Positions 1 through 64,000 of a stretch of DNA of 64,000 bases are shown piece by piece. Position 1 is the first letter of the stretch, and every line of letters starts with the position of its first letter. The notes beneath the pieces were generated by a model that was not told where the DNA came from, did no database searches, and worked only from the letters and a program-made list of their open reading frames with translations. A program made the position numbers and the translations under genes. The DNA is from Aporrectodea caliginosa (Eukaryota; Annelida; Clitellata; Crassiclitellata; Lumbricidae), in the NCBI GenBank assembly GCA_020284085.1, contig JACEVL010000464.1, forward strand, positions 22,501 through 86,500, written 5' to 3'.

Positions 1-204
1 TATGTGAATCCTTGAAAGGACGGAGACAACGTAAAGGATATCAGACAAAAATAAAATTAAACAAATAGTAACAGACAGTTAATAAATGAAGAAAGTTACA
101 TAAAAATAAAAAACGGAAAAAACGAGACGAGAAATAAAAAACGAAAAACGACGTTTTGGGGAAAAAATAAAAAACGAAAAAAACGTTTTTTACAACTATG
201 ATTA

Positions 205-765
205 TGAGCAATCTAGCATGGTAATGTCGAAGAAAAGCAGATGGCGTTTCCGCGTTGGAGAGCTCTTTGGAAAAGGTAGCTTGTCTCGAGCGTGTCATGG
301 GTTGCATCGGTTAACCTTCGTCCTAATTCCAGCACAAAATCCCGTTCTTTCAAAACTCCAAGAAACCGCTGGACTCTAATGCAACCGCCACAAAAGCATG
401 CGTTCGGGTGATTGTGGCGTATTTTAGTGTCTTGGCGGCGGCTGCTCGGTTTGCGGCCTCACCCGCTTCGGTTGATGTTGTTGCCAGATGTGACTTTGCA
501 AATGTGTCCGAAACGGTCACGTCCCAAGTCAGGCACCTTCAGCGTGACCATGGGATAAGTGTCACGCCGTCTGGTCGTTTGCCGTTGGGTCTCACCAGAG
601 ACCCAACGGTCGTTTACCATCTTCTCTGGTGAGACCCAACGGTTCTTTCTGAGAAGGGATGTTCGCTCTTCCAAACGATCTCCATATGATGTCGTTCAGC
701 ATGTTGTGCCGTTGTTGCCTGCCAGCGTGTTTTCTGCAGGTTAGACCGTGGAGTCCTCTAGCGTG
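205..765 (-). mobile_element. Non-LTR retrotransposon (LINE) C-terminal fragment, copy 1
   Basis: On the minus strand the bases translate, with frameshifts, to the C-terminal region of the LINE family also seen at 12.4, 13.5, 16.7 and 55.9 kb. Visible pieces in order are NDIIW, SQKEPLGLTRED, TWDVTVSDTFAKSHLATT, FVAVALESSG, LGRRLTDATHDTLETSYLFQ and ALQRGNAICF, ending near the TAG at about 206. No reverse transcriptase is present, so this is a 5'-truncated and broken copy. A frameshift lies between the ALESSG and LGRRL blocks, and a small palindromic insertion lies in the EDGKRPDG region. It cannot make protein. Confidence 0.75.
582..642. repeat. Perfect 20-bp inverted repeat inside the LINE fragment
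   Basis: Bases 582-601 and 623-642 are exact reverse complements separated by 21 bases. The arm contains GGGTCTCACCAGAGA. The related LINE copy at 17.09 kb lacks the extra arm, so the palindrome is an insertion copied from adjacent sequence. Confidence 0.9.
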
Positions 766-822
766 GACTGGACTTTAATGCAGCCGCCAATAATTATAAT
801 TATTATTATTATTATTATTTTT

Positions 823-849
823 ACCCGAGGTATCAAGGAGCCCTCAGGT
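823..849 (-). repeat. LINE 3'-tail hairpin (copy 1)
   Basis: Read on the minus strand, ACCTGAGG pairs with CCTCGGGT around an 11-base loop and is followed by A-rich TAA repeats. The same hairpin is found at 2376-2402, 11502-11528, 12356-12382 and 56146-56170 with paired changes in the stem, consistent with a retrotransposon 3'-end recognition hairpin. Confidence 0.7.
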
Positions 850-857
850 GGCCTAAA

Positions 858-859
<2 letters not shown>

Positions 860-941
<82 letters not shown>
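860..941. repeat. (ATT)n microsatellite, copy 1
   Basis: An uninterrupted run of ATT (TAA on the minus strand) about 80 bases long, next to the LINE hairpin tail. On the minus strand it would be a TAA-type retrotransposon tail. The long isoleucine or tyrosine reading frames across it are artefacts. Confidence 0.95.
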
Positions 942-944
942 GAG

Positions 945-1553
945 CATAGTTGTTAAAAACGATCAAATCAAAATAAAAACGGAAAAAAACGTCGTTTTAT
1001 TGAAAAAAAAAAACGGAAAAAACGAGAAAAAAACGGAAAAGAAAATAATTTGACTTTTCTACACGTTTTACTGCATTCATTTTAAAATTAAAACCTTGTT
1101 TACAATTTAATTTTAATTAGCAAATAACATAACTTTATTAGTAAACCCCAAGTAACAGTAATCTACAACAATTATTTTCTTTTTCATAAGACTTAGTTTG
1201 GTTTAAAAAGAATTCCAGAAATTAAAAATATGGAAATCTTTTCAATTACATTGTGTAAATTAAAATTGTATACATAAGTCCTCATCAATCCATGCAGACA
1301 TAAGCAACTAAAAACTAAACTTTGCAAGTATAGTGTACAGTACTTAATTAAAAAGTAGGTCTACTTACAATTCTGACTTATATAAGAACTTGATAATGGA
1401 GTAATATCCGTCAGTTTATCAGTCAATCAGAGATTACTGAGTACAAAGACAACATTTCGCATTTTGGATAACATAGAAATTCAAATAACTTTTATAAATT
1501 TTATTTCCTGTAGCTGTTTATTTCAACTGATGGCACTAAATAGTGACGTAAAT
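945..1553. repeat. A/T-rich arm, inverted relative to 2690-3245
   Basis: The reverse complement matches the segment at about 2690-3245 over its length. Shared words include AAAATGCGAAATGTTGTCTT, GACTGATAAACTGAC, AATAATTGTTGTAG and the terminal CGTTTTT..ACAACTATG block. Similarity is moderate, with many small indels. The two arms face each other across LINE copy 2. No coding sequence is visible. Confidence 0.7.
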
Positions 1554-1759
1554 TAAGTGAATCCTTGAAAGGACGGAGACAACGTAAAGGATATCAGACA
1601 AAAATAAAATTAAACAAATAGTAACAGACAGTTAATAAATGAAGAAAGTTACATAAAAATAAAAAACGGAAAAAAACGAGACGAGAAATAAAAAACGAAA
1701 AAACGACGTTTTTGGGGAAAAAATAAAAAACGAAAAAAACGTTTTTTACAACTATGATT

Positions 1760-2312
1760 ATGAGCAATCTAGCATGGTAATGTCGAAGAAAAGCAGATGG
1801 CGTTTCCGAGTTGGAGAGCTCTTTGGAAAAGGTAGCTTGTCTCGAGCGTGTCATGGGTTGCATCGGTTAACCTTCGTCCTAATTCCAGCACAAAATCCCG
1901 TTCTTTCAAAACTCCAAGAAACCGCTGGACTCTAATGCAACCGCCACAAAAGCATGCGTTCGGGTGATTGTGGCGTATTTTAGTGTCTTGGCGGCGGCTG
2001 CTCGGTTTGCGGCCTCACCCGCTTCGGTTGATGTTGTTGCCAGATGTGACTTTGCAAATGTGTCCGAAACGGTCACGTCCCAAGTCAGGCACCTTCAGCG
2101 TGACCATGGGATAAGTGTCACGCCGTCTGGTCGTTTGCCGTCTTCTCACCAGAGACCCAACGGCAAACGTCAGACTCAAGAGAGAGACCCAACGGTTCTT
2201 TCTGAGAAGGGATGTTCGCTCTTCCAAACGATCTCCATATGATGTCGTTCAGCATGTTGTGCCGTTGTTGCCTGCCAGCGTGTTTTCTGCAGGTTAGACC
2301 GTGGAGTCCTCT
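1760..2312 (-). mobile_element. LINE C-terminal fragment, copy 2
   Basis: This is a near-identical repeat of the fragment at 205-765, with the same TWDVTVSDTFAKSHLATT and LGRRLTDATHDTLETSYLFQ blocks and the same frameshift. It differs at the small palindrome: here CGTTTGCCGT at about 2133 is inverted as ACGGCAAACG about 25 bases further on, instead of the 20-bp arms of copy 1. Confidence 0.75.
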
Positions 2313-2375
2313 AGCGTGGACTGGACTTTAATGCAGCCGCCAATAATTATAATTATTATTATTATTATTATTTTT

Positions 2376-2410
2376 ACCCGAGGTATCAAGGAGCCCTCAG
2401 GTGGCCTAAA

Positions 2411-2506
<96 letters not shown>
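2376..2506 (-). repeat. LINE 3'-tail hairpin and (ATT)n microsatellite, copy 2
   Basis: The hairpin (2376-2402) is identical in form to that at 823-849. It is followed by about 95 bases of uninterrupted ATT ending at 2506. Confidence 0.85.
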
Positions 2507-2689
2507 GTAATTCAAGGTATTTATGATCCGTGAGCATTACAACAATTATGTTTACCATTTTCCTGACATCGCTAGATTATTATTTTTGTTGCTATTGTTG
2601 TTGTTGTTTTCGTCGTCGTTGTTGCTGCCATTATTCTGCGCAGGTATATCATTATATGGATGAGTTCGGACGGTGTCAGAGTCTGACCC

Positions 2690-3245
2690 ACTTTTTTTAC
2701 AGATTTTCTGCTTATCCAAAAATGCGAAATGTTGTCTTTATGTACAGTAATATCCGATTGACTGATAAACTGACTGATAATACTCCATATCAAGTTTAAA
2801 TATAAGTAAAAATTCTAGGTACAATTTTTAATAAAGTAGGCTAGTCTACACTCGTTAGTTACAAAGTTTGGTTTTTAATTATGTTAGTTTATGTTAGTGA
2901 GCATGGACTTAGCCTATGTGGACTTATGTTTACAATTCAAATTAGAAAAGATTTCAAATTTGTAATTTCTCAATTTCTTATTAAACAAAACATATAAAAA
3001 TAAAATAATTGTTGTAGCTTAATGTTACTTAGTTAGATTATTTGCTGATTAAGATTAAATTGCTTAAATACGGTTTTTACTGTTAAAATGCAGTATACAA
3101 GATGTAAAAAAGTGAAATTATTTTCTTGTTTCGTTTTGACCCGTTTTTGCGTTTTTTATTTTGTTGCTGTTGAAAGACGACGTTTTCGCGTTTTTTATTC
3201 AGTTATTACCGTTTTTACCAACTTTGGTTCTAAATTGACTTAAAT
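2690..3245. repeat. A/T-rich arm, inverted partner of 945-1553
   Basis: This is the facing copy of the repeat arm described at 945-1553, ending in CGTTTTTTATT and CCGTTTTTACCAAC words. Bases 2512-2690 between LINE copy 2 and this arm hold TTG/GTT-rich simple sequence and no recognisable gene. Confidence 0.65.
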
Positions 3246-3269
3246 AGCACAATTTACAATTAAGTTGCA

Positions 3270-3429
3270 GGGGGATACTTTTTGAATGGGGGATGATTTC
3301 GTACGACTCATGGGGGATACTTTTGCACGAGGGGGATAGTCCCTCACGTTCAGATTCATCCGGCCGGATACTTCATTTCGCTACGGGGATATAATTCTAA
3401 TGCGGGATACTCTATTTCGTGACACCGGC
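3270..3429. mobile_element. Right end of an element with subterminal repeats ending GTGACACCGGC
   Basis: The phrase GGGGGATACT with variants recurs about six times here, and the stretch stops at GGATACTCTATTTCGTGACA followed by CCGGC. The same terminus, in both orientations, bounds the element at 31562-31926, and a related one bounds that at 58410-60206. No matching left end is visible between 1 and 3270, so the left part is lost or lies outside. Bases 3430-3645 hold nothing recognisable. Confidence 0.55.
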
Positions 3430-3653
3430 ACTGCATGGAGTCTTATACATGGATTATGCATATATTTTAGTTCAATTAGCGATGCTCCTGCTTCATCCCT
3501 CATTGGAGCTGAGGGCAAATCTGCAGAAAAACAAAAAAGACGTAAGTTTGATTGACGCGATTGATCTTTCTTCATTCTTTCTCTTAGCAAAATGTGAATA
3601 GCGATTTTGACTGGATTTGTGTCCAATCATTTGGATAGATGGCTTACTGATTG

Positions 3654-4589
3654 CAGAGATGGGCAAATTACACAGTGAAATGTAATTGAACTACAAATTA
3701 CAAATTACTTGGGAAAATGTAATTGAATTACAAATTACAAATTACTTTAGAAATTTTGGGGAAATTATAAATTACAAATTACGTAATTTCAATTACATCA
3801 TATTACAAATTGCATGCATAGTTGGGATCAAGAAATTCAGTCAGGAAACACATGCTTTATTTCTACTGTTCATTTATATTCGAGTGTTTGAAACTGTTTA
3901 TTTAATATTCTCTAAGAAGTAGCAACTGTTCGAACAGGTTATCCGATAATCGGCATCTGTTTGACCTTACAATCATGCTTGCAAAACTATAATGAGTTTG
4001 CGTACCAGCACAGATGAAGAAAGTGCAGAATTAAATTGTATAAATAATATCTTTAATTGCAGATGTCTGGTCTACTAAACACAGAAGTTAGGCCTACATG
4101 GGAGTAATCTGTCACTGGATCGATGCATGTGCATTTGAGCGAAGCTCAGTTGCCTTAGCATGCAGACCTTTTGTTGGATCACACACGTGTGATGGAGTAG
4201 CGCAACTCATCTATGTAATACATTATGATCTCGGTCTGACACATGACAAAATTGTTGCTACTACTTCTGACAATGACTCCAATTTTGTTTAAGCATTCAG
4301 AGTTCAGTGTTACTATTTTTCATTCCATAGATGCTATAGTGAAGGTGATCAAGATAAGGAAAAGATGCTTTCAAAACTGGTGTGGTTGTGTAGTCTCTGG
4401 TTCTAGTTTTTTCAAAGTAATTTGATTTTACAGATGTAATTTGAAATTACAAATTACATGAAAAAATGTAATTCAATTACAAATTACAAATTACATTGAT
4501 CCAGAGCAACAAATTACAAATTACCAATTACAATTGTAATTCAAATTACGTAATTTCAATTACACCCATTAAATTACTGCCCATCTCTG
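3654..4589 (+). mobile_element. hAT-superfamily DNA transposon, decayed (8-bp target duplication)
   Basis: The element begins CAGAGATGGGCA and ends TGCCCATCTCTG, a typical hAT terminal inverted repeat. It is flanked on both sides by the perfect 8-bp duplication ACTGATTG (3646-3653 and 4590-4597). Both subterminal regions are packed with ATTACAAATTAC words in alternating orientation, plausible transposase binding arrays. At 936 bp with only a transposase remnant, it is an internally deleted, non-autonomous copy. Confidence 0.93.
4063..4310 (+). pseudogene. hAT transposase remnant
   Basis: After an AG acceptor-like site (TTAATTGCAG) the frame reads DVWSTKHRS, a stop, then YMGVICHWIDACAFERSSVA, SHTCDGVAQLI and KIVATTSDNDSNFV. 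In intact hAT transposases these correspond to the block DVWTT..Y.G.T.HWID and to the catalytic-Asp region VT.DN.SNF. A TAA replaces the next codon before AFRV, and the dimerisation region with the third acidic residue is absent. It is non-functional: it has two in-frame stops and lacks most of the catalytic domain. Confidence 0.85.
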
Positions 4590-4629
4590 ACTGATTGTAG
4601 AAAAGAGGATTAAATCCTGATTTCAATTG

Positions 4630-4747
4630 TTGATTTCACGTGTTGAGATATTTTTGCCTTTTAAATCCTGATGGAAAAGGTAAAAAGTGAAAATCACGAT
4701 AATAATCTTGATGAAAAAGGCAAAAATATTTCAACAAGTGAAATCAG
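4630..4747. repeat. Foldback (imperfect ~37-bp inverted repeat)
   Basis: The left arm TGATTTCACGTGTTGAGATA and on to GCCTTTT is repeated in reverse complement at 4711-4747 with about three mismatches. The spacer is about 45 bases. It could be a miniature foldback element; no target duplication was found. Bases 4750-5370 hold no recognisable feature: the short reading frames on both strands there match nothing I know. Confidence 0.7.
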
Positions 4748-5374
4748 CAGCTGTTTTGCGCCAATTTCAGACTCAAATTGACACTGTTTGAATGTATACA
4801 CTGCCTACTAGAGCGACACAAGGACGCATTAATGCCAGCAACAAGTTTGTGAAACAGTTAAATCATGAACCGACTGGCTAGAAAACATTGAACGTTTACA
4901 CACGTGAGTTAATGTTTTAACACGTCACAACTATCAAAATGTCAACATTAAGAGGGAATATACGAATTACTTTCCCAAGATAATCACCTAACTGTCTTCG
5001 CTAATCTAAAGACATATATTGCAGAAATGGCATATATTGCAGAAATGGCAATCAGTGAAGGCACTGGAAAGCAAGTTCGCCAATCTTCCACATGAATTGC
5101 AGACGGAACTTTCATTGAAAGTAACCGCTTTGCACCAAAAGACTGTCCTTCCATCTGGGACGAACGTGGCATGCTCTCGCAAGCTTCAACACGGTAGATG
5201 TTTAGCAGCTGTAGAGCACAGTTCTCGCATTTGGCCAACTAATGTTAAATGTCTAACACTATAAAATCATTTGTTTGTTGCTCACGCAGCATGTCACAGC
5301 TTCGTTAAAGTAACAGCAACTAGACCTATCCTTGAATATTTTCCTGGTATTGGGCTCCGATTATATTCTATTAA

Positions 5375-6043
5375 CCCTTTCGTTACTGGACCCGTCGCGC
5401 CGACGGGTTACCAAACCCATCTGCTGTACTGCACCCGTCGCCGCGACGGGGATACAACCTGTAGCTTATAGTCAGGCCCAGTTTGCTGCATGGGTGATAT
5501 AACCGTATATTACGATGGTCTGAACATTATTCTCTTGTAAAAAATATTTGTCTATGGAAATTTTTCACGTAGACCACATTTGCAAGCGTTGATTGTTCAA
5601 GGTAAAAATGGCGAAAAGACGTATGACTGGTGAAGACGTTTTGAAGGAAACTTTTAACGATAAAGACAGTGATGAAGACGATTTAGAGTTAGATTTAGGT
5701 GTAGATGAGTTAGAAGTTATAGACGGCGATGAATGTAATTCTGAACAATCCGACGTTGACGCTGAAATTGACATGCAATCTAAGAGTGATGCATCAATAA
5801 TTGGTTTGAAACAAACGTTAACGTTTTGTTGCTTATTTCGTTTTTCTTGGTGATCTCACACATCCAGACATACGGACATACATATCATAGGAAAAACTCA
5901 TTGAAAAATGTAAAAAACAATAATTCCAACTTAATTTAACTGAATAGCTAAAATAATGTAATTTTCACTATTTTCACATAATCTCATATTTTCCCTAGAA
6001 TTCCCCCGTACGGCGCCTGGGAACGTGCGCAGTAACGAAAGGG
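5375..6043 (+). mobile_element. piggyBac-type transposon, internally deleted (TTAA target)
   Basis: The element is flanked by TTAA on both sides (5371-5374 and 6044-6047). Its termini are exact inverted repeats, CCCTTTCGTTACTG at the left and CAGTAACGAAAGGG at the right. TTAA targeting with CCCTTT-like ends is the signature of the piggyBac superfamily. A GC-rich inner repeat with CCCGTCG and CGACGGG words lies just inside the left end. Only the first part of a transposase is retained, and 669 bp is far below the usual 2-3 kb, so it is non-autonomous. Confidence 0.92.
5608..5853 (+). pseudogene. piggyBac transposase N-terminal piece
   Basis: From the ATG at 5608 (MAKRRMTGEDVLKETF) the frame has a very acidic N-terminus rich in D and E (residues about 14-55). 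That composition is usual for the disordered head of piggyBac transposases, which often start with a basic MAKRR-like stretch. After about residue 65 the sequence becomes unrelated and stops at 5853, at what looks like an internal deletion junction. The catalytic DDD domain and the cysteine-rich C-terminus are missing. Confidence 0.65.
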
Positions 6044-6280
6044 TTAAATTAAAATAAAGCTAAGTGGGAAATGCATTTTGGAAACCAAGATGATTAAAAT
6101 CTAGACCATGTTATCTGTGCCTGTATTTCGCAATAACAAGGCCATTGTTTCGTTTACGTACTTTAAATTTCCATGATTGTGAATAAGTTCTACCTCCAAA
6201 GATGCTCGATGTAAGCTTATTAGGTAATAATTTCCTCCGCCTTCAGAGGCATCATTCGATGTGATGGCATTCCATACTTC

Positions 6281-6690
6281 GGTAATCCTGCTGAACGGCG
6301 GTCGTAAATTCCGAAACACTGTTTCTTATAAATTATGAAATGAAAGAAATCAACAGAGGCCGCTTTCTTGTAGTTTCGCTAAAACGTGCTATAATTTATT
6401 CTCAGGAATCCAGCTTCTAATTACTGAAAACATTATTTTCATCCAGCTTCTATTGAATGGAAACTTAGTTTCATCCATGCAACCAGCTTGGTATCCAGCT
6501 TCTATTTACAGGAAAAATTACTTCGATCAATCCAGCTTCTATTTCAACACAGGAATGTTTTCATCAATCCCACTTCCATTCAGGGAAATAGTTTTTTTCA
6601 TCAATCCAGCTTCCATTTTAAAGTGACAATATCAAATAACTTTGTAGAAATAGTGTTTCGGAATTTACGACCGCCGTTCTCAGGATTACC
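6281..6690. mobile_element. 410-bp TIR element with 8-bp target duplication
   Basis: It begins GGTAATCCTGCTGAACGGCG and ends with the reverse complement (CGTTCTCAGGATTACC). The inverted repeats run about 47 bp with few mismatches, and both sides carry the duplication CATACTTC (6273-6280 and 6691-6698). The interior is a string of imperfect ~38-bp repeats built on ATCCAGCTTCTATTT and TTTCATCAAT, the same phrase found at 21.5-21.96 and 22.86-23.14 kb. It has no coding capacity. The superfamily is uncertain; an 8-bp duplication allows hAT or Mutator-like. Confidence 0.88.
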
Positions 6691-6699
6691 CATACTTCT

Positions 6700-7014
6700 G
6701 TAGCTAGGTGACCTTGACATTGCTATTACGAATGTCAGGGCTGATCGTCTGTTTCTGTCTCTCTTGTTACTTCTATATTTCTGTCTCACTTTCATCTGTT
6801 TGTATTCTTGTTTGTTTGGCCCTATCTGTTTGAGTCTGTGTTTGTTTATTAGGCATCATCATCATCACCACTGCCAATTTCGCATTTTCAAAAACATTTA
6901 AGAAGTATACACCCTTAAATTCACATCTTCCGAAGAACATTTCCATTTCAGAATCAGATTAATATCTGGAAATCTATTAAGATATTTAGCCTATTTAAAT
7001 GTTTTTACTTTCAG
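6700..7014. other. Intron/flank 5' of the NHL exon, with diverged dispersed repeat
   Basis: The CT-rich stretch with CTGTTT..TCTGTC words and the CATCATCATCATCAC motif (6855-6870) resembles 23820-23935, so this is a diverged dispersed repeat. The end at 7001-7014 (GTTTTTACTTTCAG) is a good polypyrimidine tract and splice acceptor for the exon that follows. Confidence 0.5.
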
Positions 7015-7880
7015 ACGAAATTCGTTACGAATCGGAACCAGTCTTAGTTCAGACGATCAGAACAAAAGCGGCAGAAGAACGAAATAAAGCGATTCGTGGA
7101 TTGACGATTTTGGACAAAGAATTGTTTATTGTGAGTGAAGAGAGTTCAAAAGTTGAAGTTTATGATTCGATGAAATTCAGTTTAAGTCGTCGGTATAACG
7201 TGAAGAAATTAATTAGTCCAGAGGACATAGGATCCTGCGACATAAATAAATGTCTCTACATCTTCAATTGCAAAGCCCATAGTCTGTCGAATAAAATCTT
7301 GAGAGTGGATATAAATGGAAAACTAATAAAGAAATGGTCAACTGGAGAAGATTATGGATTCGCTCTGTCAATTACAGATGAAGCGAATGTCATTTTGACT
7401 GTTTTCAATAAAAATAAATTAAATGAATATTCACCAGATGGACAATTGATCCGAGAAATACATCTATCATCATGCGCAGGTTTTTGTTCTCCATGGCATG
7501 CTATAAAACTGACCAATGGTCATTTCGTGATCAGTCATGGCTATTTTACTGATTGTCTACGAAGAGTGTGTATAGGGGATGGAAATGGAAAACTTATGAA
7601 GTCATTTGGTGGAAAATGGGGATCAACCACCGGACAGATGGATCTTCCAGTCCATTTGTCAGTCGATGGAAATGGATTTGTGATGGTCTGTGATCTAATG
7701 AACTGTCGAGTTTTGTTACTGGATTCAGATTTTAAATTTAAGAATGAAATTCTCTCAAAAGAAAAGCACGGATTACAACAGCCACAGAGGATCCTTATTG
7801 ACGAGTCAAATTGCCGACTGCTGGTGGCTGAAAACGAAGTGGGCTGTAATGGACGAATTTTGATTTTCGATTTTAAATAA
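7015..7880 (+). CDS. NHL-repeat beta-propeller protein, terminal exon
   Basis: An open frame of about 288 codons ends in TAA at 7878-7880. I start it at the splice acceptor (CAG at 7012-7014), not at the in-frame ATG at 6999, because that ATG lies in the pyrimidine tract. The exon would be phase 1. The protein has spaced blade motifs typical of NHL/SMP-30-like propellers: VYDSMKFSLSRRYNVKKL, PEDIGSCDINKCLYIFNC, NEYSPDGQLIREIHL, SPWHAIKLTNGHFVISHGY, LPVHLSVDGNGFVMVCD, NCRVLLLDSDFKFKNEIL and QPQRILIDESNCRLLVAEN. It is about the size of one six-bladed propeller, with no membrane segment or enzyme motif. In animals such propellers often sit at the C-terminus of RING/B-box (TRIM-like) or coiled-coil proteins; no upstream exon is recognisable here. 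There is no frameshift or internal stop, so it is probably functional. Confidence 0.75.
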
Positions 7881-8640
7881 TCTTTAATTTAAGTGAAAAC
7901 CAGTAATGGAAATTAGTTTTTATATGTGTAACTGACAATGAATTTGACTCTCAAGTTGAACAGTTGGTTTTTAGTTTAAACAATAGCGTTAAATATATTT
8001 TTACTCGAAATCAAGGAAATTTGTGTCATTTCTTTGTCAGTGAGTTGATATTGAAGTCAGTAACTAAATGTCTTGAACTTTATTAGAAATATTTAAAAAC
8101 GTGTAACTTTTACTGAAACAATTAGGCCTATTTCTTCTTCGCAAAAAATTAAGAAAATTTATATATTTTCGAAAAAAAGTTAGGGATTCAAATTCATACC
8201 AGAAATTTGCTTGCCAAATTTGACTCTATCTATATAACTCTGCGGATTGGCTCCATGACTCTCAAGAAGAAGGAGAGCTATGTGAATGAATGACAAATGT
8301 TAGCCTCTCGCAGTACCCATAGGATTTAACAATTTCATTATTGCGATGATCTCCGTGCTATTCGCATTATGTCTAATTTAATTTGTATTGAATTACTTCA
8401 GTTTGCGATTTAAGATGTTGCACACTGTGTAGCCTATGTTATAAGGACTCACATGATAATTGAGCTGTAACTACATGTATTTAATTACCAGCATTTGAAA
8501 TAGTACTGTCATAAGGTGTAATAATATTTAGATAAGCTGAGAAAGACTGTTAGCCGCGCTGTAAACGACCATCCCAAAGTAAGCAGGGAGTCACACTGTT
8601 TAATTTTGAACTTTGGCGGTTGTGCTGTGTTGTCTGCATA
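7881..8640. other. A/T-rich flank after the NHL exon, no gene seen
   Basis: This contains the presumed 3' UTR of the NHL gene, without a clear AATAAA close to the stop. The rest is unremarkable A/T-rich DNA with no long reading frame and no match to other repeats in the window. Confidence 0.5.
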
Positions 8641-8654
8641 TCAGGATAAGATTC

Positions 8655-9745
8655 GCCAAGGCACGGTGAAGCGTCGTTAAGACTCTAACGACGAACCTCA
8701 TTGGTTCTCAGTCACTTTTGGTACACTCTCGTTAAGTAGGTGTTACCGTCTTCAGTTGGATGTAGCCTGTTAAAGGAGTTGGTAGCAGCCCGACATTTAG
8801 CTGACACTTTATTGACGAGCTGCATTGGTTTCAGTACACACTCGTTCAAATGTTAACATTTTCAGTTGGACGTGGTCTGTTGAAGGCGTAGGTTGAATCA
8901 GCAGAACATGGCAAATTGCTAACTCCTGATGGGATCGCAAGAAACCCACTAGTTACCTTGGACAACAGTCGAACAGTTGCGATGTTATCGTTAACGAAAT
9001 TATTGTGGTGCGATCGAGATTGCTTGTGCCTATGAGCATAGGTTTGATTTAGTCAAGACTCTATCGAGTCGCGGTTACCGAGTTTGCTTTTCTTCAATCT
9101 TCGGGTTTCTCGTGTTAAGTTTTATGGTAACACTTTAACGAGGAGCTTGTACTAAAAGTGACTGGGAAACCAATGCAGCTCGTCGTTAAAGTGTTGAGAA
9201 CTATTGGCACTACTCCATAGCCAACAATGTACAAACACTGAGAAGAAAAACTGAATTATCAAGCAATGAAGCTGTGGTTGAGTTCATCACAGGGCATTCA
9301 TTCGCCTTCAAATTTGAAGAATAATTAAACGGGAATTCTTTCCGACACGACACCGAGTCGATAGCATACAAGGCCTACAGATCATCCAAAGGAGAGATTA
9401 GATTAGGCATCCAATAATGATATTCATTTAGACAAAATTAATGTTGGTTAGGTACGACCTAACAGTATAATTATATAACGACAGTATACGGTCAGTGTGC
9501 GTATCAAAGCTGAGTTTGCTATAGGAGGCGCACTCGGAGCAGAAATCTCGATCCAAATATCTGCCCTGGCAGAAAACGGAGCCTACATAATAATGATGTG
9601 ATATTGGTGTATATATATGACAGCCTACATGTCGTCTATATGACATCCTACATTCCGTCTCTCTAGCACTTTGACGACAACCTGCATTGGTTCCCCATTC
9701 ACTTTTAGTGCACTCTCGTCTTTAAAGTGTTAAAGGAGTTGACGT
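8655..9745. repeat. Cluster of four ~70-bp hairpin-ended mini-repeats
   Basis: Four copies of a unit around GACGAGCTGCATTGGTTTC and TCACTTTTAGT occur at about 8670-8750, 8805-8865, 9129-9195 (inverted) and 9664-9742. The clearest copy (9129-9195) has 19-bp arms AACACTTTAACG(A)GGAGCT that are inverted with one mismatch. Some copies share a downstream piece, TTCAGTTGGA(C/T)GT. They carry no coding sequence and look like miniature foldback insertions. Bases 9745-9835 and the stretches between copies hold nothing else recognisable, apart from a segment at 9480-9580 that resembles 30640-30730. Confidence 0.65.
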
Positions 9746-9834
9746 CCCAGTATTGACCAAGGCACTTGCTTTCTACGAAGGCTGCCAGATCCGTTAATGT
9801 CGACCTCTTCAATCATCCAGACTTGGGACTATAA

Positions 9835-10335
9835 TTGTAAATTGTCAAAAACTTTTCATAGCCCACTCGAGCTATATATCGTCTGACAAGAACGTTTTGT
9901 CTAGACCTGCATGATATAACTCTATCGAGATAAGACTACCGTGAAGATCGTCTTCAGTTTAATATTGTCGTAAACGCGGCCCTAAATCTAGTGGCTGCCA
10001 TGGCTCATGATGTGACTAGACTTCCTCAATGAAACACTGTAGCCTGATTATCTTTAAAGTAATCTATACTTACATGTTCTTGCACAACTGCGGACCTATT
10101 TGGATTAACTGCTGATCCTTAATAATTCTCATGTGATAAATGAAACAGACTGAAGCTTGCTGTCCCTCTGAAACTTAACTTCCGATGTCTCAAAGATATG
10201 GAAGAGACCGGTCGGACAGCCAAGGAACACAATTATAGACCTGGGTGATCGAGGCGAATCTTAGCCCACTGAACTTCGCGCTACACCCAACCTGGAGACA
10301 ATCCCAGGACCGAGGTCGATTGGCAGAGTCTAGTA
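9835..10335. repeat. Dispersed segment R1 (uninterrupted copy)
   Basis: This ~500-bp non-coding segment matches 60612-60668 plus 62579-63320 at roughly 75-80% by eye. Shared words include GACTACCGTGAAGAT, GGCTGCCATGGCTCATGATG, TGACTAGACTTCCT and GATCGAGGCGAATCTTA. Here it is uninterrupted at the place where the other copy carries a 1.9-kb hAT-like insertion, so it serves as the empty site. Confidence 0.8.
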
Positions 10336-10439
10336 AGTTCGAGATAGCGATCTTCGATTAGCTGGCAATTTTGCTGCAAAATTTACAAAAAAGTAACTTT
10401 TCAATTTTATATAAACCCACTTAAATAAGCAGGTTACTG

Positions 10440-11400
10440 TTATTTAAGCAAAATTTTAAGAATTGCGCTTTTAATGTAATACAGAAGAGGTTTAGGTTCA
10501 CACCCGCTTATTATACGTGTTCAAAATATCCTAAATATCTTAAATAATCTTGCACATATCCTCCGTTACCTACTGTCCCAGTGTCCCTGTTCTATATATT
10601 GGTCACAATCTGCGCCACGCTCACAAAACCGTGTTCTTCCTAGATTTGATTCCCTCACCAGGCGCGGTTTCCTGGCTATAGGATGTTGTACAGATAGGCT
10701 ACAGTGTTTTAGTTTAATTATTATTTACTAACTTTTCTGCTAATATATTTGGTGACTTTGTATCCATGTACAGCGCCGTGCGTTTGCCAGCGTTTAATAA
10801 AGAACACACTTGCTCTACTTACTTTACTAACTAAAACGTATTTCTAAATCCAATGGAGTTCCATTATTATTAAAATTTTAGTTGACGTTGCAAACGCACT
10901 GAAATCGTTGTAAAGAACGACGTGTAGGTTTGTCTATCTGTGTTTATGTATTTGTTTGTTCGTCTGTCTAGTTCTATGTATGTTTCATTATTTCACTCTC
11001 CTTCACCTAACTATAATTATAGGCTACAGTGCAACACCGTGTCATAAATTATGTCATTGGCTTATCAGCCCCGTTTATTGACTATAATATTCAAAGTTAG
11101 CCAAAAGTCAAAATGCAGATCGATTGTGCGTGCGTGTCGGTTTTTATAATGCGACTCTAACGTAATGTGGGGCGTGTACACAATGACGTAAAATGAAACC
11201 GGAGTGTAACTGATTTGATATGTAGTACTAATCGTTCAAAGCTAATCGTGATTCATCAATAATAATATTGTTTCCGCAGGTTTATGACGCGGTGTCGCAC
11301 TGAGTAGGTTACGCCCTTTGTAACTGCAGATCTGAGTCTCTCCGTGAAAGGTGATCGCGTGACTATTGAGAAATTCTTCAGTTAACTTTTATTGCCATTA
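10440..11400. repeat. Dispersed segment R2, copy 1
   Basis: This matches 24240-24885 in the same orientation. Long shared stretches include CAAAATGCAGATCGATTGTG, GGTGTCGCACTGAGTAGGTT and GCTAATCGTGATT. Copy 1 is longer because about 250 bp (around 10575-10830), including a SINE-like tail, are present only here. The function is unknown and there are no reading frames. Confidence 0.8.
10735..10815 (+). mobile_element. SINE-like 3' end fragment
   Basis: CCATGTACAGCGCCGTGCGT, followed by TTGCC, AGCG and TTTAATAAAGAA, resembles the 3' part of the tRNA-derived SINE at 48055-48318 (AATGTACAGCACAGTGCGTT and on to TTGATTAAAGAA). The head, perhaps from about 10600, is too diverged to be sure of. Confidence 0.45.
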
Positions 11401-11496
11401 CGATGGTGACAATTCTTATTTTTTTATCAATTCCATCACTATAATACTATAATAATAATTATTTACTTATTTATTTATATTTATTACTATTATTTT

Positions 11497-12310
<814 letters not shown>

Positions 12311-12420
12311 GAATCGTTATTGTTATTATTATTAAAATTATTATTATTTTTTTTGCCCCGAGGTATACAGGATCCCTCAGGGACTTCAACATTATCTATT
12401 GTAGAAAATTGTCTGGAAAG
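12311..12420 (-). repeat. LINE 3' hairpin tail and A/T-rich junction
   Basis: The hairpin at 12356-12382 (minus strand CCCTGAGG, 11-base loop, CCTCGGGG) is followed by eight A and TAA repeats. Beyond it a scrap reading IQRFNAVAV resembles the C-terminus of the LINE family whose main ORF begins at 13353. The region is a junction of at least two insertions. Confidence 0.6.
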
Positions 12421-12423
12421 GCC

Positions 12424-13377
12424 CTACTCATCTATCTCTTGGCCGGCGAAAATACCCCCAAAGGCCACTGCATTAAAACGTTGCATCGTCATTGAGATAC
12501 GTTGGAACAAAAAAGATGTTTCCCGTGGATCTCCAGCTACGGTACCTAGCTTTTGTCCAAGGTCCGAAAGAAAGGTCAAACCTTCGTTGTTGATTGGACC
12601 CAGTGTTTCGAAAGCCAAAGGGACAAACAAATACGTGGAGGACAGTTGGTTGTATTTGTCTAGTTTGCGGTACGACGCCTTCTCGGCTGCCGCGCCGGCC
12701 GTTTGGGAGGTGTCAGGCAGGTAGGGAGCGGCCAAAGTGTCTGTTACGGTCGCATCCCAGATGAGGCGTCGCCCGGCGCGCCAAGAGATGAGGGTGAGAC
12801 CATTCGGTCTCCTGCCGTCTGTTCTCACGAGGCCAGCCTGCTCCTTTGTGGATGGATGACCTGCACGGACCAAGCCCCGAAAGACCAGATCGTTCAAAGA
12901 GGCATGTCGGGGCAAGCGACCCGGGCCCAGTGCGCAGGAGAGCCCATGATGACCATCCGTCAACACCGGTGCTCCGCAGGGGCACCCATGTGGTTCGCAA
13001 AGCGGGACCCCCAACCGAAGGCCCGCCGCCACCCTGACCGATTCGTCGTCCAGCCTAAGCCCGCAGCTTGTGACAGGGAGGGCCAGCAGCCAGTCCCCTG
13101 CATGCGGGGCGGACACCGCCCTGAGACGTGCCTGATTGTTTGGGTCAGGCACTCTTGCGTACAGGCCAGAGACGACTCCGTCGATCAGGGGCCTGTCCCA
13201 TGCCGATTGTCTGTGGGCGAGACTGCCTTCTGGGTGCCGCTCCGCGCCTGCTCCGATCCACATGGCCAACGGTTTCATGCATTGCGGGTCGGCCGAGGCC
13301 GTCTCTCCCAGCATGGAGGACTGGAGCAGGTCGGTGCTCGCGGCTGATGCCAAATAGGCGGGAAGTGTCAGCTGTTG
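12424..13377 (-). CDS. LINE C-terminal ORF, 5'-truncated but open
   Basis: An open frame of over 300 codons ends at a TAG at 12424. It starts inside the element right against the (ATT)n at 13378, reading LTLPAYLASAASTDLLQSS. Blocks in order: PHAGDWLLALPV, LRLDDESVRVAAGLRLGVPL, CEPHGCPCG with a following HHGLSC (a Cys/His cluster that may bind zinc), GRRPNGLTLISW, IWDATVTDTLAAPYL, LFVPLAFETLGPINNEGLTF and GDPRETSFLFQRISMTMQ. The same order is found downstream of the reverse transcriptase in the copy at 13.5-16.4 kb. The GRRP.G.TL..W / WDATV.DT segment looks like a conserved nuclease-like domain, but I cannot assign it. Coding density and GC content are higher than in the surroundings, which suggests a young insertion. 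Confidence 0.8.
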   Translation of the reverse strand, partial: QQLTLPAYLASAASTDLLQSSMLGETASADPQCMKPLAMWIGAGAERHPEGSLAHRQSAWDRPLIDGVVSGLYARVPDPNNQARLRAVSAPHAGDWLLALPVTSCGLRLDDESVRVAAGLRLGVPLCEPHGCPCGAPVLTDGHHGLSCALGPGRLPRHASLNDLVFRGLVRAGHPSTKEQAGLVRTDGRRPNGLTLISWRAGRRLIWDATVTDTLAAPYLPDTSQTAGAAAEKASYRKLDKYNQLSSTYLFVPLAFETLGPINNEGLTFLSDLGQKLGTVAGDPRETSFLFQRISMTMQRFNAVAFGGIFAGQEIDE

Positions 13378-13497
<120 letters not shown>

Positions 13498-13520
13498 ATG
13501 AACGTTGTACGAGACATTAG

Positions 13521-14409
13521 CTATCTGTTCAGGATTCGCCGCTCGTCGGATCCCGGCAGCTTTGACATGGTGCCCTGGAAAGCCACTGCGTTAAAGCGTT
13601 GGATCATCACTGAAAGGCCATGAAAGTGAAAGCTAGTTTCGCGAATGTCGCCAGTAGTTTTCGACAGTCGGCGTCCGGTCTCCGATAAGAAGTCGAGGCC
13701 CTCGCTGTTGAGGGGACCGACGGTTTCTACGGCGACAGGTACGAAGGTGTATCTTTTCTCCAGCTCCGAGTATCTCACGTGCTTCCTTGCGGCGGCCATC
13801 TCTGCCGCCCCACCAGCAGCGGCCGCTGTCTCCGAGATGTATGAGGTGGCGACCGTGTCCACCACAGTCGCATCCCATAATAAGGCCCGTCCACCACTCC
13901 ACGGTATTAGGGTCTGCCCGTCCGGTCTCTTGCCATCCGATCTGGTCAGGCCGGACGGCTCATTGACCGCCGGGATGCCGGCTCGGTTGAGGCTACGATG
14001 GATGAGATCATTGATGTTGCTGTGCCTAGCTTGTCGACCGAATCCCAATGAGCACGACAACCCATGCGTGCTTCTTGATGAAACGGAAGCACCGCATGCG
14101 CACACGTGTGGCTCACAAATGGCCACACCTAAACGCAGACCGACCGCCACCATTACGGCCTCGTCCTCCAGTCTGAGGTCGTGTGCAACGAGCGAGAGAG
14201 CATGAAGCCAATCCGAGGCGTGCGGTGACTTTGAGGCCTTTAGTCTCGCTTGGTCGTATGGGTCCTGTAGTGTGTTCAATAGCGGTCCTATCCCATTGTG
14301 ACTGTTTGTGACCTGGAGGGATCATCGGTACCGGGACACCAGCGATCTGAAGCCAGGTAGTCCGCACCGAGTCGTAAGCCGTGTCAGAGTCCTCATGTGT
14401 GGGTCTCAA
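13521..14409 (-). pseudogene. LINE C-terminal domain (Cys/His cluster and nuclease-like region)
   Basis: The main frame (14279-13521) contains PHASDWLHALSLVAHDLRLE, VAVGLRLGVAICEPHVCACG, STHGLSCSLGFGRQARH, NINDLIHRSLNRAGIPAV, GKRPDGQTLIPWSGGRALLW, DATVVDTVATSYISET, FVPVAVETVGPLNSEGLDFL, GDIRETSFHFHGLSVMIQRF and the end RILNR before TAG. It is about 55-60% identical to the ORF at 12424-13377, so it is a distinct subfamily. A frameshift near 14270 joins it to an upstream piece. It could still be translated in part, but as a retrotransposon ORF it is broken. Confidence 0.75.
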
Positions 14410-14651
14410 GATTAGGGACGGGTTGGGAGGGTGCCCGCGGCCGAAGCCCAGAAGGCGGGTAGTGCCAGCGAGGACACCCTCCTAATTCCCAGCCCTCCCA
14501 CCTTGATCGGTAGGGAGGCTTGCATTCATTGGTCAAATATTAAGGATCCGCTCGATCCCTCTCCTCAGCAGCTCGTCGTAAGCCCCTAGTAGCGGGTGGT
14601 CGTGGCAAGGGGTGCATCAGTCTAGGCGAGCCGGGCGAGCTTCTGAGGGGA

Positions 14652-15616
14652 TCAAGAGGGCGTCCTGTCTGGCGATGAGTTGTAATCTGACAAGAGCCGT
14701 CCTGAGATCGGCAACGCGGGCGTCGAGGGCCGAAAGGAGAGCCTCCGCCGACGAGGGAGGTGGCCCCAGAAGCGTGGGACTGACGCGGGCGAACAGACTG
14801 AGAGAGCCCGGTTGGTGTCGTTGAAGTCGAAGTCGGAGGCAATGAGCTCGCATTTGGTGCGGTTGAGCGTTAGGCCTAGACGCAAGCATTCCCTTTCGAT
14901 TGTGTCAACATCTGCCTCTACCACCCCAGGGTCCACACCCAAGGTGAGGTCGTCGAGGTATCCAAAGGCCAAGGGTGACAGTAGACCGTTTAGGATCGGC
15001 TGGAGAGGCAGGCAGAAGAGTAGGGGTCCCAAGGGGTCGCCCTGTTGTGAGCCTTCCTGTGCTAGAATGGTAAATCTGCCGAATTGAAGAGATGACGACT
15101 CGGCGTAGGCAAGGTGGCAAAACGCGGCCAATTCAGGGATGATATCATCAACCGATGCCAGCATAGAGTCTCTATGTAAGCTGTTGAAAGCGTTCGAGAT
15201 GTCCAGCTTCACAATGATTGATTCCGGTTCCATATTGTTCAAGAATCGCCTGGCGGCGTGGGTTGCGGCCTTGCAGCCCTGGGGACGCCCACTCCAAGTT
15301 GTTTTGGGGCCAAATACGGCGTGACGCGCGGGATGGCGTATGCGTTGGCGCATTTAGACGCGAGAATACGCCAGACGTACCAAATGGCTATTGGTCTTAG
15401 GCCACCGCAGCTTATGCGAAGGGCGAAAAGAGTTCTGCCGAATAAGATGGAACGTAGCTCTTGAGGGCAGGTGCCGGCCAATAGTAGGTTGATGATTGCA
15501 GTTGTCACCCTCAGTGGTCCAGGTCCCGCGTCAAGATCTCCTGTCAGCTCCGCGACATGCTGGGGACGCAGGCCATCCGGGCCGCCCGATGATCCCATGG
15601 GAAAGGATCGTATCAT
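14652..15616 (-). pseudogene. LINE reverse transcriptase domain, frameshifted
   Basis: Blocks in order: RSFPMGSSGGPDGLRPQHVA, LLAGTCPQELRSILFGRTLF, GGLRPIAIWYVWRILASKCA, GPKTTWSGRPQGCKAATHAA, IIVKLDISNAFNSLHRDSML, EGSQQGDPLGPLLFCLPLQP and GYLDDLTLG, followed by LNRTKCELI. KLDISNAFN and YLDD hold the catalytic aspartates (D in RT motif A, DD in motif C). QQGDPLGP is motif B. The frame changes between the PRVTPYLAPKQLG block and GPKTTW, and again after TNRALSV. The domain is recognisably complete, but it does not lie in one frame. Confidence 0.85.
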
Positions 15617-15724
15617 AGTGATCTCCAGCTCATTGGTTTGGAATGGTGCGCCTGATGTTGAGCGGAGGATGAATGGGCGGTCAGACGGTGGCCCACGATG
15701 TTTTTGGCGCAGGAGTTCTAGTGT

Positions 15725-16195
15725 TTATTCGTTAATCGGCGCTGGGATGTCATCGGTGCAGAGGATACGGGCCGCCGCACTTATATTTCCGTCTTCAAGT
15801 TTTGCGGCAACCACCGCCGCCAACGCCAGCCTCCCATTCGAGCCCAATGATCTGCGGCCGCCGGTGGTGTCCTCATCTGGCTCGAAGAGGGTTTCGGCAA
15901 GAGTCGGCCATTTGTCATGGAAGTCGGCGACGCGTTTCTTGATGACAGACGTGAGGTTGCGGCGCCAGTCGCCCCTCAAGGGCACCTCAAAAATTCCCGC
16001 TCCAAAAGCGAGGAGGCGACACCACCCCTCAGTGTTCGCGGGATCCGACAATATGGATTCTATAATGCCGGTTAGAAGGTGGCCACATCCCGACCTGGCG
16101 CCCTTGGGGATGTGTCTGAGCAAACCCCGCGAGAGGCAAGGATGTTGCATTGGCTTTATGGACCCCGGGTCCAAAGCAGCCGAGGCGTCAAACAA
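15725..16195 (-). pseudogene. LINE N-terminal region upstream of the reverse transcriptase
   Basis: An open frame of 157 codons reads LFDASAALDPGSIKPMQHPC, then SRGLLRHIPKGARSGCGHLL and HDKWPTLAETLFEPDEDTTG. No known domain is evident. Its position just before the RT, in the same orientation and with similar GC content, places it in the same retrotransposon. Further 5' on the minus strand (16200-16390) short frames continue with possible Cys residues before similarity is lost. Confidence 0.6.
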
Positions 16196-16587
16196 CTGAG
16201 TTTGATGAGTATTGTCAGACTCGGGGTCTGCTTGTGTTGCGGCCAGAAGGTCCCGGGGTTCTTGCCGACAATGGCGGCCGACGCGATCCCGTGTGCTTTG
16301 TAGGGCAGTCCGCCGGTGGCGGGTTAGAGCCCGGACATGGAGGATCGAGGTCCGTGTCGGTGAATGGTTCCGTCTGAGGCATGAGTCTTAAAAGACGACC
16401 GGCAAACAGTGCAGAACCCCTGCCCCTTAGAAGGTTTTTGACTCATTTGGGAAGCAGTATAGACTATCGAAACGACTGAGTTGATTCAGTTTGTTTTCAG
16501 TTACGCCGCCATTAAAAACAGTACGTTAGGCCTACCATTGGCGATGATGACGTCGTAGACCTTTAAATGGTGAACGGCCGTCGACGT

Positions 16588-17414
<827 letters not shown>

Positions 17415-17429
17415 TTATTATTATTATTA

Positions 17430-18200
17430 CTAGATGTTTGCCCGTCCTAAGACGGTTCAAATAGTTTGAAAAGTTTATGAGAGACGTTACCACGTCATAT
17501 GTGATTGAAGTCACTCCGCTCCCACTCCCCTGCCTCTCCCTGCGTCCTTCCCTCCATCCATCCCACTTTACCTCCAGCCCTGCATCCATCAGTCCGTCCG
17601 TTCCTCCCCTACATCTCGCAGTCCATCCATCTCTTCCCCTCCTCCATCCCTCCAGGCTCCATCCATCTCTACATCCGTCCATGGACTTGATCCGTCCGAC
17701 CCAAGATTTCTCCAGTAAGTGGAAAGATCTTGCGTCCGACCGTCCTTCTCCCATCACTCCCCACCATCCCTCCCTTCCTCTCTTCCTCCGTCCCTCCCTC
17801 CCTACCTCTAACAGTCCGTCTTTCTACCCATCCGTGATCCATCCCTCTCTCCATCCCTCCATTCCTACCTCTAACAGTCCGTCCTTCCTCTCTCCCTCCA
17901 TCCCTATAGCTCAATCCCTCCTGTTTTACCTCTAACTTCCCTCCCTCGCTCTCTCCATCTCTCCCTTCCTACGTCTAACCGTCCGTCCCTTCCTACCCCT
18001 CCATCCCTCTCTCCATCCCTCCCTTCCTACCTTTAACAGTCCGTCCCTCCCTCCATCTCTTCTCAATCCCTCCTTTCCTTCTCTAACTTCCATCCCTCCT
18101 CCCTCTCTCCATCCCTCCCTACCTCTACCGTCCATGATGATCCATCCGTCCGTTCCTCCGTTCCTCCATCCTTTCGTCCCTCCATCCATCCCTCCAACTC
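17430..18200 (-). mobile_element. Non-autonomous Helitron fragment with pyrimidine-rich minisatellite
   Basis: On the minus strand it ends CCGTCTTAGGACGG, then GCAAACAT, then CTAG, with T as the next base. That is the hairpin plus CTRR arrangement of a Helitron 3' end, shared with 29404 and 30122. Inward, after a unique stretch, lies about 650 bases of (CCCTCCATC)-like DNA. The matching 5' end was not found, so the copy is truncated. The proline/serine-rich frames here are artefacts of low complexity. Bases 18200-18500 hold no recognisable feature. Confidence 0.7.
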
Positions 18201-18549
18201 TCCAAGCCTCCGTCCAACGGTCGTTTCCAAGTTATCACTTGCACTTTCAAAGAGCTTTGTTTCAATATCTACTCTCTTGGATTATTCGTTGAGAATTCGT
18301 CAATTCGGTTTACGGTATTTACGTTAATAAAAAAAGGCAGACAGGGATTACTCACCTGTAATGTATAGCTGACGACAATAAACTCTCAATGTCTACATCG
18401 AATGTTACTTACATACATCCACGGCCTAAAAATCGCCAGAGAAATGACCAAGAAATTCCTTTTAGGAGGATTTCATAATGAGGAACAAAAGAAACAGCTT
18501 ATTTTCCTATCAAAGGTAGGCCAATTAGTATCAGGGCCTCCATGGGATG

Positions 18550-19413
18550 GCAGACCGACACAGAATTCGCCCTCTGGTGGGTTACCGGCTTCGCCGATGG
18601 AGGCGAGGGAGGTAGTGAGGGAGGCAGACACAGAATTCGCCCTCTGGTGGGTAATAGGCTTCGCCGATGGATGCGAGGGAGGTAGTGAGGGAGGCAGACA
18701 CAGAATTCGCCCTCTGGTGGGTTACCGGCTTCGCCGATTAACGCGAGGGAGGTAGTGAGGGAGGCAGACACAGAATTCGCCCTCTGGTGGGTTACCGGCT
18801 TCGCCGATTAACGCGAGGGAGGTAGTGAGGGAGGCAGACACAGAATTCGCCCTCTGGTGGGTTACCGGCTTCGCCGATTAACGCGAGGGAGGTAGTGAGG
18901 GAGGCAGACACAGAATTCGCCCTCTGGTGGGTAATAGGCTTCGCCGATGAATGCGAGGGAGGTAGTGAGGGAGGCAGACACAGAATTCGCCCTCTGGTGG
19001 GTTACCGGCTTCGCCGATGAATGCGAGGGAGGTAGTGAGGGAGGCAGACACAGAATTCGCCCTCTGGTGGGTTACCGGCTTCGCCGATTAACGCGAGGGA
19101 GGTAGTGAGGGAGGCAGACACAGAATTCGCCCTCTGGTGGGTAATCGGCTTCGCCGATGAATGAGAGGGAGGTAGTGAGGGAGGCAGACACAGAATTCGC
19201 CCTCTGGTGGGTTACCGGCTTCGCCGATTAACGCGAGGGAGGTAGTGAGGAAGGCAGACACAGAATTCGCCCTTTGGTGGGTTACCGGCTTCGCCGATGG
19301 ATGCGAGGGAGGTAGTGAGGGAGGCAGACACAGAATTCGCCCTCTTGTGGGTAATCGGCTTCGCCGATGGATGCGAGGGAGGTAGTGAGAAAGGCAAACA
19401 CAGAATTCGACCT
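18550..19413. repeat. 60-bp tandem repeat (about 14 units)
   Basis: The unit is exactly 60 bases (CAGACACAGAATTCGCCCTC, TGGTGGG, a variable AT(C/A)GG segment, CTTCGCCGAT, then GCGAGGGAGGTAGTGAGGGA). Units come in two main forms, GTTACCGG..GATTAACGCG and GTAATAGG or GTAATCGG..GATGGATGCG, in mixed order. Because 60 is a multiple of three, frames stay open on both strands; no gene is implied. Confidence 0.97.
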
Positions 19414-19486
19414 CTATAGGGGCGCGTCCTCGCCCCACTTCGCGGGGGGAGAGCGTCACAGGAATGTTGCCTTCGTTGCAGAGATT

Positions 19487-19833
<347 letters not shown>

Positions 19834-20317
19834 GACAAAGATAATTGTTTGTCATGGAAAGAACATTAAGACAATCTTCTTCAAACATATTAAGACAATC
19901 TCCTCCAAATAGCAAAGTAGCAAAGAATATTGGTAGGTTATCCTAAATCGCGCCTCCTATCTTCTACCACCACAGATTCAGTTAACGGTCTAAAGTCAAC
20001 CAACACCTTTGTGCACATTCTCTGCTTCTACTACAAGTAATACCTTGAAGGGCACAATGTCTTCTCGTCCGGGAAAAATGTCCTTTTTAGTACAATCGTT
20101 GAATTCTAGATGTGAGTAACTGAATTCCCTGAAAATGACCACATAGATCTGAATAGATTTGGGTGACAAAATATCACCATGAAAACAGACCATGCGTAGA
20201 CCATATTTTCTAATGAAAGTCTACTGAAGACTAAGAAAATAGTCTTCATCTTATTAAAATAATGTATCATCATATTAAATTCTTTTCTTTATTATGCAGG
20301 ATGCATTGTGGGACATG

Positions 20318-20390
20318 GTAACCGATTGACTAAGAGCCCTCGCTTTTTAACGAGGAGAGCACGAGTTTGAGTCTCCATTGAGACGGTTAC
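20318..20390 (+). other. tRNA-like sequence (SINE head or tRNA relic)
   Basis: The 73-base stretch begins GTAACCG and ends CGGTTAC, which would pair as a perfect 7-bp acceptor stem. It has a CCTCG/CGAGG anticodon-type stem and GAGTTTGAGTCTC, close to the Pol III B box. The T stem pairs poorly and the anticodon loop has eight bases, so it is not a credible functional tRNA. It more likely descends from a tRNA-derived SINE. Confidence 0.4.
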
Positions 20391-20454
20391 TGTTTGCTGA
20401 TGCTTTGAACCATCTCTCTGAACTAAGAATTTAATTAAAGAATACAGAAAGATC

Positions 20455-20690
20455 CAGGCATATTTTTATTTGAAGTCGCAATTATTGGAAAGTCATGCCT
20501 CAGCCAGTTTAGATTAATCTGTTAGATGCGCATTATGAGTACCCAGATGCATACTTACTGACACAAATGCCGTGATAGAGCCATCTTGTAATGAGTAGGG
20601 CCTAGCTGTTCACTGTATTGGCAGTTAGGCCATGTTGACTTTGCGCTGGTGTACGCCCGGTGTCTATAGACTTGAGTGCATTTCAAAAGC
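20455..20690. repeat. Dispersed segment R3, copy 1
   Basis: This diverged match to 23430-23665 in the same orientation shares GATGAGTAG/AATGAGTAG..AGCTGTTCA, GTTAGGCC.TGTTGACTTT and GGT.TC.ATAGACTT.AGTGCAT. It is non-coding. Confidence 0.6.
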
Positions 20691-20769
20691 TAAATTCACT
20701 TTATTCTTGATGGCCGAGGATATCGTAGCCAAATGCTCTGTAGCCTCGTGACGTGTTTTACGTCATTCA

Positions 20770-20835
20770 TTTTCCGTTTTACGTCATTTTCCGGGTATCC
20801 GGACATTTCCCCCGGACATTTCCCGTCGAACAGTA
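20770..20835. repeat. GGACATTTCCC phrase repeat, inverted partner of 23145-23190
   Basis: Here CCGGACATTTCCCCCGGACA followed by TTTCCCG; at 23145-23190 the same phrases occur in reverse complement (CCGAGAGAAATGTCCGGGGG). The pair brackets the 20.8-23.2 kb LINE cluster and may be the ends of a phrase-repeat element. No target duplication was found. Confidence 0.45.
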
Positions 20836-20849
20836 AGTAGGTAATTCTA

Positions 20850-22545
20850 CCATTGTCCATGATCATCAATAACCATGGGTTCAGTGCCCGTAGGTGTCCG
20901 ATGCCTTCTTCACAATGTCTCTCCATTGGATTCTGTTCTGTGCCGCGTGACACAGTTTCTGCAGATCTGTTCCACACCACTCTTCAATGTCATCTGTCCA
21001 TTCTCTATGCGGTCTGCCTCCTTTGTTCATACCCTCAATTATTCCAAACATTAGGTTCTTGATATTTATGTCCTCTTTCATTCTACAAATATGTCAGAAC
21101 AAAATTTAATAATCCAAGTTTTCGGTGAATAACTTTCTGCATGAGGTTCTCGGTCATTTCCACTCTTTTGTATACCTATTCGTTGCTTACCTTCTGAGTC
21201 CATCCTATCCTCAGAATTTTTCTGTAACATTTTCTCTCGAATGTAAACACTATCCTTTGCGAATCTTTTGTTAGCACCCAGGTCTCACAACCATACATAA
21301 TACTGCTAAACACACATGTATAATAATACTCCCATCTTAGTTTTCGTGCTGATTGTACTGCTCTTCCAGATCTTGTCCATTGCTTTCAACACCGCTGTTC
21401 CCTTGGCTATTCGTATCTTTATTTCGGTATGCGGACTGTTCATCAAAGGACGATTCATCAAGGGACTATTCATCATGGACGATTCATCAAGGGACTGTTA
21501 ATCAAAGTCCTTTTCATCAAGGGACTGTTCATCAAGACTCAAGAGGGTTATTGGATTGATGAAAATAATTCTTGCTTAAATAGACGCTGGAATGATGAAA
21601 GGAATGTTTTTCTAAAATAGAAGCTGGACTGATAGAAATAATTATTTCTTGTATAGAATTTGGAATGACGAAAATAATTTTGCTTAAATCGAAGCTGAAT
21701 TGATTAAAAAATTATTGTTTAAATAGAAGTTGGAACGATGAAAAGAATTCTTGCTTAAACAGAAGCTGGATGGATGAAAAGAATTCTTGCTTAAATAGAA
21801 GCTGGATTGGTGAAAATAATTATTGCTTAAATAGAAGCTGGAATGAGGAAAACAGTTTTTTTTAGAAAAGTAACAGTTGGATTGATGAAAATAGTTTCCT
21901 ATGAAACTAGAAGTTGCCTTGATGAAAATAATAATTGCGTAAATAGTAGCTGGATTGGTGACTGTTATCATGGACATTGGTATTAAACTGTCATATTAGA
22001 AACTTATATGAAACGGTGAAGCGATATGTTATAATGCGTATATAATGAAGAACGCTAAACGATAAAATTATGTTCTCATGATGAACAGTCCCTTGATGAA
22101 TGGTCCTTTGATGAACAGTCCTAGAACCTTTATTTCGTTTCTGCAATCTAGGTAATAAGTCATATTGCTTCCAAGGTAATTGTACTGCATTGTAATTGTA
22201 CTCTCTACATTTTCCAGCTGTAGGCCTGCTCCTTCCACAACAATCCGCTGGGTTATATCTTTGTCGCCAAATATAATTGTTTTTGTCTTATCAAAGTTCA
22301 TGAACAATCCATATTTCCTTGCTTCATCGCTCAACATCTGTGTTGTATGCTCCAACTCTGCTGCATCTTCCTCCAGTATATCAACATCGTCTGCGAAGTG
22401 TAGATTGTTTATGCATATTCCTTGGACCAATATTCCTTTTCTTTACTCTTGATCTTGTCCATTGCATGTTCCAAATCTGTAATAAACACCTTAGGAGATA
22501 TAGGATCGCCTTGTCTCATACCTCTGTTGGTTCTGGACCACGGTC
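20850..22545 (-). mobile_element. RTE-like LINE remnant (RT to C-terminus), split by a transposon
   Basis: Reading down the minus strand: RGMRQGDPISPKVF (RT motif B, about 22540-22500), INNLHFADDVDILEED (motif C FADD, about 22410), NFDKTKTIIFG, then RNEIK at the insertion point. Beyond the 701-bp insertion it continues IRIAKGTAVLKAMDKIWKSS, RKILRIGWT, GGRPHREWTDDIEEW and AQNRIQWRDIVKKASDTYGH. FADD, IWKSR-like and GRP.R.W.DD are typical of RTE/BovB-type LINE ends. The LINE 5' portion is missing and frameshifts are present, so it is dead. Confidence 0.85.
21427..22127. mobile_element. 701-bp TIR element with 10-bp target duplication
   Basis: The termini are near-perfect ~45-bp inverted repeats containing GGACTGTTCATCAAAGGAC and ATTCATCAAGGGACT. 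The flanks are an exact 10-bp duplication, CTTTATTTCG (21417-21426 and 22128-22137). Removing the element and one duplication restores the LINE reading frame through RNEIKIRIAKG. The interior (about 21540-21960) is an array of ~37-bp units (TTGCTTAAATAGAAGCTGGA, TTGATGAAAATAATT). A 9-11-bp duplication with long TIRs fits Mutator-like elements; no transposase is present. Confidence 0.9.
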
Positions 22546-22548
22546 CTA

Positions 22549-22571
22549 TATATATATATATAATATATATA
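22549..22571. repeat. (TA)n at a LINE 3' tail
   Basis: A short TATATATA run between the RTE-like LINE and the next LINE 3' end (AAATAAACAAATATATA on the minus strand). Confidence 0.8.
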
Positions 22572-22850
22572 TTTGTTTATTTGAAAAGAGACAAATCCGC
22601 ACCGAGTTACACGTCGAAGCATAAACCAGACAACTAAATAAAAAGAGTTAACAGAACTCTGTCAGTGATCACGGGCAAAGAGGACTCTAGGGATAAAGTT
22701 TTTAACATCCTTTACTGGTAGCACAAATGGATGCTGTCTAGGACGCAGGTTGTAACGAATGTTGGGCTGTTGGCGACATGTCCTGACCGCTGCCTGCGAG
22801 GTGCCCTTTATGTCCCGGAGCAGTTGAATCAGTTTGTTATCAACACCATA
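22572..22850 (-). mobile_element. LINE C-terminus (YNLRPR type)
   Basis: The minus strand reads NKLIQLLRDIKGTSQAAVRT, CRQQPNIRYNLRPRQHPF, VLPVKDVKNFIPRVLFARDH and a TGA, then about 60 bases of 3' UTR with ATTTAG/AATAAAC and a TA-rich tail. YNLR.R.H.F.LP.K...FIPR.L is a common C-terminal signature of CR1/Jockey-like LINEs. It is 5'-truncated and sits at the end of the RTE-like copy. Confidence 0.75.
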
Positions 22851-23190
22851 TGATTGTCCATGATAACTGTCATTAATCCAACTTCAATTGAAGCAAAGAC
22901 CTTCTTTCATCAATCCAACTTCTATTTAAGCAAAGAATTTCTTTCATCAGTCCAATTTCTATATAAATAAAGAATTTCTTTCATAAATCCAGCTTTTATT
23001 TAAGCATAGATTCTTTTACATCAGTCCAACTTCTATTTGAGCGTAGAATTTGTTTCATCAATCCAGCTTCTATTTGAGGAAAAGAATTTCTTTTCATCAA
23101 TCTAAATTCTATTAAGATAAAGAATCATTTTCATCAGTCCAACATCGGGAGGAAACGTCCGAGAGAAATGTCCGGGGGGGGATGTTCTGG
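22836..23190. repeat. Array of ~37-bp ATCCAACTTCTATTTAAGC repeats with GGACATTTC end
   Basis: About seven imperfect units of CATCA(A/G)TCCAACTTCTATT, TAAGCAAAGAATTTCTTT run to 23145, followed by the inverted GGACATTTC phrase to 23190. The array is inverted relative to that at 21540-21960 (both carry the junction CATGATAAC.GTCA.), and it matches the interior of the 6281-6690 element. It is probably another copy of the same non-autonomous family. Confidence 0.75.
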
Positions 23191-23429
23191 ACCCCATGTT
23201 CCGACTTGTTCCATGTATCGAGGTAAACTTCGCGAGCTTCTCATTATGGACAGAATTACACTAAAGATTCTCCTCCCTCCTTTGATGGATACGGCAACGA
23301 AATAACACCAGCGAGCTCTATGTTTCTCTTTCGACCCAATCTTGTCGTTTTTGCAACTTCGAAGACCAGCAGCAAACCGTGCATTCCAGTGCTTTGGACC
23401 ACCTTTGTGCAACTAAGATTCTGACGAAA

Positions 23430-23665
23430 CATTTTCATTTGAAGTGGCACCAATTGGAAAGGTCACCTTTTGGACCCTTAGATGACACTATGAGCATTGA
23501 GCAGCGCTATATAAGTAGTAGCCTAGTGCGTACTAATTACTCACTCATACAGATGCACTGATAGAGGCTAGAGAACCATTAATTTGTGATGAGTAGCTGT
23601 TCATTTGATTGATGGTTAGGCCTTGTTGACTTTACACCCGGTATCGATAGACTTAAGTGCATGCT
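23430..23665. repeat. Dispersed segment R3, copy 2
   Basis: The counterpart of 20455-20690. It contains GAGCAGCGCTATATAAGTAG, a phrase common at LINE/SINE 3' ends. Bases 23665-24240 include the CATCATCATCATCAC region similar to 6855-6870, and otherwise nothing recognisable. Confidence 0.6.
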
Positions 23666-24239
23666 TTGTTCAAGTAGTGCGCAGCAGGATATCGCACAAG
23701 ATATTGAGAGATATTTCCTTCGTGTTAAGAGGCATCTTTCAATGTAACGGCGTTCCATGCTTAACGATAGATGTGCTTGAACTTACGATTAAGAACACAT
23801 GCCGTTCGCATATTTCTGTCTCTCTTCATTTCTGTTTGTCTGACTGCCTTTCTATGCTTGTATTTCTATTTATTTGCCTCGACCTGCTATAGCCTCTCTT
23901 TGTTCCACAGTCATCATCATCATCACAGTCAGAAAATAGTCACAATACTGCTATGCATCTCGTTAGGCATTTTGACATCCAGCCCACAAAATAGATCGCT
24001 TCACTGGAAATAGGAAGCGTGCACTTTTTTGCAACAAAGATTTGGACTATTTTCGATTAAATTAGGAAGTAACTTTACATTCACCTGCACTTATCAAACC
24101 TTAGATTCTTCACTTAAAGAATCCTAAATTTGAATTGTCTTGCAACAGCCTCCATTCACAATTTTGGATGCGACTAAAACCTGGCCTAATCCTGCTATAG
24201 CTAGTACTATAACTAATCCATACCTAAATGTAAAGGCGG

Positions 24240-24885
24240 AACAGAGGCTGCATTGCAGCTTTTGTTAATGAGTCGTTTTAAGTAAATGTAATACAACAGA
24301 AGTGGGTTTCGATTCACACCCGGTTATAATCAGTTTTCAAATTAAAACGTCAGTCTTATTCCTAGATCCAATGGCGTTTCATAGGCTAATTATTTCGTTG
24401 AGAGAGCAAATTCACTTAAGTTGTTGTAACGATCGGACTAGGTCTTTCCGTCTGTGTTTGTATGTCTGCTTTTGTTCATCTGTCTAGTTCTCCGTATGTC
24501 TCACTATCTCAATATCCTCCAACTAACCTACTCAGTGCAATACCGTGTCATAGACTATGTCGTAGACTGATAATCGGCTCCGTTTACAGAATACAAAGTT
24601 CAAAGGCAACCGAAAGTCAAAATGCAGATCGATTGTGTTTGCGTGTGTGTTTTATAACGTAACGTTAACGTAAAGTAGGGCGTACAGACGACATGATGTA
24701 AAATCAAACCGGAATGTAGCTGATTTGATTTGTAATAGTAATCGTTCATAGCTAATCGTGATTGATCAATAATGTTTTCGCTGATTTGTGACACGGTGTC
24801 GCACTGAGTAGGTTACGCGTTTTGTAAGTGCAGGTCTAAGTCACTTCTTGTAAGATTATCGTGTGACTATTGAGCAATTCTTCCT
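24240..24885. repeat. Dispersed segment R2, copy 2
   Basis: The same-orientation match of 10440-11400 without the extra 250 bases. The best-conserved part is 24600-24830. Confidence 0.8.
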
Positions 24886-24889
24886 AAAA

Positions 24890-27120
24890 TGTTGAGACTT
24901 CAATTATTAGTTATATTGATATTATTAAAATAAATATTCTTATCATTATTCAATTTAATGCAATTTAAGTTGTTTTTATTGCAACCAAATTATTACAGTA
25001 ATGTCAAGGAAAGTAAGGTAACAAAATACATTGGCCACAAAGGGAGGCCCAAAAGAGATGGTGATACGGCTAAGAAGGGTCACCCATTTAGCAATTTCCC
25101 GAGAAAAATTGCTCGGTTAGCCAATAAAAAATTGAACCTGGTGGCAACTGGGCGCAAAAAGGATTAAATAATCTAGAAACATGTGATAAGAGGATAATAC
25201 CTACAAACTAAACTAGAGCCTTAGATATGCACATTGCGCAGTCATATGAACTTCCCGTTATAATAGCTGTTTAGATTGGCGAAAGAAGAAATGCACGTGG
25301 AGAGACCGGGATGGGTTGCAACAAATTTCATATTTTCTTGCTCTATATTTCTAATTTTTTTAACAATCTACAACTATTTTAGCCCAGAGGCCTATATATA
25401 TAGTCAAATAGATGTTTGAAAGAGATTCTGCTCACAAAGTATCCAGTATCAGTCAGATACTGTCCCGGCTAAGTTAGAGAAATGTTTTCTAGTAAAAAAT
25501 CCATTAAAAAAGCGTAATCTTTCTTTCATGTAAATTGCTTCTTGCGTGATTTAATCTAGTGTCTTTATGTGTTGTTAATACTTAGGCCTACTTCTTTTCA
25601 CACATAGGCTTAGGGCCTATGTTTCTTTATTAAAATAAAGTGCGTGTTAGAGGTAAATACGAAACGTCTCTGTTTCAAAGAAAGCATTAGATAAAATTAA
25701 TCATTAATCATTGATTTATGCAAGCTCTGTGTATTTTTCTGTTTGTAAATAACTGAGCGATAGATATATTAGGCCAACAGTTGGACATTATTAACTTTCA
25801 TTCCCTAGGTTGCCACATTCCCTTTTTCTGCCTACTGATTTTCAGTACTTTATTTACAGGTATTCGTATAGAAAGATTATAAGTATACCAGGTGGCAACT
25901 GGGCGCAACATGTTTCAGATCCATTAATCGTGTTTACGCTTCTTCCGTTATGGGGGCTGAAAATTCTTGTCTGCCGAAAAAAAGAAAAGAACAGCTGCGA
26001 AAGTTTGGCTGGCAAGGTTGTAATGTTTACTTCATTTTTCTCTAAATCAGAAGTCGATAGCGCATTTGACTGGTTACGACGTCTTGGCATAGGTGTAACT
26101 TTTGTGTGCCAGATGTCATAACCTTATGATTTCATGTAATTGTCGGCCCTTCATCGACCAATAACTGCATGTTTTATAGGTCGGCATATGATGTCACACA
26201 GACAAAAAAATTCAAAATTTCAAATGGGGTTCGGAGAGACCCCTGGGGTCCACCTGGACCCCACACCTATAAATCTATTAAAATTAACCTAAGCAAAGTT
26301 ATGTAGACACAATTTTCTAGTAAAGTTGACACACCTAAATGGAGCAACGTACTGTCATAATAGACACCTTCCTACAAACAATGGCTCGGAGTTGTGCGAG
26401 ATATTATTGCACGTTGGTAGGCCCAGTTCTCCAGATTTACCAGCTGCAAGACACTGCAAATGACCTGACATCACGCAGCGTTCTATGTGCATAAACTTGA
26501 CCCACAAGATATTATCCTTCTTCCTCATGGAAATATTAGAGATGAGAAAGGAACAGCAAAAATGGAATCACCTTACCTGTTTACTATACCTATCATGATG
26601 GATATTATGGCCAATGAAAGACAGTTTGAACATTAGAGAGTCGTCTCCATATGAAATTTTACTTATGCAGGTAATGCTAAGAAGTTAGAATCCGATTACG
26701 ACAGCCGAGATAAATGCATTCCTAGTTTTCTTTTTCTATTGGCTGGAAAATAAAGAGCCAAATTGTAGCGTTTGCGTGACATGTGGTGAAGTGAATATCA
26801 AACATGGACAGTCACTCCCAACTGCAGTAGTGTCCGTAATTCGCGTCAAGAGTATATTCCATTTTCTTCTAAATATCTTCTTTAAAAATTCGTTTGAAAG
26901 ACAAGTAACTTAATGACTAATTTGTGTAATCATGTTTAAAGAAAACTTATGCAATATTTTGTTGCTGGAAGGTAGTAATCACTTGAAATACGCATTCCAG
27001 ATGTTGGGGTCCAAACGGACTCCAGGTAGGCCTATGCAATAACGTAACTTTCATCGTAATCGTAATCGTAATCTCCAAACTTCTAAAGCGCCACTCGAAA
27101 GCCAAGCGCAGGGCACCAGC
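24890..27120. other. Unassigned 2.2 kb
   Basis: No coding region is supported. The phrase GGTGGCAACTGGGCGCAA occurs twice in direct orientation (about 25139 and 25891), about 750 bases apart. A near-perfect palindrome GGGGTCCACCTGGACCCC lies at 26245-26262, with a weaker related phrase (GGGGTCCAAACGGACTCC) near 27006. These may be remains of an insertion, but no termini or target duplication could be matched. Confidence 0.4.
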
Positions 27121-27129
27121 TTATTCACG

Positions 27130-28430
27130 AGCGCTGCGTATAGTCAGAGGGGTTGTCCAAAAGAGTAGTCCGAGGGAGGTCCGAGTCCGGTTTCCAGAGG
27201 ATCAGAGAAGGCATAGCAGATGTTAAGGCGGGTGTCTTTTAGGTCGAGGATTTGAAGGTACAGGATCAGATGAGTCAGGATAAGAGTTCTTGAAAAGGAG
27301 AGACTTTAGTTTCGAGTGGAAAGCCTTGGGGTGATGGATAGAGGAGCCTGAGGCAGATGATGGTGGATGATTGGCGATGATGGTGGAGGAACCGAAAAAT
27401 TGCGGAATTCAGGAGGTAGATCGTTCCAGAGACGCGGTGCAGTGTTGGATATTGCTCGGTTGGAGAACTTGAGATGAGTAGTGACCGGGGGTCTAGAAAG
27501 AGTGAGAACGGAGGATGATCGGGTAGAACGGGTTGGCTGGATGGTGAAGAGTTCGCGGAGATATCTGGGCTGGGAGTGTTGTAGGGAGTTGTAGGTTAGC
27601 GAGAGGACTTTGAAGTGAATTCGCTCTGGGATTTTTAACCAATGGAGTGATTTGAGGATGGGAGTGATGTGATGATGCTTGGGCGTTCTGGTGACGGCTC
27701 TGGCTAGTGAGTTTTGGATGAGCTGCAGACGCTTTAGTTGGGTGGCTTCAAGGTTGAGAAAGAGGGAATTGCAATAGTCGAGCTTTGAGTGGTAATGGAG
27801 GTAGCAATGGTGGAGGCAGTTTTGAAATCGAGCATGGGTCGGATGCGGCGGAGGTCACGAATGTGCATGAAGCAGGAGCGCGAGAGGTTGGAGATGTGGT
27901 TAGAGAAGGAGAGATGTGGATCAAAAGTAACACCAAGATTGCGGAGGTGAAGGTAAGAGATGAAGAGTTGGTGGATAGGTGTATTGAAAGGTCAGGTATT
28001 TTCTTGATTTGGTCAGGAAGGTCGAGGATGATGAATTCTGTTTTGGAAGGGTTGAGGCAGAGCAGGTTGGATGACATCCATTGAGAGACTAGGTTAACCA
28101 CATTGAGTAGTTTTGCAATGGAAGTGGAGAAAGAGCTTGGGGAGAAGGATATGTAGAGTTTGGTGTCGTCTGCATAGAGATGGTGGTCAACAGAACAGGA
28201 TTTTATGAGATGGCTTAATGGTGTAGTATACAGAATGAAGAGCCGTGGGCCCAGGACGGAACCTTGAGGGACACCACAGCAGAGCGGGAGGGGTTGCGAA
28301 CAGTGACTGGATGCTTTAACAGAGAAGGATCTGGAAGACACGTAGGACTGGAACCAACATAGAGCAGTGCCATAACCAGTGTGGATGAGGGTTAAACTGT
28401 CCAAGTTGATCTGACTATGAATAGATGTCG
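27130..28430 (-). mobile_element. CR1-like LINE, 3' half (RT to C-terminus)
   Basis: The minus strand carries reverse transcriptase blocks followed by LDYCNSLF, LARAVTRTPKHHHITPILKS, LHWLKIPERIHFKVLSLTYN, SLQHSQPRYLRELFTIQPTR, HLKFSNRAISNTAPRLWNDL and PPEFRNFSVPP. The order RT, LHWLKIPERI, AP.LWN.LPPE is that of CR1-group LINEs. A related C-terminus is on the plus strand at 56907-57400. The 5' part is absent (it begins within the RT near 28400) and the frame changes near 27960. Confidence 0.88.
27748..28404 (-). pseudogene. CR1-like reverse transcriptase, C-terminal half
   Basis: The open frame includes GYGTALCWFQSYVSSRSFSV, PLCCGVPQGSVLGPRLFILY (RT motif B), HHLYADDTKLYISFSPSSFS (motif C YADD with both catalytic aspartates) and WMSSNLLCLNPSKTEFIIL. 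The first catalytic block and everything 5' of it are missing. The later part of the frame (from about IPDLSIHLS) drifts into serine/proline-rich nonsense after a frameshift. Confidence 0.85.
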
Positions 28431-28630
28431 GATTAATTGGTCATAACATAAACCTTAACTGTTGACGAATATGTCTTGAAAATTTCAATTGAATATCTAA
28501 AATATACAACATCCTAAGGTAAGCCTAACCTTAGCTGCAGATTTTTAATAAAGAGCAATAGAAGTACAATTAGCGCATTTAAATGCACACTATTAGTGTA
28601 TTGTAGGCCTACAGTGCCTACTATTAGCAT

Positions 28631-29404
28631 TAATAATATAATGAAACAGAAATCTCTGTGCGTGCATGCGTGCATCTGTGCATCTGAGGCCTGTAACGCT
28701 GGTTTCGACAATAATTATGGCTTACGTCATCATTTCACGTCATCGCAATAACTAAATAAGACGTTGTCATGGCCACGCGAGATAATGTAACACAATGTGG
28801 GTCTGCCAAGCACGATCGCCACGAGAGACGTGGTGGAGGGACGGACGGACGTTGAAGGGAGGGAAGGAAGTACGGACGGCCGGGACATTCGGCAGAGAAG
28901 TACGGGGAGGGACGGAGGGACGGAAGGATAGACAGGGACAGGGACAGGGACAGGGGAGGGACGGACGGACGAACGGACGGACGGACGGAAGGACGGAGGA
29001 AGGGAGGGACTGACTGACGGATGGACGGACGAAAGGAGGAGGGAGGGAGGGAGGGAGCAGACACGCACGATCGCCGCGAGAGACGTGGGGAGGGAGGGAC
29101 GGGCGAAAGGACGGAGGAAGGGAGGGACTGACTGACGGACGGACGGACAGAGGGAGGGAGCAGACACGCACGATCGCCGCGAGAGACGAGGGAGAAGGAG
29201 GGAGGGACGTTGAAGGGAGAGAAGAAGGTACGGCCGGGAGGGAGGAAGGGAGGGAGGAGGAGGAGGGACGGAGGAAGGGACGGACGGACGGACGGAGGTA
29301 GGGAGGTGGAAGGAGAAGACTTATGTCAATCATAGCACGAGATGACGCATCTCTTGACATTTTGAAATTGTTTTTTAACCGTCTTAGGACGGGCAAACAT
29401 CTAG
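28631..29404 (+). mobile_element. Non-autonomous Helitron, copy 1 (upstream of a head-to-tail pair)
   Basis: The 3' end reads CCGTCTTAGGACGG, GCAAACAT, CTAG followed by T: a hairpin and CTRR end. The 5' region (AATAATATAA then CAGAAATCTCTGTGC) matches that of the next copy, which starts right after this CTAG. The interior is purine-rich GGAGGGACGGACGG DNA with a longer recurrent module, GCACGATCGCCGCGAGAGAC. There is no Rep/helicase sequence. The 5' boundary is inferred from copy 2. Confidence 0.75.
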
Positions 29405-30122
29405 TTAATAATATAAACGCACAGAAATCTCTGTGCTTGCGTGCGTCCATCTGTGCATCTAAAGCCTGTAACGCTTACGTCTTACACGTCATCGCAATAA
29501 CCGAATACAGAAGTTGTCATAGCAACGCCAGATAATGCAACACGACATGTGGAAGGGAGAGCGAGGAACGGATTTTGAAGGGTGGGAAGCAGATACGGCC
29601 GGCCCGGACGGCATGGAAGTACGGGGAGGGAGGAGAAAGGGAAAAGACACGCACGATCGCCGCGAGGGACGTGGTGGGAGGGAGGGGCGGACGTTGAAGG
29701 GAGGGAAGGAGGTACGGACGGCCGGGACGGACGACAAGGAAGTACGGGGGAGGGAGGGAGGGACTGATGGACGGAGAAAGGGATGGAGGGAGGGAGAGAT
29801 GGAGGGATAGGGAGAAGACACGCACGATCGCCGCGAGAGACGTGGTGGAGGGACGGACGGACGTTGAAGGAAGGGAAGGAGGTACGGACGGCCGGGACGG
29901 ACGGCAGAGAAGTACCGAGAGGGAGGGAGGAAGGGAGGAGAGAGGGATGGAGGGAAAGTGGAAGGGGAGGAGAGTGGGAGGGAGCGACGGACGGACGGAG
30001 GGAGGGAGGGAGGGAGGTAGGGAGGGAGAGGGAGAAGACTTATGTCAATCATAGCACGAGAAGACGCATCTCTTGACATTTTCAAATTGTTTTTAACCGT
30101 CTTAGGACGGGCAAACATCTAG
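29405..30122 (+). mobile_element. Non-autonomous Helitron, copy 2 (abuts copy 1)
   Basis: It starts TTAATAATATAAACGCACAG immediately after the CTAG of copy 1 and ends with the same hairpin and CTAG at 30119-30122, then T. The interior repeats the GCACGATCGCCGCGAGAGAC module at least twice, together with GTACGGACGGCCGGGACGG. All reading frames across it (Pro/Ser/Arg-rich) are low-complexity artefacts. Confidence 0.78.
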
Positions 30123-30867
30123 TTTATTAATATTTGGCTCTCAGAAAGTTGCTTCCATGAAGCCTAATTGCAACAGAAATCATGACACCTTTTGGAACTC
30201 GATCCCAACGAATTTCGACCACGTATCATCGTTCAATAGATCTTTCTCTTCACTATATTGGAACCACAGTTTCCACAAGTTTTCTCCATGGACACAATCT
30301 CATCGTCACATTTCAGTGCACCATCGATTATGCGAATATCTGTGCTTCTGCTACTGTTTGATTTGTACTCTCTCGTCTTGTCTTGTCTGTTTTTTTCTCT
30401 TTGGCTCAGTTTTGTATCTGTTCGTGAACTGTTTATATTCACTTGAATTTCCATCTTGTGCAGTTCCAATCTCCTTCACCTCATTTCGTCAACATTTTCT
30501 TAAAAGCTGAAGATGTTAAGTTCATCGTTGATTTCGGATTTCATTTCCTTATCCGTTGTAGCCTACTGCTATCTTGAGAACCGGTGTTTATGAGGGCGGG
30601 TGGCCTGTCTTTGTCCGCACTGTCTCATATTCCCACCGACTGTGTACGGTCAGCGTACTAATTATAGCTGAATTGCATAGGCGTGCAGGTGGAGAAATCT
30701 CGAACCAAATTTGTACACTGGTGGCGACTGAACCCCGTACTTTTCTATTTACAGATTAGCGTATTAGTCACTATACAATATCGAGCACCCAAGGGTAAAC
30801 TACTCAACAGATCAACAATTAGTATATGCATTTGAATGTTTTTTTCATGTAATTAGAATCTACACAG
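30123..30867. other. Presumed intron/flank upstream of the first CARD exon
   Basis: No exon is recognisable. Bases 30640-30730 resemble 9480-9580 (ACGGTCAG.GT.C, AGAAATCTCGA.CCAAAT), a dispersed repeat. The last bases before 30868 (TAGAATCTACACAG) form a weak splice acceptor. Confidence 0.45.
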
Positions 30868-31123
30868 AAGCTTCGATTAAGATACACACACATTTCCAAT
30901 GGATTGATTCGCACTGGAGATATTGTGGCAGAGCTATTTCAAAGCGAAATATTAACTTTAAGAGAAAGAGATGACATTCAGCAACTGTTGTCGACTCCGA
31001 TCAGAGCCAATGAACAGCTACTGAATACACTGATGCTGAAAGATGACCATGCCTATGAATGCTTTATAACAGCTCTTTGCAACACCAACCAAAAGCATAT
31101 AGCAGAAATATTGAAATGCGAAG
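30868..31123 (+). CDS. CARD-CARD protein, exon with first CARD
   Basis: The exon runs from the acceptor (ACACAG) to a donor at 31124 (G/GTAATT) in phase 1. It encodes about 85 residues: KLRLRYTHISNGLIRTGDIV, AELFQSEILTLRERDDIQQL, LSTPIRANEQLLNTLMLKDD and HAYECFITALCNTNQKHIAE followed by ILKC. The pattern L-R...I..L..DIVAELF....L..RE.D.I......A..LL..L..K.....CF..AL..T.Q.H.AE.L is the six-helix caspase recruitment domain. CARDs pair with other CARDs to assemble signalling platforms in the cytosol (apoptosome, NLR or RIG-I type). The preceding exon, with the start codon, was not found. Phase and reading frame join exactly to the exon at 32547. The intron between them holds LINE debris and a TIR element. 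Confidence 0.8.
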
Positions 31124-31339
31124 GTAATTATAAACTGTTTACTCGATAGTTCAAAACTCAAAACTAAAATTAAAGAAAATATGCAGCAGTATTACTTTAA
31201 ATAAAACTCTGTCCTAATCAGTTTTGCATGTTCAGTAATTTTGAACACTATGGCATCTGCTAAAGAGTTCAACGAGTCGTGCGAATTATAATGAATGTAG
31301 GCCTACCTTACAGAGCTAACATTAGATCTCTATTCTGCA

Positions 31340-31561
31340 ACTTGAAAATATTGCTCTTCGAGTGCATCAACAAATTGCAAGTGGAGTTATTCATGTACAG
31401 ACTTCAAATACCTGCTAGTTTTGACTACTGGTTTCGTAACAACTCAGACGTACATGACTACTATACACGATCAGCAATGCACTATAACGAGGGATACACA
31501 CCACTGCGAGGCAACACGGTATTGGAATATGTGGTTCGCTGATATGGAACTCCCTAGCAGT
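31340..31561 (+). mobile_element. LINE C-terminal scrap in the CARD gene intron
   Basis: The plus strand reads KLQVELFMYRLQIPASFDYW, FRNNSDVHDYYTRSAMHYNE, then IWNSLAVP in another frame. This matches the C-terminal block (FMY..., NS.VH.Y.TR, WNSL) seen after the RT in many LINEs. It is cut off by the element starting at 31562. Confidence 0.65.
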
Positions 31562-31926
31562 GCCTGTCACGAAATAGAGTATCCCCATACATGAGTATCC
31601 CCTTAGCGAAATGGAGTATTCGGTTTAGTTTGCATTTTTGGCGGTTTCTAAGTGTATTCACTCGTACTGTTTGGGTTTATTGTACACATAAATATTTTAG
31701 GTTGCGTATCTTTAGTTTGTACGTCGACCTGAAATTAATTTACTTCGTTTTTGGTGATTTTGACTGGATTTTTGTCTTGGCTTTCGGGACGCGTATGACG
31801 ATGGAGGATAGAATGGTTTATCCCCCGGATACTCTAAACCGGTTTATTCTATCCGGGGGATAAATTCATACATCCCCCGACCCCCCGGATAGTCTTAGGA
31901 CGGATACTCTATGTCGTGATACCGGC
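31562..31926. mobile_element. 365-bp TIR element ending GTCACGA (phrase-repeat family)
   Basis: The left end GCCTGTCACGAAATAGAGTA is inverted at the right (TACTCTATGTCGTGATACCG). The phrase GGATACTCTA..TCG recurs in both orientations, and a perfect 13-bp inverted pair, TATCCCCCGGATA (31819-31831) and TATCCGGGGGATA (31850-31862), lies near the right end. It is the same family as 3270-3429 and related to 58410-60206. There is no coding sequence. Confidence 0.75.
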
Positions 31927-31929
31927 TTT

Positions 31930-32460
31930 AGAAATATGCGATATAGGCGGCAGCCTAGAGCAGCAATTTTCAAGGGGCGGCATATTCCGACGAAACACAC
32001 GCAGGTCACTTCCGTCAAACAGATGCCATTTATCAGTAAGGGGCGGCAATTGTCAAAGACTGTCAAAGACCGCCTCTGCTCCCTACCTAATGATCTTAAA
32101 AACTTACCTACAATTTATCAATTCAAGCTAAAATTGAAATTCCATCTTTTGGCTACACGCATAAGTTACTTCGTAGTGCTTGTATAAGATACTATGTTGC
32201 AGGATTGCTAACGTTTGGTGTGCCGTTGTCAACCCTGTGAGAAGCCTTAAGCTCCCAGTAGAATTAAATATTGACCCTATCATATGATGCATTGTATTAA
32301 ATGGTGACCATCAATATACATGTACTAACTGACGAATGACTGATGTAAATATGGCAACCCTGTTAGTGTTCGATTCACCTATTGACACAATGCATACGAT
32401 TGCTTGAACTGTGTGCCTGTATTATTATCATTTAGATCAATAAATATATTGATTGATTGA
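31930..32460 (+). mobile_element. LINE 3' end with (TGAT)n tail
   Basis: RLCSLPNDLKNLPTIYQFKL followed by KLKFHLLA is the final C-terminal block of a LINE. A 3' UTR of about 270 bases ends AATAAATATATTGATTGATT, a short tandem-repeat tail. It lies in the intron between the two CARD exons. Confidence 0.65.
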
Positions 32461-32546
32461 TGGAAGAAATTCAATTTTAATATTCAATTTAAAAAAGCGA
32501 TGTCATACCTCCAAAAAATTTTAGCTATACTATTTTCTGCTTATAG

Positions 32547-32834
32547 ATAAATATCTTGATAGTGAACATTCACTTATGATACAAAGGAATTATACCGCAC
32601 TCGTCGACAATCTTGACGTTGACTGCGGCCATTTGCTGGATCGTTTCTATGCAGCTGGCGCATTGAACCGCAGAGAAATGGCAACCATTAATGCGAAGCT
32701 AACTAAACACGAGAAAAGCGAGACATTATTGGATCTTGTTAGTAAATTCAGCCCTGTCAGTTTCGAGATGTTCTTGCAGGCTCTAGAAGAATCAAGTCAA
32801 GAACACGTGGTTTCGATTATGACGGGCAAACATT
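32547..32834 (+). CDS. CARD-CARD protein, exon with second CARD
   Basis: The exon follows an acceptor (TTTTCTGCTTATAG) and ends at a consensus donor (T/GTAAGT). Both borders are phase 1, so it joins the previous exon exactly (G/AT). The protein reads KYLDSEHSLMIQRNYTALVD, NLDVDCGHLLDRFYAAGALN, RREMATINAKLTKHEKSETL, LDLVSKFSPVSFEMFLQALE and ESSQEHVVSIM. This is a clear CARD: I.RNY..LV..LDV..LLD.....G.L...E...I.A......+...LL..+....  ..F..FL.AL....QEH+. Tandem N-terminal CARDs are known from RIG-I-like receptors and some invertebrate adaptors; the effector part of this protein is not in the window, so its class stays open. No stop or frameshift was seen. Confidence 0.85.
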
Positions 32835-33507
32835 GTAAGTACAAACTTACTGTCTTCTATTTTCACACAAGTGTGCTTTCCGGGCATAATAGTTCTATAT
32901 TGGGAACCACGGTGACAGTCACCTTAGCTATATGCTATTTGTCAAAAGCTTTAACAACTTCAGTAGCGGCTCGTGCTGACGACGGCTGGAAAAGATGTTA
33001 AATGCAACCACAAATTGCAACACATGACTTTTCCATTTTCCTTTGAAACCCTCGGTCACATAAATTGCACTAGTTTGGCGTTCATTAAACATTTGAAAAG
33101 CAGTCTTAATCTCATTTACGAGGATGCAAGAAAAAGTAGTCATCTGTAGCAACGACTCTCGATAATAATTCAACGTTTTGACGTTGATGCTTGTCGTAGT
33201 ACCTTCTTCTTCGTTGCCGTATCAGCCTCTATTAACTGTCTCCTGACAACTTCATTTCGTGAGAGATTATACTTGCCAGGGATATAAATAATGACGATGC
33301 TGATAATAAGCGAACTAAAAGAGTCAAAATTCAATAAGCAATATCTGATCATATTGCACTTTCATCGTCACTGTGATGTTAATATTTAGAACAGTGGCAC
33401 TCTTTCTTCCCAGAATAGGAATTGGGCGGAGTTAAATGAATTTGAACGACTCATGAGCCTTAGAATACCTCTGATCGATTTAATAATTTGCGTAAATATT
33501 TACATAG
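32835..33507 (+). other. Intron of the CARD gene
   Basis: It opens GTAAGT and closes TATTTACATAG. No repeat family or reading frame was recognised inside. The acceptor region matches that of the decayed paralogue at 56470-56491. Confidence 0.7.
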
Positions 33508-33701
33508 ATGCAAAGACTGAATCTAAAGCTTCCACTTCAACAGCAGGTGAATCAAATATACAACACAAAGAGTCCGGAGTGAAAGACGAATCCAAAAGAA
33601 ATCCTGGTTTGCAAAGCGATTCAAATCATGATTTGCGTGGCGAGCAGCAGAAGAATAGTCATCACAGCGTTAAAATAAATAAAACGCTGTCCTTTCGTAT
33701 G
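33508..33701 (+). CDS. CARD-CARD protein, linker exon
   Basis: With the T carried over from the preceding exon it reads YAKTESKASTSTAGESNIQH and continues through KESGVKDESKRNPGLQSDSN to KTLSFRM, then a donor at 33702 (ATG/GTAAATGC). It is rich in Ser, Lys, Glu, Asn and Gln with no fold-forming pattern, as expected for a disordered linker after tandem CARDs. It enters in phase 1 and leaves in phase 0. A mutated copy of the same exon lies at 56492-56689, which supports its being a real, once-duplicated exon. Confidence 0.75.
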
Positions 33702-33899
33702 GTAAATGCTTTTATATTATATATACCGTCATCATCTCTTGCACTTTGGTGAATGAGTATTAAGTATTAAGGTCTGAAATTTTGAGTATAAATTTTGAAT
33801 ATTGAGTATTAAGGTCTGAAATTAATTAAATAACTTTAATCCTGTCCATACTGTACTTAAGCCAGCGATCTTCAGCACGTAAATGGCTCCTTATTGCAG

Positions 33900-34015
33900 C
33901 TGAGCACGAGTAGTGAACACAGGATTTCCGCAGTGACAACAGAACATCAAAGGGATCCGAAGAATTTGCACATGGACAGAGAAACTACAAACATCAGTTA
34001 TATATATATATATTA
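33900..34015 (+). CDS. Possible fourth exon of the CARD gene, running into a transposon
   Basis: After an acceptor (CTCCTTATTGCAG) a phase-0 frame reads LSTSSEHRISAVTTEHQRDP, KNLHMDRETTNISY and then runs into (TA)n. The first stop is the TAG of the transposon terminus at 34014. Phase matches the preceding exon, and the composition (Ser/Thr/His/Glu-rich linker) continues it. No good donor lies before the TA tract. Either the exon was interrupted by the insertion, ending the protein after the CARD-linker part, or splicing skips it. Confidence 0.5.
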
Positions 34016-36112
34016 GAGTGGTCCACGACTACATGGTAAAAAGTAAAGTTTCAGTTTTTAATTATTAGAAGGTGCCAATGGAGTCCACTATATACAAAAA
34101 TAATTCAGGTGCAATTTCATCAAAATTTGAGAATATTTAGGGGTTGCGCAAGTGATTAGAAGTTTCACTCACCTTGTGTCATTTTGCTCTTCGATGGGCG
34201 CTCAAAGTCTCATCAAGATTCCAGAAGACTGGGCTTTCAGAATAGCTCAGAGAGAAGGTCTAAGGGGTTATAAGGCACGAGAGGATAGAGTCTTGATTCA
34301 CAAAATGGAAAAGAAATTTATTAAAGTAAAGACCTACATAAGAGCAGCGTGAGAGATCAAAGAATGATATGGAAGTTTTAACAAGCACAGTAGGATCTGG
34401 AGTCGAGCAGAAGTGATAAGGAAACACCTGAGGAAGGCAGTTACACATGTTGTGGTAGTCTATAAAAGAGGATGAAAAACAACAATCATCATCTGCACAG
34501 CTCAGCAAGAGAGCCTCTGTGACTAAGCAGAAAGCTGCAGCTTTGGATCAAACAAAAGTCACTAGCATGGCAGCAACACATCCACATCTATTGGCTGCAA
34601 CTGTTCAATCTCTAGGTCATGAAGTTCGGGACTCGCATATGAGTAGCAGTTCTATTCGCCGAGCTTGAAGATTTTATCAAGAAGAGCGTGTTTCTATGAA
34701 CAAAAATGAATTCTCTCCAGATTGTGCAATGGTTGTTCATTGACACGGTATGCTGTTGCCCGACATCACTGGCTGCGAGAAGGTATAGATCGGCTGCTTA
34801 TGATTGTGTCTGGCATTGGAACAGAGCAACTTCTACGTGTCTTGAAGATTAACTCAGACACTGGAGAAGCTCAGGCAAGCGCCGTGATTATCTACACAGA
34901 TGACTGGTACCTGAGAAGGAAGATTAAGGGGATGTGCTTTGACACCACAACGAGCAATACTGGACAGAAAGCTGGGACGAGAATTCTGATAGAAAAGGGA
35001 CGTGGTCGGAACTTATTTCATCTAGCAGGTCGTCACTACGTGATGTTAATTGCTGATGAAAAGGCATTCATTGTCATGAAAATTGTTTCCTCAACTGGTC
35101 AAGATATTCTAATACTTCACCGTTTTCTTGACCGTTATCGTCGAAATGACTCGAGTAGGTTTGAGACAGCAGTGGATTACTGATTTCGGGGAGCGAGTTA
35201 TTGCTTTTGCTGCAACAAAGCTGGCGGCCAATCATCAAAGAGATGATTGTATCGAGCTTCTTGAATTAGTAGTCATTTTTTTGTGGAGCCCAACTCAAAG
35301 AATTCACTTTATAGCGCCTGGAGTCTTATTCATTCAAGACGTGGATGTTTCGATCAGTAAAATGCTTCGATCTCTTTCAAACTGAAGCCAGTTGATGACA
35401 GGGGTATTTTCAATTTCCTTCTATTTGTCTGTGATGTGTAAGTCCAAGCATGGTTTCAAACTTCCTGTCCTGTCTCGGCTTCTGCAATTGACTGAATACA
35501 GAAACCAAGAAATTGGTCAGGTCACCACTACAGCATTCCACCCGAAAGCTGGAATGAAAATGAAGATTATCTTGAATGACAGGCAGTCGTCATGGCACTC
35601 AAAGTAGTCAACGACACCGCAGAGAGAAGTGTAAAGCTAATCCATGAGTACAACTCAATCCTGACAAATGACGAAGATCACAAACAGTATTGGCTTCAAG
35701 TTGTTGATGCGCATCACAATCAATTTCCTGACTCAAACAAGAACACATTGCTGTCAAGTTTGGATTGTGCCGCTGTCAGTGCTGAAACGACCACTCAATG
35801 AAGACATTTTAAATATTTCTGAAGTTTTCTCTTTAAAACTAGCATTTTGCCTACCCAAAACGCTAAATTTAATCACAGACTTTAAACCCTGAAACGGTGA
35901 ATACATTGTCATGCCTTTGTACTGATGTTTGTTTGCCATCAAGGCGCAGTGTTGAATTCAAGTATACATAACATAACTTTGGGTGGCTTGCGCAACCCCT
36001 AAATATTTTTCAATTTGCTCACATTTTCAGTATGTTAGTTTTTTAATAGATGGACTGCGATGGTGGGTTCTAATCTTGAACTTTCGAGAAAAAAGTTTTT
36101 TGGACCACACTA
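34014..36112 (+). mobile_element. TAGRGTG-family DNA transposon, copy a
   Basis: The termini are TAGAGTGGTCCA (34014) and its inverted match TGGACCACACTA (36101-36112). They sit in (TA)n on both sides, so a target duplication cannot be read. At 2.1 kb it contains a broken transposase on the plus strand. Related copies: 36209-37655, 48423-50438 and 52356-54230. Confidence 0.8.
34700..35800 (+). pseudogene. Transposase of the TAGRGTG family, copy a (broken)
   Basis: Blocks in order: YAVARHHWLREGIDRLLMIV, GTEQLLRVLKINSDTGEAQA, KIKGMCFDTTTSNTGQKAGT (first part of an RNase H-like core, with an Asp in CFDTT), RNLFHLAGRHYVMLI (LACRHH in the other copies), IDRTDFGERVIAFAATKLA-like sequence around 35170-35230, RDDCIELLELVVIFLWSPTQ, IHFIAPGVLFIQDV, and MALKVVNDTAERSVKLIHEY (NDxAE block). 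Frame shifts separate these near 35160, 35390 and 35590. A third acidic residue in NDTAE and a CxxHH-like insertion would fit a hAT-like catalytic fold, but this is inference from motif order only. Not active. Confidence 0.7.
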
Positions 36113-36208
36113 ATATATATATATATAATTATATATATATATATATATATATTATAATTATATATATTTATATATTTATATATTTATATATATATTATAT
36201 ATATATAT
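36113..36208. repeat. (TA)n between two transposon copies
   Basis: About 95 bases of TATATA/TATTTATA separate copy a from copy b of the TAGRGTG family. Similar TA tracts precede copy a (33998-34013) and copy c (48316-48422). Confidence 0.9.
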
Positions 36209-37655
36209 TAGGGTGTGTTTAAAAATTGAAGTTTCAAAATTAATATCGGCGTTGTTGTTTTTGTGTTCCACCTTGAGGAAAATTGTCATTTGCCAAATTA
36301 GACAAAAATCGGAATAGATTTAGAACTGGCGCAAAGCCTCGGAAGATTTATCACGAAAACAATGTAATACATTGTCATTTTCAAAGATTCAAACAACTTT
36401 TAACACTTAAACATAAAATATAAGGCAAACTCAAAAGAATCGTCAGTTATTTGTAATTTCTTTATTCCCTTTAGTGCTTTTCGGAACTTGTTGCGATGGC
36501 ACCATTTGCAGAACAAACTGTTTTTCTTACTCATTTCGGACCAGGGCTTCATTGAAGGACTGCATGAGAGCCACTCCTTTCTCCGCCAAATCGTTCGTCA
36601 CTTTTAGGGCGGATATGATATTTTTGCCTCACTGTATGATTGTTCTGACTCCCATTGTTGCGGGTCTCGATCAAGAAAAGAGTCATCCATCCGAGGATCT
36701 GGAATATTTTGGTGCTAGAAGTGGTGAAGAAATCGGCAAGTGCTTTTGTAGGTGGATTATGTATTGGAGGAAGTCTCTTTGGAGGTTCGTCGGATCCCTG
36801 ATTGTTTCGCATGCTGTAGACCATGCGCTGTTTTTCGTCGAAGGTGACTGAATCATCAAAAGGCTGAGGCCTACCAGGGTCTCCGACAGATACCAAAGGT
36901 GTCGGGGAAAAGCTGTTAGGGCGACCTGTGAGGGTACGTATGGATTGCCTTCAGGAATTGAAGATCGTTCCTTGGGGCTTCAGCGGGTGACGTACAGGTG
37001 AACCAGTAGGCTACTTCACGTAAGTTGTTGTCACAAAAAGGGACACTCGAAGTAAATGATTCCACACCTTTTGAAAGTAGGATTGTCGAGATGCCCTCTC
37101 TGAGCTCTGGCGTTGTTGAATGGGAAACTGATCCCTGAAAAGCCACATCTTGATCGCATAGATCGCACGTGCCATCCAACGCGCGCGGTGAAATGCATCT
37201 GGGTACCTGAACTTTATTCCTTTCGGTGGAATTCCTCCTCGAAAAATGACTGTTAGTTCTAGTAGCTCGTTGTAGTCGTCTCAGTGGTTTTCGGTACTCA
37301 GTTGTTGCAATGCGAAGGTGATCACATCGTCTCGAATTTCTGTGACACGCTGTGCTGTATCTTTATCATTCATTGCTGTGCGATACTTGGCCTGATCGAT
37401 TTGCGGCCAGAAGTCACGGGAATGACTTAATAGTTCCAATTTTGGAGACCTTGCAGAATCATGCAGTGAAAACACCTTTTCCAGAACATTTTCAGACACA
37501 TGATGTCGACAGGCAAGGTTCAAGAGGTCCTTTCCTAATTCCGCATCCAGCTTGATGCACACGCCGCCCTTGCAACCCGTGTTACTCGCCGTTGTGTCGA
37601 AACACATGTCCACGATTCTGTCAGTAGAGGAGAGGGACGGCACCTGGCGCATTTG
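36209..37655 (-). mobile_element. TAGRGTG-family DNA transposon, copy b (one end missing)
   Basis: It begins TAGGGTGTGTTTAAAAATTG, identical to copy c, and follows it base by base with few differences to about 37650. The other terminus is absent. The transposase runs on the minus strand, 3' end first. Confidence 0.85.
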
Positions 37656-37706
37656 ACCTAAATATTGGTCAAAATCACCCATTTTCGCCATGCACGGACC
37701 TAACAT
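36474..37706 (-). pseudogene. Transposase of the TAGRGTG family, copy b (broken)
   Basis: Minus-strand blocks: DRIVDMCFDTTASNTGCKGG, LGKDLLNLACRHHVSENVLE, KVFSLHDSARSPKLELLSHS, DFWPQIDQAKYRTAMNDKDT, AQRVTEIRDDVITFALQQLS, then after frame changes LVHLYVTR-like sequence, PPTKALADFFTTSSTKIFQI, NDLAEKGVALMQSF-like sequence near 36590 and the C-terminal KNSSKRH-like end. CFDTTASNTG, LACRHH, DD..TFAL and the ND.AE block are shared with copies a and c. Several frameshifts. About 90% identical to copy c by eye. Confidence 0.75.
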
Positions 37707-37988
37707 AGGCTTAAATCAGCAAACACTAACCTATGTTAGGCCCAAATCACCCATTTTCACCATGCACGGGCCTAATCCTTGGTCAAAATCACTCACCCCA
37801 CCATGCAAACACTGGCCCAGAGGTCGACAACTACTAACTACTGGCGCTCAATTGCGTCCGCGCGTTTTCCTAAAGTTTCCGGCGAGTCAGCATTTTCATC
37901 GAAACTATCGCCCGTGCTCTTATGAGGTGAACGTTGAGGTAATTTCCAACAGTTTCGATGAGTCATCATCACAAACTTTTTTCTTGCG
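37656..37988. other. Short inverted phrases upstream of the Rho-N ORF
   Basis: The phrase TTGGTCAAAATCACCCATTT and CATGCACGG.CCTAA recurs three times (37670, 37745, 37785), with an inverted CCTAACATAGGC / CTATGTTAGGCC. No coding sequence is supported. Confidence 0.5.
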
Positions 37989-37997
37989 TATATAAAA
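37989..37997 (+). promoter_or_regulatory. TATA-box-like element
   Basis: TATATAAAA lies 44 bases before the ATG at 38033, about where a TATA box would sit for a short 5' leader. This is suggestive only. Confidence 0.4.
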
Positions 37998-38032
37998 TGT
38001 ACGAAAATATTTTCACGACACCATTTAAAGGA

Positions 38033-38446
38033 ATGCAGACCCAATATAAAATGGACTATACGAAGAAAACTGTTAACGAATTAAGAAAAATCGCCAAGCA
38101 GAGCGGTATGGTTAGATATACGAGATTACGGAAAGCGGATTTGATCGCTAAAATTGAAGCTAACGAGACTCAAACACTAATCTTCTCACATTTTACACCA
38201 ATCTCGCCTAATACCAGTTCGGAGATTGAAATCTCACCACAAACACCCACGCTAACCTCAAGAGCACGAAAAGTATACGACAAAACTATGTTAGCGATTG
38301 ATACATGTGCTAAAGCGATTGAAAGGAAGATACCTAAGAACCTGTTGGAAATCGTAAAGAAGAAATTATGGCCGAGTCAAAAAAAAATTACAAAAATTAC
38401 TTCATATTTTAGGAAACTCTTTTCAATAACTCTTTTAAATAAATAA
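38033..38446 (+). CDS. Small protein with a Rho-N/SAP-like helix pair
   Basis: I prefer the ATG at 38033 (MQTQYKMDYTKK) to the in-frame one at 37958, because the TATA-like box lies between them; M at 38051 is equally possible. Residues about 7-42 read MDYTKKTVNELRKIAKQSGM and VRYTRLRKADLIAKIEANE, the pattern T..ELR.IAK..G...Y..LRK..LI..I of Rho-N/SAP-type nucleic-acid-binding modules. The middle is Ser/Thr/Pro-rich. The end (residues about 85-138) is basic and helical: VYDKTMLAIDTCAKAIERKI, PKNLLEIVKKKLWPSQKKIT. Rho-N-like modules occur in plastid and bacterial proteins and in products of large DNA viruses and Polinton-like elements, so a mobile or viral origin is possible. The stop overlaps AATAAA (38438-38443). 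The 13-bp minisatellite begins inside the last codons. Confidence 0.6.
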   Translation: MQTQYKMDYTKKTVNELRKIAKQSGMVRYTRLRKADLIAKIEANETQTLIFSHFTPISPNTSSEIEISPQTPTLTSRARKVYDKTMLAIDTCAKAIERKIPKNLLEIVKKKLWPSQKKITKITSYFRKLFSITLLNK

Positions 38447-40668
38447 CTCTTTTCAATAACTCTTTTCAATAACTCTTTTCAATAACTCTTTTCAATAACT
38501 CTTTTCAATAACTCTTTTCAATAACTCTTTTCAATAACTCTTTTCAATAACTCTTTTCAATAACTCTTTCAATAACTCTTTTCAATAACTCTTTCAATAA
38601 ATTTCAATAACTCTTTTCAATAACTCTTTTCAATAACTCTTTTCAATAACTCTTTCAATAACTCTTTTCAATAACTCTTTTCAATAACTCTTTTCAATAA
38701 CTCTTTTCAATAACTCTCTTTCAATAACTCTTTTCAATAACTCTTTTCAATAACTCTTTTCAATAACTCTTTTCAATAACTCTTTTCAATAACTCTTTTC
38801 AATAACTCTTTTCAATAACTCTTTTCAATAACTCTTTTCAATAACTCTTTTCAATAACTCTTTTCAATAACTCTTTCAATAACTCTTTTCAATAACTCTT
38901 TTCAATAACTCTTTTCAATAACTCTTTTCAATAACTCTTTCAATAACTCTTTTCAATAACTCTTTTCAATAACTCTTTTCAATAACTCTTTTCAATAACT
39001 CTTTTCAATAACTCTTTTCAATAACTCTTTTCAATAACTCTTTTCAATAACTCTTTTCAATAACTCTTTTCAATAACTCTTTTCAATAACTCTTTTCAAT
39101 AACTCTTTTTTTTTCAATAACTCTTTTCAATAACTCTTTTCAATAACTCTTTTCAATAACTCTTTTCAATAACTCTTTTCAATAACTCTTTTCAATAACT
39201 CTTTTCAATAACTCTTTTCAATAACTCTTTTCAATAACTCTTTTCAATAACTCTTTTCAATAACTCTTTTCACTCTTTCAATAACTCTTTTCAATAACTC
39301 TTTTCAATAACTCTTTTCAATAACTCTTTTCAATAACTCTCAATTTCAATAACTCTTTTCAATAACTCTTTTCAATAACTCTTTTCAATAACTCTTTTCA
39401 ATAACTCTTTCAATAACTCTTTTCAATAACTCTTTTCAATAACTCTTTTCAATAACTCTTTTCAATAACTCTTTTCAATAACTCTTTTCAATAACTCTTT
39501 TCAATCACTCAATAACTCTTTCAATAACTCTTTTCAATAACTCTTTTCAATAACTCTTTTCAATAACTCTTTTCAATAACTCTTTTCAATAACTCTTTTC
39601 AATAACTCTTTTCAATAACTCTTTTCAATAACTCTTTTCAATAACTCTTTTCAATAACTCTTTTCAATAACTCTTTTCAATAACTCTTTTCAATAACTCT
39701 TTTCAATAACTCTTTTCAATAACTCTTTTCAATAACTCTTTTCAATAACTCTTTTCAATAACTCTTTTCAATAACTCTTTTCAATAACTCTTTTCAATAA
39801 CTCTTTTCAATAACTCTTTTCAATAACTCTTTCAATAACTCTTTTCAATAACTCTTTTCAATAACTCTTTTCAATAACTCTTTTCAATAACTCTTTTCAA
39901 TAACTCTCTTTTCAATAACTCTTTTTCAATAACTCTTTTCAATAACTCTTTTCAATAACTCTTTTCAATAACTCTTTTCAATAACTCTTTTCAATAACTC
40001 TTTTCAATAACTCTTTTCAATAACTCTTTTCTCTTTTCAATAACTCTTTTCAATAACTCTTTTCAATAACTCTTTTCAATAACTCTTTTCAATAACTCTT
40101 TTCAATAACTCTTTTCAATAACTCTTTTCAATAACTCTTTTCAATAACTCTTTTCAACTCTTTTCAATAACTCTTTTCAATAACTAACTCTTTCAATAAC
40201 TCTTTTCAATAACTCTTTTCAATAACTCTTTTCAATAACTCTTTTCAATAACTCTTTTCAATAACTCTTTTCAATAACTCTTTTCAATAACTCTTTTCAA
40301 TAACTCTTTTCAACTCTTTCAATAACTCTTTTCAATAACTCTTTTCAATAACTCTTTCAATAACTCTTTTCAATAACTCTTTTCAATAACTCTTTTCAAT
40401 AACTCTTTTCAATAACTCTTTTCAATAACTCTTTTCAATAACTCTTTTCAATAACTCTTTTCAATAACTCTTTTCAATAACTCTTTTCAATAACTCTTTT
40501 CAATAACTCTTTTCAATAACTCTTTCAATAACTCTTTTCAATAACTCTTTTCAATAACTTTTTCAATAACTTTTCAATAACCCTTTTCAATAACTCTTTT
40601 CAATAACTCTTTTCAATAACTCTTTTCAATAACTCTTTTCAATAACTCTTTTCAATAACTCTTTTCAA
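38415..40668. repeat. 13-bp minisatellite, about 170 units
   Basis: Tandem copies of AATAACTCTTTTC run for 2.2 kb, with rare short units (lacking one T) and a few scrambled spots (39265, 39505, 40025, 40155, 40310). The first unit overlaps the 3' end of the preceding ORF. Single units also survive at 42446-42503 in the second copy of the flanking duplication. Confidence 0.98.
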
Positions 40669-40854
40669 TGACTACACATAAATAGTTGATTTTCAATGGG
40701 CCTTTCAATGTCTCCCCAATAAGACGTCACTGACTTTTTTGATATTTTGAATGGCCAAAAAGGTACTGGGGCGAAAATAACTCTCGACCCAGAACCTTTT
40801 GAGTACTGGGGCTGATGAATGAAGGAGAAAGGACTGAGAGAAACTCTTTTCCTA

Positions 40855-40855
<1 letters not shown>

Positions 40856-40922
<67 letters not shown>

Positions 40923-41150
40923 TAATAATAATAATTTTTCCTTTATTGAAACATTTTCATATCGCAACCGGTAACAGTTTACAGTTATGCAATTCAAAAC
41001 TCTTTTCATGAACGCTTTTTGACAGAAGACATAAATCTTAACTACCAGAACAGACAGCCTGCAAACACAAAGCAAAATCCTCCCTAAGGGGCTCGAACTC
41101 GGTACCTCAATAACTCTACGCCAGATATTATCCAATGCGCTATCGGGCCC
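40856..41150 (-). mobile_element. tRNA-derived SINE, copy 2 (minus strand)
   Basis: On the minus strand it begins GGGCCCGATAGCGCATTGGA (A-box-like TAGCGCATTGG) with a B box GAGTTCGAGCCCC. The body shares GGCTGTCTGTTCTG and TAGTTAAGATTT with the copy at 48055, and the end is AATAAAGGAAAAATTATT followed by (ATT)n to 40858. The second copy of the surrounding duplication (42540-42560) lacks it, reading GAGAGAAAGGCGTAGACAGA across the site. Confidence 0.8.
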
Positions 41151-41700
41151 TAGACAGATGCTTCTGCACTAGATGATGGTAGATGGATAAAGTCAATTAC
41201 CATAAAAGCATGTTCTTTGGACAGTGGACACAGAGAGGTAACGCTTTGTAACACTAGCTATGGACGACTCAGTATGTTCTTATTAAGCGTGGTTGTACCT
41301 TAACACACGTCCTATCAATCTTTAATCTAATAACGCTATTCTGATCTATTCAATGATTATCCAATAGGCCAATTCTTCCCTGTGACAATAGATCTTTCGC
41401 AGAGTATTATGTACAGCTAAATCTATAGGCCTATGTTTTATCCTTATAGATTATAGCGTATCTCGTTATAATTCTATTCTACTTTAGCCTACTCCACTGC
41501 TGGTATTCTATGCAATTGTTTAATTTTATGTTCTATTCAACCCCTCATGTAGCCTAATGGTAAAGTTGCCAATTCTGAATTTCTAGCTACTAAATGGTGA
41601 ATTCAATGAGTGAATATGTACAATAATTGCGCATTCATTACACTCTTTTTATAACTCTGGTCACTAAACTCGTTTTGCATGCAATTATTTCGACAGACTG
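41151..41700. repeat. Segmental duplication R4, copy 1
   Basis: This matches 42552-43085 in the same orientation. Shared stretches include GATGATGGTAGATGGATAAA, GTCAATTACC, AAAAGCATGTTCTTTGGACA, ATAGCGTATCTCGTTATAAT and GAATTCAATGAGTGAATATG. It is non-coding. The spacer 41700-42440 contains no recognisable feature. Confidence 0.85.
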
Positions 41701-42445
41701 ATGTTTATGCGTAAAAAGAGCGATTCAGTCAGCTGCTCTACTGACATGTCTAACTCAAGGCACGCGGGACATAAGATTGCCGACGCCTGCTATAATTCAT
41801 AACTACCTATTATTTTGAACCTAATCAGCTAGGTTGAGGAGTCCGGAACTCCGGATTTTTCCCAACTTCCGCTGATCAATGCTAATAATAAGTCGTTTTT
41901 ACTCAGATCATGCAGATATTTATTTTTGTATTAGTTATATTCACATTCAAACGAATGATAAATCGTTCAAAACTTTGGAGAATAGTTAGGGCAATAGTAA
42001 ATTTGGAAAGGTATCTAGACATGTTTTTTTCAAATAAATATAGAATGATTTTTTAAATTCATGTCATTTCCTCTTTTATTCATGTTCTATTGCCCTGAAA
42101 TAAAACAACAGAACAGGTGTTAAATTAAATGATCGGTTCAGTGCTGAAATCTAAGGTAAAGGCAACATAATAGGCTATTATTGATAACTGTTTACAGAAA
42201 AACGTGTGCTGGACCTAACCAAGCTAACAATAATATTGTATTATCTAATCACCTTACTTTGTCAACGCCGAGATGATAATAATCTGTTAATGCTCAGTCC
42301 ATCTAACTTTATTGCAACTTAGGGTTATGGCTAATCGATTAGGCATTTTCTAATTTCGAGCAGTCTTGATTATGCGGTAAAGAGCTGTCCAATAAATTGT
42401 CAATAATGGGGACAGTATTCGGGTTGGCAAATTTGGCAAAAAGAA

Positions 42446-43085
42446 CATTTCAATAACCCTTTTCAGAGAAAGTGGATTGGTCAAATACTCTTTTCAATAA
42501 CACTGCTGAAAACTATCAATAAGGGATGAAAGAAGGAGAAAGAAGGACTGAGAGAAAGGCGTAGACAGATGCTTCTCTATTAGATGATGGTAGATGGATA
42601 AAGTCAATTACCAGAAAAGCATGTTCTTTGGACATAGAGAAGTACCGCTTTGTAAGACGGGTATAAATTAGAGGCTAGCTATAGACTCAGTGTGGTCTTC
42701 TTAAGCGTGGTTGACCTTAGCGAACGTCCTATCATTCATAATCTAGTCAACGCTATTCTGACCTGCCCATGATTATCCTATATGCTTGCTTATGATAATA
42801 GATCTTACTCAGAGTATTCTGTACAGCTAAATCAATAATGTTTAACCTTATAAATTATAGCGTATCTCGTTATAATGATATTCTAGTTTACTCCACTGCT
42901 GGTTTTCTATGCTATTGTTTCATTTTTATGCTCTATTACATGCAATGGTAAAGGTGCCAATTCTGAATTTGTAGCTACTAAATGCTGAATTCAATGAGTG
43001 AATATGTACAAAAATTGTGCATTCATTACAGCTTATAACTCTGGTGACTTAACTCGTTAAGTTGCATGCAAGCTAACTCATTGCC
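42446..43085. repeat. Segmental duplication R4, copy 2
   Basis: The direct copy of 40.8-41.7 kb without the SINE, preceded by two isolated units of the 13-bp minisatellite (TTTCAATAACCCTTTTCAG and ACTCTTTTCAATAAC). It therefore shows the state before SINE insertion and repeat expansion, apart from later changes. Confidence 0.85.
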
Positions 43086-44070
43086 ACCACGTGCATTCAT
43101 TCATGCTTTTAACCTTACGATAACAGGAGTATAAAAAAGATCTAATTGTGTGCCTAATTAACTGTCATCTCTGCCATCTTCTTGTTGGTGTATACTACTC
43201 TCCAAATTAAAGTCCCAATTATTCAATAATGCTTGCCCTAATCCATCCGATCCGCCCTCTTCCATGCTTTCTCGTCCTCAACGAAATCAAACTTAACAGC
43301 TCCTCTGCCTCCACTCTAAATTGGTCACTCTGTAAAGCGGACTCGGACCTTCTCTGGAAATCTATGACAAAACGCAGCGCTCGTAAATAATCTGGTGTCA
43401 ATAACGCTTAGGTTCAGTGTTGAGTTTTAGGAAATTGCGATTTACGTTTACAATGCAACGATTGTCATACTTCTGTGTGTTCTAAATCCTCCTCCTTTGA
43501 CCCTTTTTTCCACTGTGCCTTTGGACCTTTTGGACACTGCTGGGTCCTCCTCGTTCGATAGATCAACGGCATTTTCATCGCTTTTCTCCAGCCTTTCGTC
43601 GACTTCCGCTATATCACGACGATTTCTGTTCTCCTCGGCCAGACACGACCCTTCAATCAATCAAACGAAATGGAGTCTTTTCGAAGCTATAATCTTAACA
43701 TTCACTTGGGGGCCTTTGTTCTCTGTATTTGGTGGATTGCTATTATTATGCCCCGTGCATCGATTTCAGCAAAATCGATTAACCAAAAAACGCTGTTTGG
43801 CTTCAAATAAAAGGTTAGATAATCAAATTGGACAAGTGGATATTCAGGTAATCTTTTGCAAATATAGTCTAATAATACTTAAAACGGTCGTTGACGCGCT
43901 TTCAGAGGCGCCAAAAATATGGACAGGTACTGAAGTGTGATTTTTGGCATGTTATATATATATATATTTATATATATAACTTATTCGTTTTATTGAGAAA
44001 AACAATCTGACAAAAACGCAGAAATGCTAACATGAGTGATAATGGAAAATTAAAGTTCATTAGAAGATTT
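43086..44070. other. Unassigned; two weak overlapping reading frames
   Basis: A plus-strand frame (43497-43940) and minus-strand frames (43660-43448, with LAEENRNRRDIAEVDERLEK, and 43401-43219, with YLRALRFVIDFQRRSESALQ) are open. Neither shows a known domain or splice support. The charged minus-strand frames look more protein-like. A (TA)n tract lies at 43955-43978. Confidence 0.25.
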
Positions 44071-44079
44071 TAGAATAAA

Positions 44080-44631
44080 CTAGTAAATATTTTTATATAA
44101 TGATCTGGGAATAAATTGAGAGTTGTCCTTGGGTGGGAGAGTATGGTTGTGTGCTCTAGGTCTTAATTGGTGAGAGGAGAGGGGTCGGAGTGGAGGTAGG
44201 AGTTGGTGAAGTACATGCTTGGGGTTGTGTAATATGGAGAAAAGGAGTTTCGCATCGGCTATATTGGCAAGTTCAGAGACTGTTGGAAAGGATTGCTCTA
44301 GGTAACCTAGGCGTTTGGCTCTTTTTAGGAGTTTTTCCAGGCGTTCTTTATCGGAAGCCAGCGTGAGACCCCACCAGGATGGGGAGGCATATAGAAGTTT
44401 AGCAACGGTAGTGGCTTTGGTTACATTATGGATGGATGAGGAAGAAAGGCCATGGGTTTTGAGTTTTCTGATAGCATAAAAAGAGGAGGAGCAAGTTGCT
44501 GTGAGGTGGTCTATATGGGCTGTGAGTTTGAGATTATCTTGAAGGATGACACCCAGTATTTTCAAAGTCTTAACTCGGGTAATACTGTGGACTGTGGAGG
44601 CATGAGTCAGCCTCCAAAGCTGTTTAGGCAA
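44080..44631 (-). mobile_element. LINE C-terminal ORF (SPSWWG type), 183 codons, open
   Basis: On the minus strand one uninterrupted frame reads VKTLKILGVILQDNLKLTAH, IDHLTATCSSSFYAIRKLKT, HGLSSSSIHNVTKATTVAKL, LYASPSWWGLTLASDKERLE, KLLKRAKRLGYLEQSFPTVS, ELANIADAKLLFSILHNPKH and ends FIPRSLYKNIY. ILGV.L...L....HI and LLYASP.WWG, followed by the RAKR.GYL block, are the standard region after the RT in CR1/Jockey-like LINEs. It is truncated at the 5' side (no RT), but the C-terminus is intact, including the stop. Confidence 0.85.
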
Positions 44632-44789
44632 GGGTAATTAATACTAATTATAAATATTATAAATATGGTCTAAAACGCCTTTTTGAAACTATAAAAGGAA
44701 AGAAAGGAAATACATGTTGTAATTATCATCTATCTTATTATTATTAATATTACAATCTTTAAAATTGGAATTACTACTACTAGAAGTTA

Positions 44790-44797
44790 TTCTACTG

Positions 44798-44892
<95 letters not shown>
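44790..44892. repeat. (CTG)n(CTA)n compound microsatellite
   Basis: About 17 CTG units followed by about 13 CTA units. The poly-Ser frame on the minus strand is an artefact. Confidence 0.97.
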
Positions 44893-44899
44893 GATATTG

Positions 44900-46805
44900 C
44901 TGCTGTCATTAAGTATTGATTGAGTAACTAACATGTATTGTGTAATAATAAAAAGGAGAGCCACAGTTAGTATAAGTTATTGGCTTTTCTTGGCTTCTGT
45001 TGCACACAACCTTTTAATAATATCTGATTGCAGCTGCAACAGGTCTACTTGTTTTGTGCAATACACAACACTTGATATTGATGAAGGTTAGAAACGGAAA
45101 CAAAACAGTCGGGAAATTTCGAAAGTGAGAAAATAACAAAGTCGTGGAAGCGAAGTAGGCCCCATGACGCTCTTCTAAAAATATAGAAAAAAGCAGGAAA
45201 ACCTGCCGAAAAGTCGTATTCCTAAAAAATTAGTTAATGAGGCCTAAATGTTTGCGACATGAAACTTTCAACTATACAAGCGAATTTTTTAGCCACCACG
45301 TTGACCCAAATCTTAAAAACTAACATTATTCCCTTTTTTCCTTATAGTAGGGCCTACTCTTTGTGTCTGTAAGTTGTGAAGTGGTGTGTCTTCCTGCTTG
45401 ATAATTAAACGAATAATTATATCATCATTTAAATATTGGTGTCAAGCGCTTATAAAACGGTCTTAGAAACAATGACGAATTTATGGCATGATTGAAAGCT
45501 TTGATGGGTTACAAACGTCGTCTGCAGTATTTCACCACGGCCTTAAAACTCTGCTACGGAAAATATTGCACCACCACCTTGTAGACATATTTAAATCACC
45601 TCAGGATGAGCTACATATCAATAATTATATTTAAAGTATGTGTCTGTCGCCCTTTAGCCTCTATAACAGCTCCTGGATCTGCCAGAACTGTCGTAATGGC
45701 TAACAGTCTATTAGTTATAGAGCGAGAAACGTGTACCTTAATGCATAGGATTAGTATTTTATGCCTTACCAATCACCAAAACTGCGACTAGCACAGCAAC
45801 ATGGAGCTTCATATTCAGTAATCTTCAGAAACGCCTTTCGTGGATCTCGGCCAACGTAGAACTTCCGTTATGAAAGCGACTGCTGATTACTAACACAATA
45901 ACTTGCTTGGTGCTCTTAGGAACCAAATGGAAGCTTTTTATAGCGGTTCAGTTGCGTGTCTAGGCCCGGCTTAAACGGTTTAGGCTGTTTAGGCTATCAA
46001 ATCAAAGTTATAGTCGTCGTCATACTTTGCACACTGAAACTAATGTCTACAGATAGCAGGAAAATCTGTGTGGCTTGATTACACACTGATGTTTAGCATC
46101 TGTTAATGAAATTTTCCTTGGCTGAAATTCATAAAATATTTGGTAAGTTTGCAATTAAATATTTATTTGGAGCCATTTAGGCCATACGTGGTTCCCATAT
46201 GGGAAGACAAGCTTTACATTGCTCGAGCCACATAATGGTGTGCTGGTGGGGTAATAGATTAGCCAAGAAAGCCACGCTATACTGCCAAATTGCAGTCTAC
46301 AGTGTGTATGACTGTATGTTCCTTAGGCCTACCATCTTAAGAGTGTCTGATACTGACGGATATTAGTCGTAGAAGTTTAAGCCACCCGATTAGGAATTTG
46401 AATTCGAATACAAAAGCCAAATAACAGATGGATGTCAAAAACTTCATTGTAAATCGTTTTCCACCGTAGAGCCTACGTATTTGTTTTAAGAATTAATATT
46501 GAATTCTATGCAATTTAGCAATCTAGGCCTATTTATAGCCCTACGCCATTGTCAATTGTCAGACAGAAATATCAAAGCAGTCGATTAATAAGACCAAAAA
46601 ATATAGTCACTGGTCAGGAACGTCTTATGGCAAACATATGGAACCATAATTATGGTAAAATTGCCGATATGGCCTCTAAATGACATACACATAAAACAAC
46701 CATAAAATTCTGTATTATAAATTCATAAATAAAATGTACAAGAAATACGTCGGGGTATCAGGTTTCATGAATTTAGATGCCACTGCTGCTGCAGAAGGAA
46801 TACAA
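44900..46805. other. 1.9 kb without recognisable features
   Basis: This is A/T-rich DNA with short frames only, and I saw no match to repeats elsewhere in the window. It could be ordinary intergenic or intronic sequence. Confidence 0.5.
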
Positions 46806-46809
46806 CTCA

Positions 46810-46811
<2 letters not shown>

Positions 46812-46875
<64 letters not shown>
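46812..46875. repeat. (ATT)n microsatellite
   Basis: About 63 bases of ATT ending in ATAACAAA, immediately before the 150-bp tandem repeat. No LINE or SINE body is recognisable beside it. Confidence 0.95.
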
Positions 46876-46876
<1 letters not shown>

Positions 46877-46879
46877 ACA

Positions 46880-47740
46880 AATAGAGTGTCAAATTAAATA
46901 GATTCAAGGTCACCGAATCGATTTCTTGTAGTGCCAATAGTGTGCGAGTGTTACCTTCCAAGATGGCGGCCAATATGGCCGCCATAACACTAAAATGCAT
47001 ATCTCAGCTCATAGGCAAGCTACAGTAACAATTGAAGCGTCGAATTTAATATTTTAAGGTCAGTCAATCGATTTTTCATAGTAGTAATAGTGTGGGAATG
47101 CTACTATCCAAGATAGCGGACAAGATGGCCGCCAAAACACAAAAATTTGTATATCTCAGATCAAAATAAGCTACAATAACAAATGAAGTATCAAATTTAA
47201 TAGTTTCAAGATCAAGAAATCGATTTCTCGTAGTTGCAATAGTGTTAGACTGATACTATCCAAAATGGCCGCCAATATGGCCGCCAAAATAAAATATTTA
47301 TGTGTCACGTCATAGGTAAGCTACCGTAAGAAATAAAGTGTCAAATTTAGTATATTCAAAATCAAGGAATTGACTTATCGTAGTGGCAATAGTGTGTGAG
47401 TGTTTCTTTCCAAGATGGCGGCCAATATGGCCGCCAAAACACAAATAAAAATATCTTAGCTGATAGGTAAGCTACGATAGCAAATGAAGTGTCAAATTTT
47501 ATAATTTCAAGGTCAAACAGTCGTTTTTTCCCAGCAGCAAAAGTGTCGGGATGATACTATCCAAGATGGCGACCAATGTGGCTGCAGAAACAAAACATGC
47601 ATATTTCAGCTTTAAGTTTAGCTAAAATAACAAAAGAAGTGTCAAATTTAATACATTCAAGATCAACGTATCGATTTCTCGTAGTGGCAATAGTATGGGA
47701 GCGTTACTATCCAAGATGGCGTCCATTATGGGAACAGGTC
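46880..47740. repeat. ~150-bp tandem repeat, six units, with CCAAGATGGCGGCC palindrome
   Basis: The core recurs at 46958, 47108, 47261, 47410, 47559 and 47711, spaced 148-153 bases. The best core, CCAAGATGGCGGCCAATATG followed by GCCGCC, contains GGCGGCC and GGCCGCC as perfect inverted arms around AATAT. AAGATGGCGGC is the known binding consensus of YY1. The rest of each unit (GTCAAATTTAATA..TTCAAG, ATCGATTTCTCGTAGT) is A/T-rich and diverged by roughly 20%. Confidence 0.92.
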
Positions 47741-47746
47741 GATAGT

Positions 47747-47935
47747 CCGAAGGTTCGATAATCCGAAGGTTCGATAATCCGAAGGTTCGATAGTCCGAAG
47801 GTTCGATAGTCCGAAGATTTCATGGTAAAACATATAGGCTATGTAGAAATATATGTTTATGGGTAATCCGTATTTTACGTTGATAAATTCCTTGTCCGAA
47901 GGTTCGATAGTCCCGAAGGTTCGATAGTCCGAAAG
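47747..47935. repeat. 16-bp GGTTCGATAGTCCGAA tandem repeat, two blocks
   Basis: Five units at 47747-47815 and about three at 47893-47935 are separated by unrelated sequence. Both blocks are followed by the same words, TTTCATGGTAAAACATATA and GTGTCATGGTAAAACATATA, so the whole ~120-bp piece is itself duplicated. Confidence 0.9.
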
Positions 47936-48054
47936 TGTCATGGTAAAACATATATGTATATGTACATATATATATATATATATGTATATGTACATTATAT
48001 GTATATATAAGCATGTTTGTATAGGCCTACATATGTATTTATATCTATATACAT
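47936..48054. repeat. TA/TATG-rich simple sequence
   Basis: ATATATGTATATG-type low-complexity DNA. Confidence 0.85.
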
Positions 48055-48256
48055 GCCCGATAGCGCATTGGATAACATCTGGCACAGAGAGCGAGAGGTA
48101 CCGAGTTCGAGCCCCCGTTGGGCGGATATGCTTTGTAGGCTGCTATTAGGCCGTTGTATTGCAAGCTGTCTGTTCTGTTAGTAGTTAAGATTTCAATTGC
48201 ATAACATGTAAATGTACAGCACAGTGCGTTTGTCAGGCGCTTGATTAAAGAAAAGA

Positions 48257-48318
<62 letters not shown>
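48055..48318 (+). mobile_element. tRNA-derived SINE, copy 1
   Basis: The head reads GCCCGATAGCGCATTGGATA with an A-box-like region and a B box GAGTTCGAGCCCCCG, closing GTTGGGC (a tRNA-like 7-base end pairing with GCCCGAT by wobble). The ~130-base body contains AGGCTGCTATTAGGCCGTTG, CTGTCTGTTCTGTTAGTAGT and ATGTAAATGTACAGCACAGT, and ends GATTAAAGAAAAGATATTAT. The tail is (ATT)n (48256-48318). Pol III internal promoter boxes plus a repeat tail are the definition of a SINE. Its tail repeat matches the TAA tails of the LINEs in this window, which may supply its machinery. Confidence 0.85.
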
Positions 48319-48326
<8 letters not shown>

Positions 48327-48422
48327 TTATATATGCATAGTATATTATATATGATATATATAATTATGTGTGCATATGTATATATAATATATATGTATAT
48401 ATATGTATATATATATATGTAT
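48316..48422. repeat. (TA)n tract before transposon copy c
   Basis: TATATATA and TATGTATA simple sequence, as beside copies a and b. Confidence 0.9.
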
Positions 48423-50438
48423 TAGGGTGTGTTTAAAAATTGAAGTTTCAAAATTAATATCGGCCTTGTTGTTTTTGTGTTCCACCTTGAGAAAAATTGT
48501 CATTTGCCAAATTAGACAAAAATCGGAATAGATTTAGAACTGGCGCAAAGCCCCGGAAGATTTATCACTTAGAAAACAATGTAATACGTTGTCATTTTCA
48601 AAGATCCAAACAACTTTTAACACTTAAACATAAAATATAAGGCAAACGCAAAAGAAGAACCGTCAGTTATTTGTCATTTCTTTATTCCCTTTAGTGCTTT
48701 TGGGAACTTGTTTCGATGGTACTCCACCATTTGCAGAACAAACTGTTTTTCTTCCTCATTTCGGACCAGGGCTTCATTGAAGGACTGCATGAGAGCCACT
48801 CCTTTCTCCGCCAAATCGTTCGTCACTTTTAGGGCGAATATGATATTTTTTGCCTCACAGTATGATTGTTCTGACTCCCGTTGCTGCGGGTATCGATCAA
48901 GAAAAGAGTCATCCAATCCGAGGATCTTTAATATTTTGGTGGTAGAAGTGGTGAAGAAATCGTTAAGTGCTTTTGTAGGTGGATTAATTATGTATTGGAG
49001 GAAGTCTCTTTGGAGGTTCATCGGATCCCTGATTGTTTCGCATGCTGTAGACCATGCGTTGTTTTTCGTCGAAGGTGACTGAATCATCAAAAAGGCTGAG
49101 GCCTCCAACAGATACCAAAGGTGTCGGGAAAAAGGTGTTAGGGCTACCTGTGAGACTTCTTGTCAGGGTACGTATGGATTGCCTTCAGGAATTGAAGATC
49201 GTTCCGTGGGGCTTCAGCGGGTGGCGTACAGGTGAACCAGTAGGCTACTTCACGTAAGTTGTTGTCACAAAAAGGACACTCGAAGTAAATGATTCCACAC
49301 CTTTTGAGAGTAGGATTGTCGAGATGCCCTCTCTGAGCTCTGGCGTTGTTGAATGGGAAACTGATCCCTGAAAAGCCACATCTTGATCGCATAGATCGCA
49401 CGTGCCATCCAACGCGCGCGGTGAAATGCCCCTGGGTACCTGAACTTTATTCCTTTCGGTGGAATTCCTCCTAGAAAAATGACTGTTAGTTCTAGTAGCT
49501 CTTTGTAGTCGCCTCTGTGGTTTTCGGTACTCAGTTGCTGCAATGCGAAGGTGATCACATCGTCTCGAATTTCTGTGACGCGATGTGCTGCATCTTTATC
49601 ATCCATTGCTGTGCGATACTTGGCCTGATCGATTTGCGGCCAGAAGTCACGGAAATGACTGAATAGTTACAATTTTGGAGACCTTGCAGAATCATGCAGT
49701 GAAAACACCTTTTCTAAAACAATTTCAGACACATGATGTCGACAGGCAAGGCTCAAGAGGTCCTTTCCTAATTCCGCTTCCAGCTTGATGCACACGCCGC
49801 CCTTGCAACCCGTGTTAGGCCTACTCGCCGTTGTGTCGAAACACATGGCCATGATTCTGTCTTCAATCCCCAACTTCTTATCTCAGCCAAACATGCATCT
49901 GACATGACTGCAGCTGTCCTGGATTTGAGTTTGGGGATGGCCAATAGCTTGAATTGGTCACATACCAAGATACCATTATTGTTAATAATATTATAATCGA
50001 CTGCTTGATGCTAGATGCTTGAGCTGAGAGTCGTCTCGTTAGCAAAGAGTTTATAAATAGATGGCTAGTGTTATACCTTATTTACATTTATTTAACTGTC
50101 AAACGTCAACTCGATAGAAAGCACAGCTACCCGCCATTTGCAACACGAGATCAGTGACATAGACACCGTGAGGTCAGTGACGTCATTATCATGAATATGC
50201 ATTACCTGGGAGCCGGCAACTGAGAGGGGTCTAAGGATAGCATGCATTGAAATTGTGGATGCCTGTTACAGTATGCCACCTGTGTCCAATTTCGGTTGCC
50301 TTGCGCCAGTCCTAAATGTTCAGGTATCAAGATATAATTTCGGATATGGAGTTAATATATGAATTGGCATGATAATTCGACCAGGCCGGCAAAATATCTT
50401 TGAGTTGAAAATATCACATGTACCTTAAAAACACCCTA
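48423..50438 (-). mobile_element. TAGRGTG-family DNA transposon, copy c (both ends)
   Basis: It starts TAGGGTGTGTTTAAAAATTG and ends with the inverted terminus CCTTAAAAACACCCTA. The terminal match is TAGGGTGT(G/T)TTTAA. At 2.0 kb, with a transposase remnant on the minus strand, it is the longest copy of this subfamily here. No target duplication could be recognised: the left flank is simple TA/TG sequence, the right flank CTCAAGG. Confidence 0.8.
48674..49970 (-). pseudogene. Transposase of the TAGRGTG family, copy c (most complete, frameshifted)
   Basis: Blocks in order on the minus strand: VCDQFKLLAIPKLKSRTAAV, MSDACLAEIRSWGL, EDRIMAMCFDTTASRPNTGC, LGKDLLSLACRHHVSEIVLE, VTEIRDDVITFALQQLSTEN, HRGDYKELLELTVIFLGGIP, PGAFHRARWMARAIYAIKMW, LFRDQF, NPPTKALNDFFTTSTTKILK, LGLDDSFLDRYPQQRESEQS, ALKVTNDLAEKGVALMQSFN, EALVRNEEEKQFVLQMVEYH, RNKFPKALKGIKK and a stop. 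Candidate catalytic positions are the Asp of CFDTT, possibly the Asp of DD in EIRDD, and the Glu of ND.AEKG; LACRHH recalls the CxxH insertion and RARWM the RW motif of hAT/P-type transposases. At least four frameshifts. I do not recognise the family by name. Confidence 0.72.
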
Positions 50439-50439
50439 C

Positions 50440-51394
50440 TCAAGGCGTAGAAATGTGCTGGCTTCCGGTCGGCCGCTCGAACGAAACAGCGTAACGTTAC
50501 AGAGGTTGAGACAGAGCACCAGAGCTTCACACATTTCTCTTCTATTACATTTTAAAACGATACAATAAATAGAATCTCAGTTCGTGTTTAGAGTCTTTAA
50601 TTTCTAAAAACCAGTTTATAGCAGAAAAATTATGCCCTACCTTATCTTTGATATAGGCGATCTATCAAATATCAACCCTTACTTGTGAGTATTATTGTTA
50701 CATTGTGTATAATTATTATGTCAAACCGTATTCGGAATTTAGCGTTAACTTTTTTAAACTGCTTCTTATTTTATTATATTCCAGAAAAAAGATGAATAGC
50801 ACACGTTTTCAAGAGAAACCAATGAAGCCAAGAAAAGGAATATTGAATTCAAAAGAATTCCCTGTCGGAATACCCTCATGGAGCCCATATAGGTCCCATA
50901 TTCAAATATCGGACCCGTACATATCCCATGTGTACGTCCCATCTAATACCCATGGAAATGCTTGCAGTGTTAAAGAACCTCTTATACAAATTGTTTAGCC
51001 TAAGTTTTCTTTGAATAGTTTATTCAAGTCTAAATTTGACAACAAGCAACATTTCTGCCTGAGTCTTACAAATTCATAATACCTGTCATAAATTATACAT
51101 ATAAAAATATAGATCCGCACCAAATAAAGATTAATAAGCCAAATTCTAATAGTCTGATATTAACTTAACGACAAAATTAATATTCTTCTTCATTATCTCT
51201 CACTTATAAATGAACCCTATTTACGTTATCTATAGTCTCACCGTTCTAAGTCCGATCTCCGTTTACCATATGCCTGTCCAGCTTTCTGTCGTTTTGAATT
51301 TCTACAGGAACAGAATCTTAATACGTGTAAGCCACTTGTCATCGTCATACTCTCAATTGAACGCCTTTAGTCGTAATAGTAATCGAGTATTTAT
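50440..51394. other. About 950 bases without recognised features
   Basis: A/T-rich, with a short plus-strand frame (50705-50998, KKMNSTRFQEKPMKPRKG) that shows no known domain, no clear start context and no matching copy. It is probably non-coding. Confidence 0.45.
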
Positions 51395-51697
51395 AAAGTG
51401 CCACATAAAATCAGAGGCGCTCCCAATCCCGGCCAGGTTCTTCACTGTCATAGTGAGGTTTTCAGGCGCTTGCGGAACTGATCATAAGAAAGGGAATAGA
51501 GATCGGCCCTAAGAGATTGAGGCAGCCGGTTCCAGATAGAGGGCCCACAATAGCTAAACTCCTAAACTGGGCCATAGAAGTACGCGTTCGAGAGACAACC
51601 AAGTGGCCACTGGGCGAGTACCGACCCGAGGCACGATTAGGCAGAGAATAAACGGGAGTACAATAGGCCCTGAGATAGAGTGCAGAGTGAGATAGAG
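51395..51697 (-). mobile_element. LINE C-terminus (3' part of a split copy)
   Basis: The minus strand reads SHSALYLRAYCTPVYSLPNR, ASGRYSPSGHLVVSRTRTSM, AQFRSLAIVGPLSGTGCLNL and a frame-shifted ending, matching the YL......R.S......V+RT....G+R+FS..GP..WN.LP block of L2/CR1 LINEs. The rest of the same LINE continues at 54516 on the other side of a 2.8-kb insertion. The two pieces are joined by the 8-bp duplication AGATAGAG. Confidence 0.8.
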
Positions 51698-52355
51698 TAG
51701 TCCCCGGCGCCGCCGCCATCCGCCGCCGCCGCCAGTCGCTAAGCCCTCAAGTCGAAGTCAGTCGCTAAGGCTATCGACTGGACCAATTCACCACCGCCGC
51801 CGCCGCTAAGCCCTCAAGTCGAAGTCAGTCGCTAAGCTATCGACTGCTATCGACTTTGTCCACTTAATATATCAGCAGTCATTTATTTACTACCTTACTG
51901 CCTACCTAGTACTACTTACTTACTTTACTAGATAAACACTAACTTCCAAGGAGTCCATATTTAGACTTACTATCAACCATCGAAGCCTAATATGTATACG
52001 TCGATGCTATCAACAGTCAGATTTTCTGTCACATTATCTCACGCGGCGCACTTCTTTAGTTGAAAAGACGCTGGTTTTAGTGTCTTTAAACACGGTACAA
52101 CTAAAGATGATAACGGAAAAATTGATAATTATGTTTGTGAAAGAGGAAATAGGCGTCCATTTGCCCTTTCGAGAGAAATCCGGTGTTTGGGTCGATTCTG
52201 GTAAACAGTGGTAAGTCTGGGTGAGACATACATGTACCTACAATAGGCGTACTAATATAGGCAGACTTGAATGAAGCATGCTTTAGTTTCTTATCTGATT
52301 TAAATGTAACGCGACAATGATTTGATAATTCTGCCTTGGTTGGTGTATAGGCCAC

Positions 52356-54230
52356 TAGGGTGATTCAAGTTCTGTAGGAAAAAAATTAAGGTAGACAATT
52401 GAGAGAGGCTCTTTACTTTTTGAGTTCCTTTTACCACATAGAGCAAAACTGTGAAATTTGGCTGAATTTGGTTTGTATTTAGGACTGCCTCAAGAAGCTC
52501 AAAGTTTTATTTTATAGATAAATTTTATTAAATTAATTGTTTTTATTGTCAAGCATTTTAAATTACTTACTTACCTATTTCTTAATAAAGAACTAAAAAA
52601 GAACATACAAAATTACTCCTCCGTCACTGCATGTCCGTGCCCTAGTGCCAGGCAGTGCCAGTCCCAAACCCGGATGAAGGAGGAGGGCGATGCTAATGAT
52701 CTTTGTTATCACACAGTGTCGTTATCTGCAACTACTTCTACTACTACAAATATTAAGCATAAGTAAAATGGTGGATTGTGCAAACAACCAAATTTGTTAC
52801 TTTATTATTATAATTTATTAAAAACAAAATACTGCAAACTACTTGAGAAATTCTTTTTAGTATTTTTTAATAAAGAAAATAATATTATGGTTTAAACCAG
52901 GTCAAAGACTTTCATTTTATCTTATTGGAGAACCTCAGGAAACATTTTGGGGTAGAGTATTACCTACAAGCTTAGGTAGTTTGAATATATTTTGATATGA
53001 CTGCTTCCAACATGGGTCGCCTCAATGGAGTTTGCGTTTTAATGGAAAAAACTTGAAAATAAATTTGCTATGGCTTGCTTATCACCATCATTTTCATTAA
53101 GTACTATGTGTAGCCTACACGTATTCAATGCAGCTTTTGGTCCAACATGAGATCCAGATGTATTACTTTTTAAAAGATTCCAACAATATTGACCCAGAAT
53201 TTACCAAGAAATGTACTGTTCTAATACAGACAATTGTCTAAATGAACAGTTAAAGACAATAAAGATGGAGATGATACAATTTATAATGGATATTCTACAC
53301 TAAAATTGAACTTGAAGCTCCTGAGGGAAGATTATAGAGAATTATTGGAGCTCGGTCTAATCTCTCTTACAGAGTTTCCACCACATGGAGCAAATTCTGA
53401 GTGCCAGATACATTCCATCTTGCACACTGGATGACTAAACTCATTTACATTTTACAGATTTTTTATTTCAAAGTAAATTCAAGCTAAGACAAATGAAGCC
53501 GCTGGTTGTTTGCAATTTGGATTTTTTATAACTTTAGTTTATGTGAAAGCATGGATCACATGTCCCAATGCATGTGATCTGCACTTGATATAAGATCTAA
53601 CAAAATATTCATCAACATCCAAAGTAATTTTGCAAACAGGATTGAAAGCAATTGGTCGTCACTTATGGCAAAGAAATGGCACCACTTGGTTTTTTCCAAA
53701 AACGCTTCCACAGAAACTAAACGTCTCATAGAGGGATTGCACTAGCATCAAACTTCAACTCAACCTTGAAGAAGCATGAAGATTAAAAACAATTTTTGTT
53801 CCAAATTATAGAAGACCATCGGAAACAATTTCCAAATTCAATCAAAAAACACTTTTACCTGAATGTAATGAATAGTGTTGTCTAGTAAATACAGTACAGA
53901 AATTGGGTACTTACATACTTTCTACCAATTTCATTTTAATTAATTAAAAACATATTGGGATTTAAAATAATTATACACAATAGCCTCTTAGGCAGTGCTA
54001 CATTGTTTTTAAGACTGCATTATTTAAATTTTCCAGTAAAATTGTTTGTTTACTAAAATTCAAATTTTCGACAAAACGAGTTAAAGTTAAATAATTTCAA
54101 GGTCGTTGAGGCAGTACTAAATATTATCCAATGTCATTAAGATTTTTCCCCTTTATTTTATTACCAAAAGGAACAGAAAAAAGCAAGAGCACCAAAAATT
54201 TAAGATTTTCAATTTTTGTGAATCACCCTA
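52356..54230 (+). mobile_element. TAGRGTG-family DNA transposon, copy d (9-bp target duplication)
   Basis: The exact 12-bp terminal inverted repeats TAGGGTGATTCA and TGAATCACCCTA are flanked by an exact 9-bp duplication ATAGGCCAC (52347-52355 and 54231-54239). This copy is nested in element e. At 1875 bp it is A/T-rich and the most decayed copy. Because the duplication is clear here, the family's target-site length can be put at about 9 bp. Confidence 0.9.
53330..53875 (+). pseudogene. Transposase remnant of copy d
   Basis: Recognisable pieces: REDYRELLELGLISLTEFPP (matches HRGDYKELLELTVIFLGGIP of copy c), HTGWMTKLIYILQIFYFK (matches ARWMARAIYAIKMWLFR), YVKAWITC, ALASNFNSTLKK and IIEDHRKQFPNSIKK (matches VEYHRNKFPKALKG). 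Their order is the same as in copy c, with many stops and frameshifts between. The CFDTT region was not recognisable. Confidence 0.65.
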
Positions 54231-54515
54231 ATAGGCCACTATTTGCTATTTATTTACCACCGCTTTATTTGGCCACAAACCATGACGTGCAGCGAAACGT
54301 GACTTTACAGTACGCCGTAAAATGCATTTTATTGTTAGGTAACTAATAGAGCCTACCTGTACCCGAGAAGTCGATATCAAGTCGTTAAGTCAGTCGATAA
54401 GCCTAAGAGACTTAGTCAGTCGATAAAGCAAGCGACTTGGTCAAGTCAGTCGCTAAGTCAGTCGCTAACTCTCCAAGTCAGTCGCTAACGCTTCTGTTAG
54501 CGACTCCGGGGACTA

Positions 54516-55690
54516 AGATAGAGTGCATCAAGACCTTTTCGCATGAGGGCCATATCTTGAATTGGATGCGCTGGCGGATGGGAACCAGTCAAGGGAGTGT
54601 CGGATAAAAGAAGAGATATGGGCGTAATTCGGAATATCTACCATGAGGCGGTCAGCAGAGTTAGCTTTAAGGGTGGCTTGAAGCTTAGGTGCATTTGTAG
54701 AGGAGACTCAGGAAAGGCCAAGGTAGATCGCATTCTGATAATCAAATTAATTCTGGCATAAATCAAAACATTGACCAAAGTCGTGATAGCATACAGAGGA
54801 AGAGATTGGTGGATGGCACGGAGTTGGCTTAAGTAGTAGAAATACGAGCGAGAGGCACTATTCACGTGATCAGATAGAGAGAGGACAGGATCGAAAATGA
54901 CACTCAGCATCAGTGGTGGCGAGCCCGAGCACGGCCACCGAGTCAAATGTACTGGGTATTGTCTTGGTTCAGACGAAGACGATTAGAAGATAGCCACGGA
55001 TCAAGAGCAATGTTCAGAGGTCTCTAGAATAAGTTCAACTGTAGTAGCGATTGTGACAGCAGTGCTATGAAGTTAGGCCTGCGTGTCATCAGCATATAAA
55101 TAAATTATTGGCGGAACAAGACACCAGAGGACCATGAACCCTCGCCAGATCCGAAGTGTAGATTAACAGAAGGGGAGCAAGGACAGATCCCAGAGGTAAA
55201 CCATAAGAGGTGTGGACCCAGAGAGAACGGGTCGGGTCAAAGACTACCGAAACAGAACGATCCGCATGGAATTAGTGGAACCAGCGAAAAGCAAAGTCAG
55301 CAATCCCAAAAGATTTAGACAGCCGGTCAAAGAAGTTGGTGTGTTCGACAGTGTCGAAAATAGGCGTCAATGTCATAGAGGAAGAGGAAATGTTATGACC
55401 ACGGTCCACGGCGTGAAATACATCTGTCCGAAGACTCACCATAAAAGATTTTCTTGAGTGGAATTTCCTAAATACGGACTGAAGAGGAGGATTAGGAAGT
55501 GAGATACAAGGTAATGGACAAATTGATCAGATACACATTTCTCAAAAAGCTTCGAGAGGAAAGAGAGGTTTGAGATGGGATGGCAATTTGAATGGGATCC
55601 AAGGTCTAGGCCTTGGCGCATGATGGAAGGAAAATCCACAGTCATTTTATGCAATGCCGGGACATAATCCTGGGCCAGTGAAGAGCTACA
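54516..55690 (-). mobile_element. LINE reverse-transcriptase region (5' part of the split copy)
   Basis: Minus-strand blocks: PISNLSFLSKLFEKCVSDQF (about 55570), SVVFDPTRSLW and GLPLGSVLAPLLLIYTSDLA (RT motif B, degenerate; about 55190), SANNLFICR in place of the YADD motif, VIFDPVLSLSDHVNSASRSY (about 54890), FYYLSQLRAIHQSLPLYAIT, TLVNVLIYARIN and a decayed C-terminal approach. YADD is replaced by SANN, and stops are frequent. With 51395-51697 it makes one L2/CR1-type LINE. Confidence 0.82.
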
Positions 55691-55861
55691 TAGTGCTGGT
55701 TTGTTTAATTAGTCGTGATGGGCACCGACGAGATTCAATGATTAGCCTACTTACCTAACGATTACCTAGGCTATAATAATAATAGACGTTGCATAGGCAA
55801 TGACTTGACTCAACTACTCTAATTACTCCTATAGCGCCGTTGTCATAGTGCATAATTTCAG

Positions 55862-56097
55862 TATTATTATTATTATTATAATTGTCATTGTTAAAACACG
55901 GTAAGGCTTAGTGTTGTTGGGGTGGTCGCTCCTCAGCGCCGGGCAACCTCGACATGGTGCCCTGGAAGGCAACCGCGTTGAAACGCTGGACCGTAACCGA
56001 CAGGCGCTGGAGGATGAATCCTGTCTCTCGGGTGTCTCCGGATATTTTCGTCAGGCGGCGACCCATCTCGGAGATGAAGGCGAGGCCCTCTCTGTTA
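55862..56097 (-). mobile_element. LINE C-terminal end with TAA tail
   Basis: The minus strand reads REGLAFISEMGRRLTKISGD, TRETGFILQRLSVTVQRFNA, VAFQGTMSRLPGAEERPPQQ, H and a stop, then about 45 bases and (TAA)6 to 55862. This is the same family as the LINE at 13.5-16.4 kb (FNAVAFQGTMSKLPGSDERR there). Only about 60 codons remain (strong 5' truncation). Bases 55690-55860 hold nothing recognisable. Confidence 0.85.
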
Positions 56098-56195
56098 TTA
56101 TTATTATTATTATTATTTTTTTTATTATTATTATTATTTTTTTTGCCCTGAGGTACTTCATTCCCCAGGGTCTTAGAAATTATAAAAGTGAATTA

Positions 56196-56272
<77 letters not shown>

Positions 56273-56282
56273 GTTATTATTA
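56098..56282 (-). repeat. LINE 3'-tail hairpin between (ATT)n tracts
   Basis: The hairpin at 56146-56170 (minus strand CCCTGGGG, loop AATGAAGTA, CCTCAGGG) has ATT/TTTT on one side and a long (ATT)n (56198-56282) on the other. The loop is nine bases here against eleven in the other copies, and the stem shows a T-A pair where others have T-G. Bases 56283-56491 hold nothing else recognised. Confidence 0.75.
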
Positions 56283-56491
56283 GATGAAAGTATTTTTAAT
56301 TGTCTCCAACATTCAATATCAGTACTAAAAGTTACAATTAACATTGCTGTAGGTGTTGTCTAAAATGAACATCAAGGTGCAATTAGTGTCACATCTCCCT
56401 ATGTCCGACTCCACTGAAGTGCCACGAAAGATATCCACCAGGCTCTATTGTCCCTGTTTTATTTAATAATAATTTAAAAATATTTACATAG

Positions 56492-56689
56492 ATGCACAGC
56501 TTGAATAAAAAAAATGCAACCTCAATTATAGCAGATGAATCGAATCTGTAGTTCCAGCATTCCGGTTCAGAAGAAATATCCTCTCAGGATCCAGAATTAC
56601 AAAGCGATTCGAATACCGATCTGCGCTACAAGCAGCCGGAGAATATTAGACATTGTCCTAAACAAAATCAAATACCATCTCCTCTTGTG
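56492..56689 (+). pseudogene. Decayed paralogue of the CARD-gene linker exon
   Basis: Both borders are kept (TATTTACATAG before, GTG/GTAAATTCC after), and the body aligns with 33508-33701: ADESNL..FQHSGSEEISSQ, DPELQSDSNTDLRYKQPENI against GESNIQHKESGVKDESK, NPGLQSDSNHDLRGEQQKN. A run of A (about 56506-56514) shifts the frame after the first codons, and a TAG follows ADESNL, so it cannot encode the original peptide. The matching intron edge means it arose by genomic duplication, not retroposition. No CARD exon was found near it. Confidence 0.8.
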
Positions 56690-56906
56690 GTAAATTCCTT
56701 TATCATAATACTGTTACACAAGTGTTGTTTAACGTCAGAGACTAAGTTACTCTAGGAGTAACAGACAGGCCTAAGTCGCCACGTGGCCCTCGGACATGTT
56801 GGATTGATGAAACTAACCGATAACTACGTTTCTTCTTTAGGCTAAGGTTTGCTGCGAGCTAATTAGATTCAATGATACATTAAACTTCAAACAGCAGTGC
56901 AATCTG

Positions 56907-57400
56907 ATGTTATACTTTCATTATCTCTTGCACTTGGACAAATCAAAATCTCACTATCTCCGTCGCCCAGTCATTACACGTCTCAAGTTCTCCAACCGAT
57001 CCATCTCCAACACTGCACTTCGACTTTGGAATGAACTTCTCCATGAATTCCGCATATTTTCAGTTCCTCCACGAAAACCGCCACTCCCCCACCGTCATCT
57101 GCCTCAGTTTCGTCTACTCATCACCCCACAGGCTTTCCATTTCAAATTCGAGTCTAAGCTCTTCAAGAATCCTTCCCCAATTCATCCGGTTATCCGCCTT
57201 AAAAACTTTCTCGTACCTTCTCATCTCCACGAAATCCACCTTTGCAACCGTTCTGCCTCCTATCTCTGGTCTCTGTGGCAACCGGACTTGCACCTCCACT
57301 GGACATCGATCTGTGGTGTGATTCGACTTGATTTGATACGACTCAGCGCTCCTGTATAAGCTGATGCCCTGTGCTTTGCTTTACAGCAGCGCTTTAGAAA
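56907..57400 (+). mobile_element. CR1-like LINE C-terminus (plus strand)
   Basis: SHYLRRPVITRLKFSNRSIS, NTALRLWNELLHEFRIFSVP, PRKPPLPHRHLPQFRLLITP and QAFHFKFESKLFKNPSPIHP parallel the minus-strand LINE at 27.2-27.5 kb (LKFSNRAISNTAPRLWNDLP). The frame stays open to 57359. The 3' UTR contains TTTACAGCAGCGCTTTAGAA, a phrase seen at other LINE/SINE ends. It lies just after the decayed CARD exon, within what was its intron. Confidence 0.8.
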
Positions 57401-58405
57401 TTTGGAGTTTGCGATTACGACTACTTAATATTAAGCTATGAAATTAAAGAAATGACTTAATCCACCTGCGATTACCGGTACTTGCAACTGCAAGATGCAG
57501 TTGCATCTTTTTGTATCACTTTTATACATGGGTGTCCCACTGTCCCTACTTAGTGGGAGATATGATCCATGCGGGGCATTTCCTTGTGGCCTTTTAATAT
57601 TGTCTATGTGATTTGCAAGTGTGGCGAAAAGCAAGTTTTCCCACATTTCAGCTATTAGCTACGTGCTGTTAGTAATAGCGCTATATCAGCGCTATTATAG
57701 GTGTCGCTAAAACGTGTTGTGATACCAGGCGCCCTCTGGCCAAGCGTCAGTGAGTTAATCGATGTCCGGGAGGAGACACGTTCGCGTGGTTGGTTGCTGT
57801 CTTAAATGCCTCAAATTTCGAATATTTCCCTTTGTTTTTGGTTAGTAAAAATATCGTTTAAATTGATGGTATTGTGCCAGATGGTAATGTATGGTTTGCG
57901 ATCTACTTTTGGACAGGAAATTCATAAGTATTGAATCGATTTAGTTGCCACGTTTGCCGTGACATAGATTCCAAGGCTTGTTCGCCATTACTAGCGCTGT
58001 AGATAGAATCTGAAGAAGGTTCTTTCAGGCTAAGGTGCTAAATAACTTTCTGGGGAGACAGAGAATTGTGTAAAACCCCTAATCAGTCACCTAAACTTCG
58101 GAAAGACCATCCCGATAGTCTAGAAAGGCTGAGTGGTGCAAGAAAGTTGGGAATCTGATTGTGCAACTTTAGTCCTGTATAGGCCAGGACTGGCAGGACT
58201 AAACTAACTATAGTTCTCTAATGCATTGTCATTGTAGTGGTAGTTCTGTGAAAGCTTGTCTTAGTTTAATTTGTAAAGGCGCTAGATAATTGCCTGTTTC
58301 AGTTACAGATCTTATGATTTATGTTAATTGCCCAATAAATAAGAATTGAAAAATACATTCAATGGAACCTTTTGCAGGTCGCTGGTCAGCTCCTCGGCCT
58401 AGCTT
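57401..58405. other. About 1 kb without recognised features
   Basis: No reading frame or repeat match was identified. TAGCGCTATATCAGCGCTAT at 57675-57700 is a short palindromic phrase. Confidence 0.45.
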
Positions 58406-58409
58406 AGCA

Positions 58410-60206
58410 GGCCGGTGTCACGATATAAAGTCTCCCCCGAAACAGAGTCGCCCCTTGCCGTAACAGAGTCTCCCCCGGAGACTTTGTATCGGAACAAAGT
58501 CTCCCCATTGAAATAGAATCTCCCTATCTACGATACAAAGTCTCCCCCATTACTAAAATCGCCCCCCTTACTAAAATCTCCCCTTACTAAAATCGCCCCC
58601 TCTGTTTTCATTTGCTTTTCTATATTATTTAAAATTGGATTTAATATGTGTATTTCTGAAATAAATTACTTTCAAGTTTATTAGTTGAATTGGACATAAA
58701 ACAACTATGGAATTAAATGCGAAAATTGTGAAATAAATGTTTTATAGTAGTAAATGCATCGTGTAAATAGGATGTCGTACACGCTTATGTCATGAAAACG
58801 CAGTGGAGAGGTAACGCACTGTCATAGGCTATAACTAAGAAAATAGCTCACACAACAAGTAGACTTTAACTGGTGCTAGTTGGCACTGTTTGCTGAAAAG
58901 ATTCTGAGCGTTACCAGTCACTAATTGATAGGCCTACTTATTCATTATGCCAAGTAGAGCTAATTAGCTTCAAAGTGATTCTTCTAAGGTTAGACCTACC
59001 ACTGAAATTGTGTTGAATATTAGTCGTTCAATATGATTAGCGTCAGATGTATCGGGCCAGCTTATTAGCTATACACAAGTAGTATGAAACAAAGCCTTCG
59101 AGTAATTATAACTCTACTGGCTTCCTAAGACGAGATAGCATTGGCTTCTATGCGATTATTGATGCGGATTAGGCCTACCCTTCAACTGGTATCAGTCAAC
59201 TGATAAGACTTTGCGCTTGATTATCTGTGTTTCATCTGGTTAGCATAATGTTTGCTCATTATTGTTTGCTGGTGTCAGGTCATTACCTAGAACAGGAAAG
59301 TCATAACCAGTGATTGTAAATGAGGTAGGCCTACTGGCTTTCGGATATGAGCTTGCCCTTGCTTTTCTAGCATTCATGGATAACGATTAGGCATTCACGG
59401 AATTATTTGGCAATCGGACTACCCATTAAATAATTGCAGCTAAACCAAACCAATTTAGTATCGACAGGTCAATAAGCAAAATAATAAGGCATTGTAGTCC
59501 ATGAAGCCAGTACAGTCTAGTCTTGAGATTAAGCCTACTAGGCATTTGTTGATCCACGGAATTATTCGGCTTAGAATGGAATTTGCATACAGGGGTAATA
59601 AAAGCTAGAACAAAGTTGATTGGTTGACTATAAAAGGGAAGGGAAAAGGACAACTTAACCAGCAGATTAGCAGTAATTAATAAGGCTAATTAATAATGAG
59701 TCTTAATGACATCATATACCAAGTGAATGCATAACATTTTTTAAACCATTAAAGATTGGCCGTCTGTTGGATGAAGAGAGAAATCTTATTCCAAACACTC
59801 AAGCTTTTGTTAAACCAAGGAAGCTAAGGTAAAGTAATTGGTGAGCTATATTAAGTGTAATGTAATTGAACATTAATATAGCACTTCTTCAAGATTTCTA
59901 CTAAAATGCGCTCTCTGCGCTAGTCCATATGATGTTAACTGTCATTACGAACGAATATATACATCAGTTAGCAAAACAATGCAATAAATAGGATGTTAAT
60001 GTAGGCTATTTTGTGTTGAAATAAAGTCTCCCCGGGGAGACTTTATTTCATCAGGGGAAAATATTCTCTCCCCCGGAGACTATATTCTGAAACAAAGTCT
60101 CCGGGGGCGAATTTATTCTGAAACAGTTCCGCCGGGGGAGAATCTATTTCGAAACAGAGTCTCCGGGGAGACTTTTAGGAGGAGACTCTGTCACGCGACA
60201 CCGGCC
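58410..60206. mobile_element. 1.8-kb element with GGCCGGTGTC ends and subterminal phrase repeats
   Basis: It starts GGCCGGTGTCACGATATAAA and ends with an inverted match (CACGCGACACCGGCC). About 200 bases inside each end are built from the phrase GAAACAGAGTCTCCCCC in both orientations (AAAGTCTCCCC, GGGGAGACTTT, AATCGCCCC). The right side contains perfect small palindromes such as AAAGTCTCCCCGGGGAGACT. The 1.4-kb middle has no recognisable coding sequence; a 75-codon minus-strand frame (59653-59426) matches nothing I know. The termini GGTGTCACGA are shared with 3429 and 31562-31926. No target duplication could be fixed. Confidence 0.7.
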
Positions 60207-60611
60207 GCCCGGCACTAGCTATTCTATCAGCATGCTTATCTGTGAGGCAGAATCCATGTAGATGCTCATTGGCCAGCAGGTGTTTATTAGTCACGCCTAT
60301 AAGGATCGGGGACGATGCTGGTTTCTGGAGAAACTTTTAGGTTGAACCTTCGCCTTTAAAGTCAAAAGACTACTACATTAACAATCCGTCTATCTAGTTT
60401 GGGCTGCCTTGCCATGTTTAAAACACTGTGAGCAGGGTCGAGGCCATACGGTCGCCATATAAAAAGTCTTGACTATATATTATAATTATATATATAGTGT
60501 GGGCTGCATTGCCATGCTTATGAAACAATAGCAGTAGTTTCCGGTGTTTAACGACATTTTATGACTGCCAGAGCGGTTGACGTCGCTTTCCTCCTTCACC
60601 GACGCTTCGGA

Positions 60612-60668
60612 CTATAATAAATTGTCGAAAACATTTTTATAACCCACTCTAGCTACATATGTCGGCTG
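60612..60668. repeat. Dispersed segment R1, copy 2, left part
   Basis: CTATAATAAATTGTCGAAAA and ATAACCCACTCTAGCTACAT match 9829-9885. The copy is interrupted after GTCGGCTG and resumes at 62579. Bases 60207-60610 before it show a short (TA) tract at 60477-60497 and no gene. Confidence 0.75.
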
Positions 60669-60773
60669 CATGGGCGGAGTTTGGTTTTAGTTCATGGGGG
60701 GGCTAAAGCATACCCTCGTTTTTCTCTCTCCCCTGCCGCAAAGCGGCCCCCCTTTAAACGGAGGGGTTTGGAG

Positions 60774-62175
60774 CAGGGGCGCAACCACGGTCCAGAAGTT
60801 GGGGGACCTACTAGAATGTCTGAGTGGGGGGGTGGAATTGCGAGCGCCGATGGCGCAAAGCCGCGATTGCCGAAGGCAAGAAGCCCCTAACGACAAGGGG
60901 TATGGGGGAGCGTCGTAAGCTCCCCATCGGGGTCTGGGGCGGAGCCAGCAGCCGACAATTTTGAGCATATGATGCCTAATGGAGTACATTTTGGGCTTTA
61001 ATTTACCTCAAATTTTCACCGATGATTTCGATATAAAGTACCTAAAGCATCTAGATCTGTGAAAATGTGACTTTATTATATGAATAAACTGGACGTGACA
61101 AACGTTTAAGAGAATTGAACGGAAAAGAGTAGAATAAGCTCTAGAACAGTAGTATACTTGTTTGTCAAAACTATGATAATCGGCTGGGAGGAAGCCTGAA
61201 CGGGTAAATTTTCTCAGAATACCGTTAAGGCGTTTACGTTCCCCTACTGTACAGTGGCAAATCCCCGCCAAATAGAGCAGGCATAAAGTAGCCGTGCGAG
61301 GGTATACTATAGCCCTAACAACGTCAAAGAGACGTTGACCGTGGGCGACCAAAACACGTATACCCGAACATGCATTTTCGGGCTTTGCAGCACATTAATT
61401 TTGTCCATGTGTGCCCCAAAGCCAATCCCATCAGAGATGGTGACACCCAAAATAACCATCTCCTGGACCCGCTCGATGCCAGGGATGAGAGAGAGGGAGG
61501 GCAATAGGTTTCGACCTCGGTCGTTTGACAACAATTGCTTATCCACCTTAGGCTGTCTCTCTGTCTCTTACAGACTGATCTTCTGGATGTTGACCTGATT
61601 ACGGATTGTTTTGATGCGCCATCGGTTGATGCCTTGTGCATTAGACACCGGCGCAATAGAAGTTGCTAATTACATTACATTACATTACAACCATTTCTCT
61701 GGTCTTAGCAAGGTTTAATTTAAGATTCCCAATGGACGCCCACTTAGAGATATGGTCCAGTTCAGAAAGAGTGATGTCAATGCAGGAAGCAGGGACCAGC
61801 AAGTAGGCCTAGCTATTGTCGGCATATTTTCACTCTATTTAGGTTTAAGGCTAGAAATGGCTATGACAAAATCAGCAGGTCCAAGGCCAGAGCCTTGTAC
61901 TATAGGCCCCACTGGCATTAATGGTACAGAGGGAAGAGATCTCGGAAGGCAAGAAGCTCCTAATGAAAATAGGGGCATGGGGGAGCGTCGTAAATTCCCC
62001 ATCGGGGTCTGGGGCTCCGGGATTGAAGCCGACGAAATTTTGAGCATATGATGCCAAATGGAGTGCCTTTTGAGCTCTTGTTTGCCTCACAGTTTTAAAA
62101 GTTGGGGGACGGTCCCAAGCTGTTCGAAAGTTTGGGGACGCGTCCTACGGGTCCCATAGGGTGGTTGCGCCTATG
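60774..62175. mobile_element. hAT-like TIR element g, nested in f
   Basis: The left end CAGGGGCGCAACCAC is inverted at the right (GTGGTTGCGCCTATG). The flanks GTTTGGAG (60766-60773) and ATTTGGAG (62176-62183) are a 7/8 target duplication. A ~140-bp segment (GGCAAGAAGC.CCTAA, GGGGGAGCGTCGTAA, CCCCATCGGGGTCTGGGGC, TTTTGAGCATATGATGCC) occurs twice inside (60870-61010 and 61935-62090) as direct repeats around a LINE fragment. No transposase. Confidence 0.8.
61011..61930 (-). mobile_element. LINE RT-to-C-terminal fragment inside element g
   Basis: Minus-strand pieces: GPIVQGSGLGPADFVIAISS followed by LKPK (RT motif B region, about 61900), a decayed YADD region (NMPTIARP), MDKQLLSNDRGRNLLPSLSL, IPGIERVQEMVILGVTISDG, GFGAHMDKI, DVVRAIVYPRTATLCLLYLA and RKRLNGILRKFTRSGFLP. 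The order Q.GSGLGP, ILGVTI.....HM, LNGILR...R.GF is that of Jockey/L2-like LINEs. It has many stops and is dead. Confidence 0.78.
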
Positions 62176-62578
62176 ATTTGGAGGCAATTTGAGCCCCTAT
62201 AGGCGGGTCTGGGGCGAAGCCCCAGCCGCCAAATGTATTTTGAACATACTCTGTACTAATTTTGTGGTGAGAAGGATTTTACAGCTTAAAATATGTGATC
62301 GTTGTGGCACGTGCTGAATCATCAATGCATTCACGTTGTCCAAATGTAGAAGCAACGAAGAAGTCTCGAAGAGATGACGCAGTTTTAACTGTCTTCTGAC
62401 TTCTTGCGGCTACTATGTCTTGTGCACTTGGACCAGAGTCACACGTGCTGGCAGGAACTGGTAGAGATGGGATGGCAATGCCATGAGATTTATCACTATA
62501 CCTTAATGAAGCACAGTCAAGTCTGTGGGCTCATGGGGGGGCTTAGCCCCCCCTAGCCCCTGATAGACTCCGCCCATG

Positions 62579-63320
62579 GTCGGCTGACAGGAACGTTCTG
62601 TGTAGGTCTGCATAATATAATAAAACTGTCCTGCATAATATAAGTAGGCCTAAGGACATGTTTTATTTACAAATTGCTAATCGCACTTTGGTGTGCGGAC
62701 ATCTTATAAACGCCGTTTAAAAAGTATAGCATCCTGACAATAATCGTTTTTCACACCAAGTAAGTTAGTTAGTAAATAAGTGAGAATATTCCTTAATAAA
62801 CCAACTGCACCTTAGTGCACACTCATTATGGTCACGCATAATTATATCTAAGAAAGTCAGCCAATCTTGATAAGACCTTATAATATATCATCCTAGTAAT
62901 AAAACTGTATCTTGATAGGACTACCGTGAAGATTGTCTTTAGTTTATTATTGTCGTTAAAACGGCCCTAAATCTCTTGGCTGCCATGGCTCATGATGTGA
63001 CTAGACTTCCTAAATGAAACACTGTGGCCTGATCATGGTTTAGATTATCTACACGTACATTTTCGCGCACAGCTGCGGAACTACATGGATTAACTATTGA
63101 TCCTAAATAATTCTCAGGTAAGTGAATTAAACAGAAGCATGGTCCTGTCGCTCTTAAACTTGATTTCCGGTCCCTCAGTGAGCTGGAAACGACTGGTCGG
63201 ACGGACAACGCAAACAATGAATCTGGGCGATCGAGGCGAATCTTAATCCACTAAACTCCGGGTTACATACAGCCTGGAGACGTTACAAAGACCTGAACGA
63301 TTGGTAGGATCTAGTAACGC
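62579..63320. repeat. Dispersed segment R1, copy 2, right part
   Basis: GTCGGCTGACAGGAACGTTC continues the R1 copy. The best-conserved part, 62910-63310, matches 9930-10335. Bases 62650-62890 are extra relative to the first copy, and end CTTGATAGGACTACCGTGAA. Confidence 0.78.
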
Positions 63321-63479
63321 CGAGATGGAATAAGAGGCAAAACGTCCTCTGTGGTCACTGCCCAACTTAACGAGTTACAGATAATGTATTTACCAAATTC
63401 CCATAGCTGTAAGTTATTTGATTAACTTCACATACAATGGTTTTTCAGAATATTATCTAGCTCTTGTTTGAATTGGTCT

Positions 63480-63960
63480 ATAGTTTTCTGGTCCTATTTC
63501 TGGTCAGCGTGTGAGCTGAGTGTGAAAGTTTTAAGGATGAACAGTAGAAGTTCAAGAGCAGAGCCTCAAGAAACTCCACCAGTGAGAGGTCATGATTGGG
63601 ATGAGGCTTCAGATGTTTTAATGGAGAAAGAGAAGCAGAAACAAGCTCTGTGTGGAGAAGTTGGCAGAATTTCAGTTGAATGGTGTTGGGTAAAACCAAA
63701 GAGAGTGTGAATTAAGGTGTGACTTCTACGTGAGATAGTAATTGATCCGAGACAGGACAGCGCGATCGGTCTATTTTGGGATGAAAGACAGGTTGGGAGA
63801 CAGGTCGATAGCTAGAGAGGATTCCTTTATAAAGATATGGTTTAATGAACAGTTTTTAAAGAAAGTGGTAAATATCCATGTACATGTACCATTCATTAGA
63901 TAACCAACTACATATTTTCCGCATTTTCTCAGAAAGTTACTTGTACATGACATGTTTCAA
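63480..63960 (-). mobile_element. LINE reverse-transcriptase scrap at the window end
   Basis: The minus strand shows FIKESSLAIDLSPNLSFIPK, a stop, then DRAVLSRINYYL (the NYRPISNLP...ER+V..RI region of LINE RTs) and TGGVS, a stop, GSALELLLFILKTF (degenerate GVPQGSVLGPLLF). In-frame stops show decay. The last 40 bases are A/T-rich with TATAATCTATAA and nothing recognisable. Confidence 0.6.
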
Positions 63961-64000
63961 TAAAATAGATTATAAGATATTATCGTATAATCTATAACTA

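Follow-up and report, generated by a model that had tools for sequence, protein, structure and literature searches.

The window, a 64-kb stretch of Aporrectodea caliginosa DNA, contains four inactive elements (copies a–d), very probably derived from a cut-and-paste DNA transposon of a divergent hAT type with composite, unequal ends. All four are real but decayed transposons of one group, falling in at least three subfamilies, and tblastn matches in the window to eight family members used as queries are confined to them (E <= 0.01), with broken frames. Placement in hAT is based on the predicted transposase fold, 8-bp target duplications and a terminal inverted repeat (TIR) beginning TAGRG. The earlier note could match these elements to no named superfamily; these three features assign them to hAT, and the same termini appear under the name hATm in the accessible text of PMC6004678.

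Re-reading of the sequence returned the same coordinates and termini as the earlier note for each copy. Copy a (34014..36112, plus strand) is a decayed transposon with TIRs TAGAGTGGTCCA and TAGTGTGGTCCA, flanked by (AT)n tracts that make its duplication uninformative, and retains transposase coding remains in several frames at 34149..35795 (plus strand; tblastn, E <= 0.01), for which P0078 is the nearest of the eight queries (37–53% identity by piece, tblastn). Copy b (36209..37655, minus strand) is decayed and 5' truncated, with the 3' end TAGGGTGTGTTTAA at 36209 as its sole end, and the two main pieces of its transposase remains (36460..37652, minus strand) are 67 and 72% identical to family member P0044 (tblastn). 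Copy c (48423..50438, minus strand) has both TIRs and lacks the N-terminal coding part; its transposase remains (48680..49989, minus strand) are 68–84% identical by piece to P0044 (tblastn), and no matching duplication is present at its flanks (left atatgtat, right ctcaaggc). Copy d (52356..54230, plus strand) is decayed, with TIRs TAGGGTGATTCA at both ends and transposase coding remains at 52958..53846 (plus strand; 24–56% identity by piece to family members, tblastn), and the exact 9-bp duplication reported for it, ATAGGCCAC, is present on both sides (52347..52355 and 54231..54239, plus strand). The ordered motif set ascribed to all four copies is complete in b and c only, a and d being decayed and keeping some of the motifs, and the description of four copies of one family holds at the level of a transposon group but not of a close family, as identities to the queries differ widely. 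Pfam scans of pieces of the window gave nothing useful.

Intact relatives in the same genome are about 3.1–3.4 kb long and carry a single uninterrupted ORF of about 765–770 aa. One 3352-bp element is present at 22 or more loci, where the other copies match the reference copy at 99.79–99.94% identity; these counts are minimum values, with 58 of 10,099 candidates scored in one genome search. Judged by this near-identity, the element appears to have jumped recently and, with its intact copies so alike, is probably active. The pattern of terminus plus inner site (described below) gave 1,002 matches in the genome and 0 in a reversed control, which rejects chance TIRs, and 8-bp duplications were found at 16 of 20 insertions in one genomic set, at 7 of 10 in another, and in a further set (n = 18) as seven exact cases and one with a mismatch. 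These duplications share a T2/A7 bias with the targets of Hermes, the house fly hAT. Eight base pairs is the usual target duplication and the 9 bp of copy d the exception; a 9-bp length was rejected as a rule, since most copies with clean ends give 8 bp. The elements whose termini were listed start with TAGGG, which fits the hAT TIR consensus start [T/C]A[A/G]NG (PMC6027215), while the ends of copy a start with TAGAG and TAGTG. Perfect TIRs are 3–12 bp long in five representatives.

The ends are composite: TAGRGTG stands at the tip and ATTTAGRACTKGCKCAA, the inner site, lies farther in, and most of the subfamilies examined have an intermediate site as well. In the representatives of five subfamilies this inner site stands inverted at each end, about 123 bp from one tip and about 111 bp from the other, so that the same block is set back from the tip by an extra 12–13 bp on the 5' side. 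In the window, the 5' inner sites lie 123 bp from the end in copies a (34135..34151, plus strand, measured to the start of TTTAG), c (50301..50317, minus strand) and d (52477..52493, plus strand), and the 3' inner sites lie 110 bp from the end in copies a (35988..36004, minus strand, again to TTTAG) and d (54106..54122, minus strand) and 111 bp from it in copies b (36318..36334, plus strand, an exact match) and c (48532..48548, plus strand). With up to three mismatches the inner motif occurs seven times in the window, always at copy ends (two each in a, c and d, one in b), whereas 100 shuffles averaged 1.52 occurrences and never exceeded 5, a test in which the motif was derived from the same ends that it scores. 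Spacing statistics come from 100 listed of the 1,002 matches, found with a pattern that permitted just 100–126 bases between its parts. A literature search found no description of these inner sites.

This architecture resembles that of the P element, in which a 31-bp TIR is followed by transposase sites at distances of 9 and 21 bp (PMC7776569); by arithmetic these begin at 41 and 53, the positions at which the intermediate site starts in several subfamilies here. The likeness extends to 8-bp duplications, to unequal spacing at the two ends with a 12-bp difference, and to the subterminal inverted repeats of the Drosophila P element, about 100 bp inward. Pairs of unequal ends are expected also from common descent, and a pairing rule is therefore something we infer.

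Catalytic candidates in the transposase follow the hAT order, with D315, D382, C411/H414, R521/W522 and E724 as the putative residues. This agrees with the motif reading of the earlier note, in which CFDTT, offered as first or second Asp, takes the second position (D382), LACRHH supplies the CxxH element, RW the tryptophan motif and ND.AE the Glu; the first Asp, previously unplaced, is most likely D315 in HWDGK. An RNase H-like transposase with three acidic residues is supported by this order together with the predicted fold, in which the core is modelled as an RNase H fold with a large, mostly helical insertion of the Hermes type (PDB 6dwz, 4d1q, 8edg). DDE spacing and the CxxH, RW and ER motifs are also Hermes-like, at 9–12% identity over structural alignments. 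Hermes differs in its many short subterminal repeats, where fixed-distance inner sites are found here, and in its N-terminal BED finger, a domain described as common to all hATs; the N-terminal region here is predicted to be helical without a recognisable zinc finger, and no Cys column ahead of residue 380 is at least 60% conserved among 88 sequences.

Profile searches place the family at the limit of detection from known hATs. No Pfam hAT or BED model was found in 10 of 10 proteins (E <= 1) or among the 25 of 61 families listed for 51 members (E <= 10), which bears out, as far as Pfam is concerned, the difficulty of naming the family. The hATC domain PF05699 was likewise absent from the 10 proteins (E <= 1) and from the 25 of 61 families listed for the 51 members, though the structural alignment reaches Hermes residue 609 of 612. 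The family profile gave three matches to PDB sequences (best E 0.042), none a transposase, and hhalign with a single Hermes or P transposase sequence gave no significant match. Structures of KDZ, Kolobok or Novosib were absent from the fold-search results, an absence that carries no weight for or against them. Names among the database matches listed are 'uncharacterized' or 'hypothetical', the scanned viral contigs yielded no relative, and a literature search did not find the family among the papers listed, apart from the termini shared with hATm. That the element is a MULE or P-type transposon instead of a hAT is very improbable. MULEs have the CxxH and W motifs in common with it and make 8–9 bp duplications (PMC5225508), as does the MULE/IS256 group (Muta1; ISCth4), and P elements give 8-bp duplications and unequal spacings (PMC7776569). 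Within the MULE/IS256 group, ISCth4 has a lower structural score and the TIRs are other; no MULE model was seen among the Pfam families listed.

Within hAT, the family may simply be hATm, already named in Repbase, a reading to which we give slightly less than an even chance and which is compatible with a divergent hAT-type element; the Pfam absence and the inner sites would then be what is new. The accessible text of PMC6004678 proposes hATm in 2018 as a fourth hAT family of wide host range, with TAGGGTG...CACCCTA ends and duplications of 8 or 9 bp (28 members). The elements here whose termini were listed have these ends (copy a, with TAGAGTG and TAGTGTG, differs) and duplications of both lengths, and Hydra hATm-3, shown with TATATATA, documents a TA-rich target in at least one hATm member (PMC8721813), just as many insertions here sit within TA or GTAT repeats. 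Against this, the same part of PMC6004678 gives hATm-6 a PF05699 domain, unseen in our proteins, and TIRs that measure 417 and 575 bp, against the 3–12 bp here, features of that one member in a comparison made with hATm by description, not protein; inner asymmetric sites go unmentioned there. A weaker objection is that a table in the consulted part of PMC9107163 lists hATm at 0.00% in the Eriocheir sinensis genome, yet this genome carries family member P0066.

We consider it unlikely that the family is a separate superfamily-level lineage with P-like composite ends that diverged from hAT when neither the BED finger nor the hATC sequence signature had yet evolved. The distance to hATs, the missing BED finger and the P-element-like 12-bp spacing difference (PMC7776569) favour such a split, but the transposase agrees with hAT in predicted fold and in the order of its motifs, as does the element in duplication length and TIR, and superfamily rank is a convention. 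Doubtful to a similar degree is a hAT sister at superfamily level, without a name in Pfam, with another DNA-binding domain in place of BED and an obligatory spacing of about one helical turn at P/RAG-like ends. Both P elements and RAG signals use ends whose spacing differs by about one helical turn, and such a sister group, if real, would link hAT chemistry with P/RAG-like pairing of unequal ends.

For the preferred divergent hAT-type transposon, the sequence features, duplications, copies and predicted fold are data, from which we infer chemistry, binding and pairing. By analogy with Hermes, D315, D382 and E724 would cut at the TAGRGTG ends, CxxH and RW would aid the formation of hairpins on flanking DNA, and the ends would be joined to the two target strands at positions separated by 8 bp. 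The N-terminal region may bind the inner and intermediate sites, and the unequal spacing may favour pairing between unlike ends.

These results draw attention to a family of transposases for which the database gave 1,291 matches, with no precomputed Pfam label among the 120 listed. Nearly identical intact genomic copies make direct testing of a probably active element feasible. If the 12-bp difference is needed for pairing, a spacing rule like that of the P element and V(D)J recombination would also exist with a hAT-type enzyme, and the family would offer a simple system for asking why unequal ends pair.

The four transposon copies that the earlier note had placed at window positions 34014-36112 (copy a), 36209-37655 (copy b), 48423-50438 (copy c) and 52356-54230 (copy d) are real, all four are broken, and they account for every match of eight relatives (tblastn, E ≤ 0.01) in the window, which spans bases 22501-86500 of its contig. 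The 5′ end of copy b is missing, as is the N-terminal coding part of copy c; no matching target duplication was found at the flanks of copy c, and the 9-bp duplication described for copy d is exact. Their assignment to one family holds in the sense of a related group, which comprises at least three subfamilies, with b and c together, a separate and d the most divergent. The word AGTCAGTCGCTAA is repeated on either side of copy d (51704-51900 and 54380-54500), perhaps as a host repeat into which this copy inserted. Near copy b lies a 13-bp tandem array (38415-40673, unit AACTCTTTTCAAT, ~175 copies, 94% matches), and a 150/301-bp tandem array occupies 46874-47731; words of the latter, AATATGGCCGCCAAAACACAAA, recur in the flank of L019, a family locus elsewhere in the genome, and this array may belong to a dispersed repeat. 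The window also contains a 183-aa open frame (44080-44631, reverse strand) whose product may resemble the C-terminal region of LINE-encoded reverse transcriptases.

Searching proteins with a piece of copy b retrieved 43 sequences, including Oratosquilla oratoria and Chionoecetes opilio, and a hybrid read-through query retrieved 1,291 at E ≤ 0.001 among 7,991 scored, including Eriocheir sinensis and Amphibalanus amphitrite; the named sources seen are thus all crustaceans. Among the best 120 of these 1,291 proteins, many have lengths of 730–777 aa and not one carries a precomputed Pfam domain. No hAT or BED Pfam model was seen in 10 family proteins (E ≤ 1) or among the 25 families listed, of 61, for 51 members (E ≤ 10). 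Invariant positions in an 88-sequence alignment include H-W-D315, K317, D382-T-T, N387, C411 and H414, and no Cys column conserved at ≥60% precedes residue 380, which argues against a BED finger. Comparison by hhalign with two alignments (41 and 14 sequences, with overlapping members) drawn from 64 hATs retrieved with Hermes, a known hAT transposase, gave a probability of 14.9 with E 0.0018 and a probability of 69 with E 4.4e-5 over 72 columns, in both cases with D382 opposite the second hAT Asp and CxxH opposite CxxH. The two hAT alignments matched each other with a probability of 100 and E 7e-114 over 523 columns, a control that is generous in that members are shared, and against it the weak scores place the family at the edge of sequence detection.

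A tblastn search with the family protein P0045 against the genome (1,097,852,775 bases) gave at least 63 matches (58 of 10,099 candidates scored). One element, 3352 bp in the reference copy L010, is present at no fewer than 22 loci (L009-L030), the other 21 of these being 99.79–99.94% identical to L010 over aligned parts, with exactly two mismatches in 15 and three to six in the remaining 6, three of these with a gap. By this near-identity, the element went through a burst of transposition in the A. caliginosa genome very recently. Two burst copies are altered: L018 lacks ~106 bp internally and L019 aligns to L010 only from position 387 on. The reading frame is 770 aa in L010 and 764 aa in L035, from another subfamily. 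Both exact 11-bp ends were found at 20 of the 22 burst loci, 16 of which have an exact 8-bp duplication (mean 1.24, maximum 6 in 1,000 shuffled pairings), with 7 of the 16 being simple repeats such as ATATATAT and of low proof value; the other four comprise a locus with a 7-bp duplication, one whose 8-bp duplication contains a mismatch, and two that lack a clear one. Exact 8-bp duplications were also present at 7 of 18 other loci (one being ATATATAT), with one more of 8 bp with a mismatch and 10 without a duplication, several because the end pair was unrecognised, and in 7 of 10 further elements (4 of the 7 within AT repeats), with one of 7 bp and two without. For many burst copies the insertion site is a (TA)n or (GTAT)n repeat.

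Past the TIR, the ends bear ATTTAGRACTKGCKCAA or a close variant, an inner site whose TTTAG begins at position 123 of the 5′ end in all five subfamily representatives (L010, L031, L044, copies a and d) and at 111 (L010, L031, L044) or 110 (copies a and d) of the 3′ end; the 5′ site of L035 is at 128. Among 20,000 trials with shuffled ends, 17 reached a motif match of ≥14/16; scores of the ten real ends were 14–16, on a motif derived from these same ends. In the window the motif occurs exactly at the seven surviving ends of copies a-d. Genome-wide, the pattern TAGGGTG-N100-126-TTTAGRACTKGC has 523 + 479 matches (reversed control, 0); spacing was 111 in 34 and 123 in 36 of the 100 matches listed (of 1,002), the rest being spread over 109–132. 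All 22 neighbouring opposite-strand pairs ≤6 kb apart among these 100 are unequal, 18 exactly 123/111; the 3352-bp element accounts for 6 of these pairs, and the asymmetry shared by all 22 may reflect common descent. A requirement of unequal spacing for the pairing of ends is our hypothesis. In L010, L031 and the genomic elements C16, C36, C57 and C60 an intermediate site, between TIR and inner site, has its start at positions 53 and 41, in each case 70 bp ahead of the inner site of that end; L035 and C7 are off by a few bases. A second version starts at 50 and 38, 73 bp ahead, in L038, L041, L043, L044, L047, copy c, C37 and C4, with C27 and C61 deviating; in copies a and d, in C74 and at one end of L045 the site was not recognised. 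When the two ends of an element were slid along each other, identity in the seven elements tested peaked (0.48–0.61) at a shift of 13 for copies a and d and of 12 for the other five; the remaining shifts reached ≤0.38 in those five, ≤0.45 in copy a and ≤0.44 in copy d. The same block is therefore present at both ends, its distance from the tip being 12–13 bp greater at the 5′ end. Inner sites of this kind were not found in the open-access article text that was searched.

A comparable published arrangement is that of the P element, for which PMC7776569 describes TIRs of 31 bp, transposase sites another 9 and 21 bp inward, subterminal repeats of 11 bp at a depth of ~100 bp, and target duplications of 8 bp. 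Added up, these lengths put the first bases of the transposase sites at 41 and 53, the same numbers as for the first version of the intermediate site here, whereas the shorter spacing is at the 5′ end in the P element and at the 3′ end in this family. The hAT group hATm was proposed with TAGGGTG...CACCCTA ends and 8 or 9-bp duplications, with PF05699 and long TIRs reported for hATm-6, in PMC6004678; our comparison with hATm covers these published features. By analogy with Hermes and with Kat1 (PMC4763223), D315, D382 and E724 would be catalytic, hairpins would form on the flanking DNA and the N-terminal region would recognise the inner sites.

Taken together, the family is very probably a hAT-type cut-and-paste transposon, and the earlier suggestion that it represents a superfamily without a name is not borne out. 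It is set apart by recent activity, by the lack of a Pfam label and of a BED finger, and by composite ends that keep a fixed unequal spacing.
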